Below are positions 1 to 46,576 of a stretch of DNA of 46,576 bases, piece by piece (position 1 is the first letter of the stretch; each line of letters opens with the position of its first letter). The translations under genes and the position numbers were made by a program. Source of the DNA: Lachnospiraceae bacterium. Its GTDB lineage: Bacteria; Bacillota; Clostridia; Lachnospirales; Lachnospiraceae. The notes beneath the pieces were generated by a model. That model was not told the origin of the DNA. It made no database searches and saw nothing but the letters and a program-made list of their open reading frames with translations. Where the stretch lies: the NCBI GenBank assembly GCA_017442585.1, contig JAFRZM010000019.1:1-46576 (forward strand). Direction: 5' to 3'.

Positions 1-1
1 C

Positions 2-271
2 AACACCGAACGCCGCCATATGGTTTATAAGATGTTAGACATTGCACGACCTGTAAGTTATCAGACGTGGAGGGAAAAGCTTCCGAATATAAGCGACAAC
101 GAACTTGAGATGCTCTACACACATCTATCCAACGGTCTTATGAATGTGATATTCACAGGTTACTATAAGTACGGGAGCGAAGAGATAGTTAATTTTGTGA
201 AGAGGATGATAAGGTGCAGTTTGGAGACGTTCTCCAACAAGAAAGGGACATGTGGCTCAGTGGCTCAGTAG
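2..271 (+). CDS. TetR/AcrR-type transcriptional regulator, C-terminal part
   Basis: The frame is open to the left edge of the window, so this is the 3' end (89 codons) of a gene that starts outside. The visible part is helical, with ISDNELEMLYTHLSNGLM and YKYGSEEIVNFVKRMI. This pattern is usual for the C-terminal ligand-binding and dimerisation domain of TetR-family repressors in Firmicutes. The DNA-binding helix-turn-helix would lie upstream and cannot be checked. The last five or so codons run into the tRNA-like sequence that follows, so the true protein end may have been altered by a rearrangement. The family call rests on a short stretch and is moderate. Confidence 0.5.
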   Translation, partial: NTERRHMVYKMLDIARPVSYQTWREKLPNISDNELEMLYTHLSNGLMNVIFTGYYKYGSEEIVNFVKRMIRCSLETFSNKKGTCGSVAQ

Positions 272-326
272 GTAGAGCAGGGGACTGAAAATCCCCGTGT
301 CACTGGCTCGATTCCGGTTCTGGGCA
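255..326 (+). tRNA. tRNA-Phe (anticodon GAA), irregular acceptor stem
   Basis: The D arm (GCTC/GAGC at 263-280), a five-pair anticodon stem GGGGA/TCCCC enclosing CTGAAAA (anticodon GAA), and a T arm ACTGG/CCGGT around CTCGATT are all present. The acceptor stem is defective: GCTCAG at 255-260 pairs with CTGGGC at 320-325, which gives only six pairs, and the seventh position is missing. No CCA is encoded after A326. The first half sits in a tandem copy of TGGCTCAG (253-260 and 261-268), which suggests that the 5' acceptor strand was rebuilt by a small duplication. It could be a functional atypical tRNA or a decayed copy. Confidence 0.6.
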
Positions 327-346
327 CTCTTTTTTTTACTAAAAAT

Positions 347-379
347 AACGCTAAGATCAATTTGATCTTAGCGTTTTTA
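347..379 (+). terminator. Rho-independent terminator
   Basis: Perfect 14-bp inverted repeat, AACGCTAAGATCAA at 347-360 and its complement at 362-375, with the base of the stem running into a T stretch. It closes the TetR/tRNA unit. Confidence 0.75.
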
Positions 380-412
380 TATTGCAAAAACCACGTTCTT
401 TATATACAGAAT

Positions 413-462
413 AAAATGGTAACCGAAATTGTATGGAGTTTGATGCTAATGCAAGTTATTAT
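413..462 (+). promoter_or_regulatory. Box A: 25-bp operator-like element and -10 of the small peptide gene
   Basis: The 25-bp element at 413-437 has the core ATGGTAACCGAAAT and ends in TGTATGGA. It matches the element at 2555-2579 in 24 of 25 positions. A -10-like TATTAT lies at 457-462, exactly 19 bp after the box, as for the second copy. No good -35 hexamer is present where one is expected; the box end occupies that place. This arrangement is typical of an activator-dependent promoter. The activator is unknown; the TPR regulator encoded between the two boxes is the obvious candidate. Confidence 0.6.
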
Positions 463-514
463 CTTAACAGTGGTTGACATAATCACATTTATAGAAGGAA
501 GAGGAGGTTTTTAG

Positions 515-751
515 ATGAAAAAGAAAGTTGTTGTATTATTGGTGGTAGTTAGTTTATTGATTTCGTCATTTTCAGTTTGCAATTTGAAAACCAGTGGAGA
601 AGCCATTACGGATTCTTCATTATTTGCATCAAGTGGATCAGGTATTCAAGTGCCGTTTGAAGGTGATGGGGCAGACCCCGAACCGGAAATGCCTGGTATG
701 GGAGATTTTATTCTCCTCTCATCTGGCGCCATTGGTAATAATAATCTTTGA
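515..751 (+). CDS. Small exported peptide precursor (78 aa), unknown
   Basis: A start with a strong AGGAGG site (502-507, 7 nt spacing) supports translation. The N-terminus MKKKVVVLLVVVSLLISS is a classic Sec signal: three lysines followed by a hydrophobic stretch. The remaining 50-odd residues are small, acidic and proline-rich (DGADPEPEMPGMGDF) and end in a less polar SSGAIGNNNL. There is no double-glycine leader and no cluster of cysteines as in lantibiotics. The gene has Box A upstream and its 3' end overlaps the convergent end of the TPR regulator by 44 bp. A pro-peptide pheromone for that regulator, or the substrate of the ABC exporter at 3756-5492, are the likeliest readings. No family recognised. 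Confidence 0.6.
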   Translation: MKKKVVVLLVVVSLLISSFSVCNLKTSGEAITDSSLFASSGSGIQVPFEGDGADPEPEMPGMGDFILLSSGAIGNNNL

Positions 752-1733
752 AAAAAAAGGACATTTTTTCTTTGTATAATTCAGAGAAAAGGTAGGCTTT
801 TTTGCTATTATTGATATTTGAGTTTTTTGTTTTATGAAAGGCGCGAACAAGTCCCCAGTAAAGCCCGGCAAGGCAGCTTGCGTTTCCGCAAAGAAGAGTA
901 TAGTAAATTGCCTTATCACTTATAGAAGTAACAATACTATATGGCATGTATTTGCCAACGGAAGAAATATAATTCATAGCAAGAGATGTATAGGTGGAAT
1001 AACTATATTTTGGGGAAATGGCACTTTGCTCAATATGATTAATTATGTTTTCGTATATCATTAGCAGGTATTCGTGTTCATGTTGCGGTAAACCTAAGTA
1101 GGTGCAGATTAAATAGCATTCTTCCAAGAATGGTTTTCTATATTGGGCTTGTGGTGATAAAGGATAACGTTGATCAATAATAGAAGCTAGTTTTTCTATT
1201 GTTTCAGAGTCGTATTCATGTTTACTGTTTTTCGATGCAAAGCATTTGTAAGCAGTAATAATTGGCTCTTCGAAGGAATCATATTCGGAAGAGTTATTAA
1301 TTAAATCTAGTAAAGAGGAATAATCCTGTTTGTTTGCGTATTCGCGCATTTTTTGAAATAGTTCGAGTCGATCAAAAGATTCCGTAAGAACAAAGCCGCT
1401 TCTTTTAGGTTTGTTTAAATTGAATTTGTCCATTAGTTTAGTAAAGGTGGTTTTATTTGGCGAGCGTTTGCTTGTTTCGTAATATGATATTGAACTTGGA
1501 TTTGAATATACTCCGTCAGAAAGGTCTAATTGTGAGAGGCTCTGGCGAATACGCTCAGCCTTAAGTATTTCAGATTCAAGATTATAGGACACTTTTCTAC
1601 AACGAAAAAAGATAGAATCTTGTGGAATACTAGGAATATATTTATTAAGTAATTCGTCAATTACATCTCTAAAAGGCATCCAGTAGGATGCCTTTTCAGG
1701 TTCGTTCTGAGACTGATATATGTTAATTAACAT
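708..1733 (-). CDS. TPR/HTH regulator, C-terminal fragment after a frameshift
   Basis: This reading frame continues the regulator whose first part is encoded at 1736-2479. Its nominal start has no good ribosome-binding site. Read upstream of that start, the frame gives VPLLLTMLINIYQSQ, which restores a TPR helix. Residues about 55-105 (ILKAERIRQSLSQLDLSDG, then SISYYETSKRSPNKTTFTKL) resemble an XRE-type helix-turn-helix, followed by further helical TPR-like sequence such as LFQKMREYANKQDYSSLLDLI. The whole split protein would be about 600 residues, with helix-turn-helix-like parts in both halves. It may be a broken gene, a programmed frameshift or a sequence error. The 3' end overlaps the peptide gene on the other strand. 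Confidence 0.5.
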   Translation of the reverse strand: MLINIYQSQNEPEKASYWMPFRDVIDELLNKYIPSIPQDSIFFRCRKVSYNLESEILKAERIRQSLSQLDLSDGVYSNPSSISYYETSKRSPNKTTFTKLMDKFNLNKPKRSGFVLTESFDRLELFQKMREYANKQDYSSLLDLINNSSEYDSFEEPIITAYKCFASKNSKHEYDSETIEKLASIIDQRYPLSPQAQYRKPFLEECYLICTYLGLPQHEHEYLLMIYENIINHIEQSAISPKYSYSTYTSLAMNYISSVGKYMPYSIVTSISDKAIYYTLLCGNASCLAGLYWGLVRAFHKTKNSNINNSKKAYLFSELYKEKMSFFFKDYYYQWRQMRGE

Positions 1734-1735
1734 AG

Positions 1736-2479
1736 TTAATAACGGAACATCATGTAGATGATGCTTTCGTTACGCATAAGGTCAATTGCCTCTTCTATAT
1801 AGCCAAGAGTTTTTTCCATGGGTAGATTATTTTGACAATATTTCCCGAAAAGCAACGCGCATTTTGGAAGAATTGAAACTAGTAATCGGCTATCTGTTAT
1901 ATGCTTTTTTGACCATTCGTAGACGGTGCTCGTTATAGAGATAGCGGTATCAATGTCGCCGGATTTAAATAATAGTTCAGAAAGGAAAAGTATATTTTCT
2001 AATTCGTATGAAGAAAAGCAGTATTGTTCATAATTGGATATTGTAATATCCGGTAACGTTGTATATATGGCTTGCATGATATATTCTTTTGCAGAAAGCA
2101 AGTCTCCCTTTTCTGAAGAAATCCAAGCATGTATTCTGTAGTAATACATTTTCATAGCAAGCGATGCTTTATTAAGATTGGGAATTAGTGTATTAAGACT
2201 ATCTTCGGCAGCAAGGTAGTCTTGATTATAAATATAATTATCGATATTGTCGCGGATGGTTACGGAAGAGTATTCCTTATCGGAAAGAATAAATTCCAGG
2301 TTTTCCGGAGAGCGTCCGATACGTTCCATAAGTATTTCAAATGTTAAAAGTTCTATGTTTGTATCTTGCTCGGAAGCTTTAATAAGTAACTGAGGAGAAC
2401 ATATACCCTTCACAAGTCTTCTGCGCGATATGTTCTTGTTATAGCATTCTTGATCGAGCATTTTATAGACCGAAAACAT
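1736..2479 (-). CDS. XRE/TPR (RRNPP-like) regulator, N-terminal fragment before a frameshift
   Basis: The start chosen is MFSVYKMLDQECY, because GGAGGA lies 8 nt before it (complement of 2487-2492) and a predicted promoter would begin transcription near 2507, which rules out the longer frame starting at 2509. ISRRRLVKGICSPQ with LMERIGRSPENLEFIL is the pattern of Firmicute XRE regulators that carry C-terminal TPR repeats (the RRNPP type, which bind re-imported peptides). Helical repeats follow (GDLLSAKEYIMQAIYTTLP, LFKSGDIDTAISI, TLGYIEEAIDLM). The frame stops at 1736-1738 just where the family would read on, and the rest is found in another frame. It sits between a small exported peptide gene and an exporter operon. 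Confidence 0.6.
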   Translation of the reverse strand: MFSVYKMLDQECYNKNISRRRLVKGICSPQLLIKASEQDTNIELLTFEILMERIGRSPENLEFILSDKEYSSVTIRDNIDNYIYNQDYLAAEDSLNTLIPNLNKASLAMKMYYYRIHAWISSEKGDLLSAKEYIMQAIYTTLPDITISNYEQYCFSSYELENILFLSELLFKSGDIDTAISITSTVYEWSKKHITDSRLLVSILPKCALLFGKYCQNNLPMEKTLGYIEEAIDLMRNESIIYMMFRY

Positions 2480-2513
2480 TAGTAAATCCTCCAAACAGAC
2501 ATGTCTCATATTA

Positions 2514-2542
2514 AGTGTAACGCTCTAAATCAATAAGTTCAA
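2514..2542 (-). promoter_or_regulatory. Sigma-70 promoter of the TPR regulator
   Basis: On the minus strand TTGAAC (2537-2542) is followed after 17 bp by TACACT (2514-2519). Transcription would start near 2507 and give a leader of about 28 nt before the GGAGG site. Box B lies 12 bp upstream of its -35, so it could also affect the regulator itself. Confidence 0.5.
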
Positions 2543-2554
2543 GAATCATTTTTT

Positions 2555-2604
2555 AAAATGGTAACCGAAAATGTATGGAAATTAGAGTTCGACAAATTTA
2601 TAAT
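2555..2604 (+). promoter_or_regulatory. Box B: second copy of the 25-bp element and -10 of the exporter operon
   Basis: The element at 2555-2579 (core ATGGTAACCGAAAA, ending TGTATGGA) differs from Box A at one position. TATAAT at 2599-2604 begins 20 bp after the last base of the box, the same geometry as at Box A. A second TATAAT overlaps at 2605-2610. There is no clear -35. The sequence GGTAACC inside the box is a 7-bp palindrome. Confidence 0.65.
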
Positions 2605-2675
2605 TATAATGAGTATCGGAGTAGAATAATTGAAAACAAAGATCTCTATGCTGACAGCGAAAGGAGAAACTAAAG

Positions 2676-3743
2676 ATGAAGAAGAAAGTTTTTGGAATTG
2701 TTTGTGTGGTATTATTAGTCATAATTGGAACGATTGTGGTAAAGGTTCGCACAGACGCTAGAAATGAATTGGCAAAAGAGGCAAGATCACAAAAGGAAAA
2801 AGATGCCGAAGCATTAGATGATCGCATTAATAATCCGCAGACACCGGAAGACTATTATGAAGCGTTTCTTGCAGGTAAAATAAAGGCAACGACTACGCGT
2901 ACAGGAGTTTTCCAACGTTACAAAATGATTGATTTTAACGAAATGAAAACTGAGCTTGGGGCAAGTTTGGGAGTTACCGGATGGCCAAATAAAGTTCAGA
3001 TGGTGTCTTATAGCATAGTTAAACCTGATGATGGGAGTATTCCGTTTTTGGTGTTGCGTATGCATTTTGCTTATCCTGAAAGTGAAGAATATGTTGATAA
3101 TATAAGTATATTTAAATATATAGGTGATGGTAATATTCGAATGGTAGGACAGGCAATTGGCGTAAATGTAAAACGCGGTGGGCGTGACATTTCGGGTTCG
3201 GTAAGGGTTCTGACTAATGGTATAGTTGAAGAGCATAATGTGTATAATCATTCGCACGGATTAATTAACACTGGTTATTATAATATGTTTACTGATGATA
3301 AAACATTTGAATGTATTGCTTTTGTTAGTGAGTATGATAGGCTGACATCTTGTATAATTCCTGCAAGTGAGCTCCCGCCGAGCGTTGCGGGAGATAATTA
3401 TACAAATGCAGCGTATGTAGATGAGGGTGAAGAGGGAGTAGAGTATTATAATTTGCAGAAAATCGAAACCGATTATATAAATCGCAACAGCACAGATGAT
3501 TATTATAAGCAGGGTGTATATTTCGTTTTCAGAGACCAAGACGGAGAGAAATTATATTCGGCAGATTCTACCTATGCATCTCTTTATGAAGAGCATGGTA
3601 TTAATATTATTACATCAGACAAAGCAAACACTTTACTAGAAGATGTTTTTGCAGAACATGGCTATGATTATAATACATGTTTGGATGCTCCGGAGATAGA
3701 GTGGATTGATATTGAGTGTCCGCCATGGGGCCCATATAACTAA
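2676..3743 (+). CDS. Membrane-anchored extracytoplasmic protein, unknown
   Basis: A 355-residue protein with one N-terminal hydrophobic segment after MKKK (VFGIVCVVLLVIIGTIVV), then a charged helical linker rich in K, E and A, then a mostly polar domain with many Y, D and E residues. It most resembles a protein held in the membrane by its N-terminus and exposed outside; it has no lipobox. The C-terminus ends ECPPWGPYN. AAAGGAG lies about 10 nt before the start. It is preceded by Box B and followed after 12 nt by the ABC exporter, so the two are one operon. It could be an accessory protein of the exporter, an immunity-like protein or a peptide-processing partner. I do not recognise a family. 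Confidence 0.6.
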   Translation: MKKKVFGIVCVVLLVIIGTIVVKVRTDARNELAKEARSQKEKDAEALDDRINNPQTPEDYYEAFLAGKIKATTTRTGVFQRYKMIDFNEMKTELGASLGVTGWPNKVQMVSYSIVKPDDGSIPFLVLRMHFAYPESEEYVDNISIFKYIGDGNIRMVGQAIGVNVKRGGRDISGSVRVLTNGIVEEHNVYNHSHGLINTGYYNMFTDDKTFECIAFVSEYDRLTSCIIPASELPPSVAGDNYTNAAYVDEGEEGVEYYNLQKIETDYINRNSTDDYYKQGVYFVFRDQDGEKLYSADSTYASLYEEHGINIITSDKANTLLEDVFAEHGYDYNTCLDAPEIEWIDIECPPWGPYN

Positions 3744-3755
3744 AGGATAATATAA

Positions 3756-5492
3756 ATGGAAATTTTTACATTATGTAAGAAATACTTAAAGACACAGTGC
3801 TATAGGTTGATAGCGTTCGTTATGCTTTCTGTTGTTGGATCAATGGTAGGAATAGTGGCACCGTATGTTCTTGGTGATTTTATGGATACATTGGTGGCCG
3901 GTGCCGATTACGAAAGTATTAAGCGCTTTTGCCTCATATTTGGAGGAATAAGCCTTTTTAAGATTGTTAAAGACTATCTGGTATCCATACTCAATACTAA
4001 AATGAAAATTAGGATGAGTTATGATTTCAACATGGATCTGATTAAGTATATACAAAAATTATCGGTAGCCTATATTGAAGACAAGGACGTAGCATACTTA
4101 AACCAGCGTCTTAGCGGCGATACCTATACATTGGTGGCGTTTGTGCTTGGATTTTTTAAAGACGTAATAACAAATGCAGTCTTGTTTATAGTCCCGATGG
4201 TAGTGTTGTTCTTTGTAAATAAGTTCGTTCTAATTCTTTTGAGCGGATTTATTATAGTATATGCTATCGTATATCTGGCTATGAAAAAGTGCATATACGA
4301 GACGGGATTCAAATACCGCGAGCAATCGTCGCGCTTTTGGGCTAAGTTATTTGAGCAGTTAAAGTTTGTTTCTCAGATTAAAGCTCATTCAATACAAGAG
4401 GAGTTTAATGCAAGAGCTGATAAGGCATATGGCGATTACGAGAAAGCTGCAATTAAGAATCAGAGAATTAATCATGTATATTACGGGATAGACGGAATAG
4501 TCGTATCGCTTGCGCAAATAGTGTTGTTTGTGGTTGGAGGAATTCTCGTCATTAAAGGCGAATTCACGATAGGATTATTTACGATATTTAGCAGCTACTT
4601 TAAGTTGATGCTCGGTAGCCTTAGTTATTTCTTTAATCTTGCGGCGACATTTAGTGATGCGCTGGTATCGTTGGATAGAATACTTACTATACAGGCGTAT
4701 GAGGATGAGCCGGATGGGTATATCGAATTAAAATCGATAGACAAAATTGACCTTTGCGGGGTTTCGTTTTCGTATGGTTTTTACAATGCATTTTATAATT
4801 ACCTTATTCCGGGATGGCATGAGACAGAAGAAACGTTAAGGGATGCGGTTGATAACGTCTATTATTCCTTTACAAAGGGCAAAATGTATGCATTAACCGG
4901 AAGGAACGGAGCAGGCAAAAGCACTTTGGCGAAGCTTATAATAGGACTTTACAAATATGAGTGCTTTGGAAAACTAATGTATAATGATACGCCGCTGATT
5001 ACATGTAATATCGTTAAGGCGCGAAAGAAACTTATCGGCTATGCGGAGCAGCATCCGTTACTTGCAGAAGGCGATCTCGTATATAATATAACGTATGAGA
5101 ATGTGGATGAGGACGCAGAGAAAAAGCAAAGAGTTCTTAATGATATTTTGAAATACGCGCGGATTCTTAACGCTGAAAAGTTCATAGAGGAGGCCGTAGG
5201 TTATTCCAATATAACCGCGGATAATAATAATCTTTCCGGAGGCGAAAGGCAGAAAATAGCAATCCTTCGGGCGCTGTATAAGAATCCGGATCTTCTTGTC
5301 CTGGATGAACCTACGGCACCGCTTGATAAAGAGACGAAGCGGCAGTTTATGGAGTATCTTTCAAGTATAAAGCAGGACAAGATTATTGTTATAGTTACGC
5401 ATGATAAAGACGTTTTGCCGTACTGTGATGAAGAGCTGAAGCTTCCGATGGAGAATCGTGAAGAAATAAAGAGATTCTTTTTTAAATATTAA
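3756..5492 (+). CDS. ABC exporter, fused membrane and ATPase domains
   Basis: A 578-residue half-transporter. The first 320 or so residues hold about six hydrophobic segments (for example LIAFVMLSVVGSMVGIVAPYVL and VLFIVPMVVLFFVN). The ATPase part has Walker A GRNGAGKST, Q-loop region GYAEQHP, signature LSGGERQK, Walker B LLVLDEPTAPLD and H-loop THD. This is the type that exports peptides, lipids or drugs; no N-terminal C39 peptidase domain is present, so it would not itself cleave a double-glycine leader. Between the membrane part and Walker A there is an unusual stretch (FYNAFYNYLIPGWHETEETL). It probably works as a homodimer. Its operon partner and the shared box before the small peptide gene make peptide export the likeliest role. 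Confidence 0.85.
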   Translation: MEIFTLCKKYLKTQCYRLIAFVMLSVVGSMVGIVAPYVLGDFMDTLVAGADYESIKRFCLIFGGISLFKIVKDYLVSILNTKMKIRMSYDFNMDLIKYIQKLSVAYIEDKDVAYLNQRLSGDTYTLVAFVLGFFKDVITNAVLFIVPMVVLFFVNKFVLILLSGFIIVYAIVYLAMKKCIYETGFKYREQSSRFWAKLFEQLKFVSQIKAHSIQEEFNARADKAYGDYEKAAIKNQRINHVYYGIDGIVVSLAQIVLFVVGGILVIKGEFTIGLFTIFSSYFKLMLGSLSYFFNLAATFSDALVSLDRILTIQAYEDEPDGYIELKSIDKIDLCGVSFSYGFYNAFYNYLIPGWHETEETLRDAVDNVYYSFTKGKMYALTGRNGAGKSTLAKLIIGLYKYECFGKLMYNDTPLITCNIVKARKKLIGYAEQHPLLAEGDLVYNITYENVDEDAEKKQRVLNDILKYARILNAEKFIEEAVGYSNITADNNNLSGGERQKIAILRALYKNPDLLVLDEPTAPLDKETKRQFMEYLSSIKQDKIIVIVTHDKDVLPYCDEELKLPMENREEIKRFFFKY

Positions 5493-5685
5493 ATATTTAT
5501 AAAGTGCGTAAAATCGCTTGCATTGTGCGTATTTATCAATTATTATCGAACCATGCAGAGAAAATATTCACATTTAAGACAAATTATTTATAAAAGCTTA
5601 TAATTGTTTTTATTTTCGAAATTATTTGTTTTATTTGAGTTTGTTGATATAAACTTCGTTTCATGGTTTAATAAATGCAATTAAA

Positions 5686-5715
5686 TTGACTATACAATAT
5701 TAGAATTTGTAGAAA
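5686..5715 (+). promoter_or_regulatory. Possible promoter of the MoxR operon
   Basis: The 284-bp AT-rich gap between the exporter and the first DUF58 gene has no other feature that I can support and no clear terminator for the exporter operon. TTGACT at 5686-5691 with TAGAAA at 5710-5715 (18 bp apart) is the best promoter match. Confidence 0.3.
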
Positions 5716-5776
5716 ATATTCAAATATTACCTTTTAACCAAATGGAGAAAGGTTTAGCAGGAAGAAGATACGGGTT

Positions 5777-6853
5777 ATGGCATTATTTGTTTTAATTTTA
5801 ATAGCAGCAGTTATTTTCATAGTAGAACGTAATTATGCAAGTCGTAAGATGTGCGACCTGCGTTATAAGACTGAGCGTGAAACACTCCTCGTCGAGAAAG
5901 ACGAGGAGGTGGTTTTACGCTCTTCTATTATTAACGTGTCGAAATTACCTGTAAGTTACGTCAGAGTGTTCGAGGAATTACCTGATACGGCTGAACTTGT
6001 GGGACCTGAAACTTATGTTAAAGAGCATATAATGGCACTCGGTGACAAGCGATACGTTATAAAGAACATGGCAATTGCGCCGCATAAAGAAATAGAAAAG
6101 TTCGAAAAGTATAAGATTTCAAACCGTGGCGTATATTACTACGGTAACCATTCATTAATAACGGGAAGCTTCTTCGGACTTAAAAACTTAGAAGCTAAAG
6201 ACTACACCCCGAAGCACGTAGCCGTTATGCCGTCTAGGATAGAAGATAAGAAGCTTGAAAATGTCATCGGCGGATTTATCGGAGACATATCGGTAAGGCG
6301 TTTTATAATGGAAGATCCTATCCTTACAGTCGGATATAACGAATATACGGGCCGCGAGCCGATGAGAGATATATCGTGGATCAGGACAGCCGTACAAGGC
6401 AAGCTCATGGTTAAAAGGTATGATTATACATCAGAACTTCGTGTGATGATACTTTTAAACCTCGAAGGCGGAAACGATGCCGATATGGAGCGTACATTTG
6501 AGATATGCAGGCGGGTTATAGAAGAACTTGAAGATAAGAAGATTCCATACGGATTTAGAACAAACGGAATGATATTCGGTCCGGAAGGCGCGATATCTCA
6601 CATGCCTGCAGGTATGGGAGAAGCGCATTTTATGGCAATGATGTATGGCCTTGCCGGTGCAAAACATGATTGCTGGTATTCGCTCGAATCACTTGTTAAG
6701 CAGACCCTTAAAGGCGCGACGTCAAACGAGCATTACGTCTTTGTAACGGTTCCGGTAGACGAAAAAGGAGAAGCGACGATTCGTTACCTTGAAAGCCGTA
6801 CCGGATCGAAGATGCTCGTACTAAAGGGAGAGGAGGAACGCGAAGTTGTTTAG
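5777..6853 (+). CDS. DUF58 domain protein
   Basis: 358 residues with one N-terminal membrane segment (ALFVLILIAAVIFIV) and a DUF58 domain. The family signature is clear: VGYNEYTGREPMRDISWIRT followed by GKLMVKRYDYTSELRVMILL. DUF58 proteins have a fold related to von Willebrand A domains and are regularly encoded with MoxR AAA ATPases, often with roles in envelope stress, surface assembly or sporulation; a biochemical function is not established. It is the first gene of a six-gene operon and is a paralogue of the DUF58 protein at 9146-10204, with the GFIGDISVRRFIMEDP segment in both. The site before the start (AGGAAGAAG) is weak but usable. Confidence 0.88.
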   Translation: MALFVLILIAAVIFIVERNYASRKMCDLRYKTERETLLVEKDEEVVLRSSIINVSKLPVSYVRVFEELPDTAELVGPETYVKEHIMALGDKRYVIKNMAIAPHKEIEKFEKYKISNRGVYYYGNHSLITGSFFGLKNLEAKDYTPKHVAVMPSRIEDKKLENVIGGFIGDISVRRFIMEDPILTVGYNEYTGREPMRDISWIRTAVQGKLMVKRYDYTSELRVMILLNLEGGNDADMERTFEICRRVIEELEDKKIPYGFRTNGMIFGPEGAISHMPAGMGEAHFMAMMYGLAGAKHDCWYSLESLVKQTLKGATSNEHYVFVTVPVDEKGEATIRYLESRTGSKMLVLKGEEEREVV

Positions 6854-8174
6854 TGTCATATTTTTTAAAGTGGCGGCGGAACTTGCGTTATATTACTCGC
6901 TATTTGCGGTAACTCCGACACTTTTGGGACTTTCATTACCACCGTTTATAATGATAGGGCTTTTGTCACTTGCAATGCTTACGGCATCGTTTTTAAAGTC
7001 AAAGCAAAAAAGAGAGTTGCGGTATTTGGGCCTTATCTTCGTGGTTATAGCCTTTTTCCTATCACTTAATACCTTTACGGATCTGTTTTCGGTCATACCG
7101 CCGTGCCTTTATGTGACGTACATAATACATAAAGGAAATTTCGATCTTGATCCATTGGATGTAAAGAAGGAATTCAGGATCTCGCTTATTGGCGCAGGCA
7201 TACTGTTTTTCGTACTTCTGGTAATGGACTGGTTTTCGGAAATGGGATTGCAGGAGCTTTTACCTACTATAGCCGAAAAGCGAATCAACCTTATAGTTCC
7301 GGAAGAAATGATAAAGTACCTTCTGTTATTTATAGTAATGATGGCACTCGCTGTAAGGCAGGTTAGATACGACAGCGATTATTATAAGGGATATAACCTT
7401 ATGCAGTGGATTGAAGCGGGAGTAATACTTGTCCCTGCGGTAATCACGATAGTACTTATCGTAAACTTCGGACCGCCGTTACTTACGAAAGGCGCAAACG
7501 CACTCGGTGAAGTGATATCCGAGATAAGGTTTGAGCGGGACAGCGACACTTACTTTGAGTGGAAGCGCTGGACAGGAAGGCAGAACGACATCTCCCGTAA
7601 GGAGCTCGACGAAGTTAATAAAGAGCAACAGGGAAAAGAGGATAACGGAGAGGTTTGGCATTATGACGGTCATGCGGATAAGGATGTAGATAGTCACTTT
7701 GGACCGGAGAATTTGGAGATTATCTGGCCATATATGGATATCTTATCTAACCCGTTACTGCTATTCGGAATCTTTATCGGAATTGTTTTAATCGTAGTCG
7801 CGATAGCACTTATACGAAGCACGAGGCGGCTTACATTTAAAAAGCGAATTAAAACAACTTATAATATCCGCGATGTAAGAGCCGATGACGATTTCAAGAA
7901 AAAGAACAAGGTCAAAGTTTTCTCGAATCGTGCAAGAGTAAGGCGTGTGTATTGTGACTTCCTGGATATAATAAGAAAGAACGGCATCACACTTAATAAC
8001 CGGATGACATCCGAAGAAGTCTATGAAAAGATAAGGACGGTCTTTGATGATGAATCGGCGAAGGCATTAAGAAACGTCTATATAAAGGCAAGATACGACG
8101 ATTTCTCGGATGTAACCAATGATGAAGTAAGAGATGCGAAGCAAGCTCTTAACGGAATAAAGAAACTAAGTTAA
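6846..8174 (+). CDS. Multi-pass membrane protein with C-terminal DUF4129 domain
   Basis: The start is a TTG with a strong AGGAGG site at 6831-6836; it overlaps the end of the DUF58 gene by 8 bp. The 442-residue protein has about five hydrophobic segments in the first 220 residues, a charged extracellular-type loop (residues about 225-290), one more membrane segment (LLLFGIFIGIVLIVVAIALI) and a C-terminal DUF4129 region (VRRVYCDFLDIIRKNG, TSEEVYEKIR, ALRNVYIKARYDDFSD). In related operons this domain follows a transglutaminase core; none is seen here. It has two paralogues downstream in the same operon (10233-11447 and 11506-12705). Confidence 0.75.
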   Translation: MFSVIFFKVAAELALYYSLFAVTPTLLGLSLPPFIMIGLLSLAMLTASFLKSKQKRELRYLGLIFVVIAFFLSLNTFTDLFSVIPPCLYVTYIIHKGNFDLDPLDVKKEFRISLIGAGILFFVLLVMDWFSEMGLQELLPTIAEKRINLIVPEEMIKYLLLFIVMMALAVRQVRYDSDYYKGYNLMQWIEAGVILVPAVITIVLIVNFGPPLLTKGANALGEVISEIRFERDSDTYFEWKRWTGRQNDISRKELDEVNKEQQGKEDNGEVWHYDGHADKDVDSHFGPENLEIIWPYMDILSNPLLLFGIFIGIVLIVVAIALIRSTRRLTFKKRIKTTYNIRDVRADDDFKKKNKVKVFSNRARVRRVYCDFLDIIRKNGITLNNRMTSEEVYEKIRTVFDDESAKALRNVYIKARYDDFSDVTNDEVRDAKQALNGIKKLS

Positions 8175-8207
8175 TTAAAATAAAGGGAAAAGAAAGGAAC
8201 TAAAAAA

Positions 8208-9146
8208 ATGAACGTACAGGATTTTGTAAACTACAAGAACAAAGTAGTAGATAACTGCAGTAAGGTTATCGTAGGTAAGGAAGAGGTAATTCGACAGATC
8301 GTTGTTGCTTACCTTAGCGGCGGACATGTACTTTTGGAGGATGTACCGGGAACAGGTAAAACAATGCTTTTCAGAGCTTTCTCCAAGACTGTAGGCGGAG
8401 ATTTTAAGCGTATTCAGTTTACGCCGGATCTTTTACCTTCCGACCTTACAGGTATCAACTTCTACAACCAGAAGGCAGGAGAATTCGAATTCAGAAAGGG
8501 ACCTATGTTTGCAAGCATGATTCTTGCAGATGAAATCAACCGTGCTACACCACGTACACAGGCAGCGCTCCTTGAGGCAATGGAAGAGCGCCAGATTTCC
8601 GTAGACGGTAACACATATCCGATGCAGAAACCATTCATGGTTATGGCAACGGAAAACCCTATTGAGTCGTATGGTACATTCCCGCTTCCTGAAGCACAGG
8701 TAGATAGATTTTTCATGAGACTTTCAATGGGATATATGGCGCGTAGCCAGGAAATCGATGTATTACTCAGAAAGTCAACTATCGACATTATCGAGTCCTT
8801 AGAGCAGGTTGTAACTTCTGAAGAAACTTTAAGATTACAGGATCAGGTCAATGAAGTAAATGTCGGTGAAGATGTAATGGGATACATCATGGATATCATC
8901 GAAAAGACGAGAAGCGAAGCTCTTCTTTCAAATGGTGTGTCTACCCGTGGTGGTATCGCACTTGTTAAGGCTGCCAAGGTTACAGCCGCTATGGAAGGAA
9001 GAGATTACGTAATTCCTGAAGATATTAAGAAAGAAGCGGTAGCAGTACTTGCACACCGTGTTGCATCAGCTACAAGTTCATCACTTAATGCAGAAAAATA
9101 CTTAAAAGAACTTGTTGAAAAGGTAATAGTACCGTTGGAGGGCTAA
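8208..9146 (+). CDS. MoxR-family AAA+ ATPase
   Basis: 312 residues with all hallmarks of the MoxR family: Walker A DVPGTGKT, Walker B LADEINR, and ATENPIESYGTFPLPEAQ with the DRFFMRL motif. GVSTRGG in the C-terminal lid is also typical. MoxR ATPases act as chaperone-like remodelling enzymes on partners with vWA/DUF58 domains. Here the gene stands in the middle of two DUF58-DUF4129 pairs, so it may serve both. AAAGGAA precedes the start, and the stop codon TAA overlaps the ATG of the next gene. Cytoplasmic; ATP hydrolysis is inferred from the intact motifs. Confidence 0.93.
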   Translation: MNVQDFVNYKNKVVDNCSKVIVGKEEVIRQIVVAYLSGGHVLLEDVPGTGKTMLFRAFSKTVGGDFKRIQFTPDLLPSDLTGINFYNQKAGEFEFRKGPMFASMILADEINRATPRTQAALLEAMEERQISVDGNTYPMQKPFMVMATENPIESYGTFPLPEAQVDRFFMRLSMGYMARSQEIDVLLRKSTIDIIESLEQVVTSEETLRLQDQVNEVNVGEDVMGYIMDIIEKTRSEALLSNGVSTRGGIALVKAAKVTAAMEGRDYVIPEDIKKEAVAVLAHRVASATSSSLNAEKYLKELVEKVIVPLEG

Positions 9147-10204
9147 TGATAGTAGCATTTGTCGTACTGGCGATAGTATTGCTTCTTATTATCGAGTTTA
9201 CTTTGTCTAAAAAACTGGTGGTAAACATCTTTTATAAAAGTAACCTCGATAAGGGCATAGCAGAGCCGGGAGAACCTATCACTTTAATTAGTGAAGTGTC
9301 CAATTACAACAAAATATTTGTGCCCTTCTTACGCCTTCGTGAGTACATACCTGCGGAAGCAACGCTTTTAGACGATAAGATGAGGGTTTTCTCCGGAACA
9401 TTCTGGGATGTATTGGAAAAGACTTTGTCTATAAAAAGGAAAGAACGCCTTACGAAATTCGAGTCGTTTTCTGTCGATAAGCGAGGCAGGTATAGTTTCG
9501 GTGACTATGAAGTAAGCGTAGGAGATATCTTCGGATTACAGGAAAGCAGAGTGTCGGGAGCAGTGCCGCATGAATTCGTGGTAATCCCTCGTCGTGCAGA
9601 AGACAGACATTTAAAAGACGTAGTGGAAGGCTTTATCGGTGACATATCGGTAAGACGATTTATAATGGAAGATCCGGTTTTAACCATAGGTTTTAACGAG
9701 TATACGGGACGAGAGCCTATGAAAGATATTTCGTGGACAAGAACCGCAAGTCGCGGACAACTTATGGTTAAAAACTACGATCATACGACAGATATAAATG
9801 TAACCGTAATGCTTAACCTTGATATTTTAAACGAAGCAGATTTCGAGGAATCCTTATCGGTTACGCGAATGGTTATAGAAAGCTTAGAGAGTAAAAAGAT
9901 TCCTTATGCGTTTAGAACCAATGGCGTACTTTATACAAGAACGGGACATTTGGAGTATGCGCCGAAGGGACTCGGAGATGCGCATGTAAAGGAGATACTT
10001 TACGCACTTGCAACGGCGAATACGGGAAGAATCTATTCTTTTAACACCCTTGTGAATCGCGTTTTGAGGGAAAAGAAAGATAAATCGAATTACTTCCTTA
10101 TAACCGGAGCGCTTTCAGGCAATGATGAAGTAGCATTGCAGCGCTTACAAAGAAGTACCGATGGAGAAGTTGCGGTAATAACGGTAGACGGCGTTAAGAG
10201 TTAA
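9146..10204 (+). CDS. DUF58 domain protein (second copy)
   Basis: 352 residues: an N-terminal hydrophobic segment (VAFVVLAIVLLLIIEF) and the DUF58 motif IGFNEYTGREPMKDISWTRT followed by GQLMVKNYDHTTDINVTVML. It is translationally coupled to MoxR through TAATG. It is clearly a paralogue of the protein at 5777-6853; both carry FIGDISVRRFIMEDP before the motif. The most likely partner is the MoxR ATPase directly upstream, with the DUF4129 membrane proteins downstream. Confidence 0.88.
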   Translation: MIVAFVVLAIVLLLIIEFTLSKKLVVNIFYKSNLDKGIAEPGEPITLISEVSNYNKIFVPFLRLREYIPAEATLLDDKMRVFSGTFWDVLEKTLSIKRKERLTKFESFSVDKRGRYSFGDYEVSVGDIFGLQESRVSGAVPHEFVVIPRRAEDRHLKDVVEGFIGDISVRRFIMEDPVLTIGFNEYTGREPMKDISWTRTASRGQLMVKNYDHTTDINVTVMLNLDILNEADFEESLSVTRMVIESLESKKIPYAFRTNGVLYTRTGHLEYAPKGLGDAHVKEILYALATANTGRIYSFNTLVNRVLREKKDKSNYFLITGALSGNDEVALQRLQRSTDGEVAVITVDGVKS

Positions 10205-10232
10205 GAATTTCCTTACGTTAAGGAGAGCGAAG

Positions 10233-11447
10233 ATGGTATTATTATATCTGAAGATGGTATCGGAATTGTCTTTGTACTTTTCCTTTATCGTCGGAATGGA
10301 AGAGATATTTAAAAATACGATCAACGTTATACCTGTAATACTGGTATTAAGTCTTTCGCCATGCCTTTCGGAATACCTATATAATAAGTTTGGAGATTGG
10401 ACAAGATTACTTGGAATCGCACCCGCGATTATAATCTTTTTCCTGTCCTATCCAACGTTTTTAAACATAATAATTCTGATTCCGCCTGCGGTATATGCGA
10501 TACTTATATCGCTAAAGAAGGGAATCGAGCTTGATTATTACGCTTATAAGACACAGTTTAATATATGGGCGGTAATAAGTGCGCTTATATATTTCTTGTG
10601 GTTTGCGTTGCATGTCTTTATGCATTACGATATGAAAAACTTCGGACGCGCGTTCATATATTTCGTCGTATTCTTTGTTATCGGTGTGTTTGTTGCAAGG
10701 CGCCTTAGACTTTCGGACGAAAAATTCATACGTCCTTCTGTAAGTGGTCTTATAGCTGTAGGTGGTATTGCATTTATAAGTGTTGGAATAACCAAATTAC
10801 TAGAGCACTACGGACAAAAAATAAGCACGGTATTAATGTATGTATTTGCACCGCTATTTATTCCGCTGGGGGCGATTAATGACTGGTGGATCGCATATGC
10901 CGAGCAATTTGGGGAGATGCGTGAATCGACAAACGGAACCGAAATGATGATAAGAGCGATTGAAGAAGAAGCATCTGAGATAATACAGGAAAGTGTATCT
11001 TCGAATGTAATAAGGCAGATAATAAAACGTCCGTATAGATCGATGCATTTTAAAGAATTCCTGGTGCTTTTTACGCTTTTATTCTTAACTTGCGCCTTTT
11101 CGTTTGCGGCATATCTTCTTTCAAAGAGAAAGCCCGGAGAAAGAAAAGTAGGCATAGTAAGGGAAAAGCTCGAAGATATGCCGGCTAAAAGAAAAGTCGA
11201 TCATTTTTCCAACGAGGAAAAAGTTCGTAAGATTTATAGGCAGTTTTTAAGCAAGGCAAGGCGTAGCGGCGTAATAATAAGGCCTACTATGACGAGTGAA
11301 GAAATTCTTTCTGTCTTAAAAGGCGTTGTAAACGATGAAGAAGCGAGAGCATTAAGAAACATTTATATAAGTGCGCGTTACAATGATTTTTCAAAGACAA
11401 CGGATGAAGATGTACGCCTTGCGAAAGAAGCTTTAAAGAAGCTCTAA
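10233..11447 (+). CDS. Multi-pass membrane protein with C-terminal DUF4129 domain (second copy)
   Basis: 404 residues with an AAGGAGAGCGAAG site. It begins with a hydrophobic region (LKMVSELSLYFSFIVGM) and has about six membrane segments before residue 220, a short loop (residues about 225-275), a further membrane segment (FLVLFTLLFLTCAFSFAAYLL) and a C-terminal DUF4129 domain (VRKIYRQFLSKARRSG, MTSEEILSVL, ALRNIYISARYNDFSK). It is closer to the next gene than to 6846-8174, so the last two copies probably arose by a tandem duplication. Probable envelope-linked role with MoxR and DUF58; nothing in the sequence points to a catalytic site. Confidence 0.75.
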   Translation: MVLLYLKMVSELSLYFSFIVGMEEIFKNTINVIPVILVLSLSPCLSEYLYNKFGDWTRLLGIAPAIIIFFLSYPTFLNIIILIPPAVYAILISLKKGIELDYYAYKTQFNIWAVISALIYFLWFALHVFMHYDMKNFGRAFIYFVVFFVIGVFVARRLRLSDEKFIRPSVSGLIAVGGIAFISVGITKLLEHYGQKISTVLMYVFAPLFIPLGAINDWWIAYAEQFGEMRESTNGTEMMIRAIEEEASEIIQESVSSNVIRQIIKRPYRSMHFKEFLVLFTLLFLTCAFSFAAYLLSKRKPGERKVGIVREKLEDMPAKRKVDHFSNEEKVRKIYRQFLSKARRSGVIIRPTMTSEEILSVLKGVVNDEEARALRNIYISARYNDFSKTTDEDVRLAKEALKKL

Positions 11448-11477
11448 GATATATAAAGAGATAAAGATATAAAAAGG

Positions 11478-11495
11478 TTGCGGCGCTTGCCGCAA
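11478..11495 (+). other. Hairpin before the third DUF4129 gene
   Basis: TTGCGGC and GCCGCAA with a GCTT loop form a perfect 7-bp stem that ends next to the AAGGGG ribosome-binding site of the next gene. It has no T tract, so it is more likely an mRNA-stability or translation-tuning element than a terminator. Confidence 0.5.
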
Positions 11496-11505
11496 AGGGG
11501 AAATA

Positions 11506-12705
11506 ATGGTTTTATTGTATTTTAAAGTAGTTTCGGAATTTTGTTTATATGCGTCGATAATCAGCGGAAATTTGGAGCTTTTTCCTAATACGATTAATTT
11601 CCTTCCGGTGATATTGATAATGGCTTTGGCACCTTGCGTTTCGAAGTTTTTATACGATAAATTCGGCGGGAATATAAGGCTTCTTGGAGCCGTACCTATA
11701 ATAGCCTGCTTTTTCTTTTCGGAGTTTAATTTTGCAAATGTCGTACTTGTCCTTCCGATTGCAATTTATTCGCTGTCGATGGTTGCAAGACGTGGCGTGG
11801 ATGTGGAATATTACACATTTAAGAAGCAATTTACAATCTGGAGTATAATCGGTGCGATTACATTCATGTTCTTCTACGGACTCCATTTGTATATGGGATA
11901 TGATGCGGTAGAAATGCGAGTTGGTGTGCTTTATTACTTTGCATTCTTTGCGCTGGGAATTACAGTTGCAAGGCGACTTCGTTATTGCAATGAGAAAACA
12001 ACCGCAGATTCTATAAAGAGCATAGCTTCTGTAGGAATCATTGCACTTTTAGGTACAGGTGTATATAAGGTATTAGATTTCTTCGGCGAAGAGGTAAATG
12101 CGGGAATAAGGCAGGTGCTCGAGGTCCTTTTTATTCCGCTTGGCTGGATGTATGAAAAATTCGCCGAACTCATGAGAGATTCCGGAGGCATGGTGCGTTT
12201 GGCATCCGGTAACGCTGAAAATCAAGCGTCTGTCTATGAGGGTGAATTCGGAAACGGACATTACCAAGGTGAGGTTGAGCCTTCAAAGGTAGATCTTCCG
12301 CTTGAAAAAATTATAATCACGATTGCGGTTCTTATAATAATGGTGGCGTTTATTATAGCTGCGGTTAAGTTTTTCAGTAAGACGCGTGAATTAAAGAGAA
12401 CGGAGTATCTGCATGAAAAGATAGATGAAGTGCAGGTTAAAAAGAAGGCATCTTTCTTCTCGAACGAAGAAAAGATACGTCGTATTTACAGACAGTTTTT
12501 GGCAGTGGCATTGTCGGCGGGTGTTAAGATTTCGCCGAATATGACGAGTGAAGAAATCTTAAATGCTTTAAACGGTAGAGTAAATATAGCGGAAGCGGAA
12601 GCACTTCGTAATATTTACATAGGCGTAAGATACGATGATTTCTCGAAGCCTACGGATGAGGATGTCCGTATTGCAAAAGAGGCAATGAAAAAGATTAATT
12701 CATAG
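11506..12705 (+). CDS. Multi-pass membrane protein with C-terminal DUF4129 domain (third copy)
   Basis: 399 residues, same plan as the preceding gene: hydrophobic N-terminus (FKVVSEFCLYASIISGN), about six membrane segments, a loop (residues about 225-265), one membrane segment (IIITIAVLIIMVAFIIAAV) and the DUF4129 domain (KIRRIYRQFLAVALSAG, MTSEEILNALNG, ALRNIYIGVRYDDFSK). The first 60 residues also match the previous gene (LLYFKVVSEF against LLYLKMVSEL), which supports tandem duplication. It is the last gene of the operon; a strong terminator follows. Confidence 0.75.
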   Translation: MVLLYFKVVSEFCLYASIISGNLELFPNTINFLPVILIMALAPCVSKFLYDKFGGNIRLLGAVPIIACFFFSEFNFANVVLVLPIAIYSLSMVARRGVDVEYYTFKKQFTIWSIIGAITFMFFYGLHLYMGYDAVEMRVGVLYYFAFFALGITVARRLRYCNEKTTADSIKSIASVGIIALLGTGVYKVLDFFGEEVNAGIRQVLEVLFIPLGWMYEKFAELMRDSGGMVRLASGNAENQASVYEGEFGNGHYQGEVEPSKVDLPLEKIIITIAVLIIMVAFIIAAVKFFSKTRELKRTEYLHEKIDEVQVKKKASFFSNEEKIRRIYRQFLAVALSAGVKISPNMTSEEILNALNGRVNIAEAEALRNIYIGVRYDDFSKPTDEDVRIAKEAMKKINS

Positions 12706-12752
12706 AGATGATAAGGGGAGTGGTTAAAAGCCGCTCCCTTAAAAATACTTAC

Positions 12753-12786
12753 AAAAAAACCTGCGGAGGGGACCGCAGGTTTTTTT
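12753..12786. terminator. Bidirectional-type intrinsic terminator
   Basis: ACCTGCGG and CCGCAGGT with an AGGGGA loop, flanked by A7 on the left and T7 on the right. Ends the MoxR operon. Confidence 0.9.
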
Positions 12787-13049
12787 GAATGAGAAAGTTT
12801 AAAAGGGATAGGGAAAACCTGTTCTTTCGAACAGATTAGTTTTTAAATTAAAGCGTATCTTGTTGATACATTTAATAATATACTAAGTAATAGTGATTAA
12901 TCAAGGTCTTTTTTGTGAAAACGGTGTGTTTTTTCTTAAATAAAAAATTATCAGACACTTAAAAATTGCACTCGTCAAAGTAAACAAATTTTTCAGAAAA
13001 ACGCTAAAGATTGTTGACAAAATCGCCTATTCCTAGTAGGCTTAAAGGT
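12787..13049 (+). promoter_or_regulatory. AT-rich intergenic region with possible vor-operon promoter
   Basis: No gene is seen. A CTGTTC/GAACAG hairpin lies at 12819-12834, and GTGAAAACGGTGT (12915-12927) resembles two sequences upstream of oppA. TTGACA at 13014-13019 with TAGGCT 17 bp later is a good -35 with a weak -10. If it is used, transcription would begin almost at the first codon of the next gene, so an upstream start is also possible. Confidence 0.35.
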
Positions 13050-13733
13050 ATGGTGATTAATGACAAAAGAATCCGTATCATAACAGGATATTATGGAAGC
13101 GGCAAGACAGAATTTGCCGTAAATTACGCATATAAGCTGGCTAAAGTTGTAAAACGACCATGCATCGCGGATCTTGATATCGTAAATGTATATTTCAGAT
13201 CCCGTGAAAAGACCAAAGAGATGGAGGAGGCAGGAATTGAAGTCATCTCTTCGTCAGTAGTGGAAGACAACTGCGACATGCCGGCGTTATCAAGTAAGAT
13301 TACAGTACCGTTCCTTGATAAGTCCTATGATTACATAATGGACCTTGGCGGAAGCGAAGTCGGTGCGAAAGTCCTCGGAAGATTCGGAGATTTAATAGAT
13401 AAAAACGAAGTGGATTTCTTTATGGTGGTTAATCTTTTCAGACCTGAAACGGGTAATGAAGATGAGATAATTCACCAGATGAGATTGTTGGAAGATATGT
13501 CGGGCTTTAAGATCACAGGCCTTGTTAATAATTCTAATCTTATCCATGAAACGAGAGTCGAAGATATCCTCGAAGGAGAGGCTTACCTGAAACGGGTAAG
13601 CGACAAAACAATGATCCCTATACGCTATACAACATGTATGGTGGATGAAGTGCGCAATCACGAAGCACTTATAGATAAAGTGCATGGAGAGCTTTTTCCT
13701 ATGCATTACAACATGAGAAGTATATGGATGTAA
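13050..13733 (+). CDS. P-loop NTPase of the vor operon
   Basis: 227 residues. ATG at 13050 or GTG at 13053 are the plausible starts (AAAGG just upstream); an alternative TTG at 13011 lies in a likely promoter and was not used. Walker A is GYYGSGKT at residues 13-20. DLDIVNVYFRSRE and MDLGGSEVG recall the deviant nucleotide-binding fold of CobQ/MinD/ParA proteins. It is immediately followed by the ferredoxin and the three subunits of a 2-oxoacid:ferredoxin oxidoreductase, within one transcription unit. A role in assembly, cofactor loading or regulation of that enzyme is inferred; no function is established. Confidence 0.7.
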   Translation: MVINDKRIRIITGYYGSGKTEFAVNYAYKLAKVVKRPCIADLDIVNVYFRSREKTKEMEEAGIEVISSSVVEDNCDMPALSSKITVPFLDKSYDYIMDLGGSEVGAKVLGRFGDLIDKNEVDFFMVVNLFRPETGNEDEIIHQMRLLEDMSGFKITGLVNNSNLIHETRVEDILEGEAYLKRVSDKTMIPIRYTTCMVDEVRNHEALIDKVHGELFPMHYNMRSIWM

Positions 13734-13744
13734 GGAGGCAAATG

Positions 13745-13963
13745 ATGGGTAAATTTCATTTAACTATCAGGGAAGACCGTTGCAAGGGCTGCGAACTTTG
13801 CGTGTCAGTATGTCCTAAGGGCGTACTTGTAATCAACAAAGAAAAGCCAAATGCAGCAGGATATTTCCCGGCAAGCGTTGCAAACGAAGGCGAATGCGTC
13901 GGATGTACAAGCTGCGTAAAGATGTGCCCGGATGTGGCAATCAGGATTGAAAAAGAAGATTAA
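13745..13963 (+). CDS. 2-oxoacid:ferredoxin oxidoreductase, ferredoxin-type delta subunit
   Basis: 72 residues when started at MGKFHLTI. AGGAGG at 13733-13738 lies 6 nt before this ATG; the adjacent ATG at 13742 is only 3 nt from it. Two 4Fe-4S motifs are complete: CKGCELCVSVCPKG (C13, C16, C19, C23) and CVGCTSCVKMCPD (C51, C54, C57, C61). It would carry electrons from the thiamine-dependent enzyme encoded by the next three genes to free ferredoxin. The site overlaps the end of the upstream ATPase gene, so the genes are co-transcribed. Cytoplasmic. Known as VorD or KorD in related operons. Confidence 0.9.
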   Translation: MGKFHLTIREDRCKGCELCVSVCPKGVLVINKEKPNAAGYFPASVANEGECVGCTSCVKMCPDVAIRIEKED

Positions 13964-13981
13964 GGAGGTAAGATAGTTACT

Positions 13982-15034
13982 ATGGCTAAAGTTTTATTAA
14001 AAGGAAATGAAGCCGTTGTTCGCGCTGCTATCGAAGCCGGTTGTAAATACTTCTTCGGCTATCCGATTACACCACAGAACGAAATACCGGAATATTTTTC
14101 CAAAGAGTTACCAAAGATAGGAGGAGCCTTCGTACAGGGCGAGTCTGAAGTTGCATCAATTAATATGCTTTACGGTGCAGCTGCAGCAGGTGCTAGAGCG
14201 ATGACATCATCATCATCACCAGGAATCGCGCTTATGCAGGAAGGTATTGGATATATAAGCAAGGCAGAATTGCCTGCAGTTATTGTTAACATGATGCGTG
14301 GAGGCCCTGGTCTTGGTGGTATCCAGCCATCACAGTCAGACTACCACATGTGCGTTAAGGGCGGTGCTAACGGTGATTATCATAACATCGTTCTCGCTCC
14401 TGGTAATGTACAGGAATTAGTTGACATGGTACAGGAAGCATTTGATATTGCAGATCAGTACGGCATGCTCGTAATCGTACTCGCAGATGGTCTTATCGGT
14501 CAGATGATGGAGCCGGTTGAGTTAAGAAAGCCGAAGGCACGTCCAATCGAGCCTAAGACATGGGCATTAACAGGTCCTAACGGTGGCAAGCCACACAGAA
14601 TCTACAACTTAAAGCTTCAGGCACCTGATCTTGAGCAGGATAATATCGACCTCTTTAAGAAGTATGAAGTAATAGAGAAGAATGAAACACGCTACGAAGA
14701 CTATATGATGGATGATGCAGAATTTGCATTCGCTTCCTATGGTACAGCAAGCCGTGTTGTTCGTACAGCAGTTGATAAATTACGCGCTGAAGGATATAAG
14801 ATCGGTTTAATCCGTCCTCAGACACTTTGGCCATTCCCTTACGAAGCATTCAAGCGTCCTAACATCAAGAAGTATTTAGACGTTGAATTAAGTATGGGTC
14901 AGATGATCGATGATGTTGCCATCGCTTGCGGTGACAAGAACATGATCGAGTTCTTCGGCCATACAGGTGGTGTACTTATCACTGTTGATGAAGTATGCGA
15001 CTTTGCTAAGAAAATCATGGGAGGTGCAAAATAA
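13982..15034 (+). CDS. vorB: 2-oxoacid:ferredoxin oxidoreductase, alpha subunit (VorB type)
   Basis: 350 residues. KYFFGYPITPQNEIPEYF at the N-terminus, GESEVASINMLYGAAAAGAR and TSSSSPGIALMQEGIGY are typical of the pyrimidine-binding half of 2-oxoacid:ferredoxin oxidoreductases. It is usually annotated as the VorB subunit of 3-methyl-2-oxobutanoate dehydrogenase, which decarboxylates branched-chain 2-oxoacids to acyl-CoA. A KorA assignment (2-oxoglutarate) is the alternative; substrate cannot be told from the sequence alone. AAGGAGG lies upstream. The stop and the next start overlap (TAATG). Confidence 0.9.
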   Translation: MAKVLLKGNEAVVRAAIEAGCKYFFGYPITPQNEIPEYFSKELPKIGGAFVQGESEVASINMLYGAAAAGARAMTSSSSPGIALMQEGIGYISKAELPAVIVNMMRGGPGLGGIQPSQSDYHMCVKGGANGDYHNIVLAPGNVQELVDMVQEAFDIADQYGMLVIVLADGLIGQMMEPVELRKPKARPIEPKTWALTGPNGGKPHRIYNLKLQAPDLEQDNIDLFKKYEVIEKNETRYEDYMMDDAEFAFASYGTASRVVRTAVDKLRAEGYKIGLIRPQTLWPFPYEAFKRPNIKKYLDVELSMGQMIDDVAIACGDKNMIEFFGHTGGVLITVDEVCDFAKKIMGGAK

Positions 15035-15783
15035 TGTCAGTAGTATTTGAACGTTCAAAAGGTCTTGTAGACGTTAAGACACATTATTGCCCTGGATGCT
15101 CTCATGGTATCGTACATCGTATCTTAGCTGAGAGTTTGGAAGAAATGGGCTTACTTGATGAAGCAATCTGTATGTCCCCTGTAGGATGCGCAGTTTTAGC
15201 TTTGGATTATTTTGAATTCGACGGAATTCAGGCAGCACACGGTCGTGCTCCGGCTACAGCAACAGGTATCAAGAGAGTACATCCTGATAAGACAGTTATC
15301 ACATATCAGGGTGACGGAGACCTTGCTTCAATCGGTATGTGCGAGATCATCCATGCTGCAGCACGTGGTGAGAAGATTACAACAATCTTCATCAACAACG
15401 GTATCTATGGTATGACAGGTGGACAGATGGCACCTACAACATTACCTGGTATGAAGGCTACAACAGCACAGCTCGGACGTGATGTAAGCTTAAACGGTTA
15501 CCCAATCAGAGTAGCAGAGCTTATCTCAACACTTGACGGTGCTAAGTATGTAGAGCGTGTAGCTGTATGCTCACCTGCAGAAGTTAACAAGGCAAAAGCA
15601 GCTATTAAGAAAGCTCTCGAAGTTCAGAAGGCAGGATTAGGATTCTCATTCGTAGAAGTTCTTTGCGCATGTCCTACAAACTGGGGCAAGACACCTGTTG
15701 ACGCATTAGACTTCGTTAAGAATGAAATGATTCCGTATTATCCGCTTGGAGTTAAGAAAGATACCACAAAGGAGGGACAGTAA
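15034..15783 (+). CDS. 2-oxoacid:ferredoxin oxidoreductase, beta subunit (thiamine diphosphate-binding)
   Basis: 249 residues. The thiamine diphosphate site is visible as GDGDLASIG with NNGIYGMTGGQ about 30 residues later. HYCPGCSHG near the N-terminus and PVGCAVL supply cysteines of the type that hold a 4Fe-4S cluster in this subunit. It pairs with the alpha subunit upstream and the gamma subunit downstream. It is translationally coupled to alpha. The product would be acyl-CoA, CO2 and reduced ferredoxin, serving fermentation of amino acids or synthesis in the reverse direction. Confidence 0.92.
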   Translation: MSVVFERSKGLVDVKTHYCPGCSHGIVHRILAESLEEMGLLDEAICMSPVGCAVLALDYFEFDGIQAAHGRAPATATGIKRVHPDKTVITYQGDGDLASIGMCEIIHAAARGEKITTIFINNGIYGMTGGQMAPTTLPGMKATTAQLGRDVSLNGYPIRVAELISTLDGAKYVERVAVCSPAEVNKAKAAIKKALEVQKAGLGFSFVEVLCACPTNWGKTPVDALDFVKNEMIPYYPLGVKKDTTKEGQ

Positions 15784-15785
15784 AC

Positions 15786-16343
15786 ATGAGCAGAATTGAT
15801 CGTATTTTCTGTGCCGGATTCGGTGGACAGGGTGTTATGAGTATGGGTCAGTTATTGGCTTATGCAGCAATGCTCGAGGAATTGGAAGTTACATGGTGCC
15901 CGTCATACGGCCCTGAAATGCGTGGAGGCGAAGCTAACTGTTCAGTTACTATCTCTGATGAGAGAATCGGTTCTCCACTTATCAATAATGATGCAACTGT
16001 TGGTGTATTCATGAACGGTGCAGCATACAACAAATTTAAGAATAAAGTTCAGCCGGGCGGAAAGATCTTCATGAACTCAGATCTCATCGAAGATTCTAAC
16101 CCTAGAACAGATGTTACATATTACAAGATTCCTGTAAACTCTATCGCTACACGTCTTGGCAAGATTCAGCTTGCTAACATGGTAATGCTTGGAGCTTTAA
16201 ACGATCAGGCACATCTTGTTAACCAGGATATGCTTCTTGAAGCATTCAAGAAGGTATTCGGAGCTGCTAAGGAAAAGTACATTCCGATCAACAAGGAAGC
16301 TCTTGCAGAAGGTGCTAAGGCAGCAGCAGAGATGTTCAAATAG
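15786..16343 (+). CDS. 2-oxoacid:ferredoxin oxidoreductase, gamma subunit
   Basis: 185 residues with FCAGFGGQGVMSMGQLLA at the start and SYGPEMRGGEANCSVTISD, both typical of the gamma subunit. It starts 2 nt after the beta stop and is the last gene of the operon; a strong hairpin terminator follows at 16416. The order ATPase-ferredoxin-alpha-beta-gamma is a complete four-subunit enzyme plus a companion NTPase. Confidence 0.92.
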   Translation: MSRIDRIFCAGFGGQGVMSMGQLLAYAAMLEELEVTWCPSYGPEMRGGEANCSVTISDERIGSPLINNDATVGVFMNGAAYNKFKNKVQPGGKIFMNSDLIEDSNPRTDVTYYKIPVNSIATRLGKIQLANMVMLGALNDQAHLVNQDMLLEAFKKVFGAAKEKYIPINKEALAEGAKAAAEMFK

Positions 16344-16415
16344 GAAATTAAGGTAAAAGACCTTAAAGGTGTTCAACCAAAGAACACATTCTACGAGTAA
16401 AATATGTAAGGTTAG

Positions 16416-16447
16416 GTGCGGTGGCACGAAAGTGTCACCGTACTTTT
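16416..16447 (+). terminator. Intrinsic terminator with GAAA tetraloop
   Basis: GTGCGGTGGCAC and GTGTCACCGTAC form a 12-bp stem (two G-U pairs) around GAAA, followed by TTTT. It separates the vor operon from glnA. A TATAAT at 16459-16464 stands just after it and may serve glnA, but I see no good -35. Confidence 0.7.
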
Positions 16448-16496
16448 AGCCTTAAAAATATAATACGTTGGGGTATACGAAAGGATTTATTAAGAA

Positions 16497-17927
16497 ATGA
16501 AAACAGTTAAAGAAGTTTTGGCATTCTGTAAAGAGAATGACGTAAGAATGATCGATTTTAAGATGATCGACATTAGCGGTAAGTGGAGACAGCTTGCGAT
16601 TCCGGTAGAGAGATTTACCGAAGATACAATGAAGTACGGTATCGGATTTGATGGCAGTAGCTACGGCTTCGCACCTGTAGAAAGCTCAGACATGGTATTC
16701 GTTCCAAATATCGAATCAGCTAAGCTCGATCCATTCATGGAAGTAAAGACTGTCACAATGACAGGTGATGTTATGATTATCGATCAGAAGGATTCTAACC
16801 GTCCGTTTGACCAGTATCCAAGAAACGTTGCCAAGGCAGCGGTTCAGTATATGAAGGATACCGGAATTGCAGACGAGATGCTCGTAGGACCTGAATTTGA
16901 GTTCTATATTTTCGATCATGCATCATTTAACGTAGACCATAACGAAGCTCATTTCCATATCGATACAGATGAAGCTCATTGGAACATGGGTATCGATGAT
17001 GAGCAGAATTTAGCATATCATACACCATATCAGGGAGGATATCACTTAGACCTTCCTTACGACATTACATACAATCTTCGTTCCAGAATCTGCATGATGA
17101 TGCAGGATTGGGGAATCGATGTTAAGTATCAGCACCATGAAGTAGGTGGCCCGGGTCAGGTTGAGATCGAGGTTGAGCTTGCAGACCTTCTTACTATGGC
17201 TGATAACACAATGATTACAAAGTACTTAATTAAGAATGAAGCAATTGCAGAAGGCAAGACAGCAACATTCCTTCCTAAGCCGCTTTACAAAGAAGCAGGT
17301 TCCGGACTTCATGTACATATGTTACTTAAGAAGAACGGCAAGCCAATCTTCTACGATAAGAATGGCTATTCACTCTTAAGCGAGACAGCACTTTACTTTA
17401 TCGGTGGTCTTTGTAAGCATGCTCGTGCACTTTGCGCATTCTTAAACCCATCAACACAGTCTTATAAGAGACTTGTTCCTGGATTTGAGGCACCTGTAAC
17501 TATCGGTTATGCAACAGCTAACCGTTCATCAGTTGTACGTATCCCTGCATACGCAAAGGATCCTGAGCACAAGAGATTCGAGCTTCGTAACGGTGATGCT
17601 ACATGTAACCCATATTATGCATATTCTGCAATCCTTATGGCAGGTCTTGACGGTATCAAGAACAAGATCAACCCTGAAGGAAAGTGGGGTCCGTATGATT
17701 ACAACCTCTTCGATCTTTCTGAGAGAGAAAAGAAGAAGATTCAGTCACTTCCTACATCTGTAGAAGAAGCACTTGATTGCTTAAAGAAGGATCATGACTT
17801 CTTAACAGTAGGCGGCGTATTCCCTGAGAAGCTTCTTGAAATCTGGGATAAGATGAAGAGAGAGGAGGCTCGCGAAGTTAACGAGACTCCAAACCCTGCA
17901 GAATTCATAAAATACTTCGATTGTTAG
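16497..17927 (+). CDS. glnA: Glutamine synthetase, type I
   Basis: 476 residues. It converts glutamate and ammonia to glutamine with ATP. Motifs in order: GFDGSSYGFAPVESSDM, GPEFEFYIFD, HHEVGGPGQVEIE, GSGLHVHMLL, NPSTQSYKRLVPGFEAP, ATANRSSVVRIP, and KRFELRNGDATCNPYYA. These are the metal, ammonium and glutamate sites. At the place of the adenylylation tyrosine the sequence is YNLFDL, with phenylalanine, so control by GlnE-type adenylylation is not expected. The gene is monocistronic, with a terminator before it and a hairpin-rich region after it. Cytoplasmic dodecamer by family. Confidence 0.95.
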   Translation: MKTVKEVLAFCKENDVRMIDFKMIDISGKWRQLAIPVERFTEDTMKYGIGFDGSSYGFAPVESSDMVFVPNIESAKLDPFMEVKTVTMTGDVMIIDQKDSNRPFDQYPRNVAKAAVQYMKDTGIADEMLVGPEFEFYIFDHASFNVDHNEAHFHIDTDEAHWNMGIDDEQNLAYHTPYQGGYHLDLPYDITYNLRSRICMMMQDWGIDVKYQHHEVGGPGQVEIEVELADLLTMADNTMITKYLIKNEAIAEGKTATFLPKPLYKEAGSGLHVHMLLKKNGKPIFYDKNGYSLLSETALYFIGGLCKHARALCAFLNPSTQSYKRLVPGFEAPVTIGYATANRSSVVRIPAYAKDPEHKRFELRNGDATCNPYYAYSAILMAGLDGIKNKINPEGKWGPYDYNLFDLSEREKKKIQSLPTSVEEALDCLKKDHDFLTVGGVFPEKLLEIWDKMKREEAREVNETPNPAEFIKYFDC

Positions 17928-18097
17928 TGTTAACAAGGCCGAAAAGTTGTAAAGTAATCGTGCTTGCACGAATTAGTTTACAACCTTGAGGACTGTTCAG
18001 AAATAAGGAAGTAGCAATCTGCGTAGCAGATTTGCGAATTCCGCATTTCTGTAGAATTGCGGGAGTTGCGAAGCAACGTAGCAATTCGTGTTAACAC
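17928..18097 (+). other. Hairpin-rich intergenic region after glnA
   Basis: No gene. Three stem-loops follow one another: an 18-bp imperfect stem at 17946-17984, GCAATCTGC/GCAGATTTGC around GTA at 18014-18035, and a two-step stem at 18054-18087 (GAATTGC, then GTTGC, loop GAA). TGTTAACA stands at 17928-17935 and the 10-bp palindrome GTGTTAACAC at 18088-18097. None has a T tract. A structured RNA, a repeat remnant or a 3' processing region are possible. Confidence 0.5.
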
Positions 18098-18099
18098 GG

Positions 18100-18128
18100 T
18101 TGACTTATTAAAGTAGCAGTGCTATAAT
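18100..18128 (+). promoter_or_regulatory. Sigma-70 promoter before rpiB
   Basis: TTGACT at 18100-18105, 17 bp spacing, TATAAT at 18123-18128. The palindrome GTGTTAACAC ends 2 bp before the -35 and could be an operator. Confidence 0.8.
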
Positions 18129-18164
18129 TTATATCGAATTTAGAAGAGAGTAACAACTCGCATC

Positions 18165-18199
18165 AAAGTGGCTATTGATTATCAGTAGCCACTTTTTTT
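18165..18199 (+). terminator. Leader terminator (attenuator) upstream of rpiB
   Basis: AAAGTGGCTA and TAGCCACTTT form a 10-bp stem followed by T residues. It lies between the promoter at 18100 and rpiB at 18265 on the same strand, so transcripts would either stop after about 65 nt or read on into rpiB and arcA. A small RNA or an attenuation mechanism is implied; no uORF was seen. Confidence 0.7.
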
Positions 18200-18264
18200 C
18201 TCAAAAAGGACTTTTTCCTATTTTTAACATAGAATTCTACGGGATTATAAAGGAGAAACAAAAC

Positions 18265-18705
18265 ATGAAGATCGGAATCGGTAACGACCACGCAGCATAT
18301 GAAATGAAGCTCGAGATTAAGAAGTACCTCGAAGAATTAGGCCACGAAGTAGTAGACTTTGGATGCCACTCAACAGATAGAGCAAACTATCCTGAGTTTG
18401 GCGAGAAGGTTGGCCGCGCAGTAGCAGCAAAGGAAGTAGACTGTGGCGTATTAATTTGCGGAACCGGTATCGGAATCTCCATGGCCGCCAATAAAGTAAA
18501 AGGCGTTCGTGCAGCAGTTGTATCGGAACCTGTATCAGCACGCCTTACAAAAGAGCATAACGATGCGAACATCATCGCATTCGGCGCAAGAATCGTAGGC
18601 GTAGAACTTGCTAAAGCAATCGTCGACGCATACCTTAACGCAGAATTTCAGGGCGGTCGCCATGCAGAGCGCGTAGAAATGCTTATGGACATCGAGAATA
18701 GATAA
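18265..18705 (+). CDS. rpiB: Ribose-5-phosphate isomerase B
   Basis: 146 residues, started at the ATG with AAGGAGAAAC upstream; the longer frame from 18175 runs through the leader terminator and was not used. IGNDHAAYEMK (D8, H9), CGTGIG with the catalytic C65, and EHNDAN with H98 are the family residues. It interconverts ribose 5-phosphate and ribulose 5-phosphate in the pentose phosphate pathway; close relatives act on other sugar phosphates. The spacing to arcA is about 60 nt with no terminator, so it may be co-transcribed with the arginine deiminase genes. Confidence 0.9.
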   Translation: MKIGIGNDHAAYEMKLEIKKYLEELGHEVVDFGCHSTDRANYPEFGEKVGRAVAAKEVDCGVLICGTGIGISMAANKVKGVRAAVVSEPVSARLTKEHNDANIIAFGARIVGVELAKAIVDAYLNAEFQGGRHAERVEMLMDIENR

Positions 18706-18764
18706 CAAATGATTTGAAATAACAATAGGATATATAGAGGAAAAAACATAAGGAGGAACGTTTC

Positions 18765-19994
18765 GTGGCAGCAATTAACGTAAAAAGCGAAATCAAGCCG
18801 TTAAAGAAAGTTATGCTCCACCGTCCGGGTAACGAGTTACTTAACCTTACACCGGATACGCTGGAAAGACTTCTTTTTGACGACATCCCATTCCTTCGCG
18901 TAGCTAAGGAAGAGCACGATGCATTTGCGAAAGTGCTTAGGGATAACGGCGTTGAAGTTGTATACCTCGAGGACCTTTGTGCCGAAGTACTCGCCGAAAG
19001 CGACGAGATAAGGGACAAATTCCTTTATCAGTGGATCGACGAAGCTGGCATTAAAGACAAAGGCTGGCAGAAGAAAGTATACGATTTCATGATCAACTAT
19101 GCAGGCGGCGATGCTAAAAAGCTCATCCTTAAGTCAATGGAAGGAATTTGCTTAAAGGAGATTAAGTATAACAGAAGCGAATTTTTAGTTTCCATGATGA
19201 GAGATGACAGCGAGCTTTTAATCGACCCAATGCCGAACCTTTACTTTACGAGAGACCCGTTTGCGACGATCGGTAACGGAGTATCGGTTAACAAGATGTA
19301 TTCCGTAACACGTTGCAGAGAGACAATCTACGGAGAGTACATTTTTAAGTATCATAAGGATTATAAAGATAAAGTCGATCTTTATTACAACAGATATAAT
19401 CCTTATTCAATCGAGGGTGGCGACATCTTGAACTTAAGCGATAAGGTGCTTGCAATCGGCATCTCACAGAGAACCAATCCTGCAGCAATCGAGCTTATAG
19501 CTAAGAACATCTTCGCAGACAAGAATTCTACGATTAAGACAATCTTAGGATTCGACATTCCGAAGGCTCGAGCTTTCATGCATCTTGATACTGTATTTAC
19601 ACAGATCGATGTAGATAAGTTCACTATTCACCCGGGAATCTTAGGACCGTTAACGGTTTATGAGATTACACCTGCCGGTGAAGGCGAGATAAAAGTTACA
19701 AAGGTAGAAAGTGACCTCGAGCACGTACTTGCAAAGCACTTGGGAGTTGATCATGTAGAACTCATTAAGTGCGGCGGTGAAGACAGAATCGCATCAGAGC
19801 GTGAGCAGTGGAACGATGGTTCAAATACACTTTGTATCGCACCGGGAGTTATCGTTGTATATCAGCGTAACGAAGTTACAAACGAGCTTTTAAGAAAGAA
19901 GGGTATCAAAGTATTGGAAATCCCTTCGGCTGAACTTTCACGTGGACGAGGCGGCCCAAGATGTATGAGCATGCCACTTTACAGAGAGGACTAG
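18765..19994 (+). CDS. arcA: Arginine deiminase
   Basis: 409 residues from a GTG start with AAGGAGG about 10 nt upstream. It hydrolyses arginine to citrulline and ammonia. NLYFTRDPFATIG, the FMHLDTVFT motif, CGGEDRIASEREQWNDG and the C-terminal catalytic cysteine in RGGPRCMSMP (about residue 400) are all present. First enzyme of the pathway whose next steps are encoded directly downstream. No arginine-ornithine antiporter (arcD) lies in the window. Cytoplasmic. Confidence 0.96.
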   Translation: MAAINVKSEIKPLKKVMLHRPGNELLNLTPDTLERLLFDDIPFLRVAKEEHDAFAKVLRDNGVEVVYLEDLCAEVLAESDEIRDKFLYQWIDEAGIKDKGWQKKVYDFMINYAGGDAKKLILKSMEGICLKEIKYNRSEFLVSMMRDDSELLIDPMPNLYFTRDPFATIGNGVSVNKMYSVTRCRETIYGEYIFKYHKDYKDKVDLYYNRYNPYSIEGGDILNLSDKVLAIGISQRTNPAAIELIAKNIFADKNSTIKTILGFDIPKARAFMHLDTVFTQIDVDKFTIHPGILGPLTVYEITPAGEGEIKVTKVESDLEHVLAKHLGVDHVELIKCGGEDRIASEREQWNDGSNTLCIAPGVIVVYQRNEVTNELLRKKGIKVLEIPSAELSRGRGGPRCMSMPLYRED

Positions 19995-20111
19995 GCAAAA
20001 GCACGTAACAAATTAAGGTAACTGCCCGTCAAGAGCTTTTACCTGACACACGTACCTTAGGCGGATAACGCCATAAAATAATTAATTTCAAACGAAAAAG
20101 GAGATTTAACC
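19995..20111 (+). other. Leader before arcB with alternative stems
   Basis: TAAGGTA can pair with TACCTTA further on, while AGGTAA within it can also pair with TTACCT closer by, so two alternative structures exist in about 80 nt. GGCGGATAACGCC lies just after. Regulatory meaning is uncertain. Confidence 0.3.
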
Positions 20112-21104
20112 ATGGGAGTTAATTTAAGAGGAAGAAACTTTTTAAAATTATTGGATTTCACACCTGCAGAGATCAGATATCTCTTAGACCTTTCAAAGAA
20201 CTTTAAGGATTTAAAGAGAACAGGTACACCGCACAGATATCTTGAAGGCAAGAACATCGTTCTTTTATTCGAGAAGACATCTACAAGAACAAGATGCTCT
20301 TTCGAAGTAGCTGGTATGGACCTTGGTATGGGCGTAACTTATCTTGATCCTGGTTCATCACAGATGGGCAAGAAGGAATCAATCGCTGATACAGCACGTG
20401 TTCTTGGTAGAATGTATGACGGTATTGAGTACAGAGGATTCTCTCAGGAATTAGTTACAGAGCTTGCTAACTATGCAGGTATCCCGGTATGGAACGGTCT
20501 TACAGATGAATTCCACCCAACACAGATGTTAGCTGACCTTCTTACAATCGAAGAGAAGCTTGGACATTTAAAGGGCGTTAACTTCGTATACATGGGCGAT
20601 GCAAGAAACAACATGGGCAACTCACTTATGGTTGCTTGCGCTAAGATGGGACTTAACTTCACAGCGTGTGCTCCAAAGGCACTTTGGCCTGCAGAAGCTC
20701 TCGTTAAGGAATGCAAGAAGATCGCTAAGGAGAACGACTGCACAGTAACATTAACAGAAGACGTTAAGAAGGGTACAAAGAACGCAGACGTTATCTACAC
20801 AGATATCTGGGTATCAATGGGCGAGCCTGATTCAGTATGGGCTGACAGAATTAAACTCCTTACACCATATCAGGTAAATAAGGACGTTATGAAGAACGCT
20901 AAGGATACAGCTATCTTCATGCACTGCTTACCTTCATTCCACGATACAAAGACAACTATCGGCGCTGATATCGCTAAGAAGTTCAAGATCAAAGAGATGG
21001 AAGTAACAGACGAAGTATTCGAAAGCAAGCAGTCAGTAGTATTTGACGAGGCTGAGAACAGAATGCATACAATCAAGGCAGTTATGTATGCAACACTTAA
21101 ATAA
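20112..21104 (+). CDS. arcB: Ornithine carbamoyltransferase
   Basis: 330 residues. In the deiminase pathway it splits citrulline with phosphate to ornithine and carbamoyl phosphate. The carbamoyl-phosphate motif [11 protein letters not shown] and the ornithine motif HCLPSFHD are intact. Its place between arcA and arcC argues for the catabolic role (arcB) instead of arginine biosynthesis (argF), but the protein sequence alone does not decide this. AAAAGGAG precedes the ATG. A terminator follows, so arcC may be transcribed separately. Confidence 0.95.
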
Positions 21105-21128
21105 TCAGGAAAAAGTTCTAACGAAAGG

Positions 21129-21170
21129 CCGAGGCTTCGGAATGCTTTTCGAAGCCTTGGTTTTTATTTT
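21129..21170 (+). terminator. Intrinsic terminator after arcB
   Basis: CCGAGGCTTCG and CGAAGCCTTGG form an 11-bp stem (one G-T) followed by TTTTT. Located between arcB and arcC. Confidence 0.85.
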
Positions 21171-21231
21171 TTCTAAAAAGTATTTGAGATATACTATGGA
21201 TTTCTATGGATTGTAGAGGAGATATTTTTAA

Positions 21232-22170
21232 ATGGAAAGCAAAAGAATAGTTCTTGCGCTTGGCGGCAATGCACTTGGTAACACTCCTGAAGAACAGCTT
21301 TCACTTGTTAAGGGAACCGCTAAGACAATAGCAGATTTAATTGAGCAGGGACATAAAATTGTTATCGGACATGGAAATGGTCCGCAGGTAGGAATGATAA
21401 ACCTTGCAATGGAGCATTCCGCATTAAACGGCGGAAACACACCTGCAATGCCATTCCCTGAGTGCGGCGCAATGAGCCAGGGATATATTGGATATCATTT
21501 ACAGCAGGCAATTTCCGACGAACTTGAAAGACGTCATATCGAAAAGGACGTTGCAAGCGTAATAACACAGGTAGTAGTAGACGAGAACGATCCGGCATTT
21601 TTAAAGCCGACAAAGCCAATCGGCGCATTCATGTCGAAAGAGGCAGCAGATAAAATCGCCGAGGAAAAAGGATATACCTTCGTAGAAGACGCAGGACGAG
21701 GATATAGAAGAGTAGTTCCGTCACCACAGCCTAAAAAAATCGTTGAACTTAACGTAGTAAACAAGCTTATAAAGGAAGACTGTGTAGTAATAACAGTCGG
21801 CGGCGGCGGAATCCCTGTGATAGAGACGGCAGATGGACTTAAGGGCGTTGCAGCCGTTATCGATAAGGATAAGTCATCCGCACGCCTTGCAGAAGACTTA
21901 GACGCAGATATGCTCGTAGTTCTTACAGCGGTAGACAGAGTGTGCATCGACTTTAATAAGCCTACACAGAAGGAAATGCCTGAGCTTACTTTGGCAGATT
22001 GTAAGAAATATATAGAAGAGGGCCAGTTCGCACCGGGATCAATGCTTCCTAAGGTAGAAGCATGTATGAACTTTGTAGCATCAAAGAAGGGCCGTGTGGC
22101 TTTAATTACTTCTCTTGAAAAAGCAGGCGAAGCCATGAAGGGTAATACAGGTACAAGAATCGTAGACTAG
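21232..22170 (+). CDS. arcC: Carbamate kinase
   Basis: 312 residues. It makes ATP from carbamoyl phosphate and ADP, the energy-yielding step of the arginine deiminase pathway. ALGGNALGNTPEEQ at the start, IGHGNGPQVGMINLAME, and VGGGGIPVI are typical of the amino-acid kinase fold and this family. AGAGGAG precedes the ATG. A terminator between arcB and arcC and a -10-like TATACT near 21190 suggest that it can be expressed on its own. Confidence 0.95.
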   Translation: MESKRIVLALGGNALGNTPEEQLSLVKGTAKTIADLIEQGHKIVIGHGNGPQVGMINLAMEHSALNGGNTPAMPFPECGAMSQGYIGYHLQQAISDELERRHIEKDVASVITQVVVDENDPAFLKPTKPIGAFMSKEAADKIAEEKGYTFVEDAGRGYRRVVPSPQPKKIVELNVVNKLIKEDCVVITVGGGGIPVIETADGLKGVAAVIDKDKSSARLAEDLDADMLVVLTAVDRVCIDFNKPTQKEMPELTLADCKKYIEEGQFAPGSMLPKVEACMNFVASKKGRVALITSLEKAGEAMKGNTGTRIVD

Positions 22171-22242
22171 ACGTTTTAAGCCTCTTATATTATAATATTA
22201 GAAATAATCTATTATTAAAATAAGAAGTACGAGGTATTATTC

Positions 22243-22665
22243 GTGAGTAGAGGAGACGGACCGAAAAGCTTTTTTGATGGATATAAATATTGCAAAGGCT
22301 GTCATGTGTTACTGGCACCGGAGTACGAGTTTGATATGTGCCCGACTTGTATAGAACAGGAGACATTTAAACTTGTCAGGGACTATATAAGAAGTAACGA
22401 GGTTACCGAGTACGATGTGGCAGAGCGCTTTGACCTCCCTGTATCGCGTGTTAAGGCATGGATAAAGGAAGGCCGTATACAGTATAAGGAACGTGAAGGT
22501 CAAAAGGCCTTGGGACAGCGATGCGCAAGATGCGGAGACCTTATAGTTTCCGGAGATTTTTGCCCGAAATGCATTACGTTTTTACGCGCACCGAAAGCGC
22601 GTCTTGTATATACTCCGGATGATGAAACGGATAAGATGCGTTACCTTAACAATGATGATAAATAA
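22243..22665 (+). CDS. Zinc-ribbon/HTH protein of the flagellar-operon (YvyF) type
   Basis: 140 residues from a GTG start. Two zinc-ribbon pairs are visible: CKGCHVLL with CPTC, and CARCGDLI with CPKC. Between them ATEYDVAERF-like sequence (VTEYDVAERFDLPVSRVKAWIKEGRI) forms a helix-turn-helix. This layout matches TIGR03826-type proteins, which in Firmicutes often stand in flagellar regulons, though no flagellar genes are nearby here. It lies alone between arcC and the opp region, closed by a terminator. DNA binding is likely; target unknown. Confidence 0.7.
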   Translation: MSRGDGPKSFFDGYKYCKGCHVLLAPEYEFDMCPTCIEQETFKLVRDYIRSNEVTEYDVAERFDLPVSRVKAWIKEGRIQYKEREGQKALGQRCARCGDLIVSGDFCPKCITFLRAPKARLVYTPDDETDKMRYLNNDDK

Positions 22666-22698
22666 TCATTACAAAAGTATTGCAAAAACTGACTATAA

Positions 22699-22734
22699 GA
22701 GCACAAACAATGTAACAATTGTTTGTGCTTTTTT
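22699..22734 (+). terminator. Intrinsic terminator
   Basis: AGCACAAACAAT and ATTGTTTGTGCT form a 12-bp stem followed by TTTTTT. Confidence 0.9.
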
Positions 22735-22810
22735 CACTAAATACAAAGGCTTATAGGTATTAAAAATTTTTTTTTTCACTAAATGTATACAAAATCGGCT
22801 TATGGGTATT
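22731..22810 (+). repeat. Imperfect direct repeat downstream of the terminator
   Basis: TTTTCACTAAATACAAAGG with CTTATAGGTATT (22731-22761) recurs at 22773-22810 with insertions of four and three bases and one change. Tandem pair, 11 bp apart. It includes the last part of the terminator T tract. In a 405-bp gap without a gene. Confidence 0.6.
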
Positions 22811-22843
22811 GGGGGTTGCATTTTTTTAGATACTTGTTAAATA

Positions 22844-22940
22844 GCGAAAAATCGGTGTTTTGTGCATTTCGCACAAAAGGGCAGATTGTGAAAAAACGGT
22901 GTCAAGCCACAAGATATGGGCGTTTGTGAACTTTTCACAA
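22844..22940 (+). promoter_or_regulatory. Operator-like repeats upstream of oppA
   Basis: TTTTGTGC and GCACAAAA form a perfect palindrome at 22858-22878. TTGTGAA (22924-22930) and TTCACAA (22934-22940), 3 bp apart, end two bases before the -35. AGATTGTGAAAA at 22884-22895 also matches its complement TTTTCACAATCT at 22932-22943. GCGAAAAATCGGTGT (22844-22858) and GTGAAAAAACGGTGT (22888-22902) are near-copies 44 bp apart. Several proteins may bind here. Confidence 0.55.
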
Positions 22941-22942
22941 TC

Positions 22943-22971
22943 TTGACAAAATATTGAGTTTTAGGTATATT
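22943..22971 (+). promoter_or_regulatory. Sigma-70 promoter of the opp operon
   Basis: Consensus TTGACA at 22943-22948, 17 bp, TATATT at 22966-22971. Confidence 0.9.
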
Positions 22972-22980
22972 AGATAAAGC

Positions 22981-23045
22981 GGTTTTTATATTTTCTTCTT
23001 TGTAAAAACCAGCATAAAGGTTTTAACAGATATTGTTTCTGTTAA
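22981..23045 (+). other. Two stem-loops in the oppA leader
   Basis: GGTTTTTA/TAAAAACC (22981-23010) and TTAACAGA/TCTGTTAA (23023-23045). Both are in the predicted 5' untranslated region, just before the AAGGAGG site of oppA. Confidence 0.45.
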
Positions 23046-23070
23046 GATATAATTAAGGAGGAAGAAATAC

Positions 23071-25404
23071 ATGAAGAAGAAACTTTTAGCCGTTCTTCTT
23101 GTTGCAACAATGGTACTTTCATTAGTAGCATGCGGCAAGGACAAAGGCGACAACCAGGGCAGCGGAAGCGGCTCAGGTAGCACATCAAAAGAGGGAAGCA
23201 AGTATACTTTCCATGACACAAACTCAACTGTTAACACATTCAGCCCTACTGATTGGCAGTTAAATAGTGAGAACGCAATCATTTCACCATGCTCAAGTGT
23301 TCTTTACGAGTTCTTTATCGATAAGGACGCTGCACAGGAATATGCAATCCTTCCTGAAATGGCAACAGCAATGCCTGAAGATGTTACTGCAGAGTATGCA
23401 GGTACATACGGTATCCCGGCTGACGCTACAGAAGGTTATGCTTGGAAGTGTACACTTCGTCAGGACCTTAAGTGGGATGACGGAACAGCTATCACAACTC
23501 ATGACTATGAGTACAGCTTACAGCAGTACTTAAACCCTGATATGAAGAACTATCGTTCAAACTCATATACAGATGGTACAGGTGCTATTTACAACGCTAA
23601 GCAGTATTATAAAGGTACATTCGGAAACGCAGCTGACCGCGGCAAGACAATTGCTGATATGGTTAAGGACGGAGACGGATGGAAGATCGACGGCCAGGAC
23701 GTATACTTCGGATGGGGTATGGAATGTGCTTGGTGCGGCAACAAGTCTTTAAAGTCTTATGCTGATTATCTTGATCCTGCAACTGTTGAGAAGTTTGATT
23801 CTTTAGCAGACGGCCAGGGTAAGATTCTCTTAACTCAGGAAGTTTATGACTTATTATTCGCTTTCACATCATCTGATGCATGGGGCAACGAGTCAGAAGA
23901 CGACCTTATCAACTACTTCTTCTATGATGATCCTACAGCAGTTGTTACTTGGGATCAGGTAGGATTCAAGGTTATCGATGATTATACAATGGTATTCATC
24001 ACATGCAACCAGTTAACAGAGTTCTACTTTATTTACAACGTATCAAGTCTTACTTTAGTTAAGGAAGACCTTTACGAAGCTAACAAGAAGGAAGTTGGTG
24101 GACTTATTAAGTCAAGCTACGGTACTTCTGTAGAAACATACGCATCATATGGTCCTTACAAGCTTGATTCTTATCAGGAAGGTAAGGCAATCCACATGAC
24201 AAGGAACGAGAATTGGTTTGGTTATTCAGATGGAAACCATGAAGGTATGTATCAGACAACTGATATCGATCTTCAGATCATCGATGACCATACAACAGTT
24301 CTTAACCTCTTCTTACAGGGTAAGTTAGACGCTGTTTCTTTAACAGCTGATGATATTCCTGATTATGGTACATCAGAGTACACAATCTATGCACCTGAAA
24401 GCTACACAGCTACATATGCATGGAACACAGATTTCGATACATTAAAGAGCCGTGAAGACAAGGCTAACAACGAGAACAAGACAATCTTCACATATCTTGA
24501 GTGGAGAAAAGCATTCTCATTAGCAATGGATAGAAACGACTTCTGTAAGCAGTGTACATCAGGTTATGAGCCTGCATACGGTATCGTTAACAACCTTTAC
24601 ACATATGATCCTGATACAATGGCTTCTTACAGAGCATCAGAGCCTGCTAAGCAGGCACTTTGCGAAGTTTATGGTGCTGACGATGTAAGCAAGTTATCAG
24701 GTTACGACGTTGATGCAGCTAGAGAGCTCCTTCAGCAGGCTTATGATAAGTGCTACGCTGATGGCAACATCGACGATGATGATATCGTAGTTGTTGATTA
24801 CCATATCTATGGTACAGAGACAATCTACCAGAGAATGGTTGACTTCTGCCAGAACGCTATGAGCAAGGCTGCAGAAGGAACATCTCTTGAAGGCAGAATT
24901 AAATTCAAACTTCTTGAAGATAAGGATTACTACAACTCAGCTAAGCGTGGTGAGTGCGACCTCATTCGTGAGAACTGGGGTGGTGCAGCAATGAACCCAT
25001 TCACAATGCTTGAGTGCTACTGTACATCAACATCTAATGAGTACGGTTTCGATTACAACAACTACACAGCAACAATCACAGTTAATGGCGAGACAAAGAC
25101 TCAGTCAGTTAACAAGTGGTATGATGAGTTAGTAAACGGACAGTATTCAGCAGCTGAACCGGAAATCAGATTAACAATCTTTGCCGGCGTTGAGAAGGCT
25201 CTTCTTCTTAACTACCATATCGCTCCTGTAGCAGCTTACACATCAGCTTCTATGGTATCACAGAGAATCGAGCTTCCTACAGATCACTATATCAACCAGT
25301 TACTTGGTTGGGGTACTTACTACAGAGATTATCATTACTCAATGGATGATGCTGAGTGGGAGAAGTACTGCAAGGATCAGAACAACGAGTTAACATACAA
25401 GTAA
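23071..25404 (+). CDS. oppA: Oligopeptide ABC transporter, substrate-binding lipoprotein
   Basis: 777 residues, longer than the usual 530-600 of this family. Lipobox LVAC with Cys21 after a signal sequence (MKKKLLAVLLVATMVLS). The mature part is preceded by a GSGSGSGSTSK-type linker and has the extended fold of family 5 binding proteins: SPTDWQLNSENAII, LRQDLKWDDGTAITTHDYEYSLQQ, and later YLEWRKAFSLAMDR. It holds peptides at the outer face for OppBC. AAGGAGG lies upstream. A stem-loop after the gene, before oppB, suggests that oppA is made in excess. Confidence 0.85.
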   Translation: MKKKLLAVLLVATMVLSLVACGKDKGDNQGSGSGSGSTSKEGSKYTFHDTNSTVNTFSPTDWQLNSENAIISPCSSVLYEFFIDKDAAQEYAILPEMATAMPEDVTAEYAGTYGIPADATEGYAWKCTLRQDLKWDDGTAITTHDYEYSLQQYLNPDMKNYRSNSYTDGTGAIYNAKQYYKGTFGNAADRGKTIADMVKDGDGWKIDGQDVYFGWGMECAWCGNKSLKSYADYLDPATVEKFDSLADGQGKILLTQEVYDLLFAFTSSDAWGNESEDDLINYFFYDDPTAVVTWDQVGFKVIDDYTMVFITCNQLTEFYFIYNVSSLTLVKEDLYEANKKEVGGLIKSSYGTSVETYASYGPYKLDSYQEGKAIHMTRNENWFGYSDGNHEGMYQTTDIDLQIIDDHTTVLNLFLQGKLDAVSLTADDIPDYGTSEYTIYAPESYTATYAWNTDFDTLKSREDKANNENKTIFTYLEWRKAFSLAMDRNDFCKQCTSGYEPAYGIVNNLYTYDPDTMASYRASEPAKQALCEVYGADDVSKLSGYDVDAARELLQQAYDKCYADGNIDDDDIVVVDYHIYGTETIYQRMVDFCQNAMSKAAEGTSLEGRIKFKLLEDKDYYNSAKRGECDLIRENWGGAAMNPFTMLECYCTSTSNEYGFDYNNYTATITVNGETKTQSVNKWYDELVNGQYSAAEPEIRLTIFAGVEKALLLNYHIAPVAAYTSASMVSQRIELPTDHYINQLLGWGTYYRDYHYSMDDAEWEKYCKDQNNELTYK

Positions 25405-25443
25405 ATTGATCTTGATTTAATTTATACGTAGTTAATTACTTAT

Positions 25444-25482
25444 TGCAGATGTGCGGTCGCGCTTGCGGCCGCATCACCTGCG
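25444..25482 (+). other. Stem-loop between oppA and oppB
   Basis: TGCGGTCGC and GCGGCCGCA around GCTT form a 9-bp GC-rich stem, extended by GCAG/CTGC on the flanks. There is no T tract directly after it. It fits an mRNA 3' stabiliser of oppA with partial termination. Confidence 0.65.
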
Positions 25483-25589
25483 ATATTTTAAGTTTTTATT
25501 TATTTTTGTTTTAGGATATTCAAAAAGACCCACACTTTTGGGAAGAACAGTATTTGTAACGATATATTTAATTTGATGGGAGAAGACAA

Positions 25590-26558
25590 ATGTTTAAATA
25601 TGTATTAAAACGTATTGGCTTGGCTATCATCAGTATGTTCATAATCATGACAATGCTCTTCGTGCTTGTTAAACTCCTTCCAAACCCGGTAGTAGTTACT
25701 ATGGGTAACCAGGGTAAGGCACTTGAAGAGATGCGTCGTGCTTGGGGATATTACGATCCGATTCCACAGCAGTACGTAGTTTTCTTAAAGAATGTATTCA
25801 CGAAATTTGACTGGGGCTTCTGCACAACTGTAGGTACTTTCTTACAGCCTGTTACAGAGTATTTGGCAACAAAGTTCCCATTCACTATCTATGTAAACGT
25901 ATTCGCAGTTGTAATATCAATTCCGGTTGGTGTTATCTTCGGTATTTTTGCAGCTATTTTCAAGAACAAATGGCAGGATCAGGTAATTAACGTATTTATT
26001 ATGTTATTCATCTCTGTTCCTTCATTCGTATATGCATTCCTTTTACAGTATATTGTTGGATTTAAGTTAAACCTTTGTCCGCTCGTATTAGATGCAGGCT
26101 ATGATTTCTTTTCATGGTCAATGTTCAGATCGGCTATTATGCCTATCTTAGCTTTATCGTTTGGTTCAATTGCAGGTTATATGCGTCTTATTCGTGCAGA
26201 GTTAACAGAAACTCTTACTACAGACTACATGCTCCTTGCAAGAACAAAGGGTCTTACAAGATGGCAGGCATCATTCAGACATGCTTTCCGTAACTCCCTT
26301 ATTCCAATCGTTCCGCGTTTCCTTGCCGATTTCATTTTCATCATCGGTGGTTCGCTTATCATTGAACAGATCTTCTCTGTTCCGGGAATTGGTAGAACAT
26401 ATCTTGCTTCCCTTAACTTGAAGGATTACAACGTATTTATGTGTCTTTCAATGTTCTACGTTGTTATCGGTCTTTCCGCCGGTATTTTATTTGACTTAAG
26501 CTATGGATTTATCGATCCTAGAATCCGTATGGGAGGAGGAAAGACAAATGAGCTCTAA
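25590..26558 (+). CDS. oppB: Oligopeptide ABC transporter, permease
   Basis: 322 residues. RIGLAIISMFIIMTMLFVLVK is the first membrane segment; about five more follow. The EAA-loop region LLARTKGLTRWQASFRHAFRN marks the contact with the ATPases. It forms the translocation path with OppC for peptides delivered by OppA. The 3' end overlaps the oppC start by 11 bp, so the two are translationally coupled. Confidence 0.9.
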   Translation: MFKYVLKRIGLAIISMFIIMTMLFVLVKLLPNPVVVTMGNQGKALEEMRRAWGYYDPIPQQYVVFLKNVFTKFDWGFCTTVGTFLQPVTEYLATKFPFTIYVNVFAVVISIPVGVIFGIFAAIFKNKWQDQVINVFIMLFISVPSFVYAFLLQYIVGFKLNLCPLVLDAGYDFFSWSMFRSAIMPILALSFGSIAGYMRLIRAELTETLTTDYMLLARTKGLTRWQASFRHAFRNSLIPIVPRFLADFIFIIGGSLIIEQIFSVPGIGRTYLASLNLKDYNVFMCLSMFYVVIGLSAGILFDLSYGFIDPRIRMGGGKTNEL

Positions 26559-28056
26559 TGAAATGAATATGGACAGAATTCCTGCTGAGAAGTTTGAGTT
26601 CGTCCAGTTAAATGATAAAATCCATGATAAGAGACTCGAGACAAAACCAGTTGGTTTCTTACAGGATGCTATGATCAGATTCTCACAGAACAGAGGATCT
26701 GTTGTATGTGCGATTATTCTTTTAATCCTTATACTTTACGCTATATTTGGACCGATCATCTCTAACTATTCAATTGATGAGAAGGACGGTTATTATCAGT
26801 ACGTGCTTCCGAAGATTTCAGATAAGTTTGACTTAGGCTTCTGGAACGGATGCTCAAAGAAAGAATTTACACAGGCGCAGTATGATATGCTTGATGCTAC
26901 TCCTGGTGCAGTTAGAAAGTTCCTTGGTACAGAAACTCGTATGATTGCTGCAAAGGAGCAGACAGTATACAAAGTTCTTGTTGACTCATATGCAAGAAGA
27001 GGTTACATTGAAGTTCTTCTTGATAAGTCACAGATCGCTAAAGCATTAAAGTATGAGCAGGAAACAGGAATCCAGTTATTCTATCCTGCAATCGACAGAG
27101 ATCAGATTGTATGTCAGCCATATAAGGCAGACCCTAATGCCTGGTTTAAGACAAACCAGAAGGGTATTGCTGAGCGTGACGCAGACGGCAATCTTATTCC
27201 TCTTTACTTAGAGGGCGAAGATGATTACATTAACGCTTCTTATGATGATAAGATTGATCGTGATCACAACCTCATCTACTTTAGAAAGATGCAGGGTGAC
27301 AACCAGTACCAGGCAAGAATCCTTTACTCCGATTGGTATTATTACAAGAATGGTAAGACAGCTTGCTTCTGGTTTGGCGCAGACGAATTTGGTTATGATA
27401 TCTTCACACGTCTTGGTGCAGGTGCAAGATTGTCATTCCTTCTTTCCATGACAGCAGCTATCGTTGACCTTATTATCGGTATCATCGTTGGTTCCTGCGA
27501 AGGTTACTACGGTGGATGGTTCGATCTTTTCATGGAGAGATTTAAAGAAATCATAAGCGAAGTACCTTCTGTAGTATTTATTACATTATTCCAGTTGTAC
27601 TTTGCTAAGAAGCATGGTTCACTCCTGGTATTCTGGGTAACACTCGTTGTCTTCGGATGGATGGGTGTATCAGGAACTGTCCGTGCACAGTTCTACAGAT
27701 TTAAGGGAATGGAATACGTTATGGCAGCACGTACACTTGGTGCTAAGGATAGTAGACTTATTTTCCGTCATATCCTTCCTAACGCGTCCGGATTTATTAT
27801 TACATCGTCAGTACTTCTTATCCCGAGCGTTATTTTCTCCGAGTCAACATATTCGTTCCTCGGTATCGTTAACCTTAACTCGAGATACTTAACATCTGTC
27901 GGTGCAATGCTTTCAAACGGACAGACAACCTTGACAACATATCCGCATTGTTTGTTCTTCCCGGCAATCTTCATTTCCATCTTGTTGATTTGCTTCAACA
28001 TCTTCGGTAATGGATTACGTGATGCATTCAACCCTGTACTTCGCGGTTCTAATTAG
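26548..28056 (+). CDS. oppC: Oligopeptide ABC transporter, permease with large extracytoplasmic insertion
   Basis: 502 residues, against about 300 in typical OppC. The start is MSSNEMNMDRIP, with GGGAGGAGG upstream; the longer frame from 26503 lies inside oppB. Membrane segment one is VVCAIILLILILYAIFGPII. Between it and ADEFGYDIFTRLGAGARLS, where family members read GTDxxGRD, lie about 200 extra residues, rich in K, D and Y, facing outside. The remaining membrane segments and AARTLGAKDSRLIFRHILPN follow as normal. The insertion may contact the enlarged OppA. Confidence 0.88.
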   Translation: MSSNEMNMDRIPAEKFEFVQLNDKIHDKRLETKPVGFLQDAMIRFSQNRGSVVCAIILLILILYAIFGPIISNYSIDEKDGYYQYVLPKISDKFDLGFWNGCSKKEFTQAQYDMLDATPGAVRKFLGTETRMIAAKEQTVYKVLVDSYARRGYIEVLLDKSQIAKALKYEQETGIQLFYPAIDRDQIVCQPYKADPNAWFKTNQKGIAERDADGNLIPLYLEGEDDYINASYDDKIDRDHNLIYFRKMQGDNQYQARILYSDWYYYKNGKTACFWFGADEFGYDIFTRLGAGARLSFLLSMTAAIVDLIIGIIVGSCEGYYGGWFDLFMERFKEIISEVPSVVFITLFQLYFAKKHGSLLVFWVTLVVFGWMGVSGTVRAQFYRFKGMEYVMAARTLGAKDSRLIFRHILPNASGFIITSSVLLIPSVIFSESTYSFLGIVNLNSRYLTSVGAMLSNGQTTLTTYPHCLFFPAIFISILLICFNIFGNGLRDAFNPVLRGSN

Positions 28057-28069
28057 TTAGGAGGATATC

Positions 28070-29731
28070 ATGAATAAAGTATTAGAAGTAAAAAACTTAC
28101 GCGTATCCTTCCGTACTAATGGTGGTACAGTTAAGGCCGTACGTGATATATCATTTGACCTTTACGAAGGCGAGACACTCGCTATCGTTGGTGAGTCAGG
28201 TTCAGGTAAGTCAGTTACAGCTAAGTCTATCTTAGGTATCAACGCTGCCAACACTATCCACGAAGGTGGAGAGATCATCTACAAGGGTGAAGACTTACTT
28301 AAATATTCAGAAGAAGATTTCAACAAGATTCGTGGTAACGAGATCTCAATGATCTTCCAGGATCCTTTATCATCACTTGACCCTATCATGAAGATAGGTA
28401 AGCAGATGACAGAGGCTACATTGCTTAACAACAAAGCAAGAAAGAAATATGCTAAGCGTGACTTAAAGTTCTATCATAAGAACCTTGAGAAGTACATGCA
28501 CGTAGCAGGTTGCTCATCTACAGACTTAAATGAAGCTAATATCGCTGCTGCATTAAAGGCTGCTAACGATGAGAAGATTGAAGCAAAGAAGAATGTCGTT
28601 TCTGAATTAAAGAGCGCACTTCCTATATACAGCAAGGATGTTCTTGATAAGAATGAGATCACATCAAATAATAAGCGCCTTATCAAGCTTGTAGAAGATT
28701 CAATTGACAGAGTATCTCTTCGTAAGAACTCTTCTGCATACACATTCAGAACATCTATGATTGTTAACGCAGAGCGTTACTTCTTAGGATTAAAGAGAAA
28801 TCCGAAGGAAGAAGCACGTGTTGCTAAAGAGACAGCTAAGTACAACGAGAAGATCGCAAAGAATAAGATTGCTCCGAAGGTTGTACCTGCTAACCTCGTA
28901 GACCTTGATATTACAAAGGGTAATATCGTACGTTGTATCAACCAGCTTATCGAGAGCTATGAAGATGAGCTTAGCGGTAAGATTACATTAGATTACAACG
29001 AAGAAGCTAAGAACATGATCGCGCATCTTAAGGACCTTGAAGAGGATGCTGCAAGAGTTATTACTAAGGCAGAAGCTAAGGAAATGGCTTTAAAGATCAT
29101 GTCTGACGTTGGTATTAAGAACCCTGAGGAGCGTTTCGAACAGTATCCTCACGAGTTCTCCGGCGGTATGAGACAGCGTATCGTTATCGCTATCGCTATT
29201 GCGGCTAACCCTGAAGTATTACTTTGCGATGAGCCTACAACAGCACTTGACGTTACAATCCAGTCTCAGATCCTTGAGCTTATTAACGAAGTTAAGGCAA
29301 AGAGAAACATCTCTGTACTTTTCATTACTCATGACTTAGGCGTTGTTGCTAACATGGCAGACAAGGTTGCAGTTATGTATGCAGGTAAGATCGTTGAGTA
29401 CGGTACAGTAGATGAGATCTTCTATGAGCCGAAGCATCCATATACATGGGCACTTCTTTCATCAATGCCGTCACTTGATACAAAGGAGAAGTTAGAGGCA
29501 ATTCCTGGTACTCCTCCTAACATGATCTACCCACCTGTTGGTGATGCGTTTGCAGATCGTAACAAGTACGCTATGAAGATCGACTTCGAGAAGCAGCCAC
29601 CTTTCTTCAAGGTATCAGATACACATTACGCAGCAACATGGTTATTACATCCGGATGCACCGAAGGTTGATGTTCCGAAGGTAATAACAGATCGTATTGA
29701 AAGAATGAAAGAAATGGGGGCTAATGTCTAA
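28070..29731 (+). CDS. oppD: Oligopeptide ABC transporter, ATPase with insertion after the Q-loop
   Basis: 553 residues, against about 330-350 in the family. Walker A GESGSGKS, Q-loop IFQDPLSSLDP (Q97), signature FSGGMRQR (Ser364), Walker B CDEPTTALD and H-loop THD are intact. Between the Q-loop and the signature there are about 267 residues, about 200 more than usual. The insertion runs from about residue 118 to 318 and is lysine- and glutamate-rich (for example KYNEKIAKNKIAPKVV). It would enlarge the helical domain that contacts the permease. The insertion is in frame and has no stop, so it looks real and not a frameshift. AGGAGG precedes the ATG. Confidence 0.88.
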   Translation: MNKVLEVKNLRVSFRTNGGTVKAVRDISFDLYEGETLAIVGESGSGKSVTAKSILGINAANTIHEGGEIIYKGEDLLKYSEEDFNKIRGNEISMIFQDPLSSLDPIMKIGKQMTEATLLNNKARKKYAKRDLKFYHKNLEKYMHVAGCSSTDLNEANIAAALKAANDEKIEAKKNVVSELKSALPIYSKDVLDKNEITSNNKRLIKLVEDSIDRVSLRKNSSAYTFRTSMIVNAERYFLGLKRNPKEEARVAKETAKYNEKIAKNKIAPKVVPANLVDLDITKGNIVRCINQLIESYEDELSGKITLDYNEEAKNMIAHLKDLEEDAARVITKAEAKEMALKIMSDVGIKNPEERFEQYPHEFSGGMRQRIVIAIAIAANPEVLLCDEPTTALDVTIQSQILELINEVKAKRNISVLFITHDLGVVANMADKVAVMYAGKIVEYGTVDEIFYEPKHPYTWALLSSMPSLDTKEKLEAIPGTPPNMIYPPVGDAFADRNKYAMKIDFEKQPPFFKVSDTHYAATWLLHPDAPKVDVPKVITDRIERMKEMGANV

Positions 29732-29733
29732 TC

Positions 29734-30954
29734 ATGGAAAATAATGAAAACATTTTGGAAGTACAGCATTTAAAGCAGTACTTCGGTAAACATGACTTTA
29801 AAGCAGTAGATGACGTAAGCTTCTCATTAAAGAAGGGTGAAGTTTTAGGTATAGTTGGTGAGTCCGGATGTGGTAAGACTACAACAGGACGTTCAATAAT
29901 AAAGCTTTTCCCTGCTACATCAGGAAATGTATACTTCAAGGGACAGAGAGTCGTTGCAGGTACTCGTATGTATGACGACGCTATTAGGGAAGAGAAAGAA
30001 GCTTCCAAGAAGCGTTGCGAAGAGCTTGCAAAGGCAGGTCGTCATGACGAAGTTGAGAAGGAAAAAGAGCATTTAAAGAAATTTATCGCAGAGCAGACAG
30101 AAGAGAAGAAGAAAGCTAAATACGAAGCTAAGCACTGCGTTAGATTATATCGTGAGCGCCGTGCTCGTGAGCTTAAGGATGAGTATGCAGCTAAGATATC
30201 TGCAGCTCCTGAAAGCGAGAAGAAGGCACTCGAGAAGGAACTCGATAAGAAGCTTGATGAAGTTTCAAAAGAGAATATCGTAACAAAGATGCAGATGATC
30301 TTCCAGGACCCTATCGCATCACTCGATCCTCGTATGACAATTCGCGAAATCATCGCTGAAGGTTTAAGAATTCAGGGTGTTCGCGATGAGAAGTACATTG
30401 ATGAGAGAGTATATGAGATGCTTGAGAAGGTTGGTCTTGTTCGTGAGCATGCAGGACGTTATCCTCATGAGTTCTCCGGCGGACAGAGACAGCGTATCGG
30501 TATTGCCCGTGCTATCGTTATGAATCCGGAATTAATCATCGCTGATGAGCCTGTATCGGCGTTAGACGTTTCTATTCAGGCTCAGGTTATTAACTTACTT
30601 AATGACCTTAGAGAAGAGATGGGCCTTACAATTATGTTCATCGCACATGACCTTTCTGTAGTTAAGTATTTCTCAGATCGTATCATGGTTATGTACTTCG
30701 GTAAGGTAGTTGAGATTGCTAAGTCTGACGACTTATTCGCTCATCCTTTCCATCCGTATACAAAGTCTCTTCTTTCAGCTATTCCGCTCGCAGATCCTAA
30801 CTACGAGAAGAAGAGAAAGCGTATCACATATAAGCCATCAGAGGCTCATGACTATTCAGTAGAAGGACCGACTTTAAGAGAAGTTCAGCCTGGTCACTTC
30901 GTAAGCTGCAATACAGTTGAGTTTGAGGCTATGAAGAAAGAATTAGGTATGTAA
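29734..30954 (+). CDS. oppF: Oligopeptide ABC transporter, ATPase with coiled-coil insertion before the Q-loop
   Basis: 406 residues, against about 310-330. Walker [11 protein letters not shown]-loop [11 protein letters not shown] (Q191), signature FSGGQRQR (Ser248), Walker [10 protein letters not shown] and H-loop AHD are intact. Walker A to the Q-loop is about 150 residues, roughly 100 more than normal. The extra part is highly charged and likely coiled coil ([17 protein letters not shown] and [18 protein letters not shown]). It is on the opposite side of the Q-loop from the OppD insertion. The stop codon shares a base with the start of the next gene. Confidence 0.88.
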
Positions 30955-31400
30955 TGAAAGATTTAAAAGAAAAGAAAAAGCTCCCGCTTTGGGTGCCATA
31001 CCTTATAGCATTTGCTTTTTCGTTTGCAGCTGTTTACCTTGTATATCTTTTCCAGAAAGAGTATTATACGGATTCCGTACAGGATTTATATAAGATGCTT
31101 TCTAATGCCTTCTTCTTTGTGGGAGTAATGTTTACCGGATTCGGTGCACTTATTCTGATTTCTATGGCGGGAAACTTTATAGGTTTGGGATACTTGTTCC
31201 TAAATATAAAGGAAACATACTTTGGTTGGGTTCGTGGTAAGATGGAATATCAGAGAACCGATTACAAAGATTATAAGCTTGCCAAAGAAGCAAAAGAAGA
31301 AGAGAAAAGAAAAGAAGCAGGTAAGTGGCGCATACTTATAGTCGGTATTGTGAATATTATAATATCGATGGTCTTCTTGAAACTTTTCTATACTGTTTAA
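30954..31400 (+). CDS. Small membrane protein (DUF3899-like) at the end of the opp operon
   Basis: 148 residues, overlapping the oppF stop by one base. Three or four hydrophobic segments (WVPYLIAFAFSFAAVYLVYLF, FFFVGVMFTGFGALILISMAG, and ILIVGIVNIIISMVFLKLF) with a charged cytoplasmic region (YKLAKEAKEEEKRKEAGKW) before the last one. It resembles DUF3899 proteins in size and layout. The function is not known; it may help the enlarged Opp complex. Confidence 0.6.
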   Translation: MKDLKEKKKLPLWVPYLIAFAFSFAAVYLVYLFQKEYYTDSVQDLYKMLSNAFFFVGVMFTGFGALILISMAGNFIGLGYLFLNIKETYFGWVRGKMEYQRTDYKDYKLAKEAKEEEKRKEAGKWRILIVGIVNIIISMVFLKLFYTV

Positions 31401-31415
31401 TCAAAAGTGGACTAA

Positions 31416-31446
31416 GTCCGGACCTTTAAAGGGTCCGGACTTTTTT
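31416..31446 (+). terminator. Intrinsic terminator of the opp operon
   Basis: GTCCGGACC and GGTCCGGAC with a TTTAAAG loop, then TTTTTT. Confidence 0.92.
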
Positions 31447-31535
31447 ATTTGTAACGGAAAGTACGAAAAAACTTAAGAATTTAACGGATTTACGCTGTTG
31501 CTTTTAGCATATAAAGGTGTTAGAATGGAGATTGT

Positions 31536-31625
31536 CAGAGTAGGAATAGGCGCGTCAAGTGTCAATGGATGGGAAGTAGCCATTGAACGAAGGATTATCC
31601 GCGGTGCCTAGTCCGCATTCCACTG
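31536..31625 (+). promoter_or_regulatory. Tetrahydrofolate (THF) riboswitch
   Basis: The folT-type conserved core is recognisable: GGCGCGTCAAGTG, GGGAAGTAGCC, ACGAAGGA and CCGCGGTGCC. Stems fit: GGAAT/ATTCC (31543-31547 with 31617-31621), TAGGC/GCCTA (31547-31551 with 31606-31610) and TCAATGG/CCATTGA (31562-31568 with 31580-31586). It lies upstream of a folate-type ECF gene. A downstream switch region (31624-31663) offers two exclusive stems near the ribosome-binding site. Confidence 0.88.
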
Positions 31626-31680
31626 CCACATAAGACTCAAAGCTTCTTACGTGGCAAGCCACGAAAGGAGTTTTTTTATA

Positions 31681-32220
31681 ATGAAAAAGGTTAATGTGCG
31701 CATGATCGCTATGTGCGGCATGCTGATCGCACTCTATTTCGTCTTGGGACGATTAGGGTACATGTTGGACTTCCAGGCTGTTAAGGTCTCGTTTGAAGGA
31801 TTGCCTGTACTTATCGGAGGTTTGTTATTTGGACCGGGCGCAGGTATTGCAATCGGTGGTATAGGATCGTTTCTTACACAGGTTCTGGGTCCTTACGGTT
31901 TAACAGTTACAACACCGATTTGGATGGCACCGTATATTGTTTCAGGTTTATTTGCAGGAGTTTTTGCTTTAGTTAAGAAGTACAATTTCAAGCTTCGTGA
32001 TTACTGGATAGAAATAGCAATATATCAGGTTATTATAACAGCGATAAATACACTTGGACTTTACGTTGCGAGCCATATTGAAGGATGGTATCATCCGACA
32101 TTAATTACAGGTAACCTTTTGGTAAGACTTGTTATTATGGTGGTAATCATCGTAGTATACGGACTTATTGTACCGCCGTTACTTAAAGTAATTAAGAAGA
32201 TAGACCGAGTTAATGAATAA
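31681..32220 (+). CDS. folT: Folate-type ECF transporter S component
   Basis: 179 residues from the ATG with AAAGGAG upstream. About five hydrophobic segments. FEGLPVLIGGLLFGPGAG near residue 45 is the typical S-component signature in the folate family. With shared ECF ATPases and the T component, which lie elsewhere, it would take up folate. The THF riboswitch upstream supports folate as the substrate. An alternative, uptake of another pterin, is possible. Confidence 0.85.
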   Translation: MKKVNVRMIAMCGMLIALYFVLGRLGYMLDFQAVKVSFEGLPVLIGGLLFGPGAGIAIGGIGSFLTQVLGPYGLTVTTPIWMAPYIVSGLFAGVFALVKKYNFKLRDYWIEIAIYQVIITAINTLGLYVASHIEGWYHPTLITGNLLVRLVIMVVIIVVYGLIVPPLLKVIKKIDRVNE

Positions 32221-32268
32221 TATATTATATATAAATATATAACGGGAAACATGGGGGTGTATAGGATT

Positions 32269-33393
32269 ATGAAGATGAAGAAAGCATTGGCTCTTATTTT
32301 GAGCATGGCGCTTTTATCAAGTTGCCTTACTGCGTGTGATAAGAGCGCGCCTAAAGAGAATAGCACAAAGAAAGCGCCCGCGTACTCATTGAATGAGGAA
32401 TATAGCCTGGATTCGATGGTTACGGTAAAAGGCGAGACTGTATCGTTGGAAGAAGAGGCAGAAGCCTATACAACAGATAAGGAAAAAGGATATGCCTTCC
32501 GTGTACCTCAAAGCTGGCACGAAATTGACGGACTTAATCCTGTGGATGTGGATGAGTATTCTATAGAAATAGATTACATTCCGGTTGCAGGAATGAATAA
32601 ATATTACGAGGCAATGGATGACGAAGGAAACGTTGATGATGCAATCATTGCGGAAGTTCTCGGAATGTCTGTCCCGATGCTTGGAATATATAGGTATGAT
32701 GATGAAGCTGCCGATAAGGACAAGCTTAATTCATCATTTGAAGCATTTAAAGAGATGTTCGCCAATGTGGAAGAACTTGGTTCTGTCGAGAATAGCACAT
32801 TTTACTTCCTTTATAACGACAAAATCGATAGAACTGATATGGACGAACAGGATAACGAATGGCTTGATAGTATCATCGCGGATTATAACGCCGTTCGTGA
32901 TTCCCTGTGTCTCTTCCCGCCGATAACACCTAAGGAGGAGTTTAAGGCAGACTTAAGCTCTTTTACCTGCGAAGATCTTGACGGTAATGCGATAGACGAA
33001 ACATTTTTTAGTAATTATGATGTTACAATGATAAATTGCTGGACCACATGGTGCGGCTATTGTATCGAAGAAATGCCTGAAATCGGTAGATTAAAAGATA
33101 TACTGCCGGATAACTATAATGTCGTAACCATTTGCTTCGATGCCGATACACAGGGAGATCTTGCGAAAGAGTTACTTGAGCAGGCCGGAGCAAGAAATGT
33201 TACAACATTTGTTGTAAACGATATCTTAGAGGAAATTGTTGGTTCACAGCTTATCGGTTTCCCGACGACGTTTTTCGTAGATAAGAATGGTCACGTAATA
33301 GGTTCGCTTGAAATTGGCGCACCGACAAGTGACGGTTCGCTGGCAGAAGCATACCTTGAACTTATAAAGAAGGCTGCTTCAGAGATAGAATAA
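32269..33393 (+). CDS. TlpA-like thiol-disulfide lipoprotein
   Basis: 374 residues from MKMKKALALIL, which has GGGGGTG just upstream; the longer frame from 32251 was not used. Lipobox LTAC (Cys23) anchors it outside the membrane. The N-terminal half is unknown (residues 30-230). The C-terminal part is a thioredoxin fold with WCGYC (C262, C265) and IGFPTTFFVDKNG carrying the cis-proline. It would act on thiols or disulfides outside the cell. It is followed by a small CXXC protein and a membrane polyferredoxin, which suggests an electron-transfer relay. Confidence 0.85.
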   Translation: MKMKKALALILSMALLSSCLTACDKSAPKENSTKKAPAYSLNEEYSLDSMVTVKGETVSLEEEAEAYTTDKEKGYAFRVPQSWHEIDGLNPVDVDEYSIEIDYIPVAGMNKYYEAMDDEGNVDDAIIAEVLGMSVPMLGIYRYDDEAADKDKLNSSFEAFKEMFANVEELGSVENSTFYFLYNDKIDRTDMDEQDNEWLDSIIADYNAVRDSLCLFPPITPKEEFKADLSSFTCEDLDGNAIDETFFSNYDVTMINCWTTWCGYCIEEMPEIGRLKDILPDNYNVVTICFDADTQGDLAKELLEQAGARNVTTFVVNDILEEIVGSQLIGFPTTFFVDKNGHVIGSLEIGAPTSDGSLAEAYLELIKKAASEIE

Positions 33394-33405
33394 TAAAGGT
33401 AATAT

Positions 33406-33570
33406 ATGGGCGTTATAAGTGCTTTAAAGACAAAATATATATGGCCTGTGCGTATCGCGGTTCTTGTGGCCGCCGTAATCCTTATATTTATTGGGGTTAT
33501 GAATGGTGACGCTAAAGAAGTTATGCAAAAGGCAGTTAATATCTGCCTTCAGTGCATAGGAATAGGATAA
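33406..33570 (+). CDS. CD1871A-type small CXXC membrane protein
   Basis: 54 residues. One membrane segment (IAVLVAAVILIFIGVM) and the C-terminal NICLQCIGIG with C47 and C50. This matches the CD1871A family of CXXC proteins, which stand beside TlpA-like and 4Fe-4S proteins in Clostridia. It has AAAGGT upstream, lies 12 nt after the TlpA gene and 5 nt before the polyferredoxin gene, so the three are translated from one message. Probably carries electrons or a thiol pair between them. It is short enough to be missed by default gene finders. Confidence 0.75.
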   Translation: MGVISALKTKYIWPVRIAVLVAAVILIFIGVMNGDAKEVMQKAVNICLQCIGIG

Positions 33571-33575
33571 AGCGT

Positions 33576-34418
33576 ATGAAATTAAAGAATGAAACCAAAC
33601 GTAATTTCATACAGTTCCTTTTTACCTGCCTATTTAATGGATATGCGGTGGGATTTGCCAAAGGTGCAATCTTTAAAGGCGTGACCAAAGGTATATGCGT
33701 TCCGGTGCTTAATTGCTATTCGTGTCCGGGAGCACTTGGCGCTTGTCCTATAGGTTCGATGCAGACACTCCTTGCAAAAAGGGGAGGACGTTTAAGCGTA
33801 TACGTTCTTGGAATGGTAATGCTTTTCGGCGTAATCCTGGGACGTGTGGTTTGCGGGTTTATGTGCCCGTTCGGACTTTTACAGGATTTATTATACAAGA
33901 TCCCGTGTTTTAAATACACAAAGCACGGTAAGGCAGATAAAGTATTGCGTAGTCTTAAATACGTGGTGCTGTTCCTTCTTGTAATAATCCTTCCGGCATT
34001 TGTAAGAAACAAATACGGGATGGGTGAGACCTTCTTTTGTAAATACCTTTGCCCTGCGGGAACTATAGGCGCAGGTCTTCCGTTATTACTAAAGGTGGAA
34101 GCATTACGAACTACAGTGGGAACGCTTTTCTATTATAAATTGAGTATTGCGATAGTGATAGTTTTATTATCAGTCGTGATCTACAGACCGTTTTGTAAGT
34201 ACTTATGCCCACTCGGCGCGATTTACGGCGGATTCAATAACGTAGCATTTGTAAGACTTAAAGTAAATGAGGACAAATGCGTATCCTGTAAAGCCTGCGA
34301 AAGCGCATGTGATATGGGAGTAGATATATTAACAAACATTAATTCCACAGAGTGTATTCGCTGCGGAAAATGTATAGATACGTGTAAGCAAGGCGCAATT
34401 ACACGCACATTTAAATAA
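33576..34418 (+). CDS. Membrane polyferredoxin (NapH/CcoG-like 4Fe-4S protein)
   Basis: 280 residues from MKLKNETKRNFIQ; the ATG lies 5 nt after the CXXC gene stop. Membrane segments alternate with cysteine motifs: NCYSCPGALGACP, VVCGFMCPFG, FCKYLCPAG, and FCKYLCPLG. Two soluble 4Fe-4S motifs close the protein: CVSCKACESACDMG and CIRCGKCIDTCKQG. Such proteins move electrons between the cytoplasm and membrane partners. With TlpA and CD1871A, a reductive pathway to extracytoplasmic thiols is likely. A weak hairpin follows, 100 nt before the TM1266 gene. Confidence 0.85.
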   Translation: MKLKNETKRNFIQFLFTCLFNGYAVGFAKGAIFKGVTKGICVPVLNCYSCPGALGACPIGSMQTLLAKRGGRLSVYVLGMVMLFGVILGRVVCGFMCPFGLLQDLLYKIPCFKYTKHGKADKVLRSLKYVVLFLLVIILPAFVRNKYGMGETFFCKYLCPAGTIGAGLPLLLKVEALRTTVGTLFYYKLSIAIVIVLLSVVIYRPFCKYLCPLGAIYGGFNNVAFVRLKVNEDKCVSCKACESACDMGVDILTNINSTECIRCGKCIDTCKQGAITRTFK

Positions 34419-34427
34419 GAATTCTGG

Positions 34428-34449
34428 GCGGACTTAAACCGTCCGCTTT
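34428..34449 (+). terminator. Possible weak terminator
   Basis: GCGGAC and GTCCGC with a 7-nt loop and TTTG after it. Short stem and short T tract; read-through into the TM1266/nitrogenase-like cluster is likely. Confidence 0.4.
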
Positions 34450-34517
34450 GAAAAACTAAATATATATGGTAACAATTGTGATTTCAATCTGATTATTTAA
34501 TTCGAAAGGAAAAACTT

Positions 34518-34793
34518 ATGGAAACCAGAGTAGCAAGCATTTCGATCATAGTCGAAAACCCGGACTCCGTGGAAAACTTAAATAAGATCTTACACGAAGG
34601 CGGAAAGTACATCATTGGTCGAATGGGAATCCCATATAGGGAAAAGAACGTCAGTATCATTTCTGTGGCAATCGATGCGCCGCAGGATGTCATTAATTCA
34701 ATGTCAGGAAGCATAGGGCGACTTAATGGCGTGCAGTCCAAGGTTATTTACTCAAATGTAATAACCAAAGACGAAACGTGCGATAAGGAGTAA
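34518..34793 (+). CDS. TM1266-type putative regulator
   Basis: 91 residues. ISIIVENPDSVENLNKILHE, IIGRMGIPYREKNVSIIS and VDAPQDVINSMSGSIGRLNG-like sequence match the TM1266 family, named as iron-only hydrogenase system regulators with a NikR/ACT-like fold. No helix-turn-helix is present. Here it stands before a metal-chelate transporter and nitrogenase-like enzyme; no hydrogenase genes are in the window. It may sense a metal, a cofactor or the redox state for these genes. AAAGGAA precedes the ATG. Confidence 0.8.
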   Translation: METRVASISIIVENPDSVENLNKILHEGGKYIIGRMGIPYREKNVSIISVAIDAPQDVINSMSGSIGRLNGVQSKVIYSNVITKDETCDKE

Positions 34794-34832
34794 TTCTTCT
34801 TATCGTTTAGAAAGAAGTACATTAAGGAGACT

Positions 34833-35849
34833 ATGCAGATGACAAGTAATATAACTGTTAAAAGGCGCGTATTTCGTGCCGTAATTCTAATCATTACCCC
34901 GATAATCATATCATTTCTCGCATTGGCGATAGGAAGAATCGAAATTCCTGTCGGCGATGTTTTCAACATACTTATAGGCCGTACGGAAGGAATCGCCAAC
35001 GTATCTGTTATGACGGTTAAAATCTTCCGTCTTCCTCGCATTATCCTGGCGCTCTTGGTGGGTGCGGGACTTTCCGTTGCGGGATGTGCGTTTCAAGGGT
35101 TATTTGCAAACCCATTAGCAACCCCTGATACTCTAGGCGTTGCAAGTGGTGCAAGCTTTGGTGCGGCGTTAGCGATCTTACTTGGTGCGGGACCTGTAAC
35201 AATTCAGGTATGTTCATTTTTAATGGGAATAGCCGCAGTCGTTCTGACCGTACTTTGCGGAAGAACAGGCGGCAGAAACATGACCATGATAATACTTTCC
35301 GGCATCATGATAGGTTCGCTTTTTTCCGCGCTTATATCGTTTGTAAAATTCGTTGCGGATTCGGAGTCACAGCTTCCGGCAATTACCTATTGGCTTATGG
35401 GATCCTTGGCGTCAACCGATTCCAAGTCACTTCTTATCGGTGCACCGCCTATTTTAATCGGAATAATAATACTTTTTATAATACGTTGGAGGATGAACCT
35501 TTTACCTCTTACAGAAGATGAAATCAAGTCGTCCGGTACAAATGTGCTTTTACTTCGTGGCATCACTGTGTTATCCGCCACGATGATAACGGCGTCTGCA
35601 GTATCAATGTGCGGACAGGTCGGTTGGGTAGGTTTGCTCGTGCCACATATGGTTAGAATGCGTGTCGGCGCGAACTTTAAAGATGTAGTGGCATGTTCTA
35701 TTTCAGTCGGTGCGGTATTCCTTGTAATCGTAGATACGGTAGCACGTTCTTTAACCGCTGCAGAAATCCCGATATCGATATTAACCGCGATAATCGGTGC
35801 GCCGTTCTTTATATACTTAATGCGCAGAAGAGGAGGTTTTGTGGGATGA
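34833..35849 (+). CDS. FecCD/BtuC-type permease for a metal chelate
   Basis: 338 residues with about nine or ten membrane segments. LPRIILALLVGAGLSVAGCAFQGLFANPLATPDTLGV is split here as LVGAGLSVAGCAFQG and NPLATPDTLGV, the family signature. GWVGLLVPHMVRM and GAVFLVIVDTVARSL are further family parts. Such permeases import siderophores, haem or cobalamin. It overlaps the next ATPase gene by 4 bp and the substrate-binding protein is at 40023. AAGGAG lies upstream. Confidence 0.92.
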   Translation: MQMTSNITVKRRVFRAVILIITPIIISFLALAIGRIEIPVGDVFNILIGRTEGIANVSVMTVKIFRLPRIILALLVGAGLSVAGCAFQGLFANPLATPDTLGVASGASFGAALAILLGAGPVTIQVCSFLMGIAAVVLTVLCGRTGGRNMTMIILSGIMIGSLFSALISFVKFVADSESQLPAITYWLMGSLASTDSKSLLIGAPPILIGIIILFIIRWRMNLLPLTEDEIKSSGTNVLLLRGITVLSATMITASAVSMCGQVGWVGLLVPHMVRMRVGANFKDVVACSISVGAVFLVIVDTVARSLTAAEIPISILTAIIGAPFFIYLMRRRGGFVG

Positions 35850-36634
35850 TTTTAAAAGCAGAAAACTTAACCTTCGCATATAAGGGTGGAAACAATGTAT
35901 TTGAGGACGTAAGTTTAACTGTTGAAAACGGTGATGTACTCGCAATCTTAGGTCCTAACGGAGCAGGTAAAACCACTCTTTTAAAAAGTATCTTGGGAAT
36001 CTTACCGGTAAAGAGCGGTAGCGTTACGTTAGATAACGTGGATGTAAGAAAGATACCTGAGAAGGAACTTTTTAAGAGAATATCATATGTTCCGCAGGCT
36101 AAAAACACAACAGCAAGTTATTCGGTACTTGATACGGTTTTAATCGGTCTTGCAGCAGAGCTTTCCGTATTTAAAGCACCGGGCGAAAAAGAAATTGCCC
36201 GTGCCAAGGAAGTCCTGGACGAATTAAATATAGGGCATTTAATAGATAAGCGTTGCAACAGGATTTCGGGCGGCGAGCTTCAGATGGTATTAATTGCAAG
36301 GGCTTTAATCTCAGATCCTGAGATTTTAATCTTGGACGAGCCTGAATCAAACCTTGATTTTAAGAACCAGCTTATTGTACTTGATACATTAACGAGGCTT
36401 TCAAAACGAGGCATTGCATGTATATTTAATACGCATTATCCGTCACATGCTTTGCAGCGTGCGAATAAGGCAGCGATACTTTCAAATCATCATGTCCTTT
36501 TCGGAGAGACGGAAAAGACCGTTACGGAAGAACGAATCGAAGAAGCCTTTGGCGTAAAGGCCGTAGTTGATGAATTGGAATTTGAAGATAAAAAAATAAA
36601 ATCGGTTATTCCGATAGAGTTGATAAACAGATAG
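35846..36634 (+). CDS. ABC ATPase for metal-chelate uptake
   Basis: 262 residues from MILKAENLTFAYKGG, with AGGAGG upstream; the longer frame from 35693 lies inside the permease gene. Walker A GPNGAGKTT, Q-loop YVPQAKN, signature ISGGELQM, Walker B LILDEPESNLD and H-loop NTHYPSHA. It energises the FecCD permease with which it overlaps by ATGA. Together with the binding protein downstream this is a complete importer wrapped around the three nitrogenase-like genes. Confidence 0.92.
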   Translation: MILKAENLTFAYKGGNNVFEDVSLTVENGDVLAILGPNGAGKTTLLKSILGILPVKSGSVTLDNVDVRKIPEKELFKRISYVPQAKNTTASYSVLDTVLIGLAAELSVFKAPGEKEIARAKEVLDELNIGHLIDKRCNRISGGELQMVLIARALISDPEILILDEPESNLDFKNQLIVLDTLTRLSKRGIACIFNTHYPSHALQRANKAAILSNHHVLFGETEKTVTEERIEEAFGVKAVVDELEFEDKKIKSVIPIELINR

Positions 36635-36709
36635 AAGTAAGAAGTAGAGTGACGTCCGTGAGAGTTTTACTTATGCGGTGCGAATGAATGAGTAAAAAGA
36701 GGTGCGACT

Positions 36710-37450
36710 ATGATTAAGATAGCAGTATACGGAAAAGGCGGAATAGGAAAGTCGACGACAGTTTCTAATGTCGCAGCAGCCTTATCAAAGCAGGGACTTA
36801 AAGTTATGCAGATAGGATGCGACCCGAAAGCTGATTCGACTATCACTTTAAGAGCAGGCAAAGAGTTAAAGACAGTTCTTGATTTAGAACGCGCAGGCGC
36901 TCCTTACACCTTGGATGATATGGTGCTTGAAGGCTTTAATGGTGTCATTTGCGTAGAGGCGGGTGGTCCGACACCGGGACTTGGATGCGCGGGACGAGGC
37001 ATCATCGCTGCGTTAGAAAAGCTCGAGGAAAAAAGGGCTTACGAGAAGTTTAAGCCTGACGTTATTTTATATGATGTCTTGGGAGATGTTGTATGTGGCG
37101 GCTTCTCGATGCCGATGAGAGCAGGCTACGCCGATAAGGTATATATCGTAACGTCCGGTGAAAATATGGCGGTATATGCTGCAGCAAATATAGCTATGGC
37201 AGTAGAGAATTTCAAAGACAGAGGTTACGCGAGCCTCGGCGGCATCATACTTAATAAGAGAGATGTCGAAGAAGAAGAGTCAAGAGTAGAGACCTTAGCT
37301 AAAGACTTTAAGACAGAGATTACAGGAATCTTACCACATTCAGAATATGTACCGAAAGCGGAAAAGATGGGTAAGACAGTAATTGAGGCATTCCCGGAGT
37401 CAAGTATGGCGAAAGCGTATGCGGAGCTTGCAAAGGCTCTTATAAAGTAG
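36710..37450 (+). CDS. NifH-like Fe protein (nitrogenase-like reductase, ATPase component)
   Basis: 246 residues, slightly shorter than NifH (about 270-290). Walker [10 protein letters not shown] at residues 8-16, CDPKADST, the bridging 4Fe-4S ligands C93 in GLGCAGRGI and C129 in [13 protein letters not shown], and R96 at the place of the NifH ADP-ribosylated arginine. As a homodimer it would pass electrons with ATP hydrolysis to the two partner proteins encoded next. The same fold serves nitrogenase, chlorophyllide reductase, CfbC in F430 synthesis and methylthio-alkane reductase. AGAGGTG precedes the ATG. Confidence 0.9.
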
Positions 37451-37460
37451 GAGGAAATAT

Positions 37461-38816
37461 ATGCTTAAAAAAATAGGCGATGTATTTGATGATAAGAATC
37501 TTGATAAAGCATATGTAAGAATAAAAGACAGCAGTTTCCCGACACCTTTCCCGGGAGGAGTAGAATTTAGCGCTCCTGTCCGCGGTGTTTGGAATATCGT
37601 GCATGTAGGAATGCTTATGCCTGAAGCACACGAAGTATTTGTCTGCGGTGGATGTTGCTTACGTGGTGTAGTATTAACTGCGGCCGAGATGAATGCGACG
37701 GACAGATTTTCAACCGTTACCGTAGAAGAGAAGAATCTCTTTGACGGTACATTGGAAGACCTGATAGTAGACGGTGTAACGGATTGCATCGCTAAGCTTC
37801 CGGACAAGCCTAAGGTAATACAGGTATACACAAACTGTATCCATCATTTTGCGGGAATAGATTTTGACAATGTATACGAGCGTTTGGAAAAGAAGAATCC
37901 TGACAGAAAGTTTATGCGTTGCTTCATGAATCCGATAATGAGAAAATCGGGACTTGCGCCGGATCCGTTAATGAGAAAGCAACTCTTTTCCCTACTTGAA
38001 AAGCCAACGGAAAAGGACGGGAAGTTATTTGCGGTAATCGGAAACGATTATCCGATAAATAAGGACTCGGAGCTACGAGAGATAGTAAACGCTGCGGGAT
38101 ATAAGTATATCGAGATACAGGATTGCAATACTTATGAAGAATATCAGGAAATAGCAAAGGCGAGTACGTTTCTTACAACATATCTTCCGGCAGTGCCTGC
38201 AGGTGAATCTTGTGCGATGCGTTTGGGCGGAAAGCATATCTATAAGCCGATAGCTTTTGACTACGATGAAATTAGAGAAACATTGGATGCAATCGCAGAT
38301 GAGATATGCGCACCGCATATAGATCACGAAAGCAAGATTGCGGAGTGCGAGAAGTTACTTTCGGATGCGAAAGATATAATCAAAGAAATGCCTATTGCAA
38401 TTGATTATACATTTGCGCCTCGACCGCTTTCACTTGCTTACCTTTTGCTTACGCATGGATTTAAAGTAGAATGTGTCTTTGCGGACAGCTTTTCAAAGGA
38501 AGAAGAGAAAGCATACGATGCATTATGTGAGGAATATCCGGATCTTTTAATCTATGCGACATCGCGTTATGAGATGCGCTATGTAAGAGAAAACGATAAG
38601 GATAAATACCTGGCGCTCGGACAAAAGGCAGCGTATTTCATGAATACAGATTATTTCGTAAACTTCGTAATCGGAAGCGGACACTTTGGATATGAGATAA
38701 TCCGGGCACTGTCGGTTGAAATGATAGATGCATATAAGAATAAAAAGAACGCGGATGAGATAATTTCCGTTAAGGGATGGGGGTGCGAAGAAGAATGCAG
38801 CAGACTTCAAGTGTAA
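37461..38816 (+). CDS. Nitrogenase component 1-like protein, first subunit
   Basis: 451 residues. It belongs to the NifD/NifK/BchN/CfbD superfamily by context and cysteine pattern: VFVCGGCCLRGVVLTAAEM (C62, C65, C66) and YTNCIHHFAGIDFD (C126) match two of three cluster-cysteine sites; at the first site the sequence is FSAPVRGVW without a cysteine. It follows the NifH-like gene by 10 nt with AGGAGG upstream and overlaps the next subunit gene. It is too divergent to call NifD. Likely forms a heterotetramer with the next protein and holds a 4Fe-4S or larger cluster, with substrate unknown. Confidence 0.8.
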   Translation: MLKKIGDVFDDKNLDKAYVRIKDSSFPTPFPGGVEFSAPVRGVWNIVHVGMLMPEAHEVFVCGGCCLRGVVLTAAEMNATDRFSTVTVEEKNLFDGTLEDLIVDGVTDCIAKLPDKPKVIQVYTNCIHHFAGIDFDNVYERLEKKNPDRKFMRCFMNPIMRKSGLAPDPLMRKQLFSLLEKPTEKDGKLFAVIGNDYPINKDSELREIVNAAGYKYIEIQDCNTYEEYQEIAKASTFLTTYLPAVPAGESCAMRLGGKHIYKPIAFDYDEIRETLDAIADEICAPHIDHESKIAECEKLLSDAKDIIKEMPIAIDYTFAPRPLSLAYLLLTHGFKVECVFADSFSKEEEKAYDALCEEYPDLLIYATSRYEMRYVRENDKDKYLALGQKAAYFMNTDYFVNFVIGSGHFGYEIIRALSVEMIDAYKNKKNADEIISVKGWGCEEECSRLQV

Positions 38817-39949
38817 TATCAACATATTCTGCGGATACTTTCGGCGTATGCTCCATGCTTTACGAGCTTGGCGGCATGGTAGTTATGCACGACGCATCGG
38901 GTTGTAACTCGACATATTCGACGCACGATGAACCACGCTGGAATAAAATAAGAAGTAACATCTTCGTATCTGCCGTAACCCAGATGGAAGCTTTAATGGG
39001 AGATGAGGAAAAATTTATAACCGATGTGATTGCGGCAGCGAAAGACTTAAACCCTAAGTTTATCGCAATCTGCGGCACACCGATCCCTACTATGGTAGGT
39101 TTTGACTTTGAAGCGGTTGCGCGAGTTATAGAAGCGCGTACCAGCATCCCTTCTATCGGAGTTGCGTCAACCGGTATGAAATCATACGTAGACGGCGCAA
39201 GTAAGGCGCTTTTGAAAATCGTTAAGCGTATAGTCTCTGCAAGAAACGTAAGCAGAGAGACATTGGAAAAGTCAGCATCTAAAGAAAGCGATGCGGCAAA
39301 ACGAGTATCCGTCCTTGGCGTAACACCTTTAGACTTTTCGATTAACGGACAGGATAAGAGTATAACTTCGTTTCTTGAAAGTAAGGGATACGATGTACTC
39401 GGCAATTTCTGTATGGATGTAGAGTTATCGGATATCGGCAATATCACTTCTTCTGATGAGACGCTTGTGGTGTCTGCCATCGGATATGAAGCTGCGAAAT
39501 TTTTAAAAGAGGAATATGATATTCCTTACGAAATCGGTCTTCCGATAAACGGAGTATTGCATAAGAAGATAACGAATGATATCACATCCGATAAAAGAAT
39601 CGCCATACTCGGAGAAGGCGTGACTTCGTATTCTATCGCATTAAGTATTATAAATACTCTCGGGGTAAAAACAGTCCCGATAGTTACTGTGGATATAGCA
39701 AAAGACCTTCTTGACAGGATGAATACGGTTACGGAAACGAAGCACTTAATCTACGAAGATGATATTAAAGAAGAACTTAAAAACTACGATATCGTAATCG
39801 CAGATCCGTTATTCCGTCCGATTGTGGGAAAAGATAAAGCTTTTATCAATCTTCCGACGGAATGTTTCTCGGGAAGAATTTACAGGAAAGATATTCCTGA
39901 TATAGTCGCTACATCTTTCATAGAAGATGCGGTGAAAAAGTATTTATAA
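38795..39949 (+). CDS. Nitrogenase component 1-like protein, second subunit
   Basis: 384 residues from MQQTSSVISTYSAD. The start at 38795 was preferred because GGGGGTG lies 8 nt upstream; a start at 38777 adds six residues. All three cluster-type cysteines are in place: C19 in FGVCSMLYELGG, C37 in DASGCNSTYS (like GSQGC in NifK) and C93 in AICGTPIPTMVGFDFEAV (like the TTC...IGDD site). It overlaps the first subunit gene by 22 bp. At 384 residues it is much shorter than NifK. Shared cluster between the two subunits is inferred by homology. Confidence 0.8.
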   Translation: MQQTSSVISTYSADTFGVCSMLYELGGMVVMHDASGCNSTYSTHDEPRWNKIRSNIFVSAVTQMEALMGDEEKFITDVIAAAKDLNPKFIAICGTPIPTMVGFDFEAVARVIEARTSIPSIGVASTGMKSYVDGASKALLKIVKRIVSARNVSRETLEKSASKESDAAKRVSVLGVTPLDFSINGQDKSITSFLESKGYDVLGNFCMDVELSDIGNITSSDETLVVSAIGYEAAKFLKEEYDIPYEIGLPINGVLHKKITNDITSDKRIAILGEGVTSYSIALSIINTLGVKTVPIVTVDIAKDLLDRMNTVTETKHLIYEDDIKEELKNYDIVIADPLFRPIVGKDKAFINLPTECFSGRIYRKDIPDIVATSFIEDAVKKYL

Positions 39950-40022
39950 GTTCATAAGGCAGAATCGCGTTAATGCGCTTTTGCCTCAATGATAGATTTA
40001 ATATATAAAGGAGAATTTCAAA

Positions 40023-41201
40023 ATGAAAGCAAGAAAAATCTTAAGCTTGATGCTCGTTTTATGCATGGTACTTTCACTTACCTGTGCATGTGCAAAGAGC
40101 GAAACAACAAACACTAACGGAACAAATTCAAACACTGGTGACAACGCTGATAACGGCGACGCCGATACAGCAAAGACACATATTGTAACAGATCACCTTG
40201 GTGAAGAGGTAGAAGTACCTTATGAAATCAATCGTATCGTTGTATGCGGACTTTGGCCTATGCCATCCGTTATTACGGTATTCTTTGATTCTGCAGATAA
40301 GATTGTCGGAATTCCTGAAAGCTCTATGACGGCAGCAGCCAACGGTTTACTCGGAGAGCTTTATCCTGAGATTTTAAACGCATCTACAGAGTACGCTAAG
40401 GGTAACGATATCAACATGGAAGAGTTACTTAAGCTTAATCCTGACCTTGTAATCTATAATACGACAACACCTGAATTACATGAAGCATTTAAGAATGCAG
40501 GCATCCCTGCAGTAGCATTTTCCGTAAACAAGTGGAACTATGATGCAATCGAGACATTAAAGCAGTGGATAGCGCTCCTTTCAGAGCTTTTCCCTGAAAA
40601 TGACAAGGTAGATGTTGTAAATAATAAGTCAGAGGAAATCAAAAAGTTCGTAGCAGACAGAGTTGCCGATATTCCGGAAGACGAAAGAAGACAGGCCTTC
40701 TTCTTATTTAACTATAACGACAACGCAGTTATCACATCGGGATGCAGCTTCTTTGGACAGTTCTGGGCTGATGCAATCGGCGCTAAAAACGTTGCGGAAG
40801 AAATTACAACAGATAACTCCGTTCCTGTAAACATGGAGCAGATCTATGCATGGGATCCGGACCTTATCTTTATCACAAACTTTAACACAGCAACGCCTGA
40901 AGACTTATACGACAACAAGCTTGGCGTATTTGATTTCACATCAACCAAGGCTGTAAAGAATAAGCAGGTATTCAAGATGCCGCTTGGTATGTACAGATCT
41001 TTCACACCGGGCGTAGATACACCACTTACACTTCTTTACCTTGCAAAGTGCGCATATCCTGAGAAGTTTGCAGATATCGACATGATCGAGGAAACAATCA
41101 AGTACTACAAAGAAGTATTCGGCGTAGAATTAACCAAAGAGCAGGCAGAGTCAATCTTTGATCCATCAAGTGACGCCGCTGCGGTATATCTTAATAAATA
41201 G
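40023..41201 (+). CDS. Metal-chelate ABC transporter, substrate-binding lipoprotein
   Basis: 392 residues. Signal MKARKILSLMLVLCMVLSL with a lipobox ending at Cys23 (TCAC; Cys21 is a second candidate). A TNTNGTNSNTGDNADNG linker follows. VTDHLGEEVEVPYEINRIVV and LLKLNPDLVIYNTTTP are typical of FhuD/BtuF-like proteins (periplasmic binding fold with one long helix). It would deliver a siderophore, haem or corrinoid to the permease encoded upstream. An AAAGGAG site precedes it and an imperfect stem-loop (39955-39990) lies between it and the nitrogenase-like genes. Confidence 0.88.
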   Translation: MKARKILSLMLVLCMVLSLTCACAKSETTNTNGTNSNTGDNADNGDADTAKTHIVTDHLGEEVEVPYEINRIVVCGLWPMPSVITVFFDSADKIVGIPESSMTAAANGLLGELYPEILNASTEYAKGNDINMEELLKLNPDLVIYNTTTPELHEAFKNAGIPAVAFSVNKWNYDAIETLKQWIALLSELFPENDKVDVVNNKSEEIKKFVADRVADIPEDERRQAFFLFNYNDNAVITSGCSFFGQFWADAIGAKNVAEEITTDNSVPVNMEQIYAWDPDLIFITNFNTATPEDLYDNKLGVFDFTSTKAVKNKQVFKMPLGMYRSFTPGVDTPLTLLYLAKCAYPEKFADIDMIEETIKYYKEVFGVELTKEQAESIFDPSSDAAAVYLNK

Positions 41202-41220
41202 TAATTATTGAAAATAAATA

Positions 41221-41254
41221 ATAATCGCCTGGGTGAGTACACTCAGGCGATTAT
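41221..41254. terminator. Bidirectional terminator between convergent genes
   Basis: ATAATCGCCTG and CAGGCGATTAT form a perfect 11-bp outer stem, with GTG/CAC within. Serves the binding-protein gene on the plus strand and the penicillin-binding protein on the minus strand. Confidence 0.9.
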
Positions 41255-41255
41255 A

Positions 41256-43334
41256 TTAGTTTGTTTCTTCATCGTCTTCTATTTCATCTTCATCCAACGG
41301 TTCGATGTCTTCTTCCTCTTCTTCGTCCTCCGGTGGTTCTTCAGCCGGCGGTTCTTCTTCCTGCCCAATATACTTTAAGAAATCGACAGGAGAGAGGCCT
41401 TCATGGATTGCAGTCATGAACTGATTCCAAATCGTTGCAGGAAATGTACCACCTTGTAATTTATCAAGTTTCTTCGGCGTATCATATCCCACCCAGATAC
41501 TTGTCGTATAATAATAGGAAAAACCAACAAACCAGCCGTCCTTATTATCGTTTGTGGTTCCTGTCTTACCGGCGCATGGCATGTTAGGTATTGCTTTACC
41601 CTTCGCGGTACCGACGGTTAAAACTCCTTCCATACAAGAAATCATCATCCTGGCAGCATTTCTATCATATACTGCCTTTTCTTCCTGCTCGGTCACGACT
41701 ATAGGATTTCCGTCAGCATCGGTAATCTTTATAATACATGTCGGAATTCTATAAAATCCATCATTCTCTACAGCTGCATATGCAGATGCCATCTCAAGCG
41801 GCGATGCACCGTAGGTGAATCCTCCGAGTGATGCCGGAAGATAATAATCATCTCTCACTATCTTATTAAAATTCATATTTATAAGATACTCTAAGCCCAC
41901 CTTAGGCGAAAGCTCTGCAAAGAGCTGCCATGCGACAGAGTTTCTTGATTTTTCTACCGCTGTGCGGATAGTCATCTCTCCGAGATAAGAATTTTGTTTC
42001 GGAGCGTTTTCTATCTTTTTATCCTCGACTATCGAGTCAGGCGTGAGGCCTCGCTCAAAAGACGGGGTATATACTATAAGCGGCTTTATCGAACTTCCGG
42101 GCTGTCTGTAACTTTGATATGCACGGTTTAAAGTGTAGCCTACATGCTCTTGCGTGCGTCCGCCGACAATCGCAACAACACGTCCGGTATTATTGTCTAT
42201 ACATACACCTGCGCTTTGAAGGAGATATCTTCCGTCTTCGTCAGTCTCGCCGTATTGCGCAAGATTCGTATCGATTGCTTTTTGCAGCTGATCTTGTTTT
42301 TCCAAATCGATTGAAGTATAGATTCTGTACCCTGCGGTAAAAAGCGTCGCCTGGCAGTCTTCGTAAAGCTGTTTATAAGCTGCATCATATACTTCCTGCT
42401 CTTCTTTAGACGAAAACTTATATCTAAATTCGAAGCCGCGAAGCTTCATAAGTTCGCGAGTCGCACAATAATAGGTAAAAGTTTCCACGTAGTCAATCTT
42501 TGTATGCGTGGTTCGTTTAAGTGAGATTGATTCCGCTTTGGCCTCGTTATAACGGGATTCGGAAATCACGTTATCGGATAACATGTTGCGTAATATCTTA
42601 TCGCGGCGCTTATAGGTGTTCGCGATATTATTTACAGGATCGTTATTCGTCGGGCTATTCGGTATCGCGCAAAGAAACGTAACTTCAGATAGCGACAACT
42701 CATCGCAGTGACGCGAGAAGTACCCTTGACTTGCTGCCTCTATACCGTAGTAACCGTTTGCAAAATATATGTTGTTAAAATAAAACTCCAGGATTTTCTC
42801 TTTGCCGTACTTTTCTTCGAGTTCTCTGGCGATAAAGATTTCTTCGACTTTACGCTGCCAGGTGCGCTCGTTACTTAAAAACATGGTTCTAGCAAGTTGC
42901 TGCGTGATTGTAGAACCACCTTGCGTTATCTCGCGCTTCCTTATAACCGATACTGCTGCACGGATTATTGCTTTTAAATCATAACCCTTATGCGTCCAGA
43001 ACTTTTTATCTTCTACAGAAATCATTGCGTCGATAAAGTCCGCCGGAATCTTATCGTATGTTACATAGTAGACGTCTTTCTCGGCTTTAACAGTTGAGAT
43101 AAGCTTGCCGTTGGCATCGTAAACAAGGGATGTTTGATTTGCTTTAAATGTCTGCTCGTTGGACTGTGCAACAATTAGACGCGCTTCTTCATGAAGTGCA
43201 TCAATCTTTTTGGCGTATCCGCCTCCGTAATAATAGGCGACACCAAGCATGATAAGGAGCATTAACGCTATCTGTATCCTTACCGCTATCCAAAAGGCAC
43301 GATATTTGGTTTTCTTTTTCTGTTTTTTTGCCAT
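41256..43334 (-). CDS. Class A penicillin-binding protein (transglycosylase/transpeptidase)
   Basis: 692 residues from MAKKQKKKTKYRAFW, with GGGGATA before this ATG; the longer frame to 43379 was not used. One membrane anchor (IAVRIQIALMLLIMLGVAYYY). Glycosyltransferase 51 domain: EDKKFWTHKGYD with catalytic E108, and TQGGSTITQQLARTMFL. Transpeptidase domain: PGSSIKPLIVY with the active serine, SRNSVAW as the SxN motif and KTGTT. The C-terminus is an extremely acidic, proline-containing tail (EEEPPAEEPPEDEEEEED). It polymerises and cross-links peptidoglycan outside the membrane. Monocistronic. Confidence 0.95.
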   Translation of the reverse strand: MAKKQKKKTKYRAFWIAVRIQIALMLLIMLGVAYYYGGGYAKKIDALHEEARLIVAQSNEQTFKANQTSLVYDANGKLISTVKAEKDVYYVTYDKIPADFIDAMISVEDKKFWTHKGYDLKAIIRAAVSVIRKREITQGGSTITQQLARTMFLSNERTWQRKVEEIFIARELEEKYGKEKILEFYFNNIYFANGYYGIEAASQGYFSRHCDELSLSEVTFLCAIPNSPTNNDPVNNIANTYKRRDKILRNMLSDNVISESRYNEAKAESISLKRTTHTKIDYVETFTYYCATRELMKLRGFEFRYKFSSKEEQEVYDAAYKQLYEDCQATLFTAGYRIYTSIDLEKQDQLQKAIDTNLAQYGETDEDGRYLLQSAGVCIDNNTGRVVAIVGGRTQEHVGYTLNRAYQSYRQPGSSIKPLIVYTPSFERGLTPDSIVEDKKIENAPKQNSYLGEMTIRTAVEKSRNSVAWQLFAELSPKVGLEYLINMNFNKIVRDDYYLPASLGGFTYGASPLEMASAYAAVENDGFYRIPTCIIKITDADGNPIVVTEQEEKAVYDRNAARMMISCMEGVLTVGTAKGKAIPNMPCAGKTGTTNDNKDGWFVGFSYYYTTSIWVGYDTPKKLDKLQGGTFPATIWNQFMTAIHEGLSPVDFLKYIGQEEEPPAEEPPEDEEEEEDIEPLDEDEIEDDEETN

Positions 43335-43414
43335 GCCTATCCCCTGAAATATTATATATGTACATTTTATCATAAACAATTAATCAAGTATAGAAGTACA
43401 TTGTGAAGGAGGGC

Positions 43415-43443
43415 TTGCAATTTAAGACGAGACATGCTAGTAT
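43415..43443 (+). promoter_or_regulatory. Sigma-70 promoter of the DUF3800 unit
   Basis: TTGCAA at 43415-43420, 17 bp, TAGTAT at 43438-43443. Transcription would start near 43450. Confidence 0.65.
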
Positions 43444-43449
43444 AACAGT

Positions 43450-43525
43450 AGTACTTAAGTATTAGAGGCTGGTCGAGAGACCCTGGTCCACATCCAGACG
43501 GGCGAGACGCCCGTCAATTTTTTTT
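43450..43525 (+). ncRNA. Structured leader RNA of a DUF3800 gene
   Basis: From the predicted start point the RNA has GGTC/GACC around GAGA (43471-43482), then GACGGGCG/CGCCCGTC around AGA (43497-43515) followed by eight T residues, a perfect terminator. The ribosome-binding site AAGGAGG begins right after the T tract. A leader of about 75 nt that ends in a terminator ahead of a DUF3800 gene corresponds to the class of DUF3800 RNA motifs described in Rfam. Which motif, if any, cannot be told by eye. Confidence 0.6.
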
Positions 43526-43535
43526 AAGGAGGTTT

Positions 43536-44213
43536 ATGAAGGAACTAAGCATATTTGTTGACGAGTCCGGTGATTGGGGCGCATATAATCACCATTCGCC
43601 ATATTATATTATCACTTTTGTGTTTCACAATCAGAATGTAGAGTTCTCTACAGAATTATCCAGATTAGAAAAGAAATTAAAAGATATCAATTATACAGGG
43701 GATTGTCTTCATGCGGGGCCGATGATTCGGGGCGAAGGAGATTATGAATATTTAAGTATTGATTTCAGACGAATGGTATTCAAGAGAATGATGGCCTTTG
43801 TCAGGCGGGCAGAGGTTCGGTATAAGTCCTTTTGTATTGAAAAACGGCAATTTGGTGATTCAGTTACAGCCATAAGTAGATTGAGCAAACAAATTTCTTT
43901 ATTTATCAAAAGGAATCTTGGGATATTTCTAAAATACGATATTATAAAAGTCTATTATGATAATGGTCAGACAGAGGTTAATAAAATCTTGTCATCTGTT
44001 TTAAACTCCCATTTAGACAATGTAGAATTTAAACGCGTGCAACCAAAAGATTATCGTCTATTTCAGGTGGCTGATTTTCTGTGCACAATGACGTTATTAA
44101 GATTAAAAACCGAGGCAAAAGCGCTTTCTAGATCAGAACTAACTTTTTTTGAAAGCGAGCGTACGCTCAAGAAAGAGTATTTAAAGCACATTGAAGGAAA
44201 AGAGTTTAAGTAG
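43536..44213 (+). CDS. DUF3800 domain protein
   Basis: 225 residues. ELSIFVDESGDWGAYNHHS at the start, YYDNGQTEVNKIL and RLFQVADFLCTMTLL carry the acidic residues of the DUF3800 fold, which is related to RNase H-like nucleases. The early aspartate and glutamate (DES) and the aspartates in VYYDNG and QVADF match the expected active site. DUF3800 genes are frequently linked to structured leader RNAs and to defence or mobile regions. AAGGAGG precedes the ATG directly after a leader terminator, so expression may depend on read-through. Not tied to neighbouring genes. Confidence 0.8.
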   Translation: MKELSIFVDESGDWGAYNHHSPYYIITFVFHNQNVEFSTELSRLEKKLKDINYTGDCLHAGPMIRGEGDYEYLSIDFRRMVFKRMMAFVRRAEVRYKSFCIEKRQFGDSVTAISRLSKQISLFIKRNLGIFLKYDIIKVYYDNGQTEVNKILSSVLNSHLDNVEFKRVQPKDYRLFQVADFLCTMTLLRLKTEAKALSRSELTFFESERTLKKEYLKHIEGKEFK

Positions 44214-44313
44214 ATTTTCGTGGGATATAAGAGGTCATTTAACAGAATGGAGGCCAAATCCGAAAGAATTCCGACAGTTTATAAATTCTTTATAAATATT
44301 TTAGAGAATTTTA

Positions 44314-44340
44314 TTAGCACTCGTCTTGACAGAGTGCTAA
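44314..44340 (+). promoter_or_regulatory. CIRCE element (HrcA operator)
   Basis: TTAGCACTC, 9-bp spacer, GAGTGCTAA, the exact CIRCE consensus. It lies upstream of an Hsp20 gene and overlaps its -35. Confidence 0.96.
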
Positions 44341-44354
44341 TAAGGTGATATCAT
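44326..44354 (+). promoter_or_regulatory. Sigma-70 promoter of the hsp20 gene
   Basis: TTGACA at 44326-44331 lies inside the CIRCE spacer; 17 bp later comes TATCAT (44349-44354). HrcA bound to CIRCE would block the -35. Confidence 0.85.
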
Positions 44355-44371
44355 AAAGCCATAAGAAAAAG

Positions 44372-44404
44372 GAACGGTTCTCCCATCAGAAATTCAAACC
44401 GTTC
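44372..44404 (+). other. Stem-loop in the hsp20 leader
   Basis: GAACGGTT and AACCGTTC form an 8-bp stem with a 17-nt loop, about 30 nt before the AAAGGAGG site. It may tune translation; it does not cover the ribosome-binding site. Confidence 0.4.
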
Positions 44405-44444
44405 GATCACCTTTTGTAAAGGTAATACAAAGGAGGTTTTAATT

Positions 44445-44882
44445 ATGTTATTACCAAGCGTTTTTGGAGAAGATTTATTTGATGATTTATTTGATGGTTT
44501 CGCACGTCCGGTTAAGAAGACCAACTACATGAGCTTTCCGGCATCGACAGTTATGAAGACAGATGTTAAGGAACATGAAAATGGATTCGAGTTAACCATC
44601 GACGTTCCGGGATACAAGAAGGACGAGCTTAAGGCTGAGCTTAGTGATGGTTATCTTACAATATCCGCTCATAAGGAAGACAAGAAAGATGATAAGAAAG
44701 ACGGCGAGTACATCCGCCGCGAGCGTTACGTCGGTACGATGAGCAGATCCTTCTATGTAGGCGAGGCATTGAAGAAAGAAGATATACATGCACACTTCGA
44801 AGACGGCGTACTTACACTCGTAATTCCTAAGAAGGAATTGGAAGAAGAGAAACCGAAAGAAGAGTACATAGCAATTGAATAA
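44445..44882 (+). CDS. Small heat-shock protein, Hsp20 family
   Basis: 145 residues. VFGEDLFDDLFDGF at the N-terminus, then an alpha-crystallin domain from about residue 35: TDVKEHENGFELTIDVPGY, KAELSDGYLTISAH, ERYVGTMSRSFYVG, and HFEDGVLTLVIPK. It binds unfolding proteins without ATP. AAAGGAGG precedes the ATG. Control by HrcA is shown by the CIRCE element that overlaps its promoter. Monocistronic, closed by a strong terminator. Confidence 0.95.
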   Translation: MLLPSVFGEDLFDDLFDGFARPVKKTNYMSFPASTVMKTDVKEHENGFELTIDVPGYKKDELKAELSDGYLTISAHKEDKKDDKKDGEYIRRERYVGTMSRSFYVGEALKKEDIHAHFEDGVLTLVIPKKELEEEKPKEEYIAIE

Positions 44883-44923
44883 GTAAAACCCATTCCATAG
44901 TTCTTTCATATAGAGACTCCGAT

Positions 44924-44970
44924 AGCATCTCCCCTAGGGCGTGTCAAACGCTTTAGGGGAGATGCTTTTT
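44924..44970 (+). terminator. Intrinsic terminator of hsp20
   Basis: AGCATCTCCCCTA and TAGGGGAGATGCT form a 13-bp stem, then TTTTT. Confidence 0.9.
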
Positions 44971-45023
44971 CAAAAGGGGCGGTTTAGACACATAAATGTT
45001 TACTTGGCTCGTGGCTTCGTGGT

Positions 45024-45087
45024 ATAACAGCTTCAAAGAAGCTGTTATCGCATTCACTCGTAATATGAGCACAAGTGCTCGCATTAC
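45024..45087 (+). other. Two stem-loops before the pyrophosphorylase gene
   Basis: ATAACAGCTTC/GAAGCTGTTAT around AAA (45024-45048) is a perfect 11-bp stem. GTAATATGAGCAC/GTGCTCGCATTAC (45060-45087) is an imperfect 13-bp stem. A -10-like TATACT follows at 45102-45107. Similar compact stems lie after glnA. The role is unknown. Confidence 0.5.
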
Positions 45088-45138
45088 TCGCTTTATTGTG
45101 GTATACTAAAGAGGATTATTTTATATGGAGGCGTTAAC

Positions 45139-46356
45139 ATGACTAAAGAAGAAGCAATTAGGAAATGCGAGAAATATAACCAGACACAGGTTTTGAGATT
45201 TTACGACGAATTAACGGACGCAGAAAGAAACGAATTACTTACACAGATAGAAGATACGGACTTTTCCCTCATAGAGCGCGCAGCACATGAAGCTAAAAAG
45301 GGAGAAATCACTCCGATAAAGGCAATGACTGCCGAAAGAATAAAAGAAAATGAAGAAAAGTTTAAAGCTCTCGGGCTTGAAGAGATTAGAAAAGGTCATG
45401 TGGCAGCAGTGCTTTTAGCCGGTGGCATGGGAACAAGACTTGGATCTGACAAGCCGAAGGGCTGCTTTAATATAGGAATAAATAGAGAACTTTACATATT
45501 TGAATGCCTCATCAACAACACGATGGAAGTTGTAAAGGAAGCAGGTAATTACCCGTACTTCTTCGTTATGACATCCGACAAGAATCACGACATGACCGTG
45601 GAATTCTTCACAGAGCATAATTTCTTCGGATATGAGAAGGACAAAGTTCTCTTCTTTAAGCAGGAGATGGCACCTGCTACAGATAATGACGGAAAGATCT
45701 TTTTGGAAGAGAAAAACCGCCTTGCGACATCCCCTAACGGTAACGGCGGATGGTTCTCGTCGATGGTTAAGGCAGGATACGATAAAGTAATAAAAGATAA
45801 TGGCATCAAGTTCCTTAATGTGTTTGCAGTTGATAACGTATTGCAGAGAATTCTTGACCCTGTATTTATCGGCGCGACGGTAGACGGTAAGTTTAGTTCC
45901 GGAAGCAAGGTTATAAAAAAGGCCGCCCCTGATGAAAAGGTTGGCGTTATCTGCCTTGAAGATGGTAAGCCTTCTGTAGTTGAGTATTACGAATTAACTG
46001 ATGACCTTATGAATACAAAGGACGAGAATGGTGAGCCTGCATATAACTACGGCGTAATCCTAAACTACTTATTTGATACAGGTAAGCTTTTGGAGACAAT
46101 AAACAATCCGCTTCCGCTTCATGTGGTAGATAAGAAGATTCCGTGCCTTGATGAAGCGGGTAACTACGTAAAACCTGAGACGCCAAACGGCCATAAGTAT
46201 GAGACTCTCATCCTTGACATGGTACACATGATGCCGGATAACCTTCCGTTTGAAGTAATCCGCGAGAGAGAATTCGCTCCGGTTAAGAATAAGGAAGGAA
46301 TTGATTCGGTAGTGTCTGCAAGAGAACTCTTAAAGAAAAACGGAGTAGAGTTGTAA
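45139..46356 (+). CDS. UDP-sugar pyrophosphorylase (UDPGP type)
   Basis: 405 residues. LLAGGMGTRLGSDKPKG is the nucleotide-binding signature of UTP:sugar-1-phosphate uridylyltransferases of the UDPGP family (the eukaryote-like class, unlike GalU or GlmU). NGNGGWFSSMVKAGY and FNVFAVDNVLQR-like sequence (KFLNVFAVDNVLQRILDP) are further conserved parts. It would make UDP-glucose or UDP-N-acetylglucosamine; the substrate cannot be fixed by eye. ATGGAGG precedes the ATG by 7 nt. Monocistronic. Confidence 0.85.
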   Translation: MTKEEAIRKCEKYNQTQVLRFYDELTDAERNELLTQIEDTDFSLIERAAHEAKKGEITPIKAMTAERIKENEEKFKALGLEEIRKGHVAAVLLAGGMGTRLGSDKPKGCFNIGINRELYIFECLINNTMEVVKEAGNYPYFFVMTSDKNHDMTVEFFTEHNFFGYEKDKVLFFKQEMAPATDNDGKIFLEEKNRLATSPNGNGGWFSSMVKAGYDKVIKDNGIKFLNVFAVDNVLQRILDPVFIGATVDGKFSSGSKVIKKAAPDEKVGVICLEDGKPSVVEYYELTDDLMNTKDENGEPAYNYGVILNYLFDTGKLLETINNPLPLHVVDKKIPCLDEAGNYVKPETPNGHKYETLILDMVHMMPDNLPFEVIREREFAPVKNKEGIDSVVSARELLKKNGVEL

Positions 46357-46386
46357 AAGATGCTGCATTAATAGGTAAAAGCGCAT

Positions 46387-46416
46387 AACCCGCAAGGCAT
46401 ATCGCCTTACGGGTTT
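46387..46416 (+). terminator. Stem-loop terminator after the pyrophosphorylase gene
   Basis: AACCCG and CGGGTT, with AGGC/GCCT inside, ending in TTT and an AT-rich tail. Weak T tract. Confidence 0.6.
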
Positions 46417-46534
46417 CATATTTTACTACCCCGTATTTATTAGGTAATGGATTAGAAGATAAGTAGATTTTTATTTTTGTTTTTATTACACTTTTTATTG
46501 CTCTATCTTTTTTTATCTTTTATTAGAAAAAGGG

Positions 46535-46562
46535 TTGATTTTTTAAAAATGTTTTGTATAAT
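46535..46562 (+). promoter_or_regulatory. Promoter reading out of the window
   Basis: TTGATT at 46535-46540, 16 bp, TATAAT at 46557-46562. The gene it serves lies beyond the right edge. Nothing else is seen between it and the terminator. Confidence 0.65.
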
Positions 46563-46576
46563 GGTGTATGTGGAAC

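Follow-up and report, generated by a model that had tools for sequence, protein, structure and literature searches.

Genes of the locus and their families

The window, a stretch of 46,576 nucleotides from a Lachnospiraceae bacterium, contains an operon on the + strand between positions 34833 and 41201, which comprises the genes for a FecCD permease, an ATPase, NifH-, NifD- and NifK-like proteins and a binding lipoprotein. The FecCD-type importer permease (34833..35849, +; PF01032, 271 bits) is followed by the importer ABC ATPase (35846..36634, +; PF00005, 119 bits), whose start overlaps the permease stop (ATGA). The nitrogenase-like (NFL) genes come next: NflH1, a NifH-like ATP-dependent reductase (36710..37450, +; PF00142, 293 bits); NflD1, a NifD/E-like subunit (37461..38816, +; PF00148, 31.3 bits, cut-off 28.6); and NflK1, a NifK/N-like subunit (38777..39949, +; PF00148, 80.7 bits, same cut-off), the last two in frames that overlap by 40 bases. 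The operon ends with the importer substrate-binding protein (SBP), a probable lipoprotein (40023..41201, +; PF01497, 82 bits). Reading frames, families and short gaps or overlaps are all as the initial annotation described them, and C93, C129 and the Walker A motif GKGGIGKST of the NifH-like protein are intact. Composition and Rfam scans found nothing on the operon.

Two genes on the same strand, just upstream of the operon, were absent from that annotation: a NapH-like membrane polyferredoxin (4Fe-4S; 33552..34418, +; Fer4_5, 72 bits), a possible electron donor, and a TM1266-like putative regulator of the 'iron-only hydrogenase system' (34518..34793, +; TIGR03959, 107.4 bits against a cut-off of 60.8; PF21699). 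The former also adjoins the operon in congener G004 (locus L038, 61% identity), and 2 of the 78 named loci contain a gene like it; the latter is present in 64 of the 78. In L038 the order from polyferredoxin to K is kept with 61-81% identity, the contig ending inside K, and 78 further NflD1 loci contain H1 (78), K1 (77), SBP (61), ATPase (59) and FecCD (56). Since the order recurs in the congener and the neighbours in these further loci, the operon is not a chance arrangement.

The NFL proteins belong to the nitrogenase superfamily, with NflH1 far above the PF00142 cut-off of 25 and both partners above that of PF00148. The genome of the window (G000, a draft of 1.70 Mb in 55 contigs, 92% complete) yields a single strong match to the NifH family (294 bits) and a single one for the D protein; a further NifH-family hit of 43 bits probably represents a different P-loop protein. 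The best NifB match in this genome reached 27 bits against a cut-off of 344, H scored 321 against the NifH cut-off of 394 and K 28 against the nifD cut-off of 654. A dinitrogenase, already considered unlikely in the initial annotation, is ruled out by the lack of NifB and by scores under every Nif cut-off. Values were also low for CfbCD (H 322 against 402 for CfbC, K 22.5 against 268) and for DPOR/COR with the BchL, BchX and BchB models (H 198 against 345 and 160 against 331, K 27.7 against 490), and no NCBIfam model matched NflD1 at E 0.01 or better. The H and K scores thus keep the set outside any family with a curated model, as had been supposed.

The NflD1 profile matched NifE (E 4.8e-10) more strongly than 9d9u_A (E 2.6e-5), which we take to be MarD, and the nearest relative of NflH1 was 9fmg_D (250 bits), presumably MarH. 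Methylthio-alkane reductase depends on NifB-type machinery. Passages of PMC12552129 describe in this enzyme a P-cluster and an [Fe8S9C] cluster. DPOR (BchLNB), CfbCD, MarHDK and IsrHDK (isethionate reductase) likewise combine a NifH-type reductase with NifD/K-type subunits. The NFL set differs from them in scoring below the curated cut-offs where models exist, in the missing NifB of the window's genome, and in invariant cysteines limited to C62, C66 and C126 of D and C43 of K; this single invariant cysteine of K and the missing NifB also set it apart from methylthio-alkane reductase. The cysteine counts were C62, C66 and C126 in all 80 D1 proteins, C154 in 78, C442 in 75 and C446 in 79, and C43 in 78 of 78 K1 proteins. 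The D1 group (79 rows) had a support of 100 on a tree that covered the D1, D2 and D3 types among themselves.

Hydrogenase maturation genes and the distribution of HydG

Relatives carry the NFL genes as part of [FeFe]-hydrogenase maturation clusters. The most complete arrangement, FecCD-ATPase-HydE-NflHDK-SBP-HydF, was identified in 14 of the 78 named loci; HydE or HydF occurred in 48, with HydE directly before NflH1 in 34, and neither in the other 30, some owing to contig ends. HydG was found in none of the 78, and a congener bearing it (G006, locus L076) has the order HydE-HydG-HydF. The NFL genes therefore occupy the place expected for HydG beside HydE and HydF. Gene-order labels are similarities to reference proteins, mostly checked with NCBIfam or Pfam, and the HydG references were checked by TIGR03955.

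The genome of the window carries HydE (578 bits) and HydF (514 bits), both over cut-off, and a group A6 [FeFe] hydrogenase HydA (898 bits) as their target, on contigs other than the window's. An intact HydG was not found in this draft (92% complete), where only relic pieces of hydG, spanning about 300 bases, were identified at C6:151-446. One comes from the interior of the gene and shares 89% identity with the HydG of a congener, a second corresponds to the C-terminus (72%), and a third, 11 residues long, resembles the start but is weak alone (E 0.84). An assembly artefact is an unlikely cause of the absence, given the relic and two further D1 genomes without HydG, G266 (1 contig) and G303 (2 contigs), of 99-100% completeness.

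HydG, called by TIGR03955 (which a strongly divergent HydG would escape), was under the cut-off in 72 of the 78 named D1 genomes and over it in 6, a count that takes no account of HydF status or completeness. A second set of 74 genomes comprised 42 with HydF, and among these HydG was present in 1 of 22 with D1 vs 18 of 20 without (Fisher p 1.3e-8); its 34 NFL-negative genomes were picked from those named in search outputs and not at random, and four weak D matches (G183, G189, G194 and G409) were kept out. Where the cluster was not read, D1 was assigned from sequence identity with the D protein of the window. Using the best HydF tree and our own choice of pairs, we obtained 9 independent pairs, HydG changing opposite to D1 in 7-8 and the same way in 0; well-supported branches alone give 2 independent pairs, which is not significant. 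HydG is kept in seven D1 genomes (the 6 named ones and G361), including Intestinibacter bartlettii DSM 16795 and N19, so the NFL system can coexist with it; I. bartlettii has the form with the importer. G158 has HydF, lacks HydG and contains only the distant D3 type.

These distributions bear on the idea that NFL serves another cofactor and that hydrogenases without HydG obtain CO and cyanide from stray sources or mature by another route. Such maturation has some footing in the roughly 1% activation reported in vitro for HydE and HydF alone, without HydG, in PMC9431212, and in 14 genomes with strong HydA matches and no HydF over cut-off. However, most genomes with HydF and no D1 retain HydG (the 18 of 20 above), so stray ligands seem insufficient and this explanation is highly improbable.

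Importer relatives and exchange with Hyp genes

The nearest solved chain to the permease is 2nq2_A, HI1471 (236 bits), followed by FhuB (184), haem permeases (152) and BtuC (125); for the SBP the nearest are 4ovk (146 bits) and HI_1472 (81 bits). HI1471 and HI_1472 are the best characterised solved relatives, and we take HI1470-1472 to be the molybdate importer MolBC-A. The models of BtuCDF, haem and siderophore importers gave scores well under their cut-offs (BtuC 194 against 461, IsdE 42 against 299, SstD 42 against 450). Such scores leave a chelate ligand possible, as the ferric hydroxamate permease FhuB, the haem permeases and BtuC come next after HI1471. The importer family does not decide on a tetrapyrrole or corrinoid substrate, and the neighbours give it no support.

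In part of the family the importer is exchanged for Hyp genes. Among 76 clusters on the D1 tree, 58 had the importer and no Hyp genes, 18 had Hyp genes and no importer, and none had both or neither. Three of the 79 D1 rows (L133, L134 and L150) were omitted, their contigs being too short for the importer; Hyp status was taken from HypD for 13 order-level and own rows and from HypF for 63 named rows, and importer presence was judged within the stretch read and not genome-wide. Each of the two characters changes 6 times on the tree. Loci with long enough flanks gave 46 importer-only, 6 Hyp-only, 0 with both and 0 with neither, and well-supported branches gave 4 independent pairs, all opposite (sign test, 0.125).

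Where a cluster has no importer, the genome contains HypD or HypF, in most cases linked to a second NFL set, NflH2D2K2 (NFL2), which true HypC, HypD, HypE and HypF adjoin. In all Hyp-only cases but one (17 of 18) Hyp has pieces of NFL2 as neighbours; the exception is L057, with none in the stretch read. Faecalicatena contorta (L128) carries the NFL2-Hyp form, and its HydG is under the cut-off. Importer and HypF were both identified in G484 (locus L144), the one exception in a broader count (64/1/10/3); this locus is absent from the 79 D1 rows for want of a called D1 frame. The stretches read around the Hyp sets of G484 and G473 contained no NFL2, and both sets adjoin HypB-like or energy-converting-hydrogenase-like genes (named by eye); these two likely serve [NiFe] hydrogenases. 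As a general explanation of the NFL-type Hyp genes such a service was rejected: no match to the [NiFe] large subunit (PF00374) was found in 15 of 21 genomes and a match in 6, although divergent large subunits could be missed since these matches cover only about 70 positions. In the window's genome HypD had no match and HypF none over cut-off.

The initial annotation had proposed that the imported compound feeds the enzyme, which may well be right, and had named a corrinoid, haem or siderophore as the substrate, which the HI1471/HI_1472 relationship leaves unsupported, a chelate being still possible. That NFL reduces an imported chelate of this kind for nutrition, its linkage to HydE and HydF being incidental iron or redox co-regulation, is very unlikely. 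In its favour, chelates are common cargo of FecCD/PF01497 importers, and FhuB ranks second among the solved relatives of the permease. NFL and an importer also occur together in the distant D3 clusters, whose genomes lack HydF in 12 of 16 cases (9 of the 16 being assigned to D3 by identity to the D protein of the window), one such cluster lying on a plasmid of Treponema saccharophilum, the sole match in a plasmid search with K and of a distant type. NFL and importer are thus not always tied to H-cluster work, but nutrition leaves unexplained the loss of HydG, the hydG relic, the presence of HydE and HydF in the cluster and the swap of importer for Hyp.

An importer of molybdate, tungstate or another oxyanion, whose metal NFL carries or needs, would leave the role HydG-like with no cyanide source. 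Its best characterised solved relatives agree with this, MolBC-A being described as a molybdate transporter (PMC4031551). Nevertheless, the likeness of the SBP to HI_1472 is modest and its best match is 4ovk, there is no NifB for a large cluster, and the exchange of importer for Hyp is unexplained; an oxyanion is accordingly unlikely. Most likely, the importer replaces a Hyp-type ligand supply.

Proposed role in H-cluster assembly

Both the neighbouring genes and the distribution of HydG point towards a role in [FeFe]-hydrogenase cofactor assembly, which the initial annotation had missed. Because NFL genes stand beside HydE and HydF where HydG would be expected, and most genomes that carry them have lost HydG, the comparison of sequences suggests, with a probability of about 0.8, that NflH1D1K1 substitutes for HydG in H-cluster synthesis together with either of two interchangeable supply modules. 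HydG shares this genomic place and has a mostly exclusive distribution, but it is a radical SAM tyrosine lyase of a sequence family unrelated to NFL, which is of the ATP-driven two-component reductase type. The other module recalls the HypCDEF assembly of the [NiFe] Fe(CN)2CO unit, and differs from it in the 15 of 21 genomes without a large-subunit match.

In the Hyp variant HypF and HypE would make cyanide, HypC and HypD would carry an Fe(CN)2CO-like unit, and NflH2D2K2 would supply low-potential electrons, perhaps forming CO. In the variant of the window the FecCD-ATPase-SBP importer would take up a comparable source of cyanide or cyano-iron or, alternatively, something that removes the need for the Hyp branch. 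NflH1 might then drive NflD1K1 by ATP to convert the supply into the Fe(CO)2(CN) unit needed by HydE; one ligand would have to be exchanged or reduced, as cyanide outnumbers CO two to one in the Hyp unit and CO outnumbers cyanide two to one in the HydG unit. HydE, HydF and HydA would act as usual. A more tentative and rather doubtful extension is that the importer scavenges cyano- or carbonyl-cyano-iron, pieces of the hydrogenase cofactors of other microbes, which NFL reworks into the H-cluster precursor, and that the sister NFL2 with HypCDEF makes the same unit from scratch and contains the long-sought anaerobic CO-forming enzyme.

Two linked NifHEN-like copies were described in Coprococcus catus and Dorea longicatena by Dos Santos et al. 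2012 (PMC3464626), in passages that call them 'associated with hydrogenase maturation proteins' with a possible role in metallocluster assembly. Their cysteine pattern is similar to that of NFL; the word 'hydrogenase' occurs once in the main text, and those passages make no mention of HydG loss, of the HydE/HydF order or of an exchange between importer and Hyp. Open-access titles and abstract openings among the matches listed, a search with subscription journals and most preprints outside its range, never tied NFL to HydG loss. A published puzzle (PMC9431212) concerns clostridial acetogens, 5 of 8 species of which have HydE and HydF while known motifs reveal no HydG; the authors propose an atypical HydG-like candidate.

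Anaerobic bacteria otherwise require HydG for the iron centre of their H2-making enzymes, and the H2 of [FeFe] hydrogenases feeds the H2 economy of gut and rumen and hence methane formation. The NFL cluster may reveal the origin of CO and cyanide in the hydrogenase iron centre, and its genetic link to both pathways makes questions of ligand origin testable. The proposed role would assign a function to a large set of nitrogenase-like genes (at least 523 relatives of NflD1 in one scan) and could offer a HydG-free laboratory route to hydrogenases. Scavenged cofactor pieces, if this is what the importer takes up, would amount to organometallic cross-feeding in gut and rumen.

The importer operon and its nitrogenase-like enzyme

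The operon at 34833-41201 (forward strand) is borne out as initially annotated, comprising a FecCD permease, an ATPase, NifH-, NifD- and NifK-like proteins (H1, D1 and K1, together NFL1) and a binding lipoprotein (SBP), all with intact frames. The ATPase start overlaps the permease stop (ATGA) and the NifD-like and NifK-like frames share 40 bases. Directly upstream on the same strand lie a TM1266-like gene (107 bits, cut-off 60.8), from a family whose NCBI name refers to an iron-only hydrogenase system, and a NapH-like polyferredoxin. The order from polyferredoxin to K is the same in the congener G004 (61-81% identity), whose contig stops inside K. In the draft assembly (1.70 Mb, 92% complete) the whole-genome search identified one strong NifH-family match, one NifD1 match and no NifB above cut-off. 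Other elements of the window are a probable lipoprotein containing a thioredoxin-like CGYC stretch (32251-33393, upstream of the polyferredoxin), a THF riboswitch (80 bits) and, after it, a small membrane protein resembling, by eye, an ECF folate transporter S component (31534-32220), and a Clostridiales-1 RNA (17928-18096, 118 bits).

C62, C66 and C126 are invariant in 80 aligned D1 proteins and C43 in 78 aligned K1 proteins. C126 of D aligns with a NifE cysteine, and C43 of K with a cysteine from the second, C-terminal half of 9i0g_A, taken here as the NifN part. These residues and their alignment point to a single interface cluster as likely in D1K1, probably of the [4Fe-4S] type. C154, C442 and C446, nearly invariant in D1 and not so in seven aligned D3 proteins, may hold a metal fragment. 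A similar cysteine pattern is described for Coprococcus and Dorea proteins by Dos Santos et al. (PMC3464626).

Cluster types and the exchange of importer and Hyp genes

Neighbourhoods were read in 20 stretches of relatives and 78 named GTDB loci, the latter from the best 80 of at least 523 matches. The NifD homologue tree contains D1 (79 rows including the window, support 100), D2 (11 rows, support 100) and D3, a loose set of 8 rows and not a single group. D1 clusters present two forms. Type A, that of the window, joins FecCD-ATPase to H1-D1-K1-SBP; TM1266 is often present too, as are HydE ahead of H1 and HydF behind SBP. Type B comprises H2-D2-K2 (NFL2)-HypF-HypC-HypD-HypE, TM1266 and (H1)-D1-K1, with HydE and HydF adjoining at times. 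Labels for HydE, HydF, HypF, HypD and HypE were above NCBIfam cut-offs, those for HypC, TM1266 and the NFL2 subunits above Pfam cut-offs.

The importer, scored as a FecCD or SBP homologue within the stretch read, and HypF replace each other: among the 78 named D1 loci (best 80 of at least 523 matches) 64 have the importer and no HypF, 10 HypF and no importer, 3 neither (short contigs) and 1 both. Restricting the count to loci whose flanks reach 4 kb or more upstream and 3 kb or more downstream gives 46, 6, 0 and 0. HypF was above cut-off in 11 of 80 genomes (the window's, G004 and the 78 named, from the best 80 of at least 523 matches), almost exactly those whose D1 locus has no importer, and the genome search gave no HypD match in four type A genomes (G000, the window's own; G001; G004; G361). 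With own and order-level rows added, 58 of 76 D1 clusters have only the importer and 18 only Hyp. Each changes six times on the D1 tree, and on supported branches all four independent pairs are opposite (sign test 0.125, the pairs being too few for 0.05).

The D1 cluster and the Hyp genes can lie apart, H2-D2-K2 being found with HypF elsewhere in the genome. Eight HypF neighbourhoods were read: six (L202-L207) contain H2-D2-K2, whole or partial, and none was seen in L208 and L209, whose Hyp sets look like the ordinary [NiFe] type. The [NiFe] large subunit had no match in 15 of 21 tested genomes with NFL-type Hyp genes.

Some loci depart from these forms. L046 contains two single long frames (4286-7111 and 13193-16042; 941 and 949 aa) matching D2/K2 and D1/K1. 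These are probably fused D and K genes, and the cluster they share also includes Hyp genes, HydF and HydE. D1K1 lacks its own NifH-like gene in L056 and L047, where it adjoins H2D2K2-Hyp, which suggests that one reductase may serve both enzymes. The contig of L134 (HydE-H1-D1-K1) is assigned to Synergistaceae, which belongs to another phylum, suggesting either transfer or mis-binning. The D3 clusters (seven read, L049-L055, and L165, plasmid pTS1 of Treponema saccharophilum) have the order H-D-K-SBP-FecCD-ATPase, a similar enzyme and importer in another setting, with no hydrogenase genes within the stretches read.

Distribution of HydG and the hydG relic

Among the 78 named D1 loci (best 80 of at least 523 matches), HydE is present in 35 (directly before H1 in 34), HydF in 31, either in 48 and both in 18; the full order FecCD-ATPase-HydE-H1-D1-K1-SBP-HydF occurs in 14. 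HydG is in none of them. The HydG-bearing congener G006 has the order HydE-HydG-HydF.

In 74 genomes picked from NFL searches (40 NFL-positive, 34 NFL-negative), HydF was above cut-off in 42 and HydG in 19. Among the 42, HydG was identified in 1 of 22 with D1 versus 18 of the 20 that lack D1 (Fisher p 1.3e-8, weakened because genomes share ancestry). The two with neither are G158, a D3-type genome, and G003, which is 69% complete and has a HydG end piece at a contig edge. Well-supported HydF-tree branches gave only two independent pairs and no significance; our own pairing on the best HydF tree gave nine, with HydG opposite in 7-8 and the same way in 0. In named D1 genomes (best 80 of at least 523 matches, taken regardless of completeness and HydF status) HydG was above cut-off in 4/50 and 2/28. 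D1 and HydG therefore occur together in Intestinibacter bartlettii DSM 16795 and N19 and in four further genomes, and G361 also carries both. Separately, 14 genomes (G005, G009, G014, G023, G025, G028, G100, G133, G178, G262, G276, G331, G335 and G354) presented a strong [FeFe] hydrogenase catalytic-domain match (E < 1e-88) with HydF not above cut-off, seven of them with the distant D3-type NFL.

The window's genome itself shows HydG loss. Contigs other than the window carry HydE (578 bits), HydF (514) and an NADH-dependent [FeFe] hydrogenase of group A6 (898 bits, cut-off 765), and the search for hydG matched nothing but a relic at 151-446 of contig C6. In the HydG frame of congener G002 (479 residues, first Met at 8) its pieces are 8-18 (8/11 identical, weak on its own), 304-365 (89% identical) and 444-475 (72%); large parts are gone and the frame is broken. 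Contig C6 also carries a gene similar to one adjoining the G006 hyd operon, in rearranged order; it may be a paralogue.

A proposed place in cofactor assembly

HydG is described as converting tyrosine to an Fe(CN)(CO)2 cysteine unit, HydE as reducing and then joining two such units and HydF as completing and handing over the product. HypCDEF yields Fe(CN)2CO, its anaerobic CO source being called unsolved in the literature, and reduction of CO2 to CO would need about -530 mV. Nitrogenase-type enzymes can deliver such low-potential electrons, paid in ATP. On the basis of this chemistry and electron supply, NFL2-Hyp would make a cyanide-bearing iron unit or its source, in type A the importer would bring it instead, and NFL1 would complete what HydG would have handed to HydE.

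A serious rival is that molybdate or tungstate is imported. Among solved structures, the SBP comes closest to 4ovk (146 bits) and HI_1472 (81 bits), and the permease to HI1471 (236 bits), FhuB (184), haem permeases (152 and 151) and BtuC (125); HI1470-1472 is a molybdate importer. These relatives hint at a small anion, though the ligand may instead be a chelate.

A 2022 paper (PMC9431212) reported, as an unexplained finding, acetogens that have HydE and HydF and in which known motifs reveal no HydG. The titles and abstract openings listed by our literature searches contain no report of HydG displacement, a hydG relic or the importer/Hyp exchange. Distribution and gene order give good support to a role of NFL1 at the step of HydG; the division of labour and the nature of the imported compound are inferred.
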